Source: Periplaneta americana (lineage: Eukaryota > Arthropoda > Insecta > Blattodea > Blattidae). From it: a stretch of 64,000 nucleotides of DNA. Of this stretch, positions 1-64,000 are shown one piece after another; the stretch's first letter is position 1; each line of letters starts with the position of its first letter. Location of the stretch: positions 103,737,274 through 103,801,273 of the forward strand of contig NC_091119.1 in the NCBI RefSeq assembly GCF_040183065.1, in the 5' to 3' direction. The position numbers were made by a program, and so were the translations under genes. The notes under the pieces were generated by a model. It was not told where the DNA came from and ran no database searches. It saw only the letters and a list, made by a program, of their open reading frames with translations.

Positions 1-239
1 CGTCGGAATGGCACAACTGAGAATCAATAATTACATTCACTGAATTTAATTTACAAAAACACTTGCATGTCATTTTCGTGCATATGTACCGTTCCACATC
101 ATCACGTAACCGTTTGTGAAAGCAGAATTTGAACCCGTTCATCACTAACAGCTTTTTACCTTTTTCACTAAACATAACCTTATATTTAGGGGAAGGATGT
201 TGATGACCTAAAAATCTACTTAAAATGATCATTAAAATT

Positions 240-489
240 GTCCACACCTGTGGAGTAACGGTCAGCGAGTCTGGCCACGAAACCAGGTGGCCCGGGTTCG
301 AATCCCGGTCGGGGAAAGTTACCTGGTTGAGGTTTTTTCCGGGGTTTTCCCTCAACCCAATTTGAGCAAATGCTGGGTAACTTTCGGTGGTGGACCCCGG
401 ACTCATTTCACCGGCATTATCACCTTCATTTCATTCAGACGCTAAATAACGTTAGATGTTGACACAGCGTCGTAAAATAACCCCCAAAA
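240..489 (+). mobile_element. tRNA-derived SINE (family A), intact, with 12-bp TSD
   Basis: A short non-coding retroelement. The head holds a pol III A-box-like TGGAGTAACGG (251-261) and a B box GGTTCGAATCC (295-305). A body follows that ends in AGCGTCGTAAAATAA. The 12-base sequence ATCATTAAAATT occurs at 228-239 and again at 490-501, a perfect target-site duplication that sets the element ends and shows LINE-type insertion. A second, more diverged copy lies at 34549-34795. It would depend on a partner LINE for mobility. Confidence 0.85.
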
Positions 490-501
490 ATCATTAAAAT
501 T

Positions 502-1860
502 CCCTTAAACTAATGAAAAAATGATATGAAATTAAAAGAAAATGACATTTAAATATTATTCACCATACTCGCACCACAACTTCTTAAAAATTAGTCACCT
601 TGTTTTAATGACTGCCCTGGAATTTGGCTGAGATAAAGGAAAAGAACATGCGACAAAATGAAGGTTTTAAGGAAAACTATAGCTTTTAAAGAGGGTTTGT
701 GTTTCAATCAGGGGTGGTTCATGTCAGTGTCTTCATTCTCTGTTTCCTCATCCTTCCGCACTTCTCTTTTGTTACCAGATCTTCAAGATGAGGGAGTGTG
801 AATCACAAAACAAATTGTGGGCGCAGCGTGCAGTCTTGCAATCTTTGTGTTAAAATACTGTCTACTACAGTAGACGTCCCTTCCAGGACACGGTGAAAGT
901 TTCCCCCCTTCCAAACATAAATTCTAAAGACACCCTCGTAAGGACAAAATAACAGTAGCAGTCAAAGTCCTCACTTAAACTAAACTGTTGTCAAGCATTT
1001 TATACGGTGTGTTTCCGAGGTGGTGTTACAAACTTTCAGGGATGATGGCGAAGAGCACATGTATCAATTTGAGATCAGGATCCATGGTCCGGAAATAACT
1101 GAGTCGAAAGTTATAAGATATTATATTTTTTACGTTGATATTAACATAGAAAGATTTCTATATTAATAGGCATCGTCCTAGTGTGAAAATAAGAAGATAC
1201 CGTAACTTTTCATCAACATCCGTCCCCTACTTATATTCCATGATCACAGATCACTGCAGCACTAAAGTCCTCAGCATACGACAGGCAGACACCACCCCTC
1301 GCTGGCCTTCTGCAGTCTACAGGCAGAAGTATTATGTAAACATCACCCTCTCGCTGACTATACACAGGCAAAGGGAATCAACTCGGACGTTAGGTAAAGA
1401 TAGGTAGAAATCAAATCGGGAATCCACTCGGACGTCATTCATGAGGATTTGGGGATCAATCCGGACGCGGTCCTCAGAGAGAGGGGAGGCACCACAGCCC
1501 CGGACCCGTGTCCGTACGAGCCTGCTCTCTCAGATTAGTCCACAGTTCCGCTCTCGGATCCAAGTTTGCGCGCATTCTAGAATTTGATACGGAAAGTTTT
1601 TTTAATTGCTTATTTAACGACGCTGTATCAACTACTCATCATCTTTCAGCATATCTATTCCACGCCTCCGGAATTCTCTCCCTGACCACGTCAGAGACTG
1701 TCGGACAATATCAAAATTCAAATTTAAATTAAAAAATCACATTCTAGTTCGTGGAATTGTTTGTTGAACACATGTCAGGTTGCGCAACTTCACCTTAACC
1801 CATGACATATAGTAAATATTGTAACTATGCTGTTGTAAAATTGAAAATTAATATGTAATG
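502..1860. other. No gene recognised
   Basis: AT-rich sequence with a moderately GC-rich stretch at about 1250-1700. Short open frames at 1183-1407 and 1508-1732 show no recognisable domain and no convincing codon pattern. A scrap resembling the family B SINE end (TTTAACGACGCTGTATCAAC) lies near 1613-1632. Confidence 0.5.
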
Positions 1861-1861
1861 T

Positions 1862-1888
1862 ATTTATTATTATTATTATTATTATTGC

Positions 1889-1945
<57 letters not shown>
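1862..1945. repeat. (ATT)n microsatellite
   Basis: About 28 trinucleotide units with one interruption. Several LINE ends in this window carry the same motif, so it may be the tail of an old LINE. Confidence 0.9.
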
Positions 1946-1984
1946 CAGTTATCAATAACATCATTGCTATCTCTGTTTTCTTTC

Positions 1985-2175
1985 TTTTCGTTGTATTAGC
2001 TCGATGAGAGCTCTATAATGTACTTTTGACTCTGTTGACCCTCTATAGGGCTTTAACTTAAGTTGTATCATTTTTCATCAGTGTTTGTATTTCTTTTTTG
2101 TATTTATATGTGCTATCTGGTAGGATGGAAGAGAAGGCCTTAATCTTGTCAGATTAAATAAATTATTATTATTTA
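1985..2175 (+). mobile_element. Probable LINE 3'-UTR tail fragment
   Basis: No coding remnant is left. The stretch ends in GATTAAATAAATTATTATT, i.e. a polyadenylation-like AATAAA directly followed by a short (ATT)n tail. That is the usual 3' end of CR1/Jockey-type insect LINEs. Assignment rests on this end structure only. Confidence 0.4.
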
Positions 2176-2384
2176 CCGTCGATGTAATTGGTGATGGCGA
2201 GATAATATTCGGCGAAATGAGGTAGAGGATTCGCCATAGATTAACTGACATTCACTTTACGGTTGGGAAAAATCTCTGTAAAAACCCAATCAGGTAATCA
2301 GCCCAAGCGGGAATCGAACCCACTCCCGAGCGCACTGCGAATCGGCTGGTAAGCGTCTCTGCCGTCTGAGCTACGCTGGTGGCG
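2176..2384 (-). mobile_element. tRNA-derived SINE (family B), full head
   Basis: Read on the minus strand, the head begins near 2384. It shows an A-box region (TAGCTCAGACGG) and a B box (GGTTCGATTCC) within a sequence able to form a tRNA-like cloverleaf. The body then runs leftwards and ends at ATTACATCGACGG. Truncated relatives are at 2424-2590 and 20634-20798. It is a SINE rather than a tRNA gene because the homology continues about 130 bases past the tRNA-like part in all copies. Confidence 0.8.
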
Positions 2385-2423
2385 ATATGAAGTTCAAGGA
2401 ATAATATAATACTCTTGTTTTAT

Positions 2424-2590
2424 TTGGTTACTTAACGACGCCGTACCAACTGCAACTGATGGAATTGGTGATAGCGAGATGGTATTTGGCGAAATGAGCT
2501 CGAGATTCCCCACAGATTACCTGACATTCGCCTTACGGTTGGGGAAAATCTCGGACAAAACCAACCAACTAATCAGCCCAAGCTGGAATG
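2424..2590 (-). mobile_element. Family B SINE, 5'-truncated copy
   Basis: Shares the body of the neighbouring SINE (AATTGGTGATAGCGAGATGG on the plus strand) and the LINE-like terminus GGTTACTTAACGACGCCG. It stops inside the B-box region near 2590, so the tRNA-like head is missing. It is about 40 bases from the fuller copy and in the same orientation. Confidence 0.75.
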
Positions 2591-2848
2591 GAACAGAGAA
2601 TAGAAGAGAACAATGGAAAAAAAAAATACTGAAAGTCTTCGTAAATATTTAAAAGTAAATACGAAACAGGTTATACAAGTATATGCAGTACCACAACTTA
2701 TTTTATCACTAATGAATGAATGTAAGTTCTTGTTTGCTATAATTTTATGATAATCTGTAGCCTAAGCTTCTTCCGACCATGAAACTGAACAGAGGGTGAT
2801 CAGTGAGGAGTGGGGAGGGGATGGATAAGGCGTGGTTTCCCTACTTGC

Positions 2849-2932
2849 ATCCCTGTCCCTCACTTAATCCCAAATTTCGATAATCCGAACAGGTCCCTGT
2901 CCCAATTGGTTCGAACTAGCGAGGTTCTACTG
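2849..2932. mobile_element. End of a pogo/Tigger-like DNA element
   Basis: The minus strand starts with CAGTAGAACCTCG at 2932. This matches the known terminal motif of pogo/Tigger elements and is followed on the plus strand by TA (2933-2934), the target dinucleotide of this superfamily. A second inner block, TTCGGATTATCG on the minus strand, is typical of these termini. The other end and any transposase were not found. Confidence 0.5.
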
Positions 2933-2934
2933 TA

Positions 2935-4075
2935 TAGCAGTAGCGGCCATTCAAATGAAGAAGGTGAAGAACATTTCACTTGTTATTTTGCGAGCCATTT
3001 GATTTGTATTTCATGTATTAAATTATTCAATTTAAAAACTATAGCGCTATAAATCAATAAATGTCAATACAGCATCACCAGGCTGTTTTAATATTCCCGC
3101 TGTTCACGCCTCAGTTCCTTGAGCGGCAGCGACGAGGCAATGATTCTCAGATTTAAAATATTATTTTGTTCTTCTATGTTAGGGTGGTTGCTATGACAAC
3201 GACTGAGACATTTCCCCCCGCACTTCCACATTCTTCAAGAAACGGGTGTTGCTGTAACGAACACGTATTTGGCCTTCAGCCCAGCCGATGCGCTTTCTAA
3301 TATAATGGGTGACACGGAGATTTATGACTACTTGTCTGTCCAGCAACATGGCCCGTCCTAAAGAAAATTCTTTCCTAAAAATTCTGCTTCGTCAATACTT
3401 CTTCCTATATAGGTCCTATTATGTTTTATGTTTTTAATTTTTGTGTTGATATATTCATTCCTTTCATTTTTTATTCTTCTGGCCACAATTTTATTGTTCC
3501 TCATAGGAAAATTCCATTAAAAATTAATACTATGAAAGCAATGGAAAGAAAGTTTCATATTCTGAACACAGCCTTTTTAGTGGAAGTTGTGAATGAATTT
3601 TTGCCTTTCCTCAGTCTGTTTTCGTCGTGCTTTGTGTCGGTAGGCCATGTCGAGCTATTCAGTTATGATAGGCCTAATTTTTTTAATATCATTTATTTTA
3701 CTTATCACTTTATTAGGTGAAGATATTAAGTGCATTTCAGTTTTTAATTAATTTCTAATAAATGTGTTAGGACCTACCATATAAGTTTTTGTATTGTTAT
3801 GTTGCAATGTGTAAATGAATCCGTTCAATGACACAGTGTGTACATTAATTCAAACCTCGTTTAATCGCTGGTGTAAGCAGTATAAGAGATATCTATTGTT
3901 TTAGACAGTACTCAACCAATTTTAGACATAAACTGTAAAAAGTTAAACTCACAAGCTGGTAAATCATACAAACTTAATTTTAAAACTTCATGGTACTGCA
4001 AGCATCAGTGAGTGGTTGTGTGGGAGCCACTACATTGAAATATTATTTTGTCAGTCATGCCTACTACTTGAGTTA
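2935..4075. other. No gene recognised
   Basis: AT-rich sequence without recognisable coding content. The open frame at 3421-3720 (+) is composed of AT-driven Phe/Ile/Leu codons and is not credible as a gene. Confidence 0.5.
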
Positions 4076-4400
4076 AAAAAAATGTGTGGAATGAAACTGG
4101 ATTCAGTGATTTTCTAAAATAATGTTAGTCTTGCTCTACTAAAACATGAAAATTCGGCGGAACATTTTTTTAAAGTGCGTGCTGCAGTTCAAAGATTTAC
4201 AGAAAAATAAGAACACTATTGGGAATAACCTGAAAAAAAAAAGCTAGGCTATTGTTAGTGCAATATATTGAAAATGTTTGTTTAAACAGACATGTTATGT
4301 GGTCAGTCATCGACACTGCTTTGTATTTAAGCAAGCAGAAATGATCATTTCGGGGCCATGAAGAAAGCACTTCTTCGCTTAATGTGGAAATTTCAAATGG
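4076..4400 (+). pseudogene. hAT-like transposase remnant (TTF zinc-finger region)
   Basis: Translation in shifting frames gives VWNETGFSDF and then LALLKHENSAEHFF. This is the Trp-x-GF-x-D/W ... HE-x-S-x-x-H pattern of the TTF-type zinc finger that precedes hAT/ZMYM-like transposases. A later fragment (Ser-Phe-Arg-Gly-His, about 4345-4385) fits the following conserved block. At least three frameshifts and stops break it. The catalytic Asp residues and the C-terminal dimerisation domain are not present nearby. Confidence 0.6.
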
Positions 4401-5462
4401 CCTACTGCACTATGCTAGAATTTTGAACGTAGCAAAAAGTAGAAGTGAATTCTCAGGGAGAAAGAACAGACTGCTGCTACAGTGGAAAAAGTGATGTAGA
4501 ACATGATCGTAATTACAAGATATTGTTCTTCGTCAGCCTTGCTGATACTTCCAAATTTGACAATTACCTATAGTAGAAATTTCCCACATGATCCGCTTCT
4601 TTCACTATAAGCTAGCTATTTCAACATACGAGTATTAAAAAAGACGCAGGTTCCAAAACCTGAACTTGAGTTTTATACCAGAACAGTGAATATAGGAATA
4701 TACCAGTTAAGAAAGTGCTAGACTTCTTCGTGACACAAAGATGTATTTGGAGAAGTGTATAAGTTATATTCCCTCATTTTAATACTACCGTCTTACTAGC
4801 GTACTCGTTTTTAAAACGAATAAAAACAAAACAAAGAAACTCAATGTCACAGTAGAGATTGTCAGCGTTAGGGAATATTTCGCTCCAAAAAGATATGTTG
4901 GACAAGATGATGGAATCACAGCCCCTCCATGAGAACGTTATTGGCAGGTTCGCAGTCCTGAAGGAACGGAGAATCAACTTAGTGTACAAGATAGGTAAGC
5001 AATAAGCATATGAAGAGTCCACTGCAAGAATGATGGATGTTACTTTCTTGTCGAAAATAAACCAAGACTGTTAATACTGTCAGATACAAAAACAAGAAAT
5101 ATAGGCCTACGTACAATATGGCGGCTAACGATTCACTAACAGTTTACAGCTCCGATTTTCGACCTATAGTTTACAGAGTGCTTTAACGAACCAATAGCTT
5201 TAAAGATCATTCTTGCATCGCTTACTGACGCTAAATGAACAGTTAGAACCGATAGTGTTTAACGAACCTATAAATGCTTTCTTGCAACCCAGCATAGTTT
5301 ACTGCGGTCTCAATGGTCTCATGCAATACTTTTAATGGTCTTCTAACAGATCGTCGTCCAGAAGGGCGGTAATGTAGCACTACCGCCTTTGGCCATCTTT
5401 CTGTTGGCACTCTCTCGACATGCTATTTCCAATTAATTCTGTAGTTTTGAATACAGTTTTAT
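4401..5462. other. No gene recognised; possible decayed hAT downstream sequence
   Basis: This continues from the hAT remnant without further recognisable motifs. The open frame at 4774-5022 (-) has no known domain. Confidence 0.4.
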
Positions 5463-5683
5463 AAAGCAGATCTAGTCTTTCAGGTAAAGCTCCCTGAATA
5501 GCAGATTTGAATAATTTCAAGGGAAAAATTGTTCCGGGGCCGGGTATCGATCCCAGGACCTCTGGTTGAACGTACCAGCGCTCTACCAACTGAGTTACCC
5601 GGGAACTCCACCCGACACCTTTTCCCTTGAAATTATTCAAATCTGCTTTACAGGGAGCTTTACCTGAAAGACTAGATTTGCAT
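5463..5683. repeat. Inverted repeat built around a tRNA-derived SINE head
   Basis: Two arms of about 64 bases, 5463-5526 and 5620-5683, are reverse complements with only a few mismatches. Shared core: GGGAGCTTTACCTGAAAGAC. The 93-base centre (about 5532-5619) is a minus-strand tRNA-like unit with B box GATCGATACCC and A box TAACTCAGTTGG. The plus-strand SINE unit that follows shares the same tRNA-like part, so this looks like two SINE copies joined head to head. Confidence 0.75.
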
Positions 5684-5950
5684 AATATATACGTCACTGT
5701 GTACGTTAACAGAAAACCACAATTCCAAGTCACACAGAGATTGTGTGCACTCGATGTGGGTCTCTGGCGTTTCGTCAGCCCACGCGAGTTGTGTGGATAT
5801 AAAGAGTTGTGTGGATATAAAGGGAAAAGTTGAGACGGTGTTGGGTGGAGTTCCCGGTTAGCTCAGTTGGTAGAGCGCTGGTACGTTCAACCAGAGGTCC
5901 CGGGATCGATACCCGGCCCCGGAAAAATTTTTCCCTTGAAATTATTGAAA
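5684..5950 (+). mobile_element. tRNA-derived SINE (family D) copy
   Basis: The tRNA-like portion is at 5853-5922 with A box TAGCTCAGTTGGTAGAGCG and B box GGATCGATACCC. It folds plausibly as a cloverleaf and closes with CCCGG pairs. It is followed by TTTTTCCCTTGAAATTATT, the same segment that opens the arm at 5620, so the SINE unit is circularly related to its neighbour. A 17-base direct repeat, GTTGTGTGGATATAAAG, occurs twice in tandem at 5789-5822. A genuine tRNA gene is unlikely because the flanks are shared with the inverted copy. Confidence 0.75.
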
Positions 5951-6639
5951 TTATTCATTACAATTTTATAAAGTTGGACGTTCAATTCTTCCAAAATTTC
6001 TGTATTTCGTTTTATATCGCAAAGTGTTTATCCCACCATTTTCCTATGAATCTCCCCCCTCCCCCCACGGGTTCAAGTTTCTGATCTATAAGTCGTGCTA
6101 AAATGTTCTACACCTTTAATCTTGTATGTTTCTGTACAAAATTAGATTTCAAAACTGAATTTATAAGTTAATGCCGATAACTTTTACAAAATTAGTAATT
6201 TTAGTATCAACATCCTTTTTTTTTTTTTTTCGTATGAAAGGTGGTACCCTAAACAGTTAAATGTGTTCACTTTTTGTAGGATTCTGTTTTCAATACAAAT
6301 TTTACTTCTTGTTGGATATTTAACTTTATAAGGCATAACTTTGTACTTTTCTACAGAAACTTACTTATTATAAGTTAATATATTGAAAAAATAATGCTCA
6401 CTTAGTGCTGATTGCCTTACAATGAAATTAATTACGATGAGTTACAATGTATTGTTGTATTAAAAGTATCCTATTATCCCTTAAACACTGTATCGAGAAG
6501 AACTTCTCTCTATATCACATGACGGTACTGGTACATATCGGAAATAAGGAATATCGCACAGAGTTGCATTGCCAACATTTTCTTCAAAATATTTTCGACT
6601 TTCATTCTCGATCTTGTAATAGCAGCACGATAAGGTGAC
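5951..6639. other. No gene recognised
   Basis: AT-rich DNA with a T-tract near 6215-6230. Small open frames have no detectable domain. Confidence 0.5.
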
Positions 6640-6920
6640 AATATACACATTATAAGATTTGGGATAAGTATGACACAAACAACTTCCGTTTTATTCATAG
6701 AAATCCAAATTTTACCGTCTCCCCCTACAGCCGCACACAAGTTATTTAGAGTGTCGTCATAGCAAGCGGGTAAACACGTTTTTTCCATATTGTTGACTCT
6801 CGAAATTTTCAAGAAATTCTTTTAAATGTTTTTTCTCCACCTTATTGAACGGAATATTAGCATGTACCATCATATCGCACAAGTCTTTCTGACTAAGCGA
6901 AACTGCTTGAGAAAGTGATC
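6640..6920 (-). pseudogene. hAT-like transposase remnant (CGGBP1/BED-associated type)
   Basis: Minus-strand translation gives LCDMMVHANIPFNKV and then YDDTLNNLCAAVGG followed by KIWISMNKTE. These match in order three neighbouring blocks of a common animal hAT-like transposase: the A-N-I-P-F/L-x-K block, the Y-D-E-T-L block and the K-I-W-V-S-I-D-E-T block. The acidic residues expected after the last Ser are replaced (Met-Asn-Lys). Frame changes occur between blocks. Confidence 0.6.
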
Positions 6921-8290
6921 CTATGTCTTCATATTTGGATCCTCACGGTGTCTTTCACTGTAAGAAAGTCTCTGAATACAATATTTATGTCTATCATATG
7001 ATACAATTTGCAGTATATACGTACTGTTTCCTCTATTTATAGAAAGTATCCATACCTAATTTCTTAATATACTGGGTGAACAGTATAGAGCAGAACAGAT
7101 TTCACGACTGGCCATCATTATGAATTTTGAAAAAAATATATATATATGTATATATATATTTAAATCGCAAAAATAATTTTTAATATAGCAGAAGGACAGT
7201 TTTTTACACATACAAATTTTCATTGTTGTACAAGATACAGTAATGGAGGGAAAAACTGTTGAATATTTCCAAAATTTTTTCTGGTGTGTGGTTAAGGGCA
7301 AGGGGTGGAAATGGAAGATAGCGAATATTTTTATAACAGGTTGAAACAAATACGACAGATCTCCTCCTCCTGCAGAGTGAACATCGAACTTTACCGTACT
7401 CGACAAACTTGAAACGAACATAGCGCCAGTAACGCACGATACTAGACGAACCCATTAGCTTAATAAATTTAGCGCACTTCTCTAATATACTATGTTCGAT
7501 TACATTTTGTAATCATTCAATTAAATTTCTTGTTTGTGTTGGGGTTACTATTATTTGTGATAAATACTCAATATATTAAGAATATAATCATCATTCCATA
7601 CAACGTGACTCCGCATGTAAACAAATGTTTGAATAGAATCCTCTTGGCTGCAGAGCCAAAAAAAATCTCTCTATGGCACACAGAACGCTAAGTTAATTAG
7701 TTCCCAATATTTTTATGAAGACCTAATAGGAAACGTACTATTTTCCTAAACACGGAAATTAAATATAATATATGAAAACCCGAAAACTAATTAATATGTC
7801 TGTGAAGAAAGAATATAATTTGCAGGTGGGGCAAGAACGAACTGTTGTTGGAAATGAGGTATGATGACATGACATGCAGCTGCGACACCACTCACAATAT
7901 AACTCAAACACAGGAGATGGGAACATAGGAACCAATCAGTGGTCGGGGCGCGAAAGTATTTTGTGTTGTGTTCGTTGATATACTGAGTCACCTTATATGA
8001 AATGAAGATTTGGCCTATTAATATTGTATCACTATTGTTTTGTTCGTATGATCATAGCTGAGTTTCAAGAACTGTGTAATTTTCTTGAACCTAATTTCAT
8101 AAAACAATTTACCAAATTTCGTCATAAAAATGAATATTTCTCCACGAGATTAATGAGTTTTTCACAATACATTTTAATTCTTAACTTACAGGTTAATAAA
8201 CAAAGATTCATAGATACCATATAAAAGGAAAGCTGACTGTTGTTATTTCAACAATAAATTGAGCCCCAAACGGAAAAATCCGAGCGCCTA
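6921..8290. other. No gene recognised
   Basis: AT-rich, with a short (TA)n tract near 7136-7160. The overlapping minus-strand open frames at 7056-7455 are low-complexity translations of AT-rich DNA. Confidence 0.5.
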
Positions 8291-8295
8291 CCCGA

Positions 8296-8783
8296 CTATA
8301 CTGTGTCTATATTGTGGTCAGCGCGTAATATATCTTTTATAAATACAGCATCACATTTAGATTTTACATTAATCAACTGTAAACCTCCTTCCTTGATCGA
8401 CAATCTGCACTGAGGTCGGGCGATACGAAATACGAAAACTTTCCATAAATAGAATCCTAAAATCTTTTCAATTTGTTGAGCTGTATGTTCGGATATCGGA
8501 AGAACTTGTCCAAGGTACCATATTTTGGATAAAATAAACGTGTTTATATGCCACACTTTTTGAATAACATTTAAATTTCGACTGAGATATCTTTGGATTC
8601 CATATCTGACTTTTCTAACAATATCCTTCCAGTTTATCTGTATAACATCCATGACATTGGATGTAAATACCATCCCTAAAATTTTCATTTTATTGACATT
8701 AGTAAATCTAGTTGGTACCGATTGTCCTCTTCGAGTTAGGACCATGAAAGTAGTTTTCGTATAATTAATGATAGAGCTTGCCA
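8296..8783 (-). pseudogene. LINE reverse transcriptase, C-terminal (thumb) fragment
   Basis: An uninterrupted minus-strand frame encodes the part of a non-LTR retrotransposon ORF2 after the catalytic palm. It starts with Ile-Ile-Asn-Tyr-Thr-Lys-Thr, the usual post-YxDD N-x-x-K-T block. It continues through LGMVFTSN and Trp-Lys-Asp-Ile-Val to SKIWYLGQVLP, and then the GGLQLINVKSKCDA block. This order is typical of LINE proteins such as TX1/L1-like ones. The catalytic palm and endonuclease are absent. It abuts another LINE fragment in opposite orientation near 8785. Confidence 0.75.
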
Positions 8784-8796
8784 GAACTATTGGGTT

Positions 8797-8881
8797 AAAA
8801 CTGGATGAGTGTTGCTAGAAATAGGGATGAATGGCGGAAACTCCTATGGACAGCCAGGACCCATGATGGGTTGTCGAGCTA

Positions 8882-8916
<35 letters not shown>
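8797..8916 (+). mobile_element. LINE 3' end with (GAT)n tail
   Basis: The frame RNRDEWRKLLWTARTHDGLS followed by a stop is the C-terminus of a common insect LINE ORF2 (R-D-x-W-R-x-L-x-x-A-x-x-x-x-G-L pattern). It runs straight into about eleven GAT units at 8884-8916. Everything 5' of this point has been lost, as expected for truncated target-primed insertion. Confidence 0.6.
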
Positions 8917-8929
8917 AGAGCTTTATGTA

Positions 8930-9454
8930 TTCTCCAAGGAAATTGTTAATAGAAAAAGGAACATCTTCTGCGGACCTCTGAAAAAAAAAACTCAGGAAGA
9001 GACTTGTAAAGTGTTTCGTATGGAGTGTGGCATTGTATAGGGCAGAAACATGGACATTACGACGAAGTGAAGAGAAAAGTATTTGAAATATGTATATGGA
9101 GAAGAATGGAAAGTGTGAATTGGACAGGCAGAATAAGAAATGAAGCTGTGTTGGAAAGAGTGGACGAAGAAAGAATGATGCTGAAACTGATCATGAAGAG
9201 AAAAAGAAATTGGTTGGGTCACTGGCTGAGAAGAAACTGTCTACTGAAAGATGCGCTGGAAGAAATGGTGAACGGATGAAGAGTTCAGGGCAGAAGAAGA
9301 TATCAGATGGTAGACGACATTAAGATATACGGATCATATGAGGAAATAAAGTGGAAGGCAGGAAATAGGAAAGATTGGAGAACACACTAGTTTTGCAGTG
9401 AAATACCTGGCCTTGGGCAGAACATTGAATGAATGAATGAATGAATGAATGAAT
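8930..9454 (+). pseudogene. RTE-type LINE ORF2, C-terminal fragment with (TGAA)n tail
   Basis: The frame at 9025-9279 contains WRRMESVNWTGRIRNEAVLE and then NWLGHWLRRNCLLKDA. This is the conserved C-terminal region of RTE-like LINE proteins (W-R-R-M ... R-N-E-x-V-L ... W-x-G-H-x-L-R). Frameshifts precede it. It ends in a (TGAA)n tail at 9425-9454. The same family appears on the minus strand at 56470-57295, where the homologous segment is longer. Confidence 0.75.
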
Positions 9455-9689
9455 AGGGACATTGCAATCAAAATAAAAATCTTAATCACTTGTTATTTAT
9501 TTTTACATATAGGCTAATTAAATAATAAACTAAATTGAAGGTTTTCTAGAGTATTTGTTACACAATACTACCAAACAGAAAGAAAAAAAAAAAACAAGGG
9601 ACAAAAGTTGGGATGTATCTGTGTTAAGTATTTATTACAATAAGAACCAGATTGACAGGTCTTTTGTCACATTATTAACTAGTTTGATT

Positions 9690-10920
9690 TACTCGGGCAT
9701 TTGCAACAGCTTGACATCTCTTTGGCATGCTTCGAATGCAATTATCAATGTGGTCTTATGACATTTCATTGAATGCTATGGGTAGTATCTCTGATGATAG
9801 CTGCGTGTGGTAGATGGTTGTCAAGTTGCCTCTGAAGCAAATTCTCAGACATGTTCAATTGCATTTAGGTCTGGGCGAGGTGGAAGTAGAAGATGATTGA
9901 TCTGAAGAGTCGACCTGGGTAGCGCAGTTAGTATAGCGCTGGCCTTCTGTACTCGAAGTTGCGGGTTCGATCCAGGCCCAGGTCGATGGCATTTAAGTGT
10001 GTTTAAATGCGACAGGCCCATATCAGTAAATTTACTGCATGTAAAAGAACCCCTGCGGGACAAAATTCCGGCACATCGGCGACGCTGGTATAAACTCGGC
10101 AGTTGCGAGCGTCTTTAAATAAATCATAATTTAATTTATTTTGATCTGAAAATCTTCCAGGGCTTCCATAACTACTGCAGCTCGATGTGCACGTGCATCA
10201 TCATCAAGAAATATAAATCTCTCTTGACCAACGGCATCACGCCTGTTCAAAATGCACTCCCTCACCATCTCTTCTGCGTACTTTGACCTCTCAGTGCTCC
10301 ATCGTTTATATGAAGTTCAGTTCGACAGCCTAAGGACAAACCTGCCCAAACCATAACACCTTCTCCACCATAAGAAACTACTCGTTGGACATATTGCGGC
10401 TAACTGCGATTGCCAGCAGACCTGTATACTCTCTGACGTCTGTTGTCATTAAAGAGGCAATATCTGGACTCGCCAGTATAAAGGGCATTTCCCCTAAGAA
10501 TACCTTCTTCGATCCTCTGATTGACCCATGCTAATTTTTGTCTGCGATGTATTGGTTCAAGTGATAGACATCTTAGCGGTCTATAGGACGTCAAACCTTC
10601 TTCCCAGAATCTATTTCTTAATCTTTTGATCAGATACCAAAAGGCCAGTGACGTTCTGAAGGTCTTGTTGTATATGTCTAGCTGTAGCAAATTGTGTTCT
10701 TCTTGCTGGTCCTGTCGAGGCGTAGCCTTACGAATTTTTCCACTGCCAGGTCTTCTGGTTACCAAACCTGTCCCCCGAAAACGAGAAAGTAGGCCTACTC
10801 TAGAAATCACACTCTGGGATGTACCTATCAAATCTGCTATATCAACCTGACGTTCACCTCGCTGCTCTAATCAAACTACCATTTCTATCTGATCGCTTGA
10901 CAAATAATGCCTCTGCATGT
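9690..10920 (-). pseudogene. Tc1/mariner-superfamily transposase pseudogene, interrupted by a SINE
   Basis: Reading from 10920 leftwards: an ATG and MQRHYLSSDQIEMVV, a TGA stop, then helix-turn-helix residues and RGTGLVTRRPGSGK, the usual linker before the catalytic domain. The first catalytic block appears as YTGESRYCLF (consensus T-D-E-S-R-F, with Asp replaced by Gly). The third is LLLPPRPDLNAIEHV. The tail NCIRSMPKRCQAV is in another frame. A 234-bp SINE splits the gene between the second and third catalytic regions. Premature stops, frameshifts and a lost catalytic Asp show it is dead. Terminal inverted repeats were not located. Confidence 0.85.
9907..10140 (+). mobile_element. tRNA-derived SINE (family C) inserted in the Tc1 gene
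   Basis: The head GACCTGGGTAGCGCAGTTAG and B box GGGTTCGATCC mark the pol III promoter. The body continues to GCGAGCGTCTTTAAATAAAT. TTGATCTGAA occurs at 9897-9906 and 10141-10150, a perfect 10-bp target duplication. Removing the SINE and one copy of the repeat restores continuity of the transposase pseudogene, so the SINE came later. It resembles what I recall of termite/cockroach SINEs of the Talua type; the name is not certain. Confidence 0.85.
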
Positions 10921-11420
10921 TCATTCAAAGCATATTAATGAAAAACAGCAATCTTGATGTTAAAACACAATTTAAAATTAAATTAGAACTTGGATGTGTG
11001 AAATCTGATGGCACAAATTGTGATTATTTGCAAATAAACAATTGAATTAGGCTTCAAATTCTTGTTGATATGCAACATTCAGTTGTTTTCATATCCAAAC
11101 ACCACAGTCTAGTATAGGCTATACAGTCACGAAGCTTAATACGTAAGGAATATTTAGCAAATAACAGTTGTACTTTAGTTGCTAGCCACTAGGGTCGATA
11201 CTATCGCCTCATCACAGACAATACGAAATAGTACCGGCGGAGTCTATTGTTCCTAGTACTCTCAGTTGCTAACCGCTTGGAGCGTTGTATCGAGAGAAAT
11301 GCAAAAATTCACCTCAAGCTTCGTGACTGTATGATATTAGACTATGATAATACCATAATTATTTCGAGAAAATATTTGGAAGTAATTGATATTGCAATAT
11401 CCCTATTTTTAGTAGTTTAT
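10921..11420. other. No gene recognised
   Basis: Probably the outer part of the Tc1 element and flanking DNA. No terminal inverted repeat could be matched by eye to the sequence left of 9690. Confidence 0.4.
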
Positions 11421-11421
11421 A

Positions 11422-11467
<46 letters not shown>
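11421..11467. repeat. (TTA)n microsatellite at LINE 5' junction
   Basis: About 15 units immediately abut the open frame of the CR1-type LINE. The same motif sits at the element's 3' end (13323-13388), so the LINE probably inserted into, or duplicated, a pre-existing ATT target. Confidence 0.85.
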
Positions 11468-11468
<1 letters not shown>

Positions 11469-12634
11469 GGGAAGGCTTCTCACGTGATAGTCAAATTACG
11501 TCGCTGGTTCAGGATCTAGCTGAAGGGGTAGATAGAGGCGGAAGAATCGATGCAGTTGTGATTGATTTTTCGAAAGCATTTGATTTGGTGCCACATGACA
11601 TATTAATAGATAAGTTAAGTAGGCTAGGAATAGATAAAAGAGTGGTGCTTTGGATCCAAGAATTCTTAAAAGGTAGAACCCAGAGAGTTAGAGTAGGTCA
11701 TGAAATATCGGAAATTGGAAATATAAGTTCAGGGGTGCCACAGGGCAGCGTTCTGGGTCCATTACTCTTTATAATATACGTAAATGACCTATGCCAGAAT
11801 ATTACATCAAATGTGAGGCTATTTGCAGATGACTGCATTATCTATAGAAAGATTAGAAATAATTCAGATGTAGATGCTATTCAAACAGACTTGAATAAAA
11901 TTTATAACTGGGCGTTAATGCATAAGATGAAAATAAATGGTTCTAAAAGTAAATCTATAACATTTTGTAAAACCCGAGGGGAAACTAGTCTTAATTACGA
12001 ATTCAGTGGTGTTGTAATTCCGCAAGTACAATGTTGTAAATACCTAGGAGTGTATTTAAACTCCAAACTTTCTTGGGGAGAGCATGTTGATAATGTTACG
12101 GGTAAGGCATGGAGGGCACTTCACTTTATTATGAAAATCTTGAGAAAGGCTAGCCCCAAATCGAGGGAAATAGCATATCTAACGTTAATGCGACCGTTAA
12201 TGGAATACGGAACTACATGTTGGGATCCCTATAGAATATATCAGATAAATTCCTTAGAAAGAATCCAGTATAGGGCAGCTAAATTTGTTAAAGGTAAAAG
12301 AGAAGATGGAAACGATACGATAAAAGAACTTAAATGGGAAACTTTGGAAAACAGACGTAGGAAAACTAGAATAACAGCATTGTATAGAGCACATCTAGGT
12401 CAGAAAGCATGGGTAGACATAACGGCTCGGTTAGAAAAGCCAACGTACTATGGTAGAAACGATCATGATTTTAAAATCAAATGTAGGAAACAGAAAACGG
12501 ATGTAGGTAAATTCTCATTTTTAAATAGAACTATAAATGATTGGAATGACCTACCTGCATCGGTCTTTGAGGGCTGTCCTTCCTTAAGGAGTTTCAAGAA
12601 TAATTTAAAAAGTTGTGTATCAAGTGCAAATTAA
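11468..12634 (+). CDS. Reverse transcriptase fragment of a CR1/Jockey-type LINE
   Basis: A single open frame of about 388 codons without stops. It has no own start because the 5' part is lost. Blocks in order: Asp-Phe-Ser-Lys-Ala-Phe-Asp (palm A), Gly-Val-Pro-Gln-Gly-Ser-Val-Leu-Gly-Pro (palm B), LFADD (catalytic Asp pair, palm C), then KYLGVYLNSKLSW, and the C-terminal WNDLPASVFEG, which is typical of this LINE group. All catalytic residues in the retained part are present. The lack of stops suggests a fairly recent insertion. Without the N-terminal endonuclease it cannot move on its own. The exact clade is uncertain. Confidence 0.85.
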
Positions 12635-13345
12635 AATTAAGGTGACATTTAACATTAATTTTTTAAGGTGACATGTATTTATTTAGCCTGACGAGTTACT
12701 TCCTTGGTTTGAATTGTAAATTATTTAAAAAAAAAAAAGCGTGTAAGAGGGCCTTAGACTAGAAATGTTTAGTTTAAATGTAGTTCTGTTTATATGTACA
12801 GTATGCATAAGGGTGTAATTATTTGACTTACTTGAACTGTTGTATCAGTGAAGCGAGGTGAGTCAGTGAAGTTATGGTTTTATAGTGCAGTGAATAGTTC
12901 CTATCAGTGATAATTTATAGCGTCAATGAAATGTGTTCTATAGTGTCAGTGAAATGTGTTATAGTGTGTCAGTGAAATGTGCCCTAAAGTGTCAGTGAAA
13001 TGCGTCAAAGTGCCACTACAGTGAGTGAGATGAGAATAAAGTGAAAGACTATTGAAACTTATGTAGGGCCTATACATAATTATGTAGGTTGTAATGTAAA
13101 ATTAGGTATTTTATTTATGTTTTATTATTATTGTGTTAAATTATATTGTGTATTCTTATTGTATTGTGTATAAAATTGTATTGTGTATTGTATAATTGTA
13201 TTGTGTATTGTAAATTTATTGTGTATTGCTTATCATTTTTTTTGTGTATTGTTTATATTGTGTATATCACTGCCACCGGGTGCTTGCCCACTTGCAGTGT
13301 AAATAAATACACACATACATACATTATTATTATTATTACTATTAC

Positions 13346-13388
<43 letters not shown>
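11468..13388 (+). mobile_element. 5'-truncated CR1/Jockey-type LINE
   Basis: This consists of the C-terminal half of ORF2 (11468-12634), a roughly 690-bp 3' UTR and an (ATT)n tail at 13323-13388. The 3' UTR contains several imperfect direct repeats of CAGTGAAATGTG between about 12900 and 13010. The insertion lacks endonuclease, ORF1 and 5' UTR. Confidence 0.8.
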
Positions 13389-14340
13389 TTGTTTCGGTAA
13401 AGGGCCGCAGATTATGCAGAGAGAGCTATTGCATATCTGGCGGGATAAAGTGATTTTGTGCATTAATCGATGCAATTGCCCACTTTCTTTTATTTTCTAT
13501 TTCATCTTTAATTTTTTATTGTAAAAATCGGAGATATGCTTCTGGTTTATCATTTTTGATATCCTCAACCCATTTTAGTATACTTCATTTTCTCTTCTGC
13601 CTAGAATATTTTAGGCCAATACTTTCAACTGCAGCCTTTTTTTAAATATCTGTTAAGTTCTTCCATTCTTTTTCTATATTTTCTGAAATTTTGATTTGTT
13701 GAAGTTGTTTCTTTATTCTACAAGTATAAAGACATTGAATACTACTATCTCTCAATAAAGCTACTTTAAAAATAAGTCAATTATTTTCTTGCTTGGAATT
13801 TTTTTATTGTTTCTTTTATTCCATAGTGATGGTATTCTAATAGGGATACTTGATTTACTCCAAACAGTTTAATGCACACAATTGAATGCTTTGTTGAAGT
13901 GAAGACATTTCGTGGTATACAAATAGCTTCTAGCCACATAACTTATCCTTTTCATTTGGAAATTTGAGAACTGTGACATAACAGTCTCACAGTACGCTCT
14001 GTAATTGCTGGTACACACAAGCACACAACATTTAGGAGTCATCTGTAAATAAAAGAATATGGATAAATTAATTTCATTTTTTAAATAAAAGTCTAAACTT
14101 CCTTTATTTCAGTTCCCTGAATTTATTTTTCTTTTAGGTTATACTGTACCTATACTAGAAGTAACCGTTATTGTGTAATTCATCTTTTGATTCCTTTTCA
14201 GACTTTACTTTTATGATTCACTTATTGTTAACAGTTTGGTGACGTACATGTTGTCATACTACTGTCCGTCCGAGTGTTTATGTCGCAGGGTCGTCCAAAC
14301 AGGGGAAATCACATGTCAGTTACTTCCTTAACCGGGCCTT
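13389..14340 (-). mobile_element. THAP-domain (P-like) DNA transposon remnant, copy 1
   Basis: This roughly 950-bp segment is the reverse complement of 55490-56467, with scattered substitutions and indels. On the minus strand near 14062-13890 it encodes CCVLVCTSNYRA and, after a frameshift, VTVLKFPNEKDKL. These are the Cys-pair start and the K-F-P block of a THAP zinc finger, the DNA-binding domain of P-type transposases. Near 14255-14310 is the segment CTGTCCGTCCGAGTG...GGTCGTCC, also conserved in the other copy. No catalytic domain is recognisable. Left end coincides with the CR1-type LINE tail. Confidence 0.65.
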
Positions 14341-14565
14341 TTGTTTTAAACACATTTACGTCTATATAACACTTTTAAGTTGCAACAAAATAATTTTTCA
14401 TAATGGTTTTGTTACATTTATGGCTTAAAAGCCCTGTTAACTTAAAAATAAAGAGGTGTTCAAAATAAAGGTTTCGTTTAGAGAAATATAACAGTGAAAA
14501 TCGCAAGTTTCTACGACTTTCCGTTCTCTTAAAACTGCGTGTATAATGATACACGGACTGTAGTC

Positions 14566-16355
14566 GTGACGTCACAACTCCAGGTAGTTCACTGCGATTC
14601 TTGAGCTTCACTCAATAGCGTTTCGTACGGTGAAGCAACTAGTGTCTTATTATTTTATATATAAGTTTGTGTGCTATTCTATCGGAAATGCCTCATTGTC
14701 TTATTTTTGGGTGTTCAAATATTACGAACACATTCATGTATTTCCTAATCGCCAAAGATCACCGATTAGATTCAAAGCGTGTGTGAATCGAATAAATCGG
14801 TGTAATTTCGAACCCACCCGGAATTCTGTCGTTTATTCTGAACACTTCACACCAGAAGATTTTGAAATTACATCTCGGCTTAGAAATGAACTTCTGCGTA
14901 TCAAAATAAGTAGATCGGTTTAAAAAAAGTGCAATTCCTTCTTTCAAAATTGAAACCGGATGAAATTAATGGACCTCATCAATGCCAGAGAAAGACTGGT
15001 GCATATGTAAGGAAGAAGATTATAAAACAAGCAATAGACTAGTCATTTACAAGTTCATGCAGCGAACTTTGTGAGGCAGTGAACGAAGAAGCAGGGACCA
15101 ACAAGTGATGATACCAATTTAAACACACATACAAATTGCAATGAATTAGGTGTGCAGTGTGGGCTGGGGAGTGAAATTTTTAGGGGTATTTCAAACTGTG
15201 AAAGTGAGGAAGTAAATGATATCGATGTATCCTTCTGTGAAACAACTAGTAGCAGTAGTGACGAGTGCACTGACTCCATAGGAGAAGAGGTTTTACCGAA
15301 ATATAACAATTTAAAAATAGACAAGAGTGCCATATTTTTTATTGTGTAGAAATGTTTATTCTCTCTATTCGGCCTTTGTCCAATAAAAATTTCGATGTGT
15401 ATATTGATACAAATTTATCAGTTAAAACTTTGAATTTGCTTTAAAAAATGCAGGTTGTAACAAGTTTTTGAAATTGATTACTTTTTTCTGATCGAGTTAA
15501 CACTAACATTGAAACAATTATTATAAATGGCCAACAATATGTTTCTAGGAGGTAAAGTTATTAAAACCTTATAAATGGAAGGAGCAATTTATTGGTTATA
15601 AATGTATCAATTAAGGTAATTTTTTAATGTTCTGAGTGTTGGTTGCAAAATATAATAAATTATGATGATTTTTTAAAATTAAGAACAATTTCTAATTAAT
15701 AAAAATTCTAAATTTCCCTTCTATCGGCAGTTTGAAAGTTTCTCTACTCATTGTCAGGTCGGGGTATTCGTGACGAATTTATTTTATTACACATGAAGGT
15801 ATGACTTTTCTGTTTCCTATTCCTAGGGGATTCCAAGAATTAATCCAGTAAACAGTTTGTAAGCTACATATCGTATGTTCCTGTTATTTACCTCCCGTAA
15901 ATCTTCCCTTTCAAAATTAAGACTTCGTCCTCACCATCATAACATGCCTAGTAGTATTCAACGTGTCTCTGTTTAGTACAACAGCGTGAAATGCATTATG
16001 AAAATTATGTACTCATAATACTCGTACACTCAACACTTTCCTTTACATACCTTACCATTGCACTTCCACAGCAACAGAAACACTCTCGATGAGTTGCTGA
16101 AGAAACACCAGTCCGCTCTATATTCTCACTGCTTTCTTTCCATATTCTTACAATTTTATATTTCCTGGGCTCAAATTGATATGGCCTGATTCCAGCCGTG
16201 ATTCATGGAAATAACTATTTCATGTAAGACATGACACCAGACACCAGAAATTTACACTAATAATAGGAAGAGACTGATGCGGGAAGAAGCTTACAATTAC
16301 CGTTTGCTGCTACTCAGGGCCTGGCATACTCGGCATAGTGGAGTTGTGACGTCAC
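14566..16355 (+). mobile_element. TIR-bounded element with a decayed THAP-domain gene
   Basis: GTGACGTCACAACTCC at 14566-14581 is repeated exactly in inverse at 16340-16355. Inside, from 14690, the frame MPHCLIFGCSN starts a THAP zinc finger. It shifts frame near 14715-14735 and continues HVFPNRQRSPIRF ... VVYSEHFTPEDFE, matching the F-P, V-C-S-x-H-F and D-F positions of the domain, with Cys replaced by Tyr. Further on, VQCGLGSEIF and an acidic Ser-rich stretch (about 15152-15345) remain. The rest is unreadable. A P-like DNA transposon is the best guess. The inverted repeat contains a CRE-like TGACGTCA palindrome, so it could be coincidental. Confidence 0.5.
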
Positions 16356-19300
16356 TTCTGTAACTCCGGGGTTTTAACTGTGGATTGTCGCTGTACTATT
16401 AATAGTACGACGCTCGGGTTTTCACAGAAACTAATCTCTACACCTACTCTGTTAGAATCATTTTCTACCTAAAAGTGCATTTTTTTTAAGTTGACAAGGC
16501 TTTAAGAGTAACTATTTTAATACTTTCATTAATAATAATTCAGTTTAAGTAATGAATAGTTTGCAACGCTGTTACAAGATGCGTACTTCACCCTAAGCCA
16601 GAGTACCGCGGGGACAGAGTGTAATGGCAGTCTCCTCATCACTGCCATCAATGCTGCAGGAAAGATTGTTTCCGTCTAGTGGCAAGTGCTACTGAATTCA
16701 CTGCCATGTAGCAGTTTTTTCTATAAACCAGTGGCTGCTGATTCACTGAGGCAAGTGAGGCCAGGCCTCAGTCAATTGGCTTAACTGAAATGAAATTTTG
16801 TGTTTTTATATAATATTCTGTATTAGTCATTTGAATGAAGCATATATTGCTGCAGAAGTATTTGAAAACTTTGTGATGTATATAGACCTGTTTTGCAGTA
16901 AAAATTTGTTCCTGCGGCCAGAATCGCTCGTGTCGACTCTGACTTCTGCATTTCATAAGTTTTCGCGGGCTTTGTGGTTGAAATTGAAACGTTGTATCTG
17001 AGAAACAATTCGTCTGGCCTCGTGGCCTGGTCAGCTTTCCCTCCTCCCATCCATGGACTGTCTCAAGGGTGGAATGGATTGGGTATAGCAGTGATGACTT
17101 GTCTTCCTAAATAGGCCATAAAGAACATAAAAATTTCCGCTTTTTAGCAGGCAGAGACCCACATGTCTTAGTTTATGACTTAAGCAAGAGTGTTGTACTA
17201 TTGTATTTCACAGTACAGTAGTGAGGTGGTTCAATGTTGTTATGTGTTTCGGAAAATATAAACAGAAATAGACGCTAGGAATAATGATGATGTATTTAAT
17301 CCATTGTTAGAGTGTCCTTTTTCGATAAGAAATTATATTGAAAGAAAGGAAGTTTTAAATAAAGATATAGCTTACCGAGATACCTACAGCATCGCTGACA
17401 ATTTTCTTGACAGATAATCTTAAAATGCGAGTTTCTATTGCATCCTGATATGTGCAACATAAATGCTTAAGTAGTAATGTGGTGCAAAACAAATTTAAAT
17501 AAAAATAAACCTTGTTTGTTGTTGTTGAAGGAAAAAGATAAAAAGGAAAGAAAGGAAGAATACTGCTAGAAACAAAATCGATTTCGTAGTAAATAAAAAA
17601 AGAACACATATTGGCGAAGGAAGATCCTATTCCTCTTATCTTAAGGAATTAGTGTGAGAAGTTACTGTTATTGAACACCTTCCACTCTGCATGAATTTTC
17701 GTACCACCATTCACAGAAGAGATGCAGCTCTTTGCTTGTTTCATTCTCTTGAACTGAAACAACCCAGAACTCACCACGTGGAGGTGGCTGCATGTCGAGT
17801 CCCGCCCTGCCCATCCCAACCTCCCTACCATGTGGGCAAGTGCATTCCATCATTCCTTCTTTGTCATTTTCAATTAATGTTCGACTTGAATCAGTATTTA
17901 GGTTTCCATTTCATATCTTTTTTGTTTCAATTTATAAAAGTCACATGATTAAGGTACTATAATCAAGCACTGCATGTCAGTACAACGAAAAATATGAAGA
18001 AATGCTTGATGTCATGCTTTTAGTCTGTCATATATTTGTTTCCCTTCTGTAGGACCGTGCATATAAATGTATACACCATAGTTAAATGTAAGGTAACTTT
18101 CGGTACGATGGACAATATTTTTTACATGAATTTAGGTAAGTTTAATTCCTTTTATTACTGATCCAGGTTGTCGTACTGTACAAGATGGTCCTAATCACAA
18201 TACCATCAGGAGTTACTTTCAGAGTATGTTATATTGAGACGATGAAGATGTTTTCCATGTAGTTCACGCTATATTTTGTCATTATGAATAAAACGACGAA
18301 GTCTCTCCTTGTTTTACAACAATCTTTCATCCAGAGTTCATTTGTTCTCTTTCGTAAGTCACATTTCCGTTGAACATTATAGCAGTTCAGTCCAAATTCA
18401 GAATTAGTTACACGTTTAATAAATTCTTGTGATTTTTCTGTTTCAGCAGAAGAATCGTAATTTTCGATTGCAAGTATAAAATTTCGAACAAATCTTCAAT
18501 GTTAGATATTCTAACTTTCTTGATGATGCAAATGATACTGATTAATAAAATTAATGTTCTTAAATCCATAGGCATTTTACATAATCATTTATATAATATT
18601 TAATTTTTAAACTTTCTAAATTGCATATTGTGGGCTACTATGATAACCACCTATTGTACTGATATATCCCTTATTTGTCTCCATTCCATATATGTATTTT
18701 TCTGGCATTGTTTTCCGGACCTATATGGTCATCTATCATGGTAGACGGATGTATTAATAATAATTATTTGTATCTAAAATTTCTGCATTCTTGTAGCATA
18801 AAAGATTATTGATTATTGCAGACAATAGTAAAATTTATTGTAATTTTAGAAATTACGATTATGTCCTTTATTATGGTGTTGCAATATCAAAGTTTAAAGT
18901 TTGCATTGCGATGGTGTAGGTCGATAAATGATCAACTGTTTAATATTTCAAGTTGTATACACTGTGAATTGTATGTCTCTGTTGGGTACAATTTTAGTTC
19001 TGTTTCTTATTCCAATTTCCGTTATTACGTCCATATATTTCTTCAGTAAAATAAGTGTTCTCGAATACAAGATTAATACATTTGTATAACATGTAATGAG
19101 ATTTCTTGAAGTCATTCCTCAAAATTTAGGTAAACAAATTTTTTTGTTACAAAATTGCAGTGACAGTGACTATTCAGTGAATACTCGATGAAATAATTTA
19201 GAGAGCGGAATTGTAAACCATTATCTGAAGTTAACTCTGCAGTTTACTATTACTCGTCCATGTGAAAACAAAAGCATTACACTCTTTCCTTTATCGATCG

Positions 19301-19510
19301 TACAGTCGTATCCAAAGAAACTAGACACTATAAAAGAGTCAGTTTAATTTATTAACAGCTTACCATCAAGTACATATTGTAAACTTAAATAGTACATACT
19401 TCAACTGAAGTATTGTAGCTAATGTAGATGTAAATGTAACGCATTCGCATTAGGTACCAACCACTTTCACTATAACGATCGCTATCGATCAACATATTTG
19501 AAGAGAATTA
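16356..19510. other. Large stretch without a recognised gene
   Basis: AT-rich. At 16740-17060 and 17640-17870 are GC-richer islands with short open frames but no domain I recognise. On the minus strand, about 18500-18245 is open for roughly 84 codons without an ATG start (contains EFIKRVTNSEFGLN and LRKRTNELWMKDCC). It could be an unknown exon or old transposon coding DNA; I cannot assign it. Confidence 0.4.
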
Positions 19511-19512
19511 TA

Positions 19513-19684
19513 CCAGGTGTCCCATCTGCGCCGTTTTGAAAACGGTTATAGAAAACCTATCAACAAGAGAGCACAAAGGATTTTCTAAATTTCAGGGACA
19601 ATGCTTTCATTAAATCAATGTGATAGCGATTGTTGCTGGTTTAGATCCATGGCTAAATATACCGAAAAAGAATTGTAGTTTGTA

Positions 19685-19737
<53 letters not shown>

Positions 19738-19818
19738 TATTATTATGTTTATTATTATAATCATCATTATTATTATTATTGTTATTATTATCATTATTAT
19801 TATTATTATTATTATTAC

Positions 19819-19870
<52 letters not shown>

Positions 19871-20198
19871 TATTAACATCACTTTCAAGCTACTGCCGGT
19901 AAAGCCTTCGAGTTGCAGTTGCATTTTGCTTTGTTTCACCGTAGAGCAGAACAAAGTCAGTGTCCTCATCATTCGTAAACGCACCAGGATCTTCGTTTTT
20001 ATCATTTATTAGTAACAAAACAGGAACAAAGTAAATGGACCGGGCTCATAATCCTGTTACTAGTTGTACTTGACATTTCAACCAGTAGGACAGTCGAGTC
20101 AATCCGTTCCCTAAGCCTCAGAACTAGGCAGCTATTTAGCGTTTTATGTACGAAAGGAAGTCACGTTCAACAAAAGAGGACGCAGATGGGCCACCTGG
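19513..20198. mobile_element. Non-autonomous TIR element (mariner-like MITE)
   Basis: CCAGGTGTCCCATCTGCG at 19513-19530 is matched in inverse at 20181-20198 with one mismatch. Each end is directly flanked by TA, the Tc1/mariner target duplication. The interior has no transposase and includes the long (ATT)n block at 19686-19870. Size is about 686 bp. Confidence 0.7.
19686..19870. repeat. Interrupted (ATT)n microsatellite
   Basis: About 60 trinucleotide units with ATG/ATC/GTT interruptions inside the TIR element. It creates spurious poly-Asn and poly-Leu frames on the two strands. Confidence 0.9.
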
Positions 20199-20633
20199 TA
20201 GCTATGCTCTACATTAGGGTTGCAGTAAACAATGGTGTCTGTACAAATGAAAATAGCCGAAATTTAAATGAATTGATCACTTAAATAGTGCTTACACTGC
20301 AAGGAACTTCTTTGAATGTCGAAAAATGTGGTAGATGCGTAAGAATAACATGAAATATCACTGATTATTTTTCATGACGAAATCGTCGTGTCACAAAGTG
20401 GATGGCCATTGTATGTTTTAATTTCAAATAAGAATTGATTTATTCTTGATAAAAATTGTGTCGTGTGTATCATTTTGGGGTAAATTGACTGGGCAACAAA
20501 ATATTCAGCTGACGCTTCATAAACCGAAGATTCCTTATAATAATTATTTTTAAGGAGCTATTACTATTAAACTATTACAGAAAATAAACGACACATTTTT
20601 TTAAGAATTTGAAATATAATTTATTTCACTTCA
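20199..20633. other. No gene recognised
   Basis: Plain AT-rich DNA between the TIR element and a SINE fragment. Confidence 0.5.
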
Positions 20634-20798
20634 ATGTAATTAGTGCCAGCGAGATGATATATGGCGAAGTTGATTCTGAGATTTGTCATTTTATTACCTG
20701 ACAATCGTTTTATAGTTAGTATAAACCTCTGGAAAATAGTAAACAGATAATCAATTCAAGTGGTAATCGAACCCACGCCTGAGCACACCTCCGATTTT
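20634..20798 (-). mobile_element. Family B SINE, diverged truncated copy
   Basis: Aligns in order with the copies at 2176 and 2424: the GTAATTAGTGCCAGCGAGAT body, the TTACCTGACA block, and the GGTAATCGAACCCACGC B-box region on the plus strand. It stops before the A box. More diverged than the other two copies, hence older. Confidence 0.7.
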
Positions 20799-21936
20799 CA
20801 AATTTAGTTTATCAAAACATTCAATTAATATGATGTAATTTTTGTTACTTACATAATCTTACTTCATGAGCTGCGTAATATTAATATGAATTGGCGATAT
20901 CTGATTATCACAGTTACACGTCCAGTAAAAGCTCTCTTCACTTTTGTCCACTCAGTAATCACTGTAGTAAAGTCAACTTCAACTTGAAGAACTTAGAACA
21001 GATGCAGCCCAGTACCTTTGCTGCCACAACTTGAAATGTTTACAATTTTAATAAAGGAAACGTGCAGTGGAATAAAAATATCTCATAAAGATCCAGTTAT
21101 TGAAAAGACTACAATTTATTTTTAAATCGACAAAACTGATTGTGTAATGATACATTACTGGATTGTAGAAATTTAAAATTAATATAGGGCAGATCAGATC
21201 AGATCAGATCAGACACTAAGGTTTTGGTGCAAAAATAAGGTTCAGATTAAAATAATGGGTGTATTTAATGTACGTAAATTATTAGATATCACGAAGTTAC
21301 ATGTCAGCATTTTTACCACAAATAAATTTATACAGAAGTTACAAACAAGCAATACATAAAAACAAACAAATAGAAAAAAAGACAGATATAGAAATGAAGC
21401 TCAGATTAAGAGTAGGGGAAGGCCAGAAATCTGCATAACTAAGGATTTGGATATTAAAATTGCAAAGGATGCGATAAAAGAAATGTAGGGATGTGATCAA
21501 GAAATGCAACTAAAGTGGAACTGTATAAAGATCGATAAGTTTGAGAGAGAGAGAGAGAGAGAGAGAGAGGAAGTGTAGAATCAAATGAATAGAGAAAAAA
21601 TATAAGTAGGCCTATTTATTGGAAGTGAGAATAATGAGAAAGAAAACTTATGTGTAGGTGGAGTAGTGAAAAACTGAAAATGAGCGCAAATAGCAAGAGT
21701 GAATAATAATAGCGAAAAAGTGTTAAGAGAATTGAATAAGTGACAACAAGAAAGTGGTGCTAAAATTTGAACTTTGTAACAGTAAAATAATATAAAAGAA
21801 AAATAGGAGAAAAGGTCAATGAAAAAATTAGGGTAAATGACACAATATGATAATGTATAGACAAAGTGAAATTAAGATTTTAGTGAATATTAGAGAAAAA
21901 GGGGGGGTTGAAAGAAGTAGCCTATGTATTATCTCT
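20799..21936. other. No gene recognised; two short microsatellites
   Basis: A (GATCA)n tract lies at about 21191-21213 and a (GA)n tract at 21543-21569. The 500 bases before the minisatellite are purine-rich on the plus strand. No coding signal. Confidence 0.5.
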
Positions 21937-22661
21937 GGTCCTCGTCCTGGTCCTTGTCCGGGTCCTGGTCCTGGTCCTGGTCCGGGTCCTGGTCCTGGTC
22001 CTGGTCCTGGTCCGAGTCCTGGTCCTGGTCCGGGTCCTGGTCCTGGTCCTGGTCCTGGTCCCGGTCCGGGTCCTGGTCCTGGTCCTGGTCCGGGTCCGGA
22101 TCCTGGTTCTGGTCCTGGCCCTGGTCCTGGTCCTGGTCCGGGTCCTGATCCTGGTCCTGGTCCTGGTCCCGGTCCTGGCCCTGGTCCTGGTCCTGGTCCG
22201 GGTCCTGGTCCTGGTCCGGGTACTGGTCCTGGTTCTGGTCCTGCTTCTGGTCCTGGTCCTGGTCCGGATCCTGGTCCTGGTCCGGGTCCGGATCCTGGTT
22301 CTGGTCCTGGTCCGAGTCCTGGTCCTGGTCCTGGTCCGGGTCCTGGTCCTGGTCCCGGTCCGGGTCCTGGTCCGGGTCCGGATCCTGGTCCTGGTCCTGG
22401 TCCTGATCCGGGTCCTGGTCCCGGTCCTGGTCCCGGTCCTGGCCCTGGTCCTGGTCCGGGTCCTGGTCCTGGTCCGGGTCCTGGTCCTGGTCCGGATCCT
22501 GGTTCTGGTCCTTGTCCTGGTCCGGGTCCTGGTTCTGGTCCTGGTCCTGGTCCAGGTCCTGGTCCTGGTCCTGGTCCGGCGGGTCCGGGTCCTGGTCCTG
22601 ATCCGGGTCCTGGTCCTGGTCCGGGTCCTGGTCCTGGTTCTGGTCCTGGTCCTGGTCCTGG
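21937..22661. repeat. (GGTCCT)n GC-rich minisatellite, about 725 bp
   Basis: About 120 hexamers of GGTCCT with variants GGTCCG, GGTTCT, GGCCCT and GGTCCC. It is GC-rich against an AT-rich background. No hexamer variant contains a stop in most frames, so both strands are open and read as Gly-Pro, Val-Leu or Ser-Trp on plus and Gly-Pro or Arg-Thr on minus. Variants are arranged in higher-order runs (for example GGTCCTGGTCCGGGTCCGGA recurring). I regard it as non-coding repeat, because no flanking exon structure is visible. Confidence 0.9.
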
Positions 22662-24605
22662 ATACAGCAGTTTTCCTTTGTTCAAACATATTAAATTGCC
22701 CTTTCATATCATTTTTGTTGTATTTCTTTCTACGTTTTACCCTGATTACCTGTAATTTGTAAGTACGTTTCATGCAGTTTTTATTTCTTCCACCAGACAG
22801 TATTGTTATACCATAAAGAAATTTAAAGAAAAAAAAATGGTCTTGTGGAATGAGAAAAACGCTAAGAAAATAACATCCCAAGATAATACTGCTACATAAT
22901 CAGTGCATTGATAAGCATATATTTTTCACGAAGAAGTATACAATGGTAATACTTATCATTTAAAATTATTTGGACCACAAAAAGCAGCAAATATTCTTCA
23001 TTTAACAAAGGAAATCGGATGTTGTATTCACTCACAAATTCAAAGCTACAAATCTCTTGAAGTAATTTCCAAAAGAACCGCTCATGTTATTGCAAGAGCG
23101 CAGTGAACAAAATCTATTTTATAGTACAACTTCTGTCACTTATATATGTCACCAAAGTTACACTTATTTCTAGTTTAATTTCATGGTAAATTTAAAAATA
23201 AATACCAGGAAATTATCCGTGTATCCAAATTAGCCGAGTTTTCCCTATTGATTAGGAATTATATAGCAATAAGTTTTTCGAGAAATAATACTAAGAGATT
23301 AATTATCAAGGAAGTACAGTAATTTAGAGTAAGGTAAATAAAAATTACAAATTTTACTGAATAGAAGCTTGTGTGGAATTGAGGGCAATTTTAGCTACAG
23401 AACTACGACGGCACGAGAAGGCAATAGCAGAATGCAGTTAATTCTCAGTTAGCAAGATGCAGTGTTCACAACAGTAATTCAGAAAACGGGAAACTTCTAT
23501 AACTCTATGATATGCCAAAGCATTTAATATTATCTGGAAAATGAAATTATGATTTAACAACATTCAAACATTATACTAATTTTATAATATTATAAAACTA
23601 TTTTATCTTCCTGTATTTAAGGTGCGATTACAATTGTAGCTGTAGATTTAATTTTTCTAGAATTTGTCTTTATTAAATTGGTCTTTTCAAAATTATTTCA
23701 CACATATGTACAATACATATGCACTCATGTAGGCCTAATGGATACGAATAGGAAACTACACTGTGTAGCTGATAATAATTTATTTAACTGTTCTAATGTT
23801 GTTATGTTAATGCCGATTATTGTATATTATTTCAGGCACCTACCATCTGCCCAAAGCCATTTCGTATGTTTTTTTTTTTTAATTGCAAGAAAACTCAATA
23901 TTTTGTGTACAATGTAAATTTAATATCGGTAACATTAAGTAACATCCAGTGTTATACTTAAAATATTGGTACAGTAACCATTTAGATTATATAAACGCAA
24001 ATAATTTATTTTTATTAGCGTTTCTCGAAAGGATACATGCTTCAGTTGCCTTTGATATAACATTGTTAGTCCGAAATTACATTTATGACTATTAATCGCT
24101 CTTTAATTGTTCCCTTTAATTTACATTTCCAAAAAAAAAAAAAAAAAGAACATGACAAAGAGATTTATCAACTTACTTTAAATGATTTTTAATCCAAATA
24201 GGCCTAATATTCAAAGAAAATTCTGGACGCTGTTTTCTTCTCATAATTATGTAAATAATTTATATTTAACTATATATCTAATTGTTTTTGTAACGGCTGC
24301 TCAGAGTTCGCTGTGGTGCTCCATGGATGGGTAATTTTTTAAAACATTGATCTGCGAGTATTGCATGATATTTCGTAAATTATAAAATATTACGGAACTC
24401 ATGTTCAATAAAAATGATTTGTAAGTTTTCTGAAACTAGTTATGATAGTAAAGGGAAGTTGACAGAGTCCCTTTTCTTTATTCTTTGTAACTTATTTAAT
24501 TTGCAAAAATAAACTGTACGAACTGTATGCTTTCAACGGTTTCACTACATCTAATACAGTTACTTAACCTTTATTTTAAAAAAATATTTGTAGAGTGGAA
24601 TAGAT
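22662..24605. other. No gene recognised
   Basis: AT-rich DNA with homopolymer runs near 23869 and 24131. No recognisable domain on either strand. Confidence 0.5.
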
Positions 24606-24621
24606 TGTACAACTAATTTCA

Positions 24622-24967
24622 TCTTCGGAATATGTATGATAAGAACTTCCTTGTGTTAAATATTAACGTACCTTGTTAACATGTTTCGACCTATTTTCAG
24701 TAATCTTCGGAACTGGTCGTTGTTGGTCTTGGCGCCTCTTGTTTCCTGTGTTGGTGCGTTCGTAGTGTAGAGTCAACACACAACTCAATTTCAAAACTAC
24801 GAACGCACCAACACAGGAAACAAGATGCGCCAAGACCAACAACGACCAGTTCCGAAGATTACTGAAAATAGGTCGAAACATGTTAACAAGGTACGTTAAT
24901 ATTTAACACAAAGTTCTTATCATACATATTCCGAAGTGATACAGTGTTAAAAGTTGTGTAATCAAGA
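24622..24967. repeat. Long near-perfect hairpin element flanked by a 16-bp direct repeat
   Basis: Arms 24624-24766 and 24796-24935 are reverse complements over about 140 bases with very few differences, separated by a 29-base loop. A short single-sided tail follows (24936-24967). TGTACAACTAATTTCA at 24606-24621 recurs at 24968-24983 with one mismatch, as expected of a target duplication. No coding content is evident; the two arms give mirror-image translations. It could be a fold-back transposon, or an inverted duplication inserted by LINE machinery. The transcript would form a long duplex RNA. Confidence 0.75.
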
Positions 24968-24983
24968 TGTATAACTAATTTCA

Positions 24984-25846
24984 GTTGGCTCTAAATACAT
25001 TGATACAAATGGTGCGAACTTGAGAAAGAGCCTAAACTATGTTTTTCCTTGGTATCACTAAATTTAAATGTACTTATTATCTGTTTCTATGTAGAACGGG
25101 AACATTGGGATATTTTCTTAGAAATCGTCCTTTTACTTTTCAAAAATCCCTGTTTTTCAGATGTCATTCATTAAAATCCTTTGCTCTAATATAAATTTCA
25201 GTGGTGTAATTTGAGCGAGCTAATCTAGAGAACTGAAATGTGAGGATTCGATCGTTAAGTGTAACTGAAGTGGAGCTGAGGAAAAGATCTAGGAATAATT
25301 AGTTAAGTGTTAAGGAGAAGACGCATAGAATAAACCAGTGAAAGGGAAATTAGTAAAGAGAGTTAAAATAAGTCATAAATGGTAAATAACCAACACTGAG
25401 TGTTTTATGTAGTACAGAGAGGAAGAATCTGGGAAGTGCAGTAGACAATAAATGAAAGTGAGTGCAAGTAGGGAGAAGATATACCAATGAAACAGAAAGA
25501 GATATAAGTGAATTGAAGAAGACTACTAAGGAAGTTACTACAAACATTCGAATTTTGTAACATTGAATGAATGCAAGAGTAAAATTCTGAGAAAATGTAA
25601 GTGAAAAATAGGGAAAATAATGTAGTACAGTAAAACGTAGAATATAGATACGTAAAAATTAGTGAATTTTAGTCAGAGATAAATATGCTTGAAGATAAAA
25701 AATTAGGGATAATAGTAATAGAAGATAGCAATGACAGTAGAAGAGGATTAGTTGGATTGTAGCCGAGAGTGTTTCTAAACAAGAGTAATGTACACAAGTA
25801 TTGCATAGTTATCAGGAATAGGATAGACAGAAGATAAAGAGTATTA
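24984..25846. other. No gene recognised
   Basis: AT-rich; 25250-25800 is strongly purine-rich on the plus strand. No coding domain seen. Confidence 0.5.
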
Positions 25847-25852
25847 CAACTA

Positions 25853-25884
<32 letters not shown>

Positions 25885-25924
25885 ACTACTACTACTATTG
25901 CAACTACTACTGCTATTGCTGCTA
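25847..25924. repeat. (CTA)n/(CTG)n compound microsatellite
   Basis: Alternating runs of CTA and CTG trinucleotides with CTATTG/CAACTA interruptions. Confidence 0.85.
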
Positions 25925-26221
25925 ATATAAATTGTTGTTTTCTATTTGTTTTTACAATGAAACGACTTAAGAGCCATAATCAGATAGTTCACCCTTTTCA
26001 ATGTACCAAAATAAAAAGAAAATAATTGTTATTAAAATGAATTTTGCTGCACTCATCTCAAAGTTTAGTGTGCTGTGATTTCCGAAAACGGTTAACAGCT
26101 ACTCACTAACGTGTGCTTAATAGTAATATATTTTTTAATTTCTGTAGTGACTCTTGTCTTCGTCTCCCTCTGGAACTGAATTGATATTCTCACTGAATCA
26201 GTTATACTGGCTTAAATATTT

Positions 26222-26720
26222 AATACTGGGTTGCAAGGGACAGTGAAGTGCATTCCATAACCTCTCCTATCCAAAACCCAACCTCAACCTGCTCGTGGTG
26301 CAACCTGCTTTTACAGATGAGGCTCTGGGGACCGAGTATTGGCGGTATAACCACACCATCAGGAATAGAGGAAATGCTATTTCATCTCTTACGCTGGCCT
26401 GCCACTGCGTAGAAATGTTCGACAAGTGGTACTTGTGAGAAAGGTCGGTGGACTCTAAAACTCCTCCCGGCCAGGTCCGATGGACCCATTAACCAACGAC
26501 AGGTGTGGCCTTCCAGTCATACTGGGGGTTTACGTGAGTGGGTGATGTAACCACCATTACAAACAAAAAATTGGTGCCCACTTAAAAAACGGTTACACTT
26601 ATGCTAATCTGTGAAGTTCTACTTGATGGATCCACCACAGAGAAATATTGGAGAGCAAGAACGCTATTGGCTTCGTTGCCAAAGCCCGGCATTAGATAAC
26701 AACAACAACAACAACAACAT
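26222..26720 (+). mobile_element. Interspersed repeat with (AAC)n tail
   Basis: A sharply GC-richer 470-bp block begins at ACTGGGTTGCAAGGGACAGT. It ends in CATTAGATAACAACAACAAC with an (AAC)n tail at 26699-26718, the look of a retroposed LINE/SINE 3' end. No protein domain or tRNA-like promoter was found. Classification is by end structure and base composition only. Confidence 0.5.
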
Positions 26721-27192
26721 ATTTAATACTTTAATTTAGACGTGTAGTTGCAAAATCAGATACATCACTTTTTTTCCGAAATGAGTTAATGTTGTATTTC
26801 ATATCTTCATATGATTCTACAACTGTTATAGCACTGTTATGCTCCAAAGCCAGATACATAACATGGATTTGTATAATGAAAAAGAGAATTGGTTGCAAAT
26901 CCTTAGTTCCTTGCAAACGTTTTTCCTTCGTACTGAAAAATTATGTTTTGATTTTGCAACTATACGCCTCAATTCACTAATGGAACGGGTCTTATAATCT
27001 TCACATAACCGATACACACTCTTACCCACCCATGCACACGACAGACACAAGCTGTCACTGGCCTTCATAGATTATTTCCGATACATGTAAATCTTATTTT
27101 AAGGGGAGATGTTGTATAAATTGAATTCTTACCTATTTTATGATAATTTCTTCATTTTTGTATATACAAATATCATTGCTGCAACAATTTAA
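26721..27192. other. No gene recognised
   Basis: AT-rich DNA. Overlapping short frames on both strands at 26731-27068 lack a domain. Confidence 0.5.
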
Positions 27193-27199
27193 ATTTGAG

Positions 27200-27427
27200 A
27201 TTACTTACTTATGACTTTTAAGGAACCCAGAGATTCATGGCCACCGTCACATACGCTCATCATCGGCCTCTATCCTCATCAAGATAATCCAATTTCTACC
27301 ATCATATCCCACATCACTCAAGTCCATTTTAATATTATCCTCTAATCTATGTCTCGGCCTTCCCAAAGGTCTATTTCTCTCAAGCCTCTCAACTAACAAT
27401 CTATATTCATTTTGGAGTCGCCCATTT
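27200..27427 (-). mobile_element. 3' fragment of the RTE-type LINE also seen at 59.7 kb
   Basis: Homologous base by base with about 59701-59933, including the ACTTACTTA tail, the TTTTAAGGAACCC segment and the ATTTTAATATTATCCTC segment. Homology ends at TCGCCCAT (27426). ATTTGAG occurs at both ends (27193-27199 and 27424-27430), a plausible 7-bp target duplication. Encodes only the last tens of codons of ORF2, with substitutions. Confidence 0.8.
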
Positions 27428-27430
27428 GAG

Positions 27431-28500
27431 TTTAGTAAAAATAATTGGGGCAGAAATGTTGGGGGGGGGGGAGTATCAAGGCACAGTAGGTCACGATAGT
27501 GAATATATCTGAGCCATTTTTAAGATAAGTTCAAAACCTCTTTGTCATTTTACTCCTAACAGAACATTCTTTAAAATGGTTGTATCATAAATTTGATATT
27601 CGTTTTCAAAATGTGAAAATAAAGAATACATCTTAAGAATCAATTTTGGAGATACCATTAGAGAAACATGTGAGGATATTATTTTATCAAATGCAACAAA
27701 ATAACAAATCTCTGTTACACAGAAAGTTTCCTAATTATCTAAGAATGTGTGTTTCAAATAAAATCCATGTATTAATAGTTCGAAGATATAAAAATATTCA
27801 CTCTTTGTATGAGAATGAAGCAAAAAATTAAAGTTACCAGAAATTGCAATTAAAATTTAGTGTAATTTAAAAACTCTGTGCTTTAAAAATAACAGCCTAA
27901 AGGGTTATATAAATGTGCATTAAATTTTGTGCGATGAAATTTTGAAATTTCAAAGATTATTTTAAACAAAGAATTTTTCTTTTTAAAAATTCACTCGTTT
28001 TCCACCACATTTTAACCATTCTTGTTCTTTGAAAACCCTATGCATCATAGTTTTAAAGATAGCGCTGCAGTAGTTGACAAGGGCATATATCCTCATTAAA
28101 TTTCATGCCATATATATTTCTCACATATTAAAGTGTATTTTACAGCAAAAACATTATTTTTCATTCAATGGTTTTCCACCATATTAAAGCCATCCTCCCT
28201 CCTCAACATCGCAAGTAGCATTTGCAATGAATTTTCCTATTCCTTTTCTTTTTGTATTAAAGTTTTATTTTCTCATTGCTTATCTATTTTTATTTAATTA
28301 ACATTAAGCAGGAATCTGAATGTTTATAGAATAATCCATTAACTGTACGTAAAAAAAAGAAAATATGACGCCCGAAGTTAATTTCACCTCTGTCCATTTC
28401 AAGTGGTGGATAGTGGTGAGAGTTGCTGGGAAATATACGAATATATTCCCGCATTATTGGCAATTAGTTCGGTTTGGTTAAGTGGTCATAATTTCACCTT
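27431..28500. other. No gene recognised
   Basis: AT-rich DNA with a G-run at 27462-27471. The 61-codon frame at 27646-27831 has no recognisable domain. Confidence 0.5.
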
Positions 28501-28511
28501 AAAACATTGGC

Positions 28512-28660
28512 GATGAAAGAGTAATGGAACAGAGGAAAAATTCTCTCCGGCGCCGGGTTTTCAGCTCTTGTGGATAAAGCATCAGCACATAGAGCTGAAA
28601 ACCCGGGTTCAAATCCAGGCGCCGGAGAGAATTTTTCTCCATTCCTTTACTCTTTCATCG
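28512..28660. repeat. Hairpin formed by inverted partial SINEs (family E)
   Basis: Arm 28512-28569 is the imperfect reverse complement of 28591-28660, sharing GAAAGAGTAATGGAA and CGGCGCCGGGTTTTCAGCTC. The right arm contains the T-arm of a tRNA-like head with B box GGGTTCAAATCC. The loop holds GGATAAAGCATCAGC, part of the same head. It looks like an inverted duplication of a SINE 5' region. Confidence 0.7.
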
Positions 28661-29115
28661 TATTATGATGCAGAATATCTGCATGGAAATATCATATGTA
28701 CTTCGGTACATTAGAATAATATATATGATATGCGTAAATCACTTCGTGATTTAAGACGGCGATTATTCCGTCGGATCCCTACCAACTAGTCACTCATAAC
28801 GAGTGCACCTCAGCACATGTGTGGACTTCAGTCCTACGTTCATAGACGTCTATGACGTAGTGCAGAGGGCGGCCACTAGAGGGAACCCAAGAGTTGGAAC
28901 TTAAACTGAGACGATTTTGTCCAACGCCGGGTTGGGTATCCGGTGTGGCTTAGCGGATAAAGCATCAGCACATAGAGCTGAAAACCCGGGTTCAAATCCC
29001 GGCGCCGGAGAGAATCTTTCTCCGTTCCATTACTCTTTCATCGTATGATGACGCAGAATATCTGCATGGAAATATCATGTGTACTTCGGTACATTAAAAT
29101 AATATATATTAAAAC
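28661..29115 (+). mobile_element. tRNA-derived SINE (family E), tandem with the hairpin copy
   Basis: The tRNA-like head 28938-29009 (A-box region GTGGCTTAGCGGATAAAGC, B box GGGTTCAAATCC) is followed by the tail ACTCTTTCATCGTATGATGA...GCAGAATATCTGCATGG. The same tail follows the preceding copy at 28645-28710. The unit therefore repeats as head, tail and spacer, then head and tail, over about 380 bp. The shared tail proves a retroposon rather than a tRNA gene. Confidence 0.75.
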
Positions 29116-29897
29116 ATTGAGTTTAGAAAAAAATATTTCAAAATTTTTACCATGTTTCCTTATTAAACTGAAAGCTAGGATGGAGTTTTTAATGTTGCTG
29201 TTGTTTTCTAATACCAGGCGTTTGACAATAAAATCACTTGTCCTCCTGCACTCCAATATTTTTCAAAGATATTGTCATGGTCAGCCACTGAAGCACAGAT
29301 TTTGAGGGAGTTGTTAATGTAGTTTCAGACAAAATATCACATAATTTTAAAAACTGCTAGCCATTCATAATTATTAACTACATTCAAGAAAACAAAGCAA
29401 ATGTATGAACTTACCTTACAGTAAGTCCATTGCCATCCAAACATTAATTTCAGTGCACTCTAGTGACAGCAAGAGAAAAAAGGATTTCTTAGGACTGAGG
29501 TTAAAAAAAAATAACTAAGAAAAAACGTAAATCTCTTTCCTATTGTATGGCCATAAAGATATAATTAATTCATAATGTACAGGTCCAAACGTTTCTAAGC
29601 GTGATGTGCCTATCAGGAAACAAAATATTTAAATGGAAAATGCGACCACAAGTGTCTATTTATCGCTATATTGAGTGGAACCAAGGGACGGAGTGTGATA
29701 TTCAGACATATTGTTAGAACATAAAGAAACAGGTCGCCAAATAAAATGAAAGGTTTGATGATAGGTAACATTAAGGAGTATATATAAATTACTATTACTC
29801 TAACAGAAGCTTTACTATGAACAAGTGGGGAGAGAAACATGGGAACACTCGGAGGGCAATCTATCTGAAAGTGGCTCTTAGAAGTACAATATTTATA
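29116..29897. other. Sequence downstream of the PM-repeat gene
   Basis: No domain recognised. No AATAAA polyadenylation signal was found on the minus strand immediately after the stop at 29898, which leaves open either a distant 3' end or a further exon. Confidence 0.4.
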
Positions 29898-32800
29898 CTA
29901 CTTACGCCTCAAACGACAACAAAGCAAACAAAATATATACCTTAAACAAGACCAACACGTCGTTGTTGTTTCCTCATCTTCATCTTCCGTTGCTAAGTGC
30001 TCCAATGATGGTCCAGGCATGGAACCTGGCAAGGATTCAGGCATGGGATCTTCCATCGATGATGCTAGCAGAGGAGTTATCAAGGGATCTCGCATAGGCG
30101 CTGGTAAAGGATTTTGGATGGGATCTAGCATGGGCGTTAACAAGGCATTTGACATGGGATCTAGCTTGGTTTCTGGCATGGGAACTGGTAAGGAATCTTG
30201 TATCGGAGTTGGCATGGGTGTTACCATTGGAGCTAATATTGGTAATGGCAAGGAATCTGACATGGAAGCAGGCATGGAATCTAATATGGGTGCTGGTATG
30301 GGATGTTGCTTGGTTGGTGACATGAGAGCCGGCACGGGATATGGCCTGGGTGATGGCAAGGCATCTGACATGGGTGATGACAAGGAATCTTGCATGAAAG
30401 TAAGCATGGAAAATGATGTGGATGTTGGTATGCGATCTGGCTTAGTTGGAGGTATAGGAGATGGCATGGGTTCTGGCAAAGCATCTCGCATTAGTGATGG
30501 CAAGGAATCCGGCATGGAAGCAGGCATGGGATCTGGTATGGGGTCTGGCTTGGTTGGTGGCATGGAATCTGACAAGGCATCTAGCATGGGTGATGCCAAG
30601 GAATCCGGCATGGAAGCAGGCATGGGATCCGGTATGGTGTCTGGCTTAGTTGGTGGCATGGAATCTGACAAGGCATCTAGCATGGGTGATGGCAAGGAAT
30701 CCGGCATGGAAGTAGGCATGGAATCTGGTATGGGGTCTGGCTTGGTTGGCGAGATGGAATCTGACAAGGCATCTATCATGGGTGATGGCAAGGAATCCGA
30801 CATGGGAGCCGGCATGGCATCAGACACTGGAGCTAGCATGGGTTCTCGCAAGGAATCTGGAATGGGTGATGACATGGAAGCTTGTATAGGATCTGGCAGG
30901 GGTGCTGTTATTGAACCTGATATAGGTGTTGCCATTGGAGCTGGAATGGGGTATGGCAAGGAATCTGACATGGGATCTAATATAGGTCCTTGTATGGGGT
31001 CTGGCTTGGTTGGTGGCATGGAAGCTGGCATAGGGACTTCTATGGGTACTGGCATGGGACCTGAATAGGTTGCTGACAAGGAATTCGCCATGGAATCAGA
31101 CATGGGAACCAGCATGGGGTCTAGCATGGATCCTGGCATAGGCGCTGACATGGAATCTTGCACTGGTAGTGGTATTGGATCTGGCATGGGAGCTGTCATG
31201 GGTCCTGGCATATCATCTGGAATGGCTGCTGGTCTGGGTACTGGCACGGGATCTGGCAAGGATGATGTCACAGAAGTTGGCATAGGTGCCGGCGTGTAAT
31301 ATGTCTCGTCATCTAGTACGGGACGTGGCCCAAAAAATATATATCTTAAACAAGACCACCAGGCATTCCTTCTTCGGTGCCTACCTTCTGCTGGCATGGA
31401 AGCTGGCATGGGTAATGGCATAGGACCTGGCATAGGCGCTGACATGGAATCTTGCATTGGTAGTGGTATTGGATCTGGCATGGGAGCTGTCATGGGTCCT
31501 GGCATATCATCTGGAATTGGTGCTGGTCTGGGTACTGGCATGGGATCTGGCAAGGATGCTGTCACAGAAGTTGGCATAGGTGCCGGCGTGTAATATGTCT
31601 CATCTAGTACGGGACGTGGCCCAAAAAATATATATCTTAAACAAGACCACCAGGCATTCCTTATTCGGTGCCTACCTTCTGCTGGCATGGAAGCTGGCAT
31701 GGGTAATGGCATAGGACCTGGCATAGGCGCTGACATGGAATCTTGCACTGGTAGTGGTATTGGATCTGGCATGGGAGCTGTCATGGGTCCTGGCATATCA
31801 TCTGGAATTGGTGCTGGTCTGGGTACTGTCATGGGATCTGGCAAGGATGCTGTCACAGAAGTTGGCATAGGTGCCGGCGTGTAATACGTCTCGTCATCTA
31901 GTACGGGACGTGGCCCAAAAAATATATATCTTAAACAAGACCACCAGGCATTCCTTCTTCGGTGCCTACCTTCTGCTGGCATGGAAGCTGGCATGGGTAA
32001 TGGCATAGGACCTGGCATAGGCGCTGACATGGAATCTTGCTCTGGTAGTGGTATTGGATCTGGCATGGGAGCTGTCATGGGTCCTGGCATATCATCTGGA
32101 ATTGGTGCTGGTCTGGGTACTGGCATGGGATCTGTCAAGGATGATGTCACAGAAGTTGGCATAGGTGCCGGCGTGTAATATGTCTCGTCATCTAGTACGG
32201 GACGTGGCCCAAAAAATATATATCTTAAACAAGACCACCAGGCATTCCTTATTCGGTGCCTACCTTCTGCTGGCATGGAAGCTGGCATGGGTAATGGCAT
32301 AGGACCTGGCATAGGCGCTGACATGGAATCTTGCGCTGGTAGTGGTATTGGATCTGGCATGGGAGCTGTCATGGGTCCTGGCATATCATCTGGAATTGGT
32401 GCTGGTCTGAGTACTGGCATGGGATCTGGCAAGGATGCTGTCACAGAAGTTGGCATAGGTGCCGGCGTGTAATACGTCTCGTCATCTAGTACGGGACGTG
32501 GCCCAAAAAATATATATCTTAAACAAGACCACCAGGCATTCCTTCTTCGGTGCCTACCTTCTGCTGGCATGGAAGCTGGCATGGGTAATGGCATAGGCAC
32601 TGATATGGAATCTTGCACTGGTACTGGTATTGGATCTGGCAAGGATGCTGTCACAGAAGTTGGCATAGGTGCCGGCGTGTAATATGTCTCGTCATCTAGT
32701 ACGGGACGTGGCCCAAAAAATATATATCTTAAACAAGACCACCAGGCATTCCTTCTTCGGTGCCTATCTTCTGCTGGCATGGAAGCTGGCATGGGTAATC

Positions 32801-33718
32801 GCATAGGACCTGGCATAGGCACTGATATGGAATCTTGCACTGGTAGTGGTATTGGATCTGGCATGGGAGCTGTCATGGATCCTGGCATATCATCTGGAAT
32901 TGGTGCTGGTCTGGGTACTGTCATGGGATCTGGCAAGGATGCTGTCACAGAAGTTGGCATAGGTGCCGGCGTGTAATATGTCTCGTCATCTAGTACGGGA
33001 CGTGGCCCAAAAAATATATATCTTAAACAAGACCACCAGGCATTCCTTCTTCGGTGCCTATCTTCTGCTGGTAGGTAATTGGAATATGGTGGTGGCATGC
33101 GATCTGGCATGGGAGATGGCATGCGGGCTGGCCTGCGAAATGGCATGTCAAATGAAATGGGAGCTGGCCCACGAAACCTATATCTTAAACGAGACCAGAG
33201 GCTCATTGCTCTTGGCGTGGGAGCTGGCATTCCAGTTGGCATGGGGGCTGGCACGGGATCTAGTATGTGACTTGACATGGGAGCTGGAATGATATCTTGC
33301 ATTGAAGCTCGCATGGGGTCTGGGATTGGTTCTGGCATGGGAGTTGACATGGTTTCTGGAATAGGTACTGATATGGTATCTTGCATGGGAGCTGGCATTG
33401 AATCTATCATGGGAGATGACATAGGCGCTGGCATGGATGCTGGCCTGCGATTCGACATGGGAAGTAGCCCACAAAATAAATACCTTAAAAAACGCCAGCA
33501 GCAACTCTTCGTTCTATTGTCATCTTCTTCTTCTGGTGGGTTCTGTAATGATGGTGCTGGCACGGGTGATGGCACGGGAGGAGGCACGGGTGGTGGCACG
33601 GAATGTGGCACGGGTGGTGGCATGGGATCTAACATGTGAGCTGGGATTGGTTCTGTCATGGTAGCTGGCGTGGTTTGTGGTATTGTACCTGGCTTGTCTT
33701 CCATGTATCCTGGTAAGT
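29898..33718 (-). CDS. Pro/Met-rich repeat protein with ten W/C-x-x-L-R-Y modules (large exon)
   Basis: I do not recognise this protein. The frame is open for about 1,270 codons to a TAG at 29900-29898. Most of it is degenerate Pro-Met-x dipeptide sequence. Embedded are ten short modules of the form (W/C)(W/C)x(C/F/R)LRYxF. The first is KSCCWRFLRYLFCG after an acidic run. The second is LWSRLRYRFRG. Seven copies of WWSCLRYIFFGPRP follow, and a last CWSCLRYIFCLLCCRLRRK ends the protein, again after an acidic run. The terminal Cys cluster plus basic tail suggests membrane association or palmitoylation (inference). The frame probably begins at a splice acceptor (33719). The first in-frame ATG is at 33704 in a poor context. 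GTAAGT at 29905-29900 overlaps the stop and could be a donor. No signal peptide is seen in this exon. Confidence 0.7.
31280..33070 (-). repeat. Tandem array, seven units of 291/294 bp, in frame with the gene
   Basis: The landmark CTTAAACAAGACCACC begins at 31345, 31636, 31930, 32224, 32518, 32728 and 33022, giving spacings of 291, 294, 294, 294, 210 and 294. All are multiples of three. Each unit codes about 98 residues, with basic RHRRRN, the WWSCLRY module, VLDDETYY and a Pro-Met stretch. The 291 unit lacks one Asp codon; the 210 unit lacks 28 codons. Units differ by a few substitutions, several conserved as R/I or A/S exchanges. Further degenerate PM repeats run on to about 30020. Confidence 0.9.
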
Positions 33719-33737
33719 CTGCAAGAAGCAAAATAAA
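33719..33737 (-). promoter_or_regulatory. Candidate splice acceptor
   Basis: On the minus strand the sequence TTTATTTTGCTTCTTGCAG directly precedes the long frame: a pyrimidine tract followed by CAG. The frame downstream starts with two bases of a split codon. This is the best acceptor in the vicinity and would place the true N-terminus in an upstream exon at higher coordinates, not identified. Confidence 0.55.
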
Positions 33738-33744
33738 CTTGATT

Positions 33745-34548
33745 GTTATGCATGTGTCACTGCATTCACTTGCTTTCAGTGAATGACATAGACCTAGTAG
33801 TAAGGCGAGGATACGTATTCAACTGCATAATTTACTCTCCATTTTCAAGTCATACAAAATCATTTTGTACATGTTTTGAAAGACAGTAGTAACGAATATA
33901 CAAAATTAACTGTACCTTTTTCTTCATATTTCAGGCGTTCCTGTGTATATTAACTATTGAGCATGCTATGCAGCATATTTTCAGGACTTCATGGCATAAA
34001 GCTCCAAATTAGCATACTTGGTAAAAACAATAATAATCTTAATTGTCAGCACATAATATTTTTCTCTTAACTGTACTCGATGGCGGAAATTCCTTGCATA
34101 TGCAATGTGGATTGGCAAAACCAAAACAATCACACTATGCATTTGTTCCATTGCACTACTGCGCAACAAGAACCATTTCCAAAGACATCTATCTACCTGA
34201 CTTCATCATCATCCATACAAGTTTTAGGTCATGTGGTCTATTAGATCTCATAATAAAGAGTAATTTTCTCTCAAACTCTTTATGGGGCTTCCCAGAAATC
34301 TTTTCCCCTAAGATAGATAGTGAAGCATAGCTTTTGGGATTCTGTGGGATCTCATACATCGCAAACGTCTCATGCAATTGTTCTCATATTTTGTATGAAA
34401 TTGAGTATTGATTACAGGCCGAGTTCTTCCATTACTTCATCGCTGCGCTTATGGTCTCATTTTTATATAATACTGTTCTTCGCATAAATCTTATTTCATT
34501 AGCTGTTCTTTCCCCTTAATATATTTGCCTCACTACCATAAGTCCATT
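33745..34548. other. Sequence upstream of the PM-repeat exon; no exon identified
   Basis: No confident first exon found. A minus-strand open segment at about 34377-34189 contains FERKLLFIMRSNRPHDLKL. It is only loosely reminiscent of the C-terminal loop of insect odorant receptors and has no supporting context. Confidence 0.3.
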
Positions 34549-34795
34549 CCTGTGGAGTAACGGTCACCTCGTTTGGTCGCGAAACCAAGTGGTCCGAGTT
34601 CGAATCCCGATCGGGGCAAGTTACCTGGTTGAGGTATTTCCGGAGTTTTCCCTTAAGGGAATAAGAGCAAATGCTGGGTAACTTTCGGTGCTGGACCCCG
34701 GACTCATTTCACCTGGATTATCACCTCCATTTCATTCAGACGCTAAGTAACGTGAAATGTTGATACAACGTCGTAAAATAACTCAATAAAATAAA
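34549..34795 (+). mobile_element. tRNA-derived SINE (family A), second copy
   Basis: Matches the element at 240-489 throughout: TGTGGAGTAACGGTCA, a B box GAGTTCGAATCCC, the TTACCTGGTTGAGG segment, the AAATGCTGGGTAACTTTCGG segment and the CAACGTCGTAAAATAA end. Changes in the B-box flanks suggest an older insertion. A clear target duplication was not found. Confidence 0.85.
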
Positions 34796-34799
34796 AAGA

Positions 34800-35420
34800 A
34801 CTGCCATAACAGAGTACAGGGTTTGTTGAAGTCGTATTCTAGTGCTTTTCTGTACCAGGGAAGGTTTCATTACTCTATTGATCATTTACATAGTCTTGGA
34901 GTGTTTTACAGTTTTGCTCATTATTCTAAATAATTATCAAATGTTAATTTGTAGCCAATATATGTAATATCATTTGCTCTTTCTAAAATTTTGTCTTCCA
35001 AACATATTTTACTAGGGACAAGCTATTTTCGCCAGAAGGCGAAACTTTCTTTTTCTGTATTATTTCCATGTTATATTTTGCAATGATATTTTACTAATGT
35101 ACTGAGTATTGTAGATCATTTTCTGTAGGTGCTATTAAAACTAGGTTATCCACAAATATTAATTAACATATTTTTAAATATCTGTTTATCTCCAACTCTT
35201 TATATCGCATGGCTCTCCATTCCTGAATAATTTTTTTCGTGTGCACTATAAACAGAAAAAGAGAAACACCGCAAATCCGTTTCACTCCTATGTTAATTTC
35301 GAGCTATTCTGAGGTCGTGTTATTCATTTTGTCTAAAATTAAATTTATCCTACCTGACTTAAAAATCCCATAACCACCTTCTCCTGTTTCACTTATTCTC
35401 AGTTGGCATCTCTTTTGATA
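34800..35420 (-). pseudogene. LINE reverse transcriptase remnant
   Basis: Minus-strand translation with frameshifts gives, in order, a block resembling the palm (LFIVHTKKIIQEW), FVDNLVLIAPTENDLQ (position of the F-A-D-D catalytic box, here changed to V-D-N), KVSPSGEN, NDITYLGYKLTFDNYL and finally PVLCYGS. This matches an insect LINE whose ORF2 carries the Y-L-G-Y block after the palm. The catalytic second Asp is replaced by Asn, and several stops confirm decay. Confidence 0.65.
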
Positions 35421-35624
35421 AGTTTATTCATACACACTAACATCTATGATGGTATCACGTGTGTAGGATCTTTGGGTATATCTGTAGGCCATGGAATTTT
35501 GTTCTGACTCTGTTTTTATTGTCGTGTGTTATAAATGGCTTGTGTTCATGTAATTGATTTAGATTTTATTTTAATGTTCATTATATTGGTGATTAAGGGT
35601 GTTATGAATCATGATATGCAAATT

Positions 35625-35745
35625 TCCAATCCAGTATATGCCTTCGTGACTGAGGGAAACCATGAAAAACATGAGTCAAATTGGCTGGGCACGGAGTTTT
35701 AACCCAGAATTTTTCGAATATGGGCCTAAAACATTACCAGTTTTC
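35625..35745 (-). mobile_element. Degenerate SINE-like fragment
   Basis: On the minus strand, TTCTGGGTTAAAACTCC resembles a B box and is followed by CGTGCCCAGCCAATTTGACT. Weak, single-copy evidence within this window. Confidence 0.25.
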
Positions 35746-36113
35746 TTTATTGCTTATCCATTTTTGTAATTTTATTGTTAGTTACAATTATAACAATAAA
35801 CGTTACATTACAATAGACTATTAGGTCATGCTGTGTTGTGCAATACTGTCTAGTTGTGCAATTAAACGGTCTTCGGAGTAAACTTTGTTACTTAATCTTT
35901 CATCCAGTGTTCGCACTATGTAAGTTTTCGGGGCACTGTACTGGAATGTGACGCTTTTTAGATTGTAATAATGGTGATGGTATACCTTGCACCAAAATAT
36001 ATGACGGTCTTTCTTCCTGGAATTGTAAACCCTCGTAAATCCCTATCTTCTTAACCCTTAGGCGCGTGGCATAAATACAATGTGATAATGACTTCAGGAA
36101 TTGGCAACTCAGC
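35746..36113. other. No gene recognised
   Basis: AT-rich flank left of the MULE element. Confidence 0.5.
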
Positions 36114-36451
36114 TAAATTTTATATAAGTGTCTATCTGTAGCATACAAGAGACGTCTAATTTGGGTCGGATGAGATCGGTCGAGATCGGTCGCGCTGTGA
36201 GGAGTAGAAATTTTCAGGTGTAGCTAGCTATATTGTATGTCGAGTTCTTATTGGCTACCATCGACTAATGTGTGATTCGGAGACAAATAGAAATGTCGCT
36301 CTCAAACATTCCATGTGACGTCATAGAGAGGTCGGGCTTCGCGATCAGCTGTATGCTCTGTGCTATTGAAGAGAGATAAACGTTTCAATTTCGATTATAA
36401 AGTAATTCATTTCACTTATAGAATTAGTTACAAAACACTTTGACATTTCGA

Positions 36452-39064
36452 CGGCTTAGTGTCAAAGGACACTATCGCCAAAAATCGACTTTCTGAATTA
36501 TTTGTAGTATCATGTTGTACAAAGTAGCCTTTATAATAGTGTGAAAGTAATATGTCTCTACAAGTAATAGTTTTTTTTGTTTTTTTTTTTGTTTTTTTTT
36601 TTTAAGATAGTGTTGTGTTAATTTAGACAGATGCTGAGTGTCAAACAACACTATCTAGACTTAGTTTTCTTTGACAATAATAAAATATAAACTAGAAGAA
36701 CACTGAGTTGAGATAGTGTTCTTTGTCTCTAAATTATTTAACATTTCTAAGATTTTATTGGTGACACTTCCTCAGAACATACAACCAAGAATGTAATACA
36801 ATCACCATACTGTTTATTGTTAAAGATTTGATAATTTTTTTATTAATAGAACACGCATTCTTAAATAAATTCAGTTTGTAAGAAGTTTACAGTTTGTAAT
36901 AAACGTTCTATATCTGGACTGTACACCTTAATCTAGGTAACAGGGTTGATGAATTGGTATTAAATGATAAAACATAGGTAGCACAGTAAGCCTAAGGTTG
37001 CGGTGCATCCGGATCAATGATGAGCCCAAATGTTGGGGGGAGGGAAATTCAGGAATGCTAATGTTCAGACAGAAAACCTTTCATATTAACGTCATATTTT
37101 CAAAAATAATTTTAATATAGCTTTTCATAATCCCAGAAAGCATCAATGCAATAAATGTTATAAATATGATCACATGTCTGAACTTAAGAAGATAGAAACG
37201 GAGGCAGTTCGTCAGTCCCACATTGAAAGAAAGGAAGCAGCTCAAGTAAAAGAAAATTACAAAATTATGGCATCAGTGAACGTTCTTTACTTTTTTTAAT
37301 TTTATTTCGAAGCTGTGCGCTACAATCCAAGTTTTAAAATGGAATGAGTGTTTTATAAACGTAGATTAGCTGTAGGCCTATATAATTTGACCGTGTATGC
37401 TGTAGCCAACAGAACAGCACAAAATTTTATATGAAACGAGATAATTGCAGAAAGGGAAGCTGCAGTAGTACCATCACGTCTCTTTGCTCAAATGAAAAAA
37501 CTGCAGAATGGTAAAAGGTTCTATTTCATGTTCGATACTTGTGGAGGAATGTGCTTATATCAACCATGCTCCTCTACGCTGCGAATGTTTTTGACATACC
37601 TCAAATTGAACATATTTTTTTTAACCAGGACATTCACAAATGGACACAGTCCACGCGAACATTGAAAAAAAAACAACCAAACATACAGAAATATTTGATC
37701 CATCAGGGTGATACACTATACTTTAAGCTGTATCAAAAATAGAAGTGAAACAGAGTGATTTAATTATGTAAGAGAAATTCAGAAGACATTAATAAAGAAC
37801 AAGAAAGTTGACACTAACGGAAACATTGTAAGATGGCTGGATATAGTGTGGTTCCAGTATCGGAAAAGTAACAGTGAACACTTATTATTTAAATACAAGT
37901 ATGATGAAGAATTCCAAAAATTCAATGTACAAAGCAAGATTACACTTGGATTTAGGCTGGATAATCGTCAGCTTAAACCAAAGCATCAAGGAGCACTAAA
38001 AATATACAAGATTAGAAAATTAAAAATCTATTGCAACTGTGTAAACAGAATATTTTACCAGGAAATTACCAATTCTTTTACAATAGTTTAAAAATGGAGA
38101 ACAGGAAATCGTAATATAAGATACAGTACTCAAAATGAAGAGCAATGAGTGATTATAAAATTAAGAGGAAATTTCAAATTTTTATATGAGAGGTGTAGAT
38201 ATTGATACTATTCAAAACATAAAATACTGAATCAAATATAATATAATATATTCATATTATAATTTTATTCAATGTCATTTAGGGCACAAATTCTGAGTTA
38301 AGTGTGTTTTCTTTTCATTACGTGCAGACAGACTTTTAAATGAACTGAATTTGTAGAATTCATTATTTTTTAAATAAATTGATCATTAATTGAATAACTT
38401 TTTCGTCCAAACCCTCATCAGCTGTGGTATATTAAAGTAACATTAGCAATATTTAAAAACACTGATGTTCTAAAATGCAATGTAAAAATGAAGATAACTT
38501 TGCTCTTTTATTATTTTATAAATGCACTGTTAAAATTATTATTTCAGATAATAGTATAAATTGATCTAATAATGATAATATTATGCTTTTATGCTGCGTA
38601 AATAATATTAACTGGTATTTTTATAATCTTACTGATATGTTCTAAGTTTAGATAATATTCCTTTATGAAGAAGAAGAAATTGATATTTGCTGCTCACCAC
38701 AATAATTAAATTTATTAATTTGCATTGTCAAATAGCTATAATTTTTTATTAAAATGTTTAAATTCAATATTTTGGCATTTATTTTTAACACTGTCTACTA
38801 AATTGAAAGCTTCGTTAGTAATAAAGAACACTATCTCCAAAATGTGTTAATTTTTAAGACAATACTAAAATATTTCTAGAAAATATGTACTGTATTGTAT
38901 TGTCTTTAGGTTTGTATTTGATATATATACAGTACATATGATTTAAATTTTATCAACATATCTCTTAAATTAAAGCAGTAACAATAAAATGTACACAATT
39001 AAACTGTTTTTTGCCTCCCCTGTAAAGTTGTGATTTTGGAGTTAGTGTCCTTTGACATTAGGCG
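36452..39064. mobile_element. Nested TIR element, 4-bp TCGA TSD (Sola-like guess)
   Basis: CGGCTTAGTGTCAAAGGACA at the left end mirrors the right end, whose reverse complement reads CGCCTAATGTCAAAGGACAC. TCGA flanks both sides (36448-36451, 39065-39068). Copies of the motif AACACTATCTCCAAA or its complement recur near both ends (about 36465, 36606, 36645, 36713, 38826 and 39046), as multiple transposase-binding sites would. A 4-bp duplication is known for Sola elements; the assignment is inference. Confidence 0.6.
37500..38091 (+). pseudogene. DDE-type transposase remnant of the nested element
   Basis: Frames give MFDTCGGMCLYQ, then QMDTVHANIEKK followed by a I-F-D-P-S-G-Y-T segment, and VWFQYRKSNSEHLLFKYKYD. 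These correspond in order to blocks of a widespread insect transposase-like protein (D-G-C-x-x-Q-N; G-H-T-Q-M-E-x-D-x-V-H-x-x-I-E-x-K; W-F-x-Y-x-K). Stops and frameshifts between blocks show it is inactive. I recognise the pattern but am not certain of the superfamily name. Confidence 0.55.
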
Positions 39065-39068
39065 TCGA

Positions 39069-40085
39069 TTTATTCTAAGTCTCAGATATTGTGTTTCTCT
39101 TGAAATGAATAGGTGTAGTGGTCTAATAAGTGTTACATACATTTGTACGCCAATTGCTTTTAGACCTACACTTCTAAAATGTATCTTATTTATAATTAAT
39201 AAGTAATGATTGCACAATAAAACATTAACGATTGTACTGTTGGGTCGAGTGAAATCAGTCGCGCATGTGTGATTTTGGTTCGATGCTTGTTTCCTGCATG
39301 TAAGGTTCCTATATTGTACTAACATAATATGAATATCCCCACAAAAAATTGATTAAATCCAACATAAATAATTAATATAAGAACATCATTAATAGTATGT
39401 TATGAAATACCATATAGGTCACTCACCATTTAAATCCAATCTACAAATGAATGTGTAGATACCAGTTTTTCACTTTACACTGCTGAACTGTACATCACTG
39501 TATATAAATCTTGCCACCCATAGATAATGTTAGGATAAAATGAATAAACTGTCTTATGAAGAAACGAATTTAACAAATACAATATTACTAAATAACAAAC
39601 AAACAACAACACTAAAGAAACATGAACTGTACATATATTTTATTGATCTGTTTCCTTTCTTTGCAAAAGTGACAGAGAAATATTTAGAACTTCTTTGCGG
39701 ATTGGCTTGCTCATATCAGATTTGTTTTTGTATTTCTCTTTTGTTCAAAACGGTCAGTCTGTCGAATAGTCTATCTCTGGTTAATTTTATGAGAGTTGAT
39801 ATGTCTTTGTCTAGTCTTGTTTTTTTTACAGTGCAGGTATATGTGCTTTAGAGCACTAAGTTGCATCCGTTCTATGTGCATATTAATATCTATACCACAA
39901 TTATTTCCTACGGCAGCAGGCCCAACACACTACGTTCTTCATGCAGTAGTAGTAAAATATTAAAAAAATAATGATAATTCAGTATCACCTGTTAAATACT
40001 GAAGGATTCCTACCAAAAGTTTAGCATAAGTGTTCTCGTCATTTTCTGTGTGAAGAACTCGTAAATACTTGTATGTTACTGCCTG
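39069..40085. other. Internal MULE sequence, no gene recognised
   Basis: Contains GGGTCGAGTGAAATCAGTCG (39241-39260), which resembles the MULE terminal repeat (GGGTCGGATGAGATCGGTCG) in the same orientation. This may be a duplicated subterminal block. The frame at 39540-39851 (+) has no domain. Confidence 0.45.
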
Positions 40086-40772
40086 CTAGGTTAAATCGTT
40101 TATTTTATTCCTAATGTTCTTACTCCATACTTTTTCGATGTGCCAGGTGTAAAACAAGCGTTTATCGGGAGGGCCCATCGCAGTTACCCAAGCTTTATAC
40201 AGTGCGATCCAAAAGTCCCTCCGCAGCTCCATTAGTTGTAGTAATCCTGTAGACAGCTGGTACGTAATCTTGTAGAAAGTTGACATTTTCCCATTAATTC
40301 CGGTTTGACAATCTCACATCCCCAGTCAATCATATGCTTAGCGGCCAGTGCTGCCACTTGAATTCTCTGCCTGGTGGATTCTCGGCTGCACCGTGGCTAC
40401 AGAAGCACTGCGGAGAAACTTCTCGCTCGCACTGTAGTAATATCTATTGCCCAGGCACTTGGAAGTTCTTCATTCGCCTTCTAGCTTCCCGGTATAATTT
40501 AGAGTCCTAATCCAAAAATTTTGATGCCAAAGCTGGACATTTTCGTAAACCTTTATAAAATTCTTCTTTCATGTCACTCATGAAGATTTTGTGGCCAGGA
40601 TACCAATTTCTTGTTTAACACAATTAAAAAACAAAAGATAGCACATTTTCATCTGTCCTATTAGATATTAAGAAAGTCCCTGGAAATCCCTGATTCATTT
40701 CATCAACTGTCATTATTGCGATAAGTTGAAATCCATAATCACCCATACCATGGGTAGGCCCTACCATCAATA

Positions 40773-41027
40773 ATTGAGGGGTTTGCCGGAAAAAGGGCGT
40801 ATACGTCAATATGGCTAAATGAGATACATGCAATCTAAGATTTTAAAACGCACCTGAATAAAATGTTATACACGCATACAGCCCTTTCCTGCAGGTATGT
40901 ACAGTACAATCAAAACAAAATTCCGCTATTATAATTAGCGAATTATTCACTACATTTTAAACCGTTTTTCCGAAGAAGGGCATATAGGTCTATCCGCCTT
41001 TCTTCCGGCAAAGCCCTCAATTATTAC
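40773..41027. mobile_element. MITE inserted in the MULE catalytic core
   Basis: Inverted ends: GAGGGGTTTGCCGGAAAAAG near 40780 against CTTTCTTCCGGCAAAGCCCTC near 41015, with ATAATTGAGGG extending the symmetry outward. About 250 bp, AT-rich, no coding. It interrupts the transposase just before the T-H-G block. The target duplication could not be fixed because the outer bases (AATTATT) are themselves palindromic. Confidence 0.7.
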
Positions 41028-41287
41028 TTTCTCTGAGCCATATGTTTTTAAAATTTCTCCCTGGGCTTTGTATTATAAGAACAAAATCTTCTTCTTTCAA
41101 AAAATGTGCTGTCATGTCAGGAGCAGTTCCTTGTGGCTTATAATCAGGGAAAGGAAGTTCATGCCCTAAAAATGTGAAGAATATGTATGCATTTATGCCG
41201 TAAAAATTGTTGATAAATATGCTACAAAGTAGTCATTATCAGTCTGAGATTATTTTAACAGAATAATAAGGTATAGGTAACTTACGT

Positions 41288-41690
41288 TTAGTCTATGGAT
41301 TTTGAAATGCTAGCCTCATTGCTGAATGTTCCATTTATGCTGTTACAGTTCACAACTAAGCAGTGTCGTATGTTTTCTGTTGTCATTCTTTGCCTGTTGT
41401 CTCTAAGCATAGCTTTGTAGCGCGATAAATTTCGTTCTACGTCACAAGAAGTAAGAAGGGCTTGCACAAAAGCTGTGAGCTGTTCTACAGAACATTTTGT
41501 TGGTTTTTGGGGTGTTTTTCCTTCGAGAATATCTTGAATTTCTTTAAGTTGATAATATCCAGGGTTTTTGGAAAGAATATTTGCTGTTTTCTCATTCACT
41601 TTATCTCCTACATTTTTTTGGAACTGATGTTAAACTGGATATTGTTCTATCGAAATCTGCTCAAGACTGCAGTAAAGGAATACTAATTGC
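41288..41690 (-). pseudogene. hAT transposase C-terminal dimerisation fragment
   Basis: The frame gives NEKTANILSKNPGYYQLKEI and then SCDVERNLSRYKAMLRDNR followed by M-T-T-E-N-I-R-H. This is the C-terminal hAT dimerisation region: the S-x-D-V-E-R-x-F/L-S-x-Y-K-x-M-L motif is diagnostic. It lies between two parts of the MULE gene in the same orientation and is not part of it. The remaining hAT gene is absent. Confidence 0.75.
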
Positions 41691-43261
41691 TAACTCAAGA
41701 GGCTCCCTATGGGGGCGCCATCGTTATGTTCAAAATTCATAAACATAAATTAGTCGTGTTTACAAGGTTACATACTTTTAAAAATGAGGGAAAGACAAAT
41801 AAACATACATAATAAGCAGGTTCCCTGCATAAATGTTAAAATATGATGCTTTTATAAATAGAGGCAAAATATGCACATTAATGCACAATAAAAGTAATAT
41901 AATTGTATTCAGAAATGTGTGATTCATGTAGATAATCTTTCAGCATATTCAAACAATGATAGAGAATAAATATGCAAATACATGAACTTCCTTTCCCTAC
42001 TTATAATACAGAATACACTGATCACTGCTTTCTGTAACTTCCTGTATCCAGCATTACGCATCCCCTCTTCCGAAAGATTGAAGGCTTTCTCAGTATTATA
42101 CAGTCCTTTTTAGTTAAGAGATGTACTGTTTCTAAACTGGATTCTGTGACAGAGTCTCGTATCTCATTCAATATGGTGTCAAATGGTATCTTGTTAGCTA
42201 TCTTACTGGCTGTTTCCAGGCGCTGAGAAGAAGAGAGAAACAAATGGCCAAGGTCACTTCCATGCCCAACATGTGTGTCCGTAAATTATAACTTCCAACT
42301 CTCTTATTTTCACACTGGCCGGACAAAAAGCATTAATTTTTGCTGCCCTGTATTTGTATATATGCCTTTGTCTGTTTCACGTAGGCATGTAATACTCAAC
42401 TGTGGTAACAGGAAAAATAGTGATGCTTAATGTTACTTGCTGTTTTCTGACACGCTCTAACTTACTGTATATAAAGTTTTCTCTGGTCTCCACTTCTGTG
42501 TTTTTCTTCCATTTATGAACTTCTTCTAAGTTTAGAAATGTTTCCGATTTAGTTGTGATATATTATGAATTTCATTATAATGTTTTAATCATTCATATTT
42601 GGTTGTTTCATATGAACAAAGAGAGCAATGATGTTTTGATACATTCTTACGCGTCACTGCTTTTAACTGATGCACCTGACTTTCGTGTTATTTCAGAGTT
42701 TGTTTTCTTGATTACTGAGCATCACACATTTCACATTTAAAGATTTTGTCACTTTTAAACCTATTATATACAATATTATGTTTTTTTTTTTTTTTTTTTT
42801 TTTTTTTTCCATGCCTTTTAAGATTCTTCACATGATTGAACTGCGCGTCATAATAATCGCACTTGAAGGACTTGCTTACTTTCACAACATGCTTTACTTT
42901 CTTATGAGTTTGTACATTACGTTTATAAGAAAGCTGAGGAACCACAAAACTTACATAAAAAGTATGGTTATTACTAGTTACATTATATCAATACACATCT
43001 AAATAGCACAAATAAATAGAGAAACAAATTTAACAAATTACAGAAAAAACACAGACAATTCTATGAGATTTCGAAGGCTGCCGCCAGGATGATGGCATTG
43101 GCCTACACGATATAGACCACAGTCTAATACGCGTATATATACACATACACGAGATGGCTCTTACAACGGCAGACGACCGATCTCGACCAATCTCTCCCGA
43201 CCCATCAGACACGCAGAAATTGAGACTCCTGTTTGCTACAGCTAGACGCTTGTAAATTTTA

Positions 43262-43904
43262 CCCCTTGCTCGTTTCTACAGTTAAGTGGTGAAAGGTGTG
43301 AAGGAAGGGCGTCATGTTTTGGAGCAAAGTATAAATGTAAAGGTGTCGGCTTTATATGCAATGGAGTCATTCCACGTCAGACCGGACAAATTTTTGATCT
43401 CATATTTTTAGAATTGTTTGAAACTTCTTGTATGCTTTCTAAGGGTAAAAATAAGAGACCCATATTATTTTTCTTGGCCCCAGTTCTGGTTATTTTGAGA
43501 TCTATACAGCATCAAAATTATTGAAAAATTGTACACATTGGCATATACAAACATTCGTTTCTCCCATTATGTGTATCGTATGAAATCGAGGTTAGTTTCA
43601 TTTGGAAGGTTAAATATCAGGCTTTTAGCCTGTGTATAATCACTTTCCATTTTTATGTATTCACAGTACTTTATGCCATAATTATTATATAGGTTAATTT
43701 TGTTGTTCATAATGTTAGCAAACTTAGAATACCATTTTTAAATTATCAGCATGTTCTCCATTTAATTATGTGTAAGTAGACCAAAATTTCATAGTGGAAA
43801 AGCAATAAATGACAGAGTAAAAAAATACTAAATAAATACGCGCATAGAGCTCTGTTGCGCTCTTAATCCCTTGTAGCGGCACACTGTTAACTGTTGGCTG
43901 AAGT
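43262..43904. other. No gene recognised
   Basis: GGAGTCATTCCACGTCAGAC (43363-43382) looks like the start of a DNA-transposon terminus linked to the next element, but a matching inverse end was not found. Confidence 0.35.
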
Positions 43905-45420
43905 CTGGCATGCGACATCACACTGGCGACTGTCAGTCCTCTTTGTTTATGTCTGGAGAAGATTGGCTGGGATATACAATACCATACCTAATCCAGGTCC
44001 AAGGCGGAATGAATTCTCTTCAGTTTGTTCCGAGATTTTCAAACGTTAGGGCATTAATAACACTGTACTATAGTATTACCGCGAGTGTGTGTGGCGTAGT
44101 TTCTGTTATTGTTTTTAGTTGGTGCAATTAGTGTGTAGGCTAATCACAATGAGTAATAACAGAACCTAGACATGATCAGTGTTTTAATCCTTTCAAAATA
44201 AGCAATCATAGTCGTAGGTTTAAGAAAGGGAAATTAAGGTGCGTGACTTCCAACATGCTTAAAAATTGAAAATGCAACACATTAAGTTGTCGTACAATCT
44301 TAGGATTTGTGAAAATTGTCATAAGAAAATTTTGTTAATGTCAAATATTAGTGAATCAAGTGCTGTTCAAACCAGCAGTGTTGATATCTTAGGCGGTTCT
44401 AGTGTCCAGAACATTGAAAAAGAAACAACAGGCAATTCGGAAATTGATAAATAATTCAGAGGTGTCAGAGGTGTCAGTGACGGACATTGATAATTTTAAT
44501 GAAAGTTTGATGTCAAGGGTGAGACATCAATTAAGAAGAAGAAATTATCACAGAAGAATTATCCCTAACAGAAATATCAGAAAATAAAACAGACACATAA
44601 GGAAAAGATTTTTCGCGTTGAGAAAAAAGGAAGTAGAAACAACACCAGATGAGAAGAGTAGCGGTGACATAATTAATAAGCTACCAGAGTGTTTCGGAAA
44701 CACTATTGACTTCTGTCAATACTATATATTTGAAGAGTGGTCATACAGTAAAATTAGGGAACACTGTGATGCATCTAACCACATGATCAGTGTTGCAAAA
44801 AACTTAGCTGCAGAGAGGGGAATTCTCTCAAATCCAGAATCTAGAATTGGATAAACTTTAGACACATCCATAGTGGAAAAAGTACTTAATTGACCATTAC
44901 ACTAATAATGATATAAGTCGCATCATGGCGAGAAAGTAAAACTTCGTTTCTGTAAAAGAAGACGGCCACAAAGTACAGAAACAGAAAAGATTATTGTTAT
45001 CAGATTTAAAAGAAACATTTTGAGCTTTTAAGATTAAATATTCAGACATACAAATTAGTTTTTAAAAATTTGCGGAACTAAGACCAAAACAATGTGTGCT
45101 TCCTGGAGCGAGTAGTACTCATTCAGTCTGTATGTGTGTGGTCATCATGAGAATATAAAGTTGTTAATTGATGGTGGAAACATTGCGAAATTAACAGCCA
45201 ATCTACGACTGAGAAATTACAAAGATATGATTTCACAGATTGTATGTAACCCTGTATCCCTTAAATTTTATTTTTGTTCCTTCAATCGAACAAAAAATTT
45301 GACAGAAATAAAAAACATCAAGGTTAAATTTCCTTTATATTTGTCCTGTTTGAAGTGGAATGACTCAATGAAGATATTTGGTGGCCAAGGAGGTGGAACT
45401 CCATGCCGAAGATAACTCCC
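43905..45420 (+). pseudogene. Unclassified DNA-transposon gene remnant (K-F-A-E-L-R-P-K family)
   Basis: In shifting plus frames: a Cys-pair segment LRICENCHKKIL (about 44300-44335), an acidic linker, FCQYYIFEEWSYSKIREHC (about 44710-44770), KFAELRPKQCVLPGASSTHS (45069-45128), and CGHHENIKLLIDGG after a frameshift (45137). This block order, including G-T-H-S-x-C-x-C-x-x-H-x-N-x-K-L, occurs in a family of uncharacterised transposon-derived proteins of insects and cnidarians. I recognise the pattern from memory but not the superfamily. Stops at several points make it inactive. Confidence 0.5.
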
Positions 45421-45499
45421 AGATCTTGTGAGAAGAAAGTAATTATAGAGGATTTCACGTTAAGAAAAAAGCATTGATTATAGGCCTATGGGTCTTGCC

Positions 45500-46767
45500 T
45501 AATACGAGCGCTCCAAAAGTCGCTCACATTAAAATTATGGTGTCTATATTGAGTAATGCAGTTGGAAAGTGCTATCGGCTACCGCATCATGGGTATTAAC
45601 AGCAACAAACCTTGTCGTCATTGCGATGTGTATGTATACACTGACGCTTGCAATAGTTCTTTGTTTATTGCTCGGCAAACATGTCGTTTTCCAAAGAGCA
45701 ACGAGGTTTCGTTGTTGAACATTATTTTTCCAGTCGTCCTTGTACACGTGTTGTAGACGAATTTCGCAGGAATTATCCGGATGTGGTAGTGCCCAACAAT
45801 TCGACCATAACGAGAGTAATCGTCAGTTTCAGGGAATGTGGATCAGTTGCAGACAAGAAGAGAACCAGGAGACCGGCCATTTTAACTCCTGCTAAACTGG
45901 CTGAGGTGAGAAATGTGATGGAGCGTTCGCCTTCAAAACGTTCGCGGACACTCTGAGCTCCACTCTTAGAGTTCATGTGGAAGTGCTCAGAGAGCGATGA
46001 AGCGGTTACATTTTCGTGCTTATCATGTACGCAGTGTTCAAGAATTCAAGGAGCCTAATAAACAAAATCGCGTAGTGTACTGTAGCTTACATGGTTGCGG
46101 TCATTAGTTGACAACCATGGAATTGCAGAGCTTGACCGTGTGTTCTTCACAGGTGAGGCGTGGTTTCACCTTAGTGGTTACATGAACAGTCAAAACTCTC
46201 GAATTTGGTCCACCGAAAATCCACATGTGTTCCATGAAACCCCCTTACACTCTAAAGAAATTGGAGTGTAGTGTGCCGTTTCACGTCGTCGTATAGTGGG
46301 CTCCACTTTCTTTGAAACTACAGTGCCCAGTGTTGTGTACATAGATATCATTATACAGTTTATTGCGCTTCTTGACAGTGATGAATGTGATTGTTGGTTC
46401 CAGCAGGACAGTGCCATATGTCACACATCTAATGAAACCATGCAGTTTTTGCGCGAGCTTTTGGGTGAGCGTATCATTTTTCGAGGATTGTAGCGTCCAT
46501 GACCTCCTATTTGACGTCCCCAGATTTCTTTATGTGGGGTTATCTTAAAGGAAGGGTATACAAAAACAGACCGCACACTCTGGAGGAACTAAAGAGTACC
46601 ATAACAACGGAGATTAACAACATCAGTGTACGCGTGCTCAAAAAAGTGGCCGCAAACATGGTAAAAAGAGTTCGTACATGCCACTGTAAGTATAACACGG
46701 TACATGTCATGAACTGGGTGCGCGGTAGCAAACTCTGTCTCTGGCGTCAGCCGTTGTACAGACCGCT
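45500..46767 (+). pseudogene. Mariner/IS630-type transposase pseudogene
   Basis: The frame starts MSFSKEQRGFVVEHYFSSRP at 45681, a helix-turn-helix of the kind named DUF4817. It runs to a stop at 45955. Further frames give WFQQDSAICHTSNETMQFL, whose Q-Q-D is the second catalytic aspartate block. Then P-D-F-F-M-W-G-Y-L-K-G-R-V-Y-K, the position of the third acidic block, is preceded by a frameshift near 46490. GAGCGCTCCAAAAGTCGCTC near 45508 looks like a left terminal repeat and has a related copy at about 54050. The right end is obscured by a MITE. Confidence 0.75.
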
Positions 46768-47011
46768 TATTTAGTCCTGACAGCTCAGCGACGCGAAAGA
46801 GGGGAAAAGTTCCGGAGTAGAGATAAGGGCGAGCGGCCGGTAAAGGAATGCAGTACAGCTTAATTGTACTGGAAACATGCCGCTCCACCGCACGCATGAC
46901 ATCCCGATCGCTTCGAAGGCAAGCAAATGAATAACCCATACACCCCTTGGCGTAACTAAATGGATTCGCCTGATCTAGGCGCACATCTCCGGCGACTGTC
47001 AGGACTAAATA
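46768..47011. mobile_element. MITE with 16-bp perfect inverted ends
   Basis: TATTTAGTCCTGACAG (46768-46783) is exactly mirrored by CTGTCAGGACTAAATA (46996-47011). Size is 244 bp, the interior is GC-richer than its surroundings, and it is non-coding. The outer TA on each side can be read as a TA target duplication (true ends TTTAGTCC). It sits right at the 3' end of the mariner pseudogene. Confidence 0.8.
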
Positions 47012-47370
47012 ATCGTACTGTACACTCCAAGTGGCGGGGATTACCAGTCTTACAGTAGTTTGAGGGTTTGAGTGAAAATTGTTTGTTTTTTGTGTTTGTA
47101 AATAGTGATTGTACATATTTTTGTGTTAGGTTTAATAGAGCTACTTCATTCTGTACATACAAGTAAGTTTCATCATAAGGTCATTTGTTTTAATAATAAT
47201 TTCTGGAAAATGTTAATATAAATAATGTTTATGCTATCTTTCTCAGTCAAAATATGTCCTACGACCGTATATTGCATAACTGAAATATAAATTTAATTGG
47301 TCTAGTTCTAAGGACTAACATTATGACGTACTATTGAAAGTAGCTATTGCGAAAACAAAACAAGAAAAAA
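47012..47370. other. No gene recognised
   Basis: AT-rich spacer between the MITE and the P-type gene. Confidence 0.5.
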
Positions 47371-48258
47371 TGCCTTTTGTATGCGCTATTGCTACCTGCT
47401 CAAACAGCCTACAACAAGGATTTCTGCCCGCGCGAGTATCACTTTCCACAGATTCCCTAAATAAGATGTGCGTAGGAAAAGATGGGCATATTTGTGTAAA
47501 AGGGAAGATTCTTTCAATGAAGAAAACGCAACAGTCTGATCTTATCATTTTGGTGAAAATTATTATGAAAGGGATCTTAAAACGGAGCTTCCAACTTTGA
47601 AACATAAATGGATATTACGTGAATGAGCTAGGCCTATACCGAATTCTAATCCCGAATCAAATAATGATCCTTCAGAACGCCGGACCCAACGCATGGAGAG
47701 GAGAAATAACAAAAAGATCCTAGAAAATGTGTTGGATTCCAGCGTCTCGAACACGGGAGAAAATTATTGTCCTGCAATTAATAATGGAAATGAACAAGTG
47801 TTCACTAATCCTAGTATCTCTGACACGAAAAAATTGATATTTTGAAAAAAAAAATTGTTGAAATCCGAAAATGAGATGCTTTCGGACCAAATTACAGAGC
47901 TAGAAGAAACTTTGAAGGAATTAAAACATTAAAATATGCACTTAGAAGCCCGTATTAAGACTTTTGAAAATGAAAGTATTAAATTATCCTCCATTTTCAG
48001 TCCTCAAAAAAATCCGTGTTAATAACTAGAAGAGCAGTAACTTGAAGGGGGAAAAAGTCGAAGATGTTGCTGTAGCAGTCACGTTACGAGCTCTGTCTAA
48101 AACGCCTATGATTTTAAAAGACAACTTAAATATCCATTACCTTCTCCTCGAACATTACAAAGGCATCTCTTCACCATAAAATGCATGTAGGTTTGATCTC
48201 TTTTAGTTTTGAGATCTTAAAATATAATATAAATAATACGATTGACATGGAAAAAGAC
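47371..48258 (+). pseudogene. P-element-type transposase, 5' half (THAP domain, coiled coil)
   Basis: ATG at 47371 starts MPFVCAIATCSNSL, the Cys pair of a THAP zinc finger. After a frameshift, YHFGENYYERDLKTELPTLK gives the His-Phe and the Glu-Arg-Asp-Leu-Lys block that follows it. At about 47830-48000 is a Glu/Lys/Leu-rich, coiled-coil-like stretch. Near 48085 TLRALSKTPM and then YPLPSP/RTLQ-type sequence match the start of the P catalytic region (L-R-A-L-S ... Y-P-L-P-S). Several frame changes. The downstream half resumes at 51533 after a 3.15-kb insertion. Confidence 0.75.

Positions 48259-48316
<58 letters not shown>
48259..48316. repeat. (AAT)n microsatellite
   Basis: About 19 uninterrupted units. 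Confidence 0.9.
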
Positions 48317-48318
<2 letters not shown>

Positions 48319-48406
48319 GCAAGTGCAGCATAGCATTTCTTACGACAATACATTTGACTGTTTAGCAGGCTTGTGTACCCACGGGGCGTGAAACGCTCGC
48401 GTCAAT

Positions 48407-49015
48407 TTAAAAATATCGTGATTGCTCCACGCCAGTTCCTTCTTGCTGGAAAGCGTGGTCCGTTCACACGGAAGGACAAAGTAGTCAGTCGAGACGTAGC
48501 CATGGTTAGTTGCTGAAGAATGTATGGCAGGGATCGGAGAAAATGTCATCGTGATCATTAGCAATAGTGCTGTCGAAGGGGCAGCGCAGTAAACTGTCTT
48601 TGCTTCACTCTCTCCCTTCCAATCAACTCCCCTACAACTCCAGTACACAGACATTTATCAGTGGATACCTGATTGTATTAGATTGTTTCTTTCTCAAAAC
48701 CTTCAACGTCTGTTCGGAAACGTGTGTTTAAGGAAGAATGGGAGGAACAGTAGGTGTGCATATGGTGACAATGTAGACGCCTCTTCTGTTCTAAAATTAT
48801 AATAGACACTTAAAAATCAAACATCTAGCGACATTACGACACGTCATAAGATTATCACGAAATCATAGGTAAGCATGAACATATCCAATGTAATTGTAAA
48901 TGGAAATGTATGCAGTAGAAAATAAGTATAAAAATAATTTTCTTTTCGTAGGGCTAGACGGAGTCAAGCAATTAAAATATAGAAGAACGAAATTCAAATA
49001 ACAGTTCCAGTATTA
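48407..49015. other. Left interior of the Harbinger-type element
   Basis: No coding domain recognised. Contains CGTGGTCCGTTCACACGGAA near 48454, echoing CGCGTTCACATGGAT near the right end (about 51471), i.e. subterminal repeats. Confidence 0.4.
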
Positions 49016-49019
49016 AATT

Positions 49020-49793
49020 ATGATGGAACAAACTGAGTCAAAGGGAACTCCATGCAAGTTATATTATTGCTTTGGAAATCGCAAAATAAGGAAGGGGGGC
49101 TATCAATTAATTTCAAGAAAATAAAATACATGGTTGTGGGTAGTCGCAGCAAGGTAAATTTAGATACTGGGGATACACAAATAGAAAATTCTGAATCATT
49201 CAAATATTTGGGTGTTACCCTCAACAGTCAGGCCAAAAGTGATGAAGATAATAATAAGATTGGCCAAGGAAAGCGGGCCATAAGACAATTAAATACACTC
49301 CTGTGGAATGACAAGGTAACAAGGAAAACTAAGACAAGTATATATAAAACTATAATAGAAAGTATATGTACCTATGGATCTGAAACTTGGGAAATGAGAG
49401 ACAGGATGAAGAAGAAATTGTTGGCTCTAAAAATGGATTACTGGCGCCGTAGTTGTCAAGTTTCGAGGATGGACCACATTAGGAATCAGGATGTCCGAAA
49501 TATAATGCAGGTATCAGGAGATATCTTACAATCAGTGGAAACTAAACGCCTGATATGGTATGGGCATCTCCAGAGAATGTCAGCCGACCGCTGGCCTAAT
49601 AAGGTCTTCAACTGGACTCCCCCGGAAAAAAAGAGAAGAGGAAGGCCAATGAAGAAATGGAGCGAGGAGGTTCAGGAGGATATGGTCTGCAGGGATCTAC
49701 AAATGGGCGATTGTCAAAACCGGAGTACCTGGAAGTTGAGAAGCGGGAGACGGCGACAGCCGTAAAATTACTCGCAATACATACATACAAATC
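49020..49793 (+). pseudogene. LINE reverse transcriptase C-terminal half with (CATA)n tail
   Basis: Open frame 49052-49765. Blocks: Leu-Ser-Ile-Asn-Phe-Lys-Lys, FKYLGVTLNSQAK, TRKTKTSIYKTI, CTYGSETWEMRDRMKKKL, YWRRSCQVSRMDHIRN, LIWYGHLQRMSADRWPNKVF, then the stop and a TACATACATACAA tail near 49778. This is the standard C-terminal part of insect RTE/R4-like LINE ORF2. The catalytic palm is missing through 5' truncation. No stops within, so it is relatively young. Confidence 0.8.
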
Positions 49794-49892
49794 GTAAAAT
49801 CATTGAAGTGCTAAAATAAAAGACAATTCATTAAAACATGTCAGAATAAAGTTGCTAACATTATTTGTCCCGAATAATCTGATGTTTTTAAC

Positions 49893-50545
49893 AGTATGAA
49901 ATTATCCACACAGACATTACAAAGGAGGATAAGGGATATTGAAACACTAGCTGAACGAGAAATAAAATCAAAGATGCATGAACAGTGGTCTAATCTCTCG
50001 TTTCAGGTGAAAACACAGATATTGATGCAGTATAAATGGTAATGTTCATCCGCGGAGTTACGAATTATCTCTCTGTATACGAATATTTGCTCGATGTCAT
50101 TACACTCGAAGGAAATACAATAAGAGAAAAGTTATGCCAAGCATGAAGAAAATATATAGAAGAAACGAATCTGAACAGAAAGTAATTAGTATCTATAGTA
50201 ACATACGGGACTCGAAATACGACTTTAAAAAAGTCTACTAGGTGGACTAACGTGATATTAAGAGAGCTGGAAATAAGTGAGGACATTAAACGTTGTCATT
50301 GTATAACACACCAGACTGGCTTAGAATTATTTAAAATGCTCTCCATAGAAAATATCTATAGTATTATCATAGGTCGCCTGCCGCGACCCTACATAGCCGC
50401 TATGTTTGTCTCTACATTCGATATATTTCCGAACAATTTTTTTCTGAACTAAAACTTGTAAAATCTAAACAAAGATCGTGACTAGCAGACGAAAATTTAC
50501 GAGTTGTATTAAGAGTGGCAATTTGTGAAGTATTTTCCTAGGTTG
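49893..50545 (+). pseudogene. hAT transposase remnant (GTF2IRD2/ZBED-like), internally deleted
   Basis: LSTQTLQRRIRDIETLAERE, then MFIRGVTNYLSVYEYLLDV and TLEGNTIREKLCQA, then near 50450 KLVKSKQRS-stop-LADENLRVVLR. These match in order the pre-catalytic block, the F-I-R-G-V...E-E/Y-L-L block, and the C-terminal K-S-K-x-R-x-R-L-x-x-E-N-L block of this hAT lineage. The region between, including most of the catalytic core, is deleted. Confidence 0.7.
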
Positions 50546-50789
50546 TTGTAGCACAGCAAACATAAAGGTGAAATACAATACAATCTGTTCATCTATAAAA
50601 CAATATTGTGTAGTCTACGTCAAATGATTGGGTTGAGAGTCCGCCACTGGGATCCGAACGGAGTGCTCTATACTCCTCGACTAATATTACATCTTACGTA
50701 CTGCGGCTTGCGTCCAGTGATGTCATCGCGAGTACAAAATTGCCGACGGCTGGGTTATATGTTCAGTTTCAGCGAATGAAATCGTTTCT
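50546..50789. other. Harbinger interior, no gene recognised
   Basis: Includes GTTGAGAGTCCGCCACTGGG near 50633. Probably 5' region of the transposase gene. Confidence 0.4.
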
Positions 50790-51005
50790 TGCAAAGAAGA
50801 AAACACAAGAGAAGGAGATGGTGGGTTAGGCAGTGGACACTACAACGCAAAGCTTTGGGAGCTTGAAGATTTATTGAAGGAGAACTTAAAAATCATCCTG
50901 AGGATTTCAAAAATTCGTTAAGAATGACAGAGGTACAATTTGAAGATTTGTTTGAGCGAGTTCGACTTCTTATAACAAAATATGACACAAAAACTGTATG
51001 AAACA
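50790..51005 (+). pseudogene. PIF/Harbinger transposase, N-terminal fragment
   Basis: RRRWWVRQWTLQRKALGA, then GELKNHPEDFKNSLRMTEVQ and FEDLFERVRLLITKYDT. This matches the typical N-terminus of animal Harbinger transposases (R-R-W-W-V-R-x-W ... F-x-x-Y/S-x-R-M-S/T ... F-x-x-L-L). One stop falls after LGA. The DDE domain is absent, so the element is internally deleted. Confidence 0.75.
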
Positions 51006-51117
51006 AACAATAACTGCCAAAACAGAACTAGAATGTCACTTGAAATAGTTTATTTTCATTAACCAGGCAGCTTTAGGTTTGTAGATCTCATGGGTAGACT
51101 TTTCTGATCTCTCACTC

Positions 51118-51375
51118 TCAGAAATTTTCCTCATTTCCTGGCAAAAAACTTTTCAAGTTTTTAAATTTCATTATAAATTCCTTCGGTCCAAATGTTGGTA
51201 TATTTAGGGTAGCAGACATTCGTTTATCCGCTGCTGCTTGTTTATCACGATCCCGATACTCGCCCAATGTTGGATTGTACAGAACATGTTTTATTTGATA
51301 CCTATACTTCCAAAAATTGTATTGTATCACTCTTACTAAATCTAAAAACAAAGCTAACAAGACATCTTGCTTCAC
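51118..51375 (-). pseudogene. MADF/Myb-like DNA-binding domain gene of the Harbinger element
   Basis: The minus-strand frame contains VLYNPTLGEYRDRDKQAAAD, then a hydrophobic N-I-P-T-F and FIMKFKNLKSFLPGNEENF. This fits a MADF domain (L-Y/W-x-P-x-x-x-x-Y-x-D-R-D ... A-W ... K-x-K-N-L-R-x-x-Y/F-x-x-E), though the usual Trp after A is missing. Harbinger elements often carry such an accessory protein divergent from the transposase. Short and possibly truncated. Confidence 0.65.
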
Positions 51376-51532
51376 TAAAGCCAGGCGGCTTACGACTGAA
51401 AATCAAACATGTTTGATCCCGTCACGACCGAATCGTGAGCTTTTGACGTCACCGGCAAGCTTACTACACCGCGTTCACATGGATAGTGGCTTACGAAAGC
51501 GTACTTGACAGAAGCGTTTCACGCCCCGTGGG

Positions 51533-52310
51533 AAATGATGATACGCATTCTTATAGATAATATTTTACGATCCGACAGCGCAGTAACCCCTGCCATTCTT
51601 CATACTGCTGTATATGAATTGAAGAATATAGGCCTAAGGATGAGAGGATTCGTAAATGACATGAGGCCGTGTAATATGTGGATTCTGTTAAAGTGTCCAA
51701 AATAAAACCCAATTTCAGAATACTAACGTTCCTGAAATAAGTATATGGGCTTTTTGTGATGTGCCACATGCGCTGAAATTCTTAAGAAACGATCTTCTTG
51801 ATAGTGGTTTTGAAATTTGTGAATGAGAATACATTTTTAAAACTTCTGAATTACAAAAAAAGAGATCTGAAATACACATACAAGATACAAAATGATCATT
51901 TAACTCTGTGTGGAATGGAGAAGCAAAATGTAAGAAAGGTCGCAGAAGTTCTTTCTAATACAATATCCAAAACCATTTTGCACCTTATTCCCGAAGAAAA
52001 GCATGTATCAGAATTCATAAAATGTGTTAATGATGGATTCGATGTGTTGAACTCTAGCCAGCCACTAAATATAATTTAAAGATCATCTACGGCATAGAAA
52101 CTGAAAAACAGGATCAAGTTTAAGATTAATTATTTCAATTGTTCAACTTAATGCGTGTAGTGGTAAGAAAGTTATTTTGCCATTTCAGAAAGGATTTTTG
52201 ATTTTTATAAAGAGTGTTCGAGGTCTGTTTGAGGAACTGAAGAGAGACAACTACAAGTATCTTATGACATCTAGATTAAATCATTTCCGTCAGTAGCTAG
52301 CTGTTTCCAG
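51533..52310 (+). pseudogene. P-element-type transposase, 3' half
   Basis: TAVYELKNIGLRMRGFVNDM carries the catalytic-core block V-S/N-D-M. FCDVPHALKFLRNDLLDSGF matches the D-x-P-H-x-L-K-L-x-R-N block. LKYTYKIQNDHLTLCGMEKQ and VRKVAEVLSNT follow, then VNDGFDVLNSSQP and PFQKGFLIFIKSVRGLFEEL, the known order of P transposase. Frameshifts near 51820 and 52080 and stops after 52300. Continues the gene cut at 48258. Confidence 0.8.
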
Positions 52311-52339
52311 CAAGATAGACCTATTCTTATATAACAGCT

Positions 52340-52985
52340 TCATGTCAGAGTTTTTAATTTATAGATCCTAAAGCACAGTTTAGGAATCACAACACAACTT
52401 TTCTGCTCCATTTTATAGTTTTTCTCAGAATTGAATAGTAGAACAGATATTGACTTACTCTGTGTACATATTTGTTCTATTGAATGATGCAAGAGAGCTT
52501 TCACACAGCCTCCTCTAGCATTTTCCTTTCTTCCTAGTGTCACCAAGTACAAAGTGCTGGCCATCCTAACTCCTCTCTTCTTTCGTATTTCGAAATCTAA
52601 AGAAGACGCCATCCTCCCTATATAATACGCTCTCTTCTACTGTTAAATTATTTTCATCTTCAACGAAAGACTTCGGAAGCTCTCTGTTGCTTCTTATTGT
52701 ACCGTAAACCCTTGTCTTTCTTTCAAGAAAATGCCGTAGATAGAAGTTCGGTTCCAGAAAGTGTATATCGTGTCTATTTCTAATCTCTTTCCTTCAGTAG
52801 CATATGAGTATATTTCCATGTTACATATACGTTGTTATGACCTCACTTACCATTCTCACGAGAATGCCGTGTTTTACTAATTTTCCAGAATTGCATGTCC
52901 ATACTCTTAGACGGCTTCTCTAAAGAATAATTTCCTCATTCAGGGACAGTTTCAACTGAAATTTTATTGACGGTTTGTGAATGTG
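52340..52985 (-). pseudogene. piggyBac-type transposase remnant
   Basis: Minus-strand: LSLNEEII (catalytic block L-S-x-D-E, here Asn for Asp), LRVWTCNSGKLVKHGILVRM (G-K-x-x-K-Y/H-G-I), then NFYLRHFLERKTRVYGTIRS and NRELPKSF (G-T-I/V-R-x-N-R block), then KKRGVRMASTLY (D-K-R-x-V-x-M-L-S-T). Order and spacing fit piggyBac. Stops, frameshifts and the lost Asp mean it is dead. It lies tail to tail with the P gene. Confidence 0.75.
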
Positions 52986-54029
52986 TCCTTACGCTATAAA
53001 TTTTTAGGGGAAGGAGGGGAGAAGGATCCAAAGGTAATAAGAAACTTCCTATTCAATAATATGTTACGACAATTAAAAGCCTGTGACTTAATCTACAAAA
53101 GTTGACATATGACAAAACAAACCCTTACGTAAAACCAGAAATCTCCGTGGCCCCCGACACCTACAGCTGGCCACCTAACTATGGAGATTTCCGTAGCCAG
53201 ACGCCAATGTTTTAAGTAATAGTGCTCATTGTATTTTGCTGCGTGTATGCATATATTATAGTGTTACTGTTTTCCTCCGTTTTTAATGCATGTCTGTGGC
53301 GCGTAAGCTTTCACACTTTGTACAACGGATGACGTAGAGAAGGGCGGGGCTTGCCTCGTAGTCTGCGCGTCGAGTACCGTGTTATAGCCTACCTACCGTG
53401 GTATAGGTCTCGCAAGTAGAGAATACCGAAGGAAGGAATGCGAATGAAACAATGCGATAAGGAAGAGCGGCGGACAGGAAAGGTCATGAGATAGATTAAA
53501 TGATATTCAAGAGTACAGTCGGAAGAGAAATGACATCTATAGAATGAGTCTTGCGTTATGATAGTTACATCACGACTTTAGTTCGTTCCGTTGCATGTGA
53601 ATACGTGACTTGTATCGCACGGTATTATTATTTCATTCATAAACATATGTTACGCGTTTAATTAGCTTCAAATTTTTCTCTTGCTACGTTCTTCATTTCC
53701 ACAACTGTGTCCTCATATGTTCATCTTGTTGGAAGAGACAGTACTTCAATCGGCCAGCATTTCTCGCCCCCTCGGCGTGCCTACATATACACGTCAAAAC
53801 AGACAGCAACGCCACCATTGCTTTTCGGTAATCGTTCCTTGCGCGAGCTATACATGCGTTACTGAACGGGGCTGCAATTTTCAGCATATGTTGTGAAAAA
53901 TGATGTAACTTAAGTTAAACCTGATGTAAGTAAATGTAACAAATTCATCTTTATAAATACATGTGAACGTATTAGGACATAAATACAGACGGTATACCAA
54001 AAAATTGTTATAATAAGGTCTACCCATTT
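52986..54029. other. No gene recognised
   Basis: Mixed composition. GC-richer at 53330-53420 (GATGACGTAGAGAAGGGCGG) and 53690-53880. The frames there have no known domain. Confidence 0.45.
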
Positions 54030-54080
54030 ATTCATCCATAGAAACCTATTAAGATGTGCGCTACTTTTGGATCGCTCTGT
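54030..54080. mobile_element. Terminal fragment of a mariner-like element
   Basis: GATGTGCGCTACTTTTGGAT followed by CGCTCTGTA resembles the complement of the left end proposed for the mariner element at 45500 (AATGTGAGCGACTTTTGGAG then CGCTCGTA). No transposase is attached. Confidence 0.4.
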
Positions 54081-54981
54081 ACATTGTACAAGCTATGTGA
54101 TAGGTAGACGTTTCTATGGCAACTGGTCATTTGATGGAATAGCCCCATATGTTCAATGCTTTTTTCTTAAAGTGAAATCTTCTATAGGGGATTCTAAATA
54201 GACAGAGTAATTAAATAACATTATTTCATGATATGAATACTAAGCTTTAGGTTGTTCCATGTTAATTTATCTACGTAGGCCTATTTCCATGATTTCAATT
54301 TGGATTAAGTTCAACAATCCTTTGATGATTTTTCACAATAACATGAAGCTTCAAAATTCAGGTTTCTCAAAACTTTAAATTTTGAGTTGTTTTCTTTTCT
54401 AAATGGGCTGTCGATATTGTATTCCTCCTCTGACTGTCTGCACACTTGGTTAAGAAACAACGATTTAAAAATATGATACGATTATATTTACTGTCATATT
54501 AAAAAGCTAGAGAATTTCATGTTAAAATGTTTAATGTTCTTGCTTTCTCTCAAGAACCTAATGTATTTTAAACTTCAAACATTTAAGAATAGATTCTACG
54601 AATTGTGACTAATTCAACAAGTGAATCGGGCGACTAGTGAGAACTGGTTACATGACATCTCTGGATAAATGCCATATTCGCTACTAATAAGAATTCAAGT
54701 CTCCTGAACTTGTGCACAGAGTCCGTAGATATCCAGAGTACCACAATCCTTTGCGCCGGAAAACCGACAAATCAGTCATTGCAATTCCAGCGCAGCGCTC
54801 GCTATTTGTCGTATATGCTACAGTTGTATAGGAATGAAATAATATAGTCTAAGTCAGAATCAAATAACCTACTCTTAATTTTAAGGGCCACGGACACTGC
54901 CTAAATTGAGCTTTACTTTAAATATTCCTATCCCAAGAGTGTTGAAATGGAATAACAATGGCGGCCGATTAGCTGATTGCG
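54081..54981. other. No gene recognised
   Basis: AT-rich, no domain. May contain the 3' untranslated part of the candidate exon that follows, on the minus strand. Confidence 0.45.
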
Positions 54982-55284
54982 CTACTCTGGGTATCCACGA
55001 GCTGCTTGTGCATAGCTGAAAGCAATTGTATACTTCGGGATGTAAACAGTTACTGTACCTTCCCGGCTATCGAATTGGAAATAATGAAGTCCAGCCTCCA
55101 AATTCTTCAGATTCTGCGGGTCCCCCTGCCTGACTCTCTTCTCCCACTCCGCATTCCAGTTGTTAAATGCCCGCTGTTGGTCGCTGCTCGAAGCCTCCAC
55201 CATCATCGGCGTTTCCATCTTGTCATTTTCTTCTTGTCGATCTAAAAGGAAGTGTAATTCTTGGTTAAAATCTTCGTAATACAC
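54982..55284 (-). CDS. Unknown candidate terminal exon
   Basis: I do not recognise this sequence. A minus-strand frame with even, non-repetitive amino-acid use runs to a stop at 54982. It includes MMVEASSSDQQRAFNNWNAE, EKRVRQGDPQNLKNLEAGLH, and GTVTVYIPKYTIAFSYAQAA. CTTCCTTTTAG at 55252-55242, followed by ATCGACAAG, is a good splice acceptor inside the frame. That would make the exon 55241-54982 and leave about 86 codons. There is no match to any transposon block I know, unlike its neighbours. Could equally be an old mobile-element relic. Confidence 0.35.
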   Translation of the reverse strand: MYYEDFNQELHFLLDRQEENDKMETPMMVEASSSDQQRAFNNWNAEWEKRVRQGDPQNLKNLEAGLHYFQFDSREGTVTVYIPKYTIAFSYAQAARGYPE

Positions 55285-55489
55285 TGATTGGTAACTACGA
55301 AGAGGATAAATGGGTAGCTACTGTCCAGCCGAATGCTTATGTCGCATCCCGGTTTGCCCCAAACGTTTCTCCTGTCCTCTCTGTAAGAACTAGTGGATAC
55401 TCTTCTCTGCAAATATTTGCTGTACAGAATTGGAAATTTACGTAGTATTATACAACTGTTTAAAATAATTTAAAAGAAAGGGCACGGTT

Positions 55490-56467
55490 AAGTAAGTAGG
55501 CCTAACTGCTATGTGATTTCCCCTGTTTGGACGACCCTGCGAAATAACCACTCGGACGGACAGTAGTATGGTAACTTGTACGTCTCCAAACTATTAAAAA
55601 TAAGTGAATCATAAAAGTGAAGTCTGAAAAGGAATCAAAAGATGAATCGCATAGTAACGGTTACTTCTAGTATAGGTACAGTATAACCTAAAAGAAAAAT
55701 ACATTCAGGGAACTGAAATGATGGAAGTTTAGACTTTCATTTAAAATGAAATTAATTTATCCATATTCTTTTATTCACAGATGGCTCCTAAATGTTGTGT
55801 GATTGTGTACCAGCAATTACCAGAGTGCTATAAGTGAGAGTGTTATGTTACAGTTCTCAAATTTCCAAATGAAAAGGATAAGTTATGTGGCTAGAAGCTA
55901 CTCGTATATCTCGAAGTGTCTTCACGTCAACAAAGCATTCAATTGTGTATATTAAACACTTTGAAATATAAGAATTAGACACGGATTATCATTTAGTTGT
56001 ATCCCCTATTAGAATACCATAACCATGGAATAAAAGAAAGAATAAAAATTTCAAGCAAGAAAATAATAGGCTTAGGTCTATATTTAAAATAGATTTATTG
56101 AGAGATAGTAGTATTCAATGGCTTTATGAATGTAGAATAAAGGAACACCTTCAACAAATCAAAATTTCAGGAAACATAGAAGAAGAATGAAATAACTTTA
56201 CATATATTTAAAAAAGGCTGCATTTGAATTTAGTGCCCTAAAAATTATAGGCAAAAGAGAAAAAAAGGCATACCAAAATCGAATGAAGATATCAAAAATG
56301 GTAAAGGGGAAGCATATCTCCGATTTTTACAATAAAAAAACTTGAAGATGAAATAGTACAGTAGAAAGTGGGCAATTGCATTGATTAATGCACAAAATTG
56401 CTTTATCCTCGCCAGATATGCAATAGCTTCCTCTACATAATCTGCGGTCTTTAACCGTAACAAAAAA
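55490..56467 (+). mobile_element. THAP-domain (P-like) transposon remnant, copy 2
   Basis: Inverse copy of 13389-14340. On the plus strand from 55783 it starts MAPKCCVIVYQQLPE, then VTVLKFPNEKDKL after a frameshift, the same THAP finger as in copy 1 but with one Cys changed. Its right end is butted against a LINE (CATT)n tail at 56470. Copy 1 is butted against a LINE (ATT)n tail at the homologous end, so that end may be a shared insertion hotspot or a true element terminus. Confidence 0.65.
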
Positions 56468-56469
56468 TA

Positions 56470-57295
56470 CATTCAGTCATTCAGTCATTCATTCATTCAT
56501 TGTTCTCCCAAGTCCAGGTTTTCCACTGCAAACCCAGCGTTCTCCAATCTTTCCTATTTTCTGCCTGCCTGTTTGTTTCCTCATATGATCCATATATCTT
56601 ATTCTCGTCTATCATCTCAGATCTTTTTCTGCCCCCAACTCTTCTCCCTTTCTCCTTTCCTTCCATTGCATCCTTCAGTAGGCAGTGTCTTCTCAGCCAA
56701 TGACCCAACCAATTCCTTTTCCCCTTCCTGATCATTTTCAACATCATTCTTTCTTCACCCTCTCTTTCCAACACAGCTTCATTTCTTATTCTGTCTGTCC
56801 AATTCTCATGTTCCATTCTTCTCCATATCTACATTTCAAATCCTTTTATTCTCTTCTCTTCATTTCGTCGTAATGTCCATATTTCTGCTCTACAAAATGC
56901 TAAACTCCATACGAAGCACTTTACTATCTTTCTTAGTTCTTTTCCCAAAGGTCCGCAGAAGATGTTCCTTTTTCTATTAAAAGCTTCCTTCGCTATTGCT
57001 AGCCTCCTTTTGCAACTCCCCACTATTTTCCCACCTCCCTCCTGATATTCCCATCACATCCACTCTGTTTGTTCTTATTGCTTTCTTCAAATTTTCCAAC
57101 TTACCTGGCTGCAGAGTAGCTCCTGTTCCAGTTGCAGTCGTCAGTCTTCTTTCTTCTTTTTCGTGTTCTGGCATGAATCGTCCTTCTCCTGTATCCCCCA
57201 CCCGGACATCCGATTGGGGGGATAGTTTACGTCCGGAATTTTTTACGGGAGAAAAACTCATCATGCAGTTATTTGTAATACTATTCTTCTTGGGA
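56470..57295 (-). pseudogene. RTE-type LINE with internal deletion of most of ORF2
   Basis: Reading leftwards from 57295: the endonuclease start LQPGKLENLKKAI and VDVMGISGGRWENSG. It then jumps, near 57030, to the C-terminus with LRKIVKCFVWSLAFCRAEIW, TLRRNEEKRIKGFEM, WRRMEHENWTDRIRNEAVLE and NWLGHWLRRHCLLKDAME. The whole reverse-transcriptase palm and the endonuclease remainder are missing. The (CATT)n tail lies at about 56477-56500. Same family as 8930-9454. Confidence 0.8.
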
Positions 57296-57605
57296 TAAAT
57301 AAATGCGGAAGCTTCCCATTGCTTTCCGCACACCACTCTCTCTTTCGCATCTTAAAAGATCCCAGGGGGCCCCAGCGTGGAGGTGAGGAGAGTGGATTTG
57401 ACTAATTAGGCCCTCCGGACTTCACCGAAATTCACCACAAGGGTTAAATATCAGTTCCATCAGGGTTTTTGACCCGATCAGAGACCGGGAAATCCCAATT
57501 AGTCTTTGCCCCCCTTATTGAGTCTAAAGCATTATGAAGGTCATCGATGTGAAAAGGCCAACTAAGATCCTTATCGAACATGATACCAAGAAAGTTAGGC
57601 TTCCA
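57296..57605 (-). pseudogene. LINE 5'-UTR remains and a second LINE ORF2 scrap
   Basis: 57296-57470 is probably the 5' leader of the neighbouring LINE. At 57602-57540 the minus strand encodes PNFLGIMFDKDLSWPFHIDD, the post-palm L-G-I-x-x-D-x-x-L-S-W-x-x-H-I block of a Jockey/I-type LINE, a different family. Only about 40 codons are recognisable. Confidence 0.5.
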
Positions 57606-59688
57606 GGATGATTTATGATTAAAGTTATGTCATTGAAATACTAGATATGTGAAATTAACATTATTACCTACTAAGAAATAAACATGATGTTCTGGCTACA
57701 TTAAGAATAAAATAATTAGAACGACACCATTTTTAAATTCACAAATACCATTAATTATTAATTTTCAGTTTGCGCAATACCTAGATGTGAAACAGGAACA
57801 AGATGAAGTTAAACTTATGTGAAGATTAAAGAAACTAGCACTTCAATATTATTAATTTATGCAGTGATAAGAGAGATTTTGAAACAAATGCTGTGTGGAT
57901 TGGGGGCACACAGGTAGGCTTGGGATAATTTGTATTGTTCTATGAAAGCCCCTTGAATCTTAGTGTCCCTGAGTGAAAATATGTCTAGCAGAGCTCACAT
58001 TTGAGTGGATGAGAAATTGCATGTGAAAATTATTTTATGTGCTGTGCACTTGTCTTTGGACTGACACTAAAGACAGGTAGGTCCAAACATTGCAAGTCAT
58101 CATGATGATCAGCACAAACACAACTACCGCTCAGACAACACTTTCTATAGGTTATGTTTTGCAGAATTCCCCAGTCTTAGTATTAAGTATTCATGTTGTA
58201 AATTCGTGTACGTTACACTGTTTAATATGAATACTGGAATAATCTTACTCTCGCTGTTTGTGTTTGTTGTGTACATCATAAAAAGCATACTTAAAATTAC
58301 AGCACTTTTCATTTCCACGACTGATCCATTAAAGTTACACTAAAATGTTAACCAGATTGAACAGGCGTTACAAAGAGCGAACAGCCCGTCTCAACAAAAT
58401 CGTAATAAAAAAGAAATATTACGCATTCTCATACGCACTAAGTACTTATTCTACTCAAAATTCTTTCATGGAGTGAGTCTTCATGGGAGTCCACCTGTAT
58501 CTAGGCAACAATGTCACACGACTGTCCACAAATAGCATATAGGGGTTCTTGTTTACTGCGCATGCGCAGTGTGTTGTAGGCGAAACTTATACAATAAGGA
58601 AACTCCAGATTTTTTCCATATCTGTACATACTCGTAGATCTGTGTTTGTAACAACTGGTGTTGCCTAAACTCCAAAAGACACATACTATTTTGTAGTCGT
58701 TAAAATCTACATATTTCCACACATTCGAATATACAAGCTATAAAAAAATCGGTATAAATTAATTTTAAGAATTAAGAGAATTGCCCATTCAAGACGTTAT
58801 GGACAAGCAATAACTTAACTTGAATATTTCTCAAATCAAAAGCCTTGTATTCCTAGAGGTAAATAATCTTAAACCCTCACTTCCCTGCTACTGCACTGTG
58901 GACCAGGAATATTGCTGGAGTAATAGTTCATGTTATTTCAATTATTTTACCTAGACTGCACTCCATTTCTGAAATCTGTGGAGTAAATCGACGCATTTGG
59001 GAGGAGCCTACGACAAACAAATGGGCGGAGTCTATCAGTGCGGGAGTATATTGCGAGCTGCATCGGCTCACAGTCGCTATGGGGTAAGATGCGCATGACA
59101 GAAGGTGATAGGTAGAGGTGGCATTTTAGACTCTCGTCTTCAATCAATGTTTTCCCCCAGAGCGGTCATTGGACTGGCCCCCTCCACTCACCACTTGCGC
59201 AAAGGACTTGTTTCGGTTCCTATACTCTACAGATTCCAGAAACGGAGTATAGTACAGAAGATGAAAGCCACAAGGTCTAAACCTGTTGGTGAAACGTGTA
59301 TTCCATTAATTCCGTTGAGTATCCCATCTTTGTCTGGTATTCTGATGTAACCTGATGCTCGAATGGGTTAGTTATAGGGTCCCACTCCATGGGCTGCATG
59401 TCATTCTCTGCGTCGATGTCTTCCAAATGCATGGGCTCCTGTTATTCCTACAAAATTTCGAAAATGTGGAATAATAGATGGTAAAATTATAATCGAAGAT
59501 GGAGTAGTTTTAAGGGCAATACATTTCGTAATTTTGGCTCTCTTTAGAACAAAAATAAAGTGGAGCGTCCCATGTTGTACACTGACGCAATTAAATTAGT
59601 CTTATTCCTGAATGGGTGGATTCTAGCTATTAAAGATTTAAAGTTCACTTTCTATGAAAATTATCTCTGTCGCAAGGTAGATGTCTCT
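57606..59688. other. No gene recognised
   Basis: AT-rich with moderate-GC islands at about 58950-59230. Short frames there (58947-59350) have no domain. A palindromic NRF-1-like site is listed separately. Confidence 0.45.
58557..58568. promoter_or_regulatory. Perfect palindromic NRF-1/EWG-type motif
   Basis: TGCGCATGCGCA is an exact match to the consensus YGCGCAYGCGCR bound by NRF-1 in animals (erect wing in insects), standing alone in AT-rich DNA. No adjacent gene start could be identified, so function is unproven. Confidence 0.35.
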
Positions 59689-59721
59689 GTAGACCTACAA
59701 TACTTACTTACTTACTGGTTT

Positions 59722-61197
59722 TTAAGGAACCCGGAGGTTCAATTCCGCCCTCACATAAGCCCGCCATTGGTCCCTATCCTGAGCAAGATTAATCCAGCCT
59801 CTATCATCACATCCCACCTGCCTCAAATCCATTTTAATATTATCCTCCCATCTACATCTCGGGCTCCCCAGAGGTCTTTTTCCCTCTGGCCTCCCAACTA
59901 ACACTCTATATGCATTTCTGAATTCGCCCATACGTGCTACATGCCCTGCCCATCTTAAACGTCTGGATTTAATGTTCCTAATTATATCAGGTGAAGAATG
60001 CAATGCGTGCAGTTCTGTGTTGTGTAACTTTCTCCATTCTCCTGTAACTTCATCCCTCTTAGCCCTAGATATTTTCCTAAGCACCTTATTCTCAAACATC
60101 CTTAACCTATGTTCCTCTCTCAAAGTGAGAGTCCAAGTTTCACAACCATACAGAACAACCGGTAATATAACTGTTTTATAAATCCTAACTTTAAGATTCT
60201 TTCACAACAGACTGGATGATAAAAGCTTTTCAACCGAATAATAACAGGCATTTCCCATATTTATTCTGTGTTTAATTTCCTCCCGAGTATCATTTATATT
60301 TGTTACTGTTGCTCCCAGGTATTTGAATTTTTCCACCTCTTCAAAGGATAAATTTCCAATTTGTATATTTCCATTTCGTACAATATTCTCGTCACGAGAC
60401 ATAATCATATAACTTACTTTGTCTTTTCGGGATTTACGTCCAAACCTATCTCTTTACTTGCTTCAAGTAAAATTCCCGTGTTTTCCCTAATCGTTTGTGG
60501 ATTTTCTCCTAACATATTCACGTCATCCGCATAGACAAGCAGCTGATGTAATCCGTTCAATTCCAAACCCTCTCTGTTATCCTGGACTTTCCTATTGGCA
60601 TACTCTATAGCAAAGTTAAAAAGTAAAGGGGATAGTGCATATCCTTGCTTCAGCCCATAGTGAATTGGAAACGCATCTGACAGAATCTGACCTATACGGA
60701 CTCTGCTGTACGTTTCACTGAGACATATTTTAATTAATCGAACTAGTTTCTTGGGAATACCGAATTCAATAAGAATATCATATAAAACTTCTCTCTTAAC
60801 CGAGTCATATGCCTTTTTGAAATCTATGAACAACTGATGCACTGTACCCTTATACTCCCATTTTTCTCCATTATCTGTCGAATACAAAATATCTTATCAA
60901 TAGTTGATCTATTACGCCTAAAACCACACTGATGATCCCCAATAATTTCATCTACATATGGAGTTAATCTTCTCAAAAGAATATTGGACAAAATTTTGTA
61001 CGACGTCAACAAAAGTGATATTCCTCGAAAGTTATTACAGCTAGTCTTGTCCCCCTGATAGGTACGATTATGGACTCCTTCCATTGTTCTGGTACAATTT
61101 CCTTTTCCCAAATAGCAAGTACAAGCTTATAAATTTCATTACATAATGCGCCTCCACCCTCTTGTATTAATTCTGCTGGAATTTTATCGATACCTGG
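59722..61197 (-). pseudogene. Reverse transcriptase and C-terminus of the RTE-type LINE
   Basis: From 61197 leftwards: PGIDKIPAELIQEGGGALCN, then [40 protein letters not shown] (palm A), [19 protein letters not shown] (palm B), [11 protein letters not shown] (catalytic Asp pair) and EKFKYLGATVTN. It ends with NIKSRRLRWAGHVARMGEFR and L-N-L-R-V-P at the C-terminus. Palm residues are intact. Frameshifts at about 61010-61110 and 60410, and a missing stretch near 60200-60120, disable it. Confidence 0.85.
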
Positions 61198-62840
61198 CAT
61201 CAGTTCTCAATGAGCAATCAGCCGAGCAAGACGTGATTGACCGCGAGCCCGCTAACGTATCAAAGTTCAGTAGTAGACGGAAGCCGTTTTATAGTGAATA
61301 ACAAGTGAGGTGAAGGATCTGTGGAGTATGGATACCTTAAGTCTAAAGGCGACCATCGTTAGCATTAACAGCAAACTGGAAGATCTTCAAAAGGAAAATA
61401 GTCTATTAAAAAAGAAGGTAAAATATTTAGAAGAAGAGAAAAGAAGGAACAATCTGATCTTCTTTGGTGTTGAAGAGCAAGTGCAAGAACAGTCTTGGGA
61501 CACGTATGAAGTGATAGTGAACGTGTGTTGGGAGTGGTTAGGTATTGACATAGGAAATGGAGAAGTGAAAGAAGTGTATAGAATGGGTCATGGGGAAAAT
61601 AGGCCCATCTTGGTCAAACTGGCAAACAGGATGATTAAAGAGAAGATCATGTATAGTAAGAAATCATTGAAAGACTCGAGCATTAGTATAGATGAAGATT
61701 TTGAATACGAGATGAGGTGCAGAAGGAGTGTCTTAGTGCCATTTATGAAAGCAGCTAGACAAAATGGACATTACGCTAAATTAATCAAGGATAAATTGAA
61801 AATTAATGGAGAGTTATTCGATGTCGAATTTTGTTTAGAAAACTTAAATGCACCGTCAAATGAAGAGAACATTGATGAAAGAAAAAGATTAGAGATAAAG
61901 GAGAAAGTAAGAGAAATTGTAAATAATAGCGGAATGAATAGAAAAGGTAAAGTTGCGGAAGGCAAGAGGGCAGCGACACAGGAGATTGCGATAGAAGGAT
62001 GTCGGAGAAAATCAGCATTATCATCAGATTCCATTCAGGCGATGAACTCAAAGGCAGCGGCTGCATCATCAAGTAGACGAGCAGGAATGACGTCAGCCCA
62101 AGGCCAAGTCGGCAAAACTAGCAAAGCATCAAACAGCAACAGAGTTGGAGACCTTGGAGTTAGAAGGCAGAAGGGGGGAGAGAAGAATGCTGAACCATCG
62201 GAAGAAGAGAGCAGTGATCGAGGAAATGAAATAAGTGCGGGGAATAGAAGGGGAAATATTGAGAGTGCAAATCGTACTAGGAGTGCGAAACGAGGGGACA
62301 ATAGAGAAGAAAAAACTGTTTATAATCTCAGAAAGTGGTGTATTAGTGGGTTCAAATAATAGCTGGTGTAAGTTATGTAATGGATAATTCAAATTGAACT
62401 GCGACATTTTTTCAGGGTTATTGAATAATAGTTTTGTTCTAATACGGTTATAAATAAAGTGTAACAAATGTGCTAGGCTGCGAGCGCGAATGTGTAGTAT
62501 AAGAAGTGCTTAGTCAGTGTATTTAATAATAGGGTGAATTTTTAGGGAAATAGTCAACGAGGGTTAGGGTTCTATATTAAATACGTAAGGTTAAATGTAT
62601 TATGTTATTTACAAGACGGCAGTATTTAGTTAGTTATGAGAAAAGGGGAATGAAGTTGAATGTAGGAACAGGACAAGAAATTAATATTAAGTGAAAGTGA
62701 AAGGAACATGGACAGGCTTCAAGGGTCACATCACGGCTTTGTTAAAATTGTAAATAGTGTAAGTAAGGAAATGCTGGCCCGAATACAGAAATGTGAAGGG
62801 CCAGCAGGACCGAGTATATTGAGAAATATACCATATACCA
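61198..62840 (+). mobile_element. ORF1-only non-LTR retroelement nested in the LINE, 13-bp TSD
   Basis: TATCGATACCTGG occurs at 61185-61197 and 62841-62853. Across this element the host LINE reads Lys-Ser-Pro-Gly-Ile-Asp-Lys-Ile without a break, so the insertion is clean. Content: about 130-bp 5' leader, one open frame (61328-62359), about 480-bp 3' region ending ATATACCATATACCA. There is no ORF2. Length is 1,643 bp. It resembles in design the ORF1-only HAL1 elements of mammals. Confidence 0.8.
61328..62359 (+). CDS. LINE ORF1 protein (coiled coil plus RRM-like domain)
   Basis: An intact frame of 343 codons from ATG 61328; an upstream in-frame GTG at 61310 is less likely. Residues about 8-40 form a heptad-like coiled coil (SINSKLEDLQKENSLLKKKV), followed by EEKRRNNLIFFGVEEQVQEQ. 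That R-R-N-N-L-x-x-F/Y-G block begins the RRM-like domain of LINE ORF1 proteins. The domain ends near residue 170. The C-terminal half is Ser/Arg/Lys/Glu-rich and disordered. ORF1 proteins bind their RNA as trimers in ribonucleoprotein particles. No zinc knuckle is visible. No ORF2 follows before the element ends. Confidence 0.8.
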   Translation: MDTLSLKATIVSINSKLEDLQKENSLLKKKVKYLEEEKRRNNLIFFGVEEQVQEQSWDTYEVIVNVCWEWLGIDIGNGEVKEVYRMGHGENRPILVKLANRMIKEKIMYSKKSLKDSSISIDEDFEYEMRCRRSVLVPFMKAARQNGHYAKLIKDKLKINGELFDVEFCLENLNAPSNEENIDERKRLEIKEKVREIVNNSGMNRKGKVAEGKRAATQEIAIEGCRRKSALSSDSIQAMNSKAAAASSSRRAGMTSAQGQVGKTSKASNSNRVGDLGVRRQKGGEKNAEPSEEESSDRGNEISAGNRRGNIESANRTRSAKRGDNREEKTVYNLRKWCISGFK

Positions 62841-63318
62841 TATCGATACCTGGAGACTTATAATTTTTCAGATTTTTTATCGAAATTTCGACTTCAGAAA
62901 GTGTGGGTTCGGGTATAAATGGCTCAACAGTTTGTATTTCAATTTCGTCCTGATCATTTGTACTTTGCCTATGTATATTTCGTAGTTGCCCAAAATAGTT
63001 TTTCTATCTGTTCAGGATTGAATGAGAGTTTCATCCTTGATCACGTTTATCCTTGCCAGTACCAAATCTCAAAACCTTATTCCTTTGCTGTGGTCGTGCC
63101 AGAGAATCAGTCCCATTCCGAGGCTTATTTGAAGGTTTCGTAACAAGCTGCTTTTTACGGTGATGGGTTGTTAGCCCTTCGCCCAACCCCCCCGCTGGAG
63201 GACCACCCCTCATCGGCTGTCCGCTTATTCAATATATTCACAACTAACCTCTATATCTGGAGGCCGTCTCCTCGATCCGCAACCTGAGAACGCGACATGC
63301 CGGTAGACCTACAATACT

Positions 63319-64000
63319 GCAAGAAACTTGGATGATCTAATCAGTGAATTACATTTAGATCCCTGGAATTGTTTCGAAAATTCTGAAAGACTTGTAAATG
63401 CCGCCTAAAAAATTTTCGGAATGCTTGGAATGTAATTTAACACAGCTAGTGATAACCGGCGTAGATGGAGTAGGGAAAGGGACACAAGTGTTGGGGATGT
63501 GAGTTTGATTATACTTCGGTTAATTGATTATATGTGCATATATTTTTTCTTTCCATGCTCTGGGGGACAGTGCCGAAAATGCAGTACACAGTGCAGCTTT
63601 CCACATTCGACCGTGGAAACACAAAATGTATGAACTTTTTTTTTTCCGGCAGCTTATAAGTCTGTTATATAACGAGGTCACTCAGCGTCGAATGAATTGG
63701 TGGAATGGAGATGATATTGTTATGCGACCGTCAACTTAGGTCGGATGACTTGCTGAACGGATGATTACTGCGTTCGACTGCCGCTCACACTTAGGCTTAT
63801 CAGGATTTCTGACATCACCATTACACGTATAATGTAAAAGAAACTATTTTACTGAAAGAGCTGGGACTCTCAGGATATCATAGGAAAACTACATGATTAC
63901 TGAACTCAGGTTCTAGACTGAATTAGTTATGAATGAAACTATGCTCGATTTATTAAATATATACAAATATACATAACAAGTTACTTACAATAGTATATCT
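63319..64000. other. No gene recognised
   Basis: AT-rich sequence to the window edge. The 71-codon frame at 63524-63739 lacks a recognisable domain. Confidence 0.5.

Follow-up and report, generated by a model that had tools for sequence, protein, structure and literature searches.

On the minus strand of the 64,000-nucleotide stretch of DNA analyzed here (the window), an open frame occupies positions 29898-33818, corresponding to 1,306 codons from stop to stop and, from the first ATG at 33704, to 1,268 amino acids (aa). This bears out the roughly 1,270 minus-strand codons given by an earlier reading made without database searches (the sequence-only reading). The encoded LRY protein is rich in Pro (24%) and Met (10%), and its coding exon is placed at 29898..33718 (-). 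Just upstream of the exon, at 33719..33740 (-), lies a splice-acceptor-like polypyrimidine tract ending in AG (TTTTGCTTCTTGCAG), whose sequence directly before 33718, TTTATTTTGCTTCTTGCAG, was rated a good site and is identical in all seven copies of the gene that were read. Position 33718, the upper limit given in the sequence-only reading, coincides with the first base after this acceptor-like site. No upstream exon of the LRY gene was found, and the nearest downstream AATAAA or ATTAAA is ~700 bp from the frame, which weighs against reading the frame as a gene. Several of the searches reported below used 29898-33686 as the query, with the first six residues left off.

The window frame contains ten LRY modules: one N-terminal, one of the form LWSRLRYRF, seven of the form WWSCLRYIFF, and one C-terminal. 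The count given in the sequence-only reading was thus correct, as were its seven central Trp-Trp-Ser-Cys modules and its placing of the first and last modules after acidic runs, but its pattern of an initial Trp or Cys was slightly off in that the second module has Leu first. The N-terminal module CCWRFLRYLFC follows the acidic run EEEDD (33459..33503, -), the second module lies at 33159..33203 (-), and the seven WWSCLRYIFF modules are held in a 294-bp, 98-codon tandem repeat with one shortened unit (31124..33166, -). A Pro/Met-rich linker composed of 96-bp and 12-bp tandem repeats is found at 30462..30821 (-), and the frame closes with the acidic run EDEDEE and the C-terminal module CWSCLRYIFC (29901..29987, -; EDEDEETTTTCWSCLRYIFCLLCCRLRRK). 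Modules of the terminal type are present at the C terminus, near the N terminus and, in degenerated form, inside the repeat, where the seven WWSC modules make up a degenerated, recently homogenized array. The tandem part has a period of 294 bp and a sub-period of 12 bp, both divisible by three, and the plus strand is likewise open for 399 codons (29869-31068), so the open frame alone is weak evidence for a gene. Indeed, tandem units of 12 and 294 bp preserve a frame mechanically, and we counted this against the gene reading. Codon tests inside the tandem units, for which 55 units picked by a pattern from the seven copies were compared, were uninformative because the units are homogenized.

Two features absent from the sequence-only reading emerged from searches of the genome to which the window belongs (3.23 Gb, 91 contigs; the only insect genome searched), namely, dispersed near-identical copies and many diverged relatives. 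Probing the whole genome with 377 bases of the repeat yielded 314 matches. A protein probe comprising the last 200 residues identified at least 32 near-identical places (96-100% identity) on 14 contigs and in both orientations, eight of them on contig C15; this search scored 150 of the 4,598 first-look candidates, so its counts are lower bounds. We read six copies beside that of the window across the gene, seven in all. Outside the tandem part, the six were 0.8-1.2% different from the window, and near the gene each of the seven was 0.29-0.42% off the majority. All seven were open from the same ATG to the same C terminus and encode proteins of 1,026-2,447 aa with 7-12 LRY modules: 1,268 aa in the window, 1,431 aa in the C2 copy, 1,371 aa at C15:180.9M, 2,447 aa at C9:17.75M (the longest), 1,387 aa at C3:53.67M, 1,300 aa at C3:68.5M, and 1,026 aa at C12:10.5M. 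Single changes aside, the first 30 and last 45 residues are alike across these copies. In the frame at C9:17.75M, the LWSRLRYRF module and a spacer lie inside a higher-order repeat, and many modules read SCFRY, not SCLRY.

We then considered the state of the frame across all near-identical places, which for 25 of the 32 was judged from frame length around the C terminus. At 31 of the 32, the C terminus lies in an open frame of 1,064-2,485 codons; the exception, at C2:116.92M, carries a TAA and has a frame of 619. The sequence-only reading proposed that frame-breaking alleles in other individuals would refute the gene; of the 32 copies in this genome, one breaks the frame and the other 31 are open. 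Flanking sequence (17.45 kb) showed 0.33% substitutions per copy and 21 non-triplet indels; this count leaves out the indel-rich stretch at 24.6-24.95 kb and indels in simple sequence and therefore predicts fewer breaks. At these flank rates, 9.3 of 32 copies (using the mean frame length) or 11.0 of 32 (using 3.8 kb) would be expected to be intact, compared with the 31 observed (P about 5e-16 and 9e-14, respectively). For stops alone, 19.8 of 32 would be expected intact (P 4e-6); these P values assume independence, and the copies are not fully independent. It is this behavior of the copies that places the frame above chance. Amino acid change in the non-tandem parts, on the other hand, is close to neutral (dN/dS-like ratio ~0.85) and was counted against the gene reading: the C-terminal part (471 columns) showed 30.5 non-synonymous and 11.5 synonymous changes (42 in all; ratio 0.86), and the N-terminal part (122 columns) showed 8 and 3 (11 in all; ratio 0.83). 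The plain reading of these alignments would be that linker residues drift within a frame that is itself protected, as are its ends. With 31 of 32 frames kept and all seven whole copies open, the data argue for a selected coding family.

The same protein search returned at least 44 further places with 25-53% identity that match through the C-terminal module. Diverged places were defined as lying at least 20 kb apart with a match reaching query residue 190 or beyond (the terminal module spans 182-200); their similarity stems partly from a common Pro-rich composition, and two of the 44 were read directly. Forty-one of these places lie in frames of 385-2,741 codons, and the other three, near C14:66.3M, lie in frames of 210-214 with stops. 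Stops were also seen in two more matches, at C8:61.004M and C12:54.766M, both of which have longer open frames from their own cluster next to them, and several matches fall within one frame at C12:54.75M, C4:73.73M, and C8:61.24M. Some diverged relatives match to the last residue of the window's C-terminal module. In the two that were read, RRTKNGCWSCFRHLFCGLCRLFRRK and RRTKGSCWRCLRNIFCWLHRLFRRK follow Glu runs and align to that residue, and the matched ends are likely true C termini. In the seven near-identical copies read, the module ends at the stop codon. Both relatives share the CWxCxRxxFCxL core of the C-terminal module in the window, and in all three sequences Pro-rich linkers lead, in frame, into an acidic run followed by CWxCxRxxFCxLxRxxRRK. 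The N-terminal module of the window (EEEDDNRTKSCCWRFLRYLFCGLL) also resembles the modules of the two relatives. Since the core in the relatives matches the C-terminal module and the N-terminal one resembles them, the module is the common part of the LRY family. The presence of the module at the match end in diverged relatives supports the earlier suggestion of growth through duplicated copies of a terminal Cys/LRY module.

Protein, family, and structure collections and viral contigs yielded no credible relative outside the window's genome. The sequence-only reading knew of no family of this kind, and searches of Pfam, PHROGs, and the PDB, none of which gave a credible match, agree with it. Four candidates were discarded. 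P0001 (E 0.27, with the 8,000 candidates sharing most words scored) is a low-complexity match in which no module was seen, and P0004 (E 0.71) is another, in which none was seen either; a further protein search returned no match at all. Form-deh_trans (PF09163) scored 22.3 bits against a cut-off of 22.1, and phrog_208, a PHROGs profile of unknown function (E 0.0055), was judged spurious. Because the PF09163 and phrog_208 matches cover stretches of 17-31 residues of the repeated part, none significant alone, and because the two relatives scanned do not match PF09163, we took both as chance summed over the repeats. No report on the LRY family was found in the open-access literature on cockroach genomes, giant transposons, segmental duplication, and orphan families; the family is apparently unrecognized.

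The gene sits in a dispersed duplicated block that covers 5071..64000 of the window and continues past its end, reaching +6 kb or more in C2. All six fetched copies match the window over tens of kilobases on either side of the gene. In C2, the block extends for about 70 kb (216,314,000-216,383,999), with each piece fetched matching another copy wholly or partly; within this extent, window positions 49.0-63.5 kb were represented by three 700-base samples and ~2 kb at the left were not covered. At 5071, the window copy parts from those of C2 and C9; this position was dropped as a shared left terminus because C2 and C9 stay together further left. The segment 5071..14311, found in the window, C2, and C9 copies, is absent from C3:53.67M (an insertion or a deletion), whose left side is more diverged (85-97% in the pieces compared). 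Other breaks fall at 14312 (C3:53.67M), 14867 and 60562 (C15), and 64922 (C9). The breaks compared revealed no common terminus, inverted repeat, or target-site duplication, and the ends of the block lie beyond the stretches compared.

Around the gene, the block holds pieces of LINE reverse transcriptase and of mariner-like, Harbinger-like, P-type, and copia-type elements (reverse transcriptase, DUF4817, MADF, and TNP-like are database matches; the other element names come from reading of translations). The P-element-type transposase at 51610..52076 (+) matched PDB entry 6p5a (E 1.2e-4) and Pfam TNP-like_GBD (30 bits), and its RNase H N-terminal and GTP-binding parts lie in different frames. 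In the window copy, the RNase H N-terminal part (16.7 bits) and a THAP-like ORF 37 kb away at 14588-14920 (+; 17.1 bits) both scored below cut-off, and no intact P-element transposase frame with THAP, RNase H, and GTP-binding parts was present. A giant P element, suggested by the THAP and GTP-binding matches, was rejected on finding that the transposase spans three frames with stops; this transposase is a frame-broken fossil and not a working gene. Several other features of the block were recorded. A 727-bp CTGGTC hexamer array at 21935-22661 can be read through in several frames of either strand (as Pro-Gly, Arg-Thr, and others) and is very variable between block copies. A 1.6-kb segment at 61198-62840, which includes a LINE ORF1-like frame (61298-62359, read from the translation), is absent from the C9 copy and has TATCGATACCTGG at both edges, as after a recent insertion. 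A Mariner/Tc1-like remnant at 45657-46771 (+), with a DUF4817 helix-turn-helix and, by reading of the translation, a transposase-like C terminus, lies in a region aligned in 5-6 of the 7 copies. Rfam matches to the tRNA family were found at 28939-29010 (+), 5852-5924 (+), and 5532-5604 (-); the pair near 5.5-5.9 kb sits in an inverted repeat and may represent tRNA-derived short interspersed elements.

Taken as a whole, the best explanation, in which we have moderate confidence, is that the LRY gene belongs to a large, probably lineage-specific, protein-coding family. Its members would consist of long disordered linkers rich in Pro, Met, Ser, and Asp, built in the window member largely from 12-bp (four-codon) units, and of short helical modules of the form acidic run, (R/T)TK, CWxCxRxxFCxLxRxxRRK, the C-terminal copy of which would be the defining feature of the family. 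Extra internal modules may have arisen by duplication followed by degeneration (WWSCLRYIFFGP), with array length shifting in multiples of three such that the frame survives. The hydrophobic C-terminal module contains Cys and Trp and has a basic end, and a single-sequence AlphaFold2 model of the last 60 residues consists of one helix over residues 36-58 with a pLDDT of about 90 (89-92 in the last two blocks of ten); this predicted helix fits the membrane attachment that the sequence-only reading raised as a possibility. From these features, we infer a working that is most likely multivalent, in which the basic Cys/Trp-rich helix would dock on a membrane, perhaps through S-acylated Cys, or on a common partner, the linkers would space the docking points, and the last module would serve as C-terminal anchor. 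The window member has been carried recently to at least 32 places, within a block of tens of kilobases where it was followed.

Segmental duplication via recombination between repeats could have spread host DNA bearing a gene of an expanding family; this is compatible with the best explanation, and we give it about an even chance. The flanks carry decayed pieces of several transposon kinds that are common to the copies, the breakpoints vary, and some copies share a contig at distances of 1-4 Mb (for example, C9:17.75/19.35M and C8:141.9/143.4M), as such duplication would produce. At least 32 copies on 14 contigs at such similarity is, however, much for so plain a mechanism, and since duplication alone keeps no frames open, the gene must then be selected in most copies. 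A different question is what the protein does. It may be a low-complexity protein that is secreted or has a structural role, akin to silk, cuticle, or glue, and whose Cys/Trp modules act as cross-link points and not as membrane anchors. Pro/Met-rich tandem repeats with regular Cys/Trp modules, the wide range of lengths, and the increased dosage that extra copies bring are consistent with this, but a basic Cys-rich helix at the extreme C terminus after an acidic run seems unlike cross-linking repeats, and we consider this reading unlikely.

Somewhat less probable still is that the block is a selfish mobile element, be it a giant transposon or another kind, with the LRY protein as cargo or driver, kept intact since only working copies spread. 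Dispersal in both orientations over 14 contigs, the close similarity of the flanks near the gene (only ~0.3-0.4% off the majority per copy in seven copies), the C2 extent of about 70 kb, and the retention of the frame in 31 of 32 places would all suit such an element. However, the breaks share no terminus, inverted repeat, or target-site duplication and vary by copy, the P-type transposase pieces are broken fossils, and the flanks look like old transposon-littered host DNA. Because the P-type transposase is split over three frames, we took the block as duplicated host DNA over a giant transposon. The bolder version, in which the block would be a very large selfish unit in an insect, either mobile or driving, and the LRY family, frame-protected, variable in module number, and membrane-docking, would amplify its own chromosomal surroundings, is doubtful and given the least weight of the readings in which the frame is translated. 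Finally, it is highly improbable that the frame goes untranslated and arises simply from non-coding repeats of 12 and 294 bp, for although units in multiples of three, a plus strand that is itself open over 399 codons of the region, and near-neutral amino acid change are in its favor, 31 of 32 places are open against 9-11 expected, diverged relatives keep the module in frame with linkers, and, among the frames listed for the plus strand, those over the 294-bp array are interrupted roughly every 97 codons.

On the favored reading, a selected coding family, this is a large orphan family whose short terminal module is new and of which one member is present in 32 or more near-identical and almost always readable copies. 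It offers a clean case for asking how short tandem DNA gives rise to new genes and why some of them amplify, and because the copies have diverged so little, both their mechanism of spread and selection on the frame can be tested directly.

Giant eukaryotic transposons such as Polinton/Maverick, Teratorn, and Terminons, as outlined in PMC6431247, resemble the LRY block in being large dispersed units with near-identical copies that carry a gene other than a transposase. The LRY block differs in that no ends, target-site duplications, or working mobility gene were found and in that its flanks are fossil-laden. Ampliconic or drive-type families, such as the wtf genes of fission yeast, have many young copies with in-frame variation in repeat number. 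LRY copies are likewise many and young, and their repeat number varies in frame; the LRY family differs in showing no evidence of poison or antidote function, alternative transcripts, or drive. CYSTM-type proteins combine a Pro/Gln-rich N-terminal part with a C-terminal Cys-rich membrane module, and the LRY protein is like them in having a low-complexity Pro-rich part followed by a short Cys-rich hydrophobic C terminus. It differs from them in lacking a Pfam match to any such family, in its module CWxCxRxxFCxLxRxxRRK, which follows an acidic run and is repeated, and in its size, as LRY proteins often exceed 1,000 aa.
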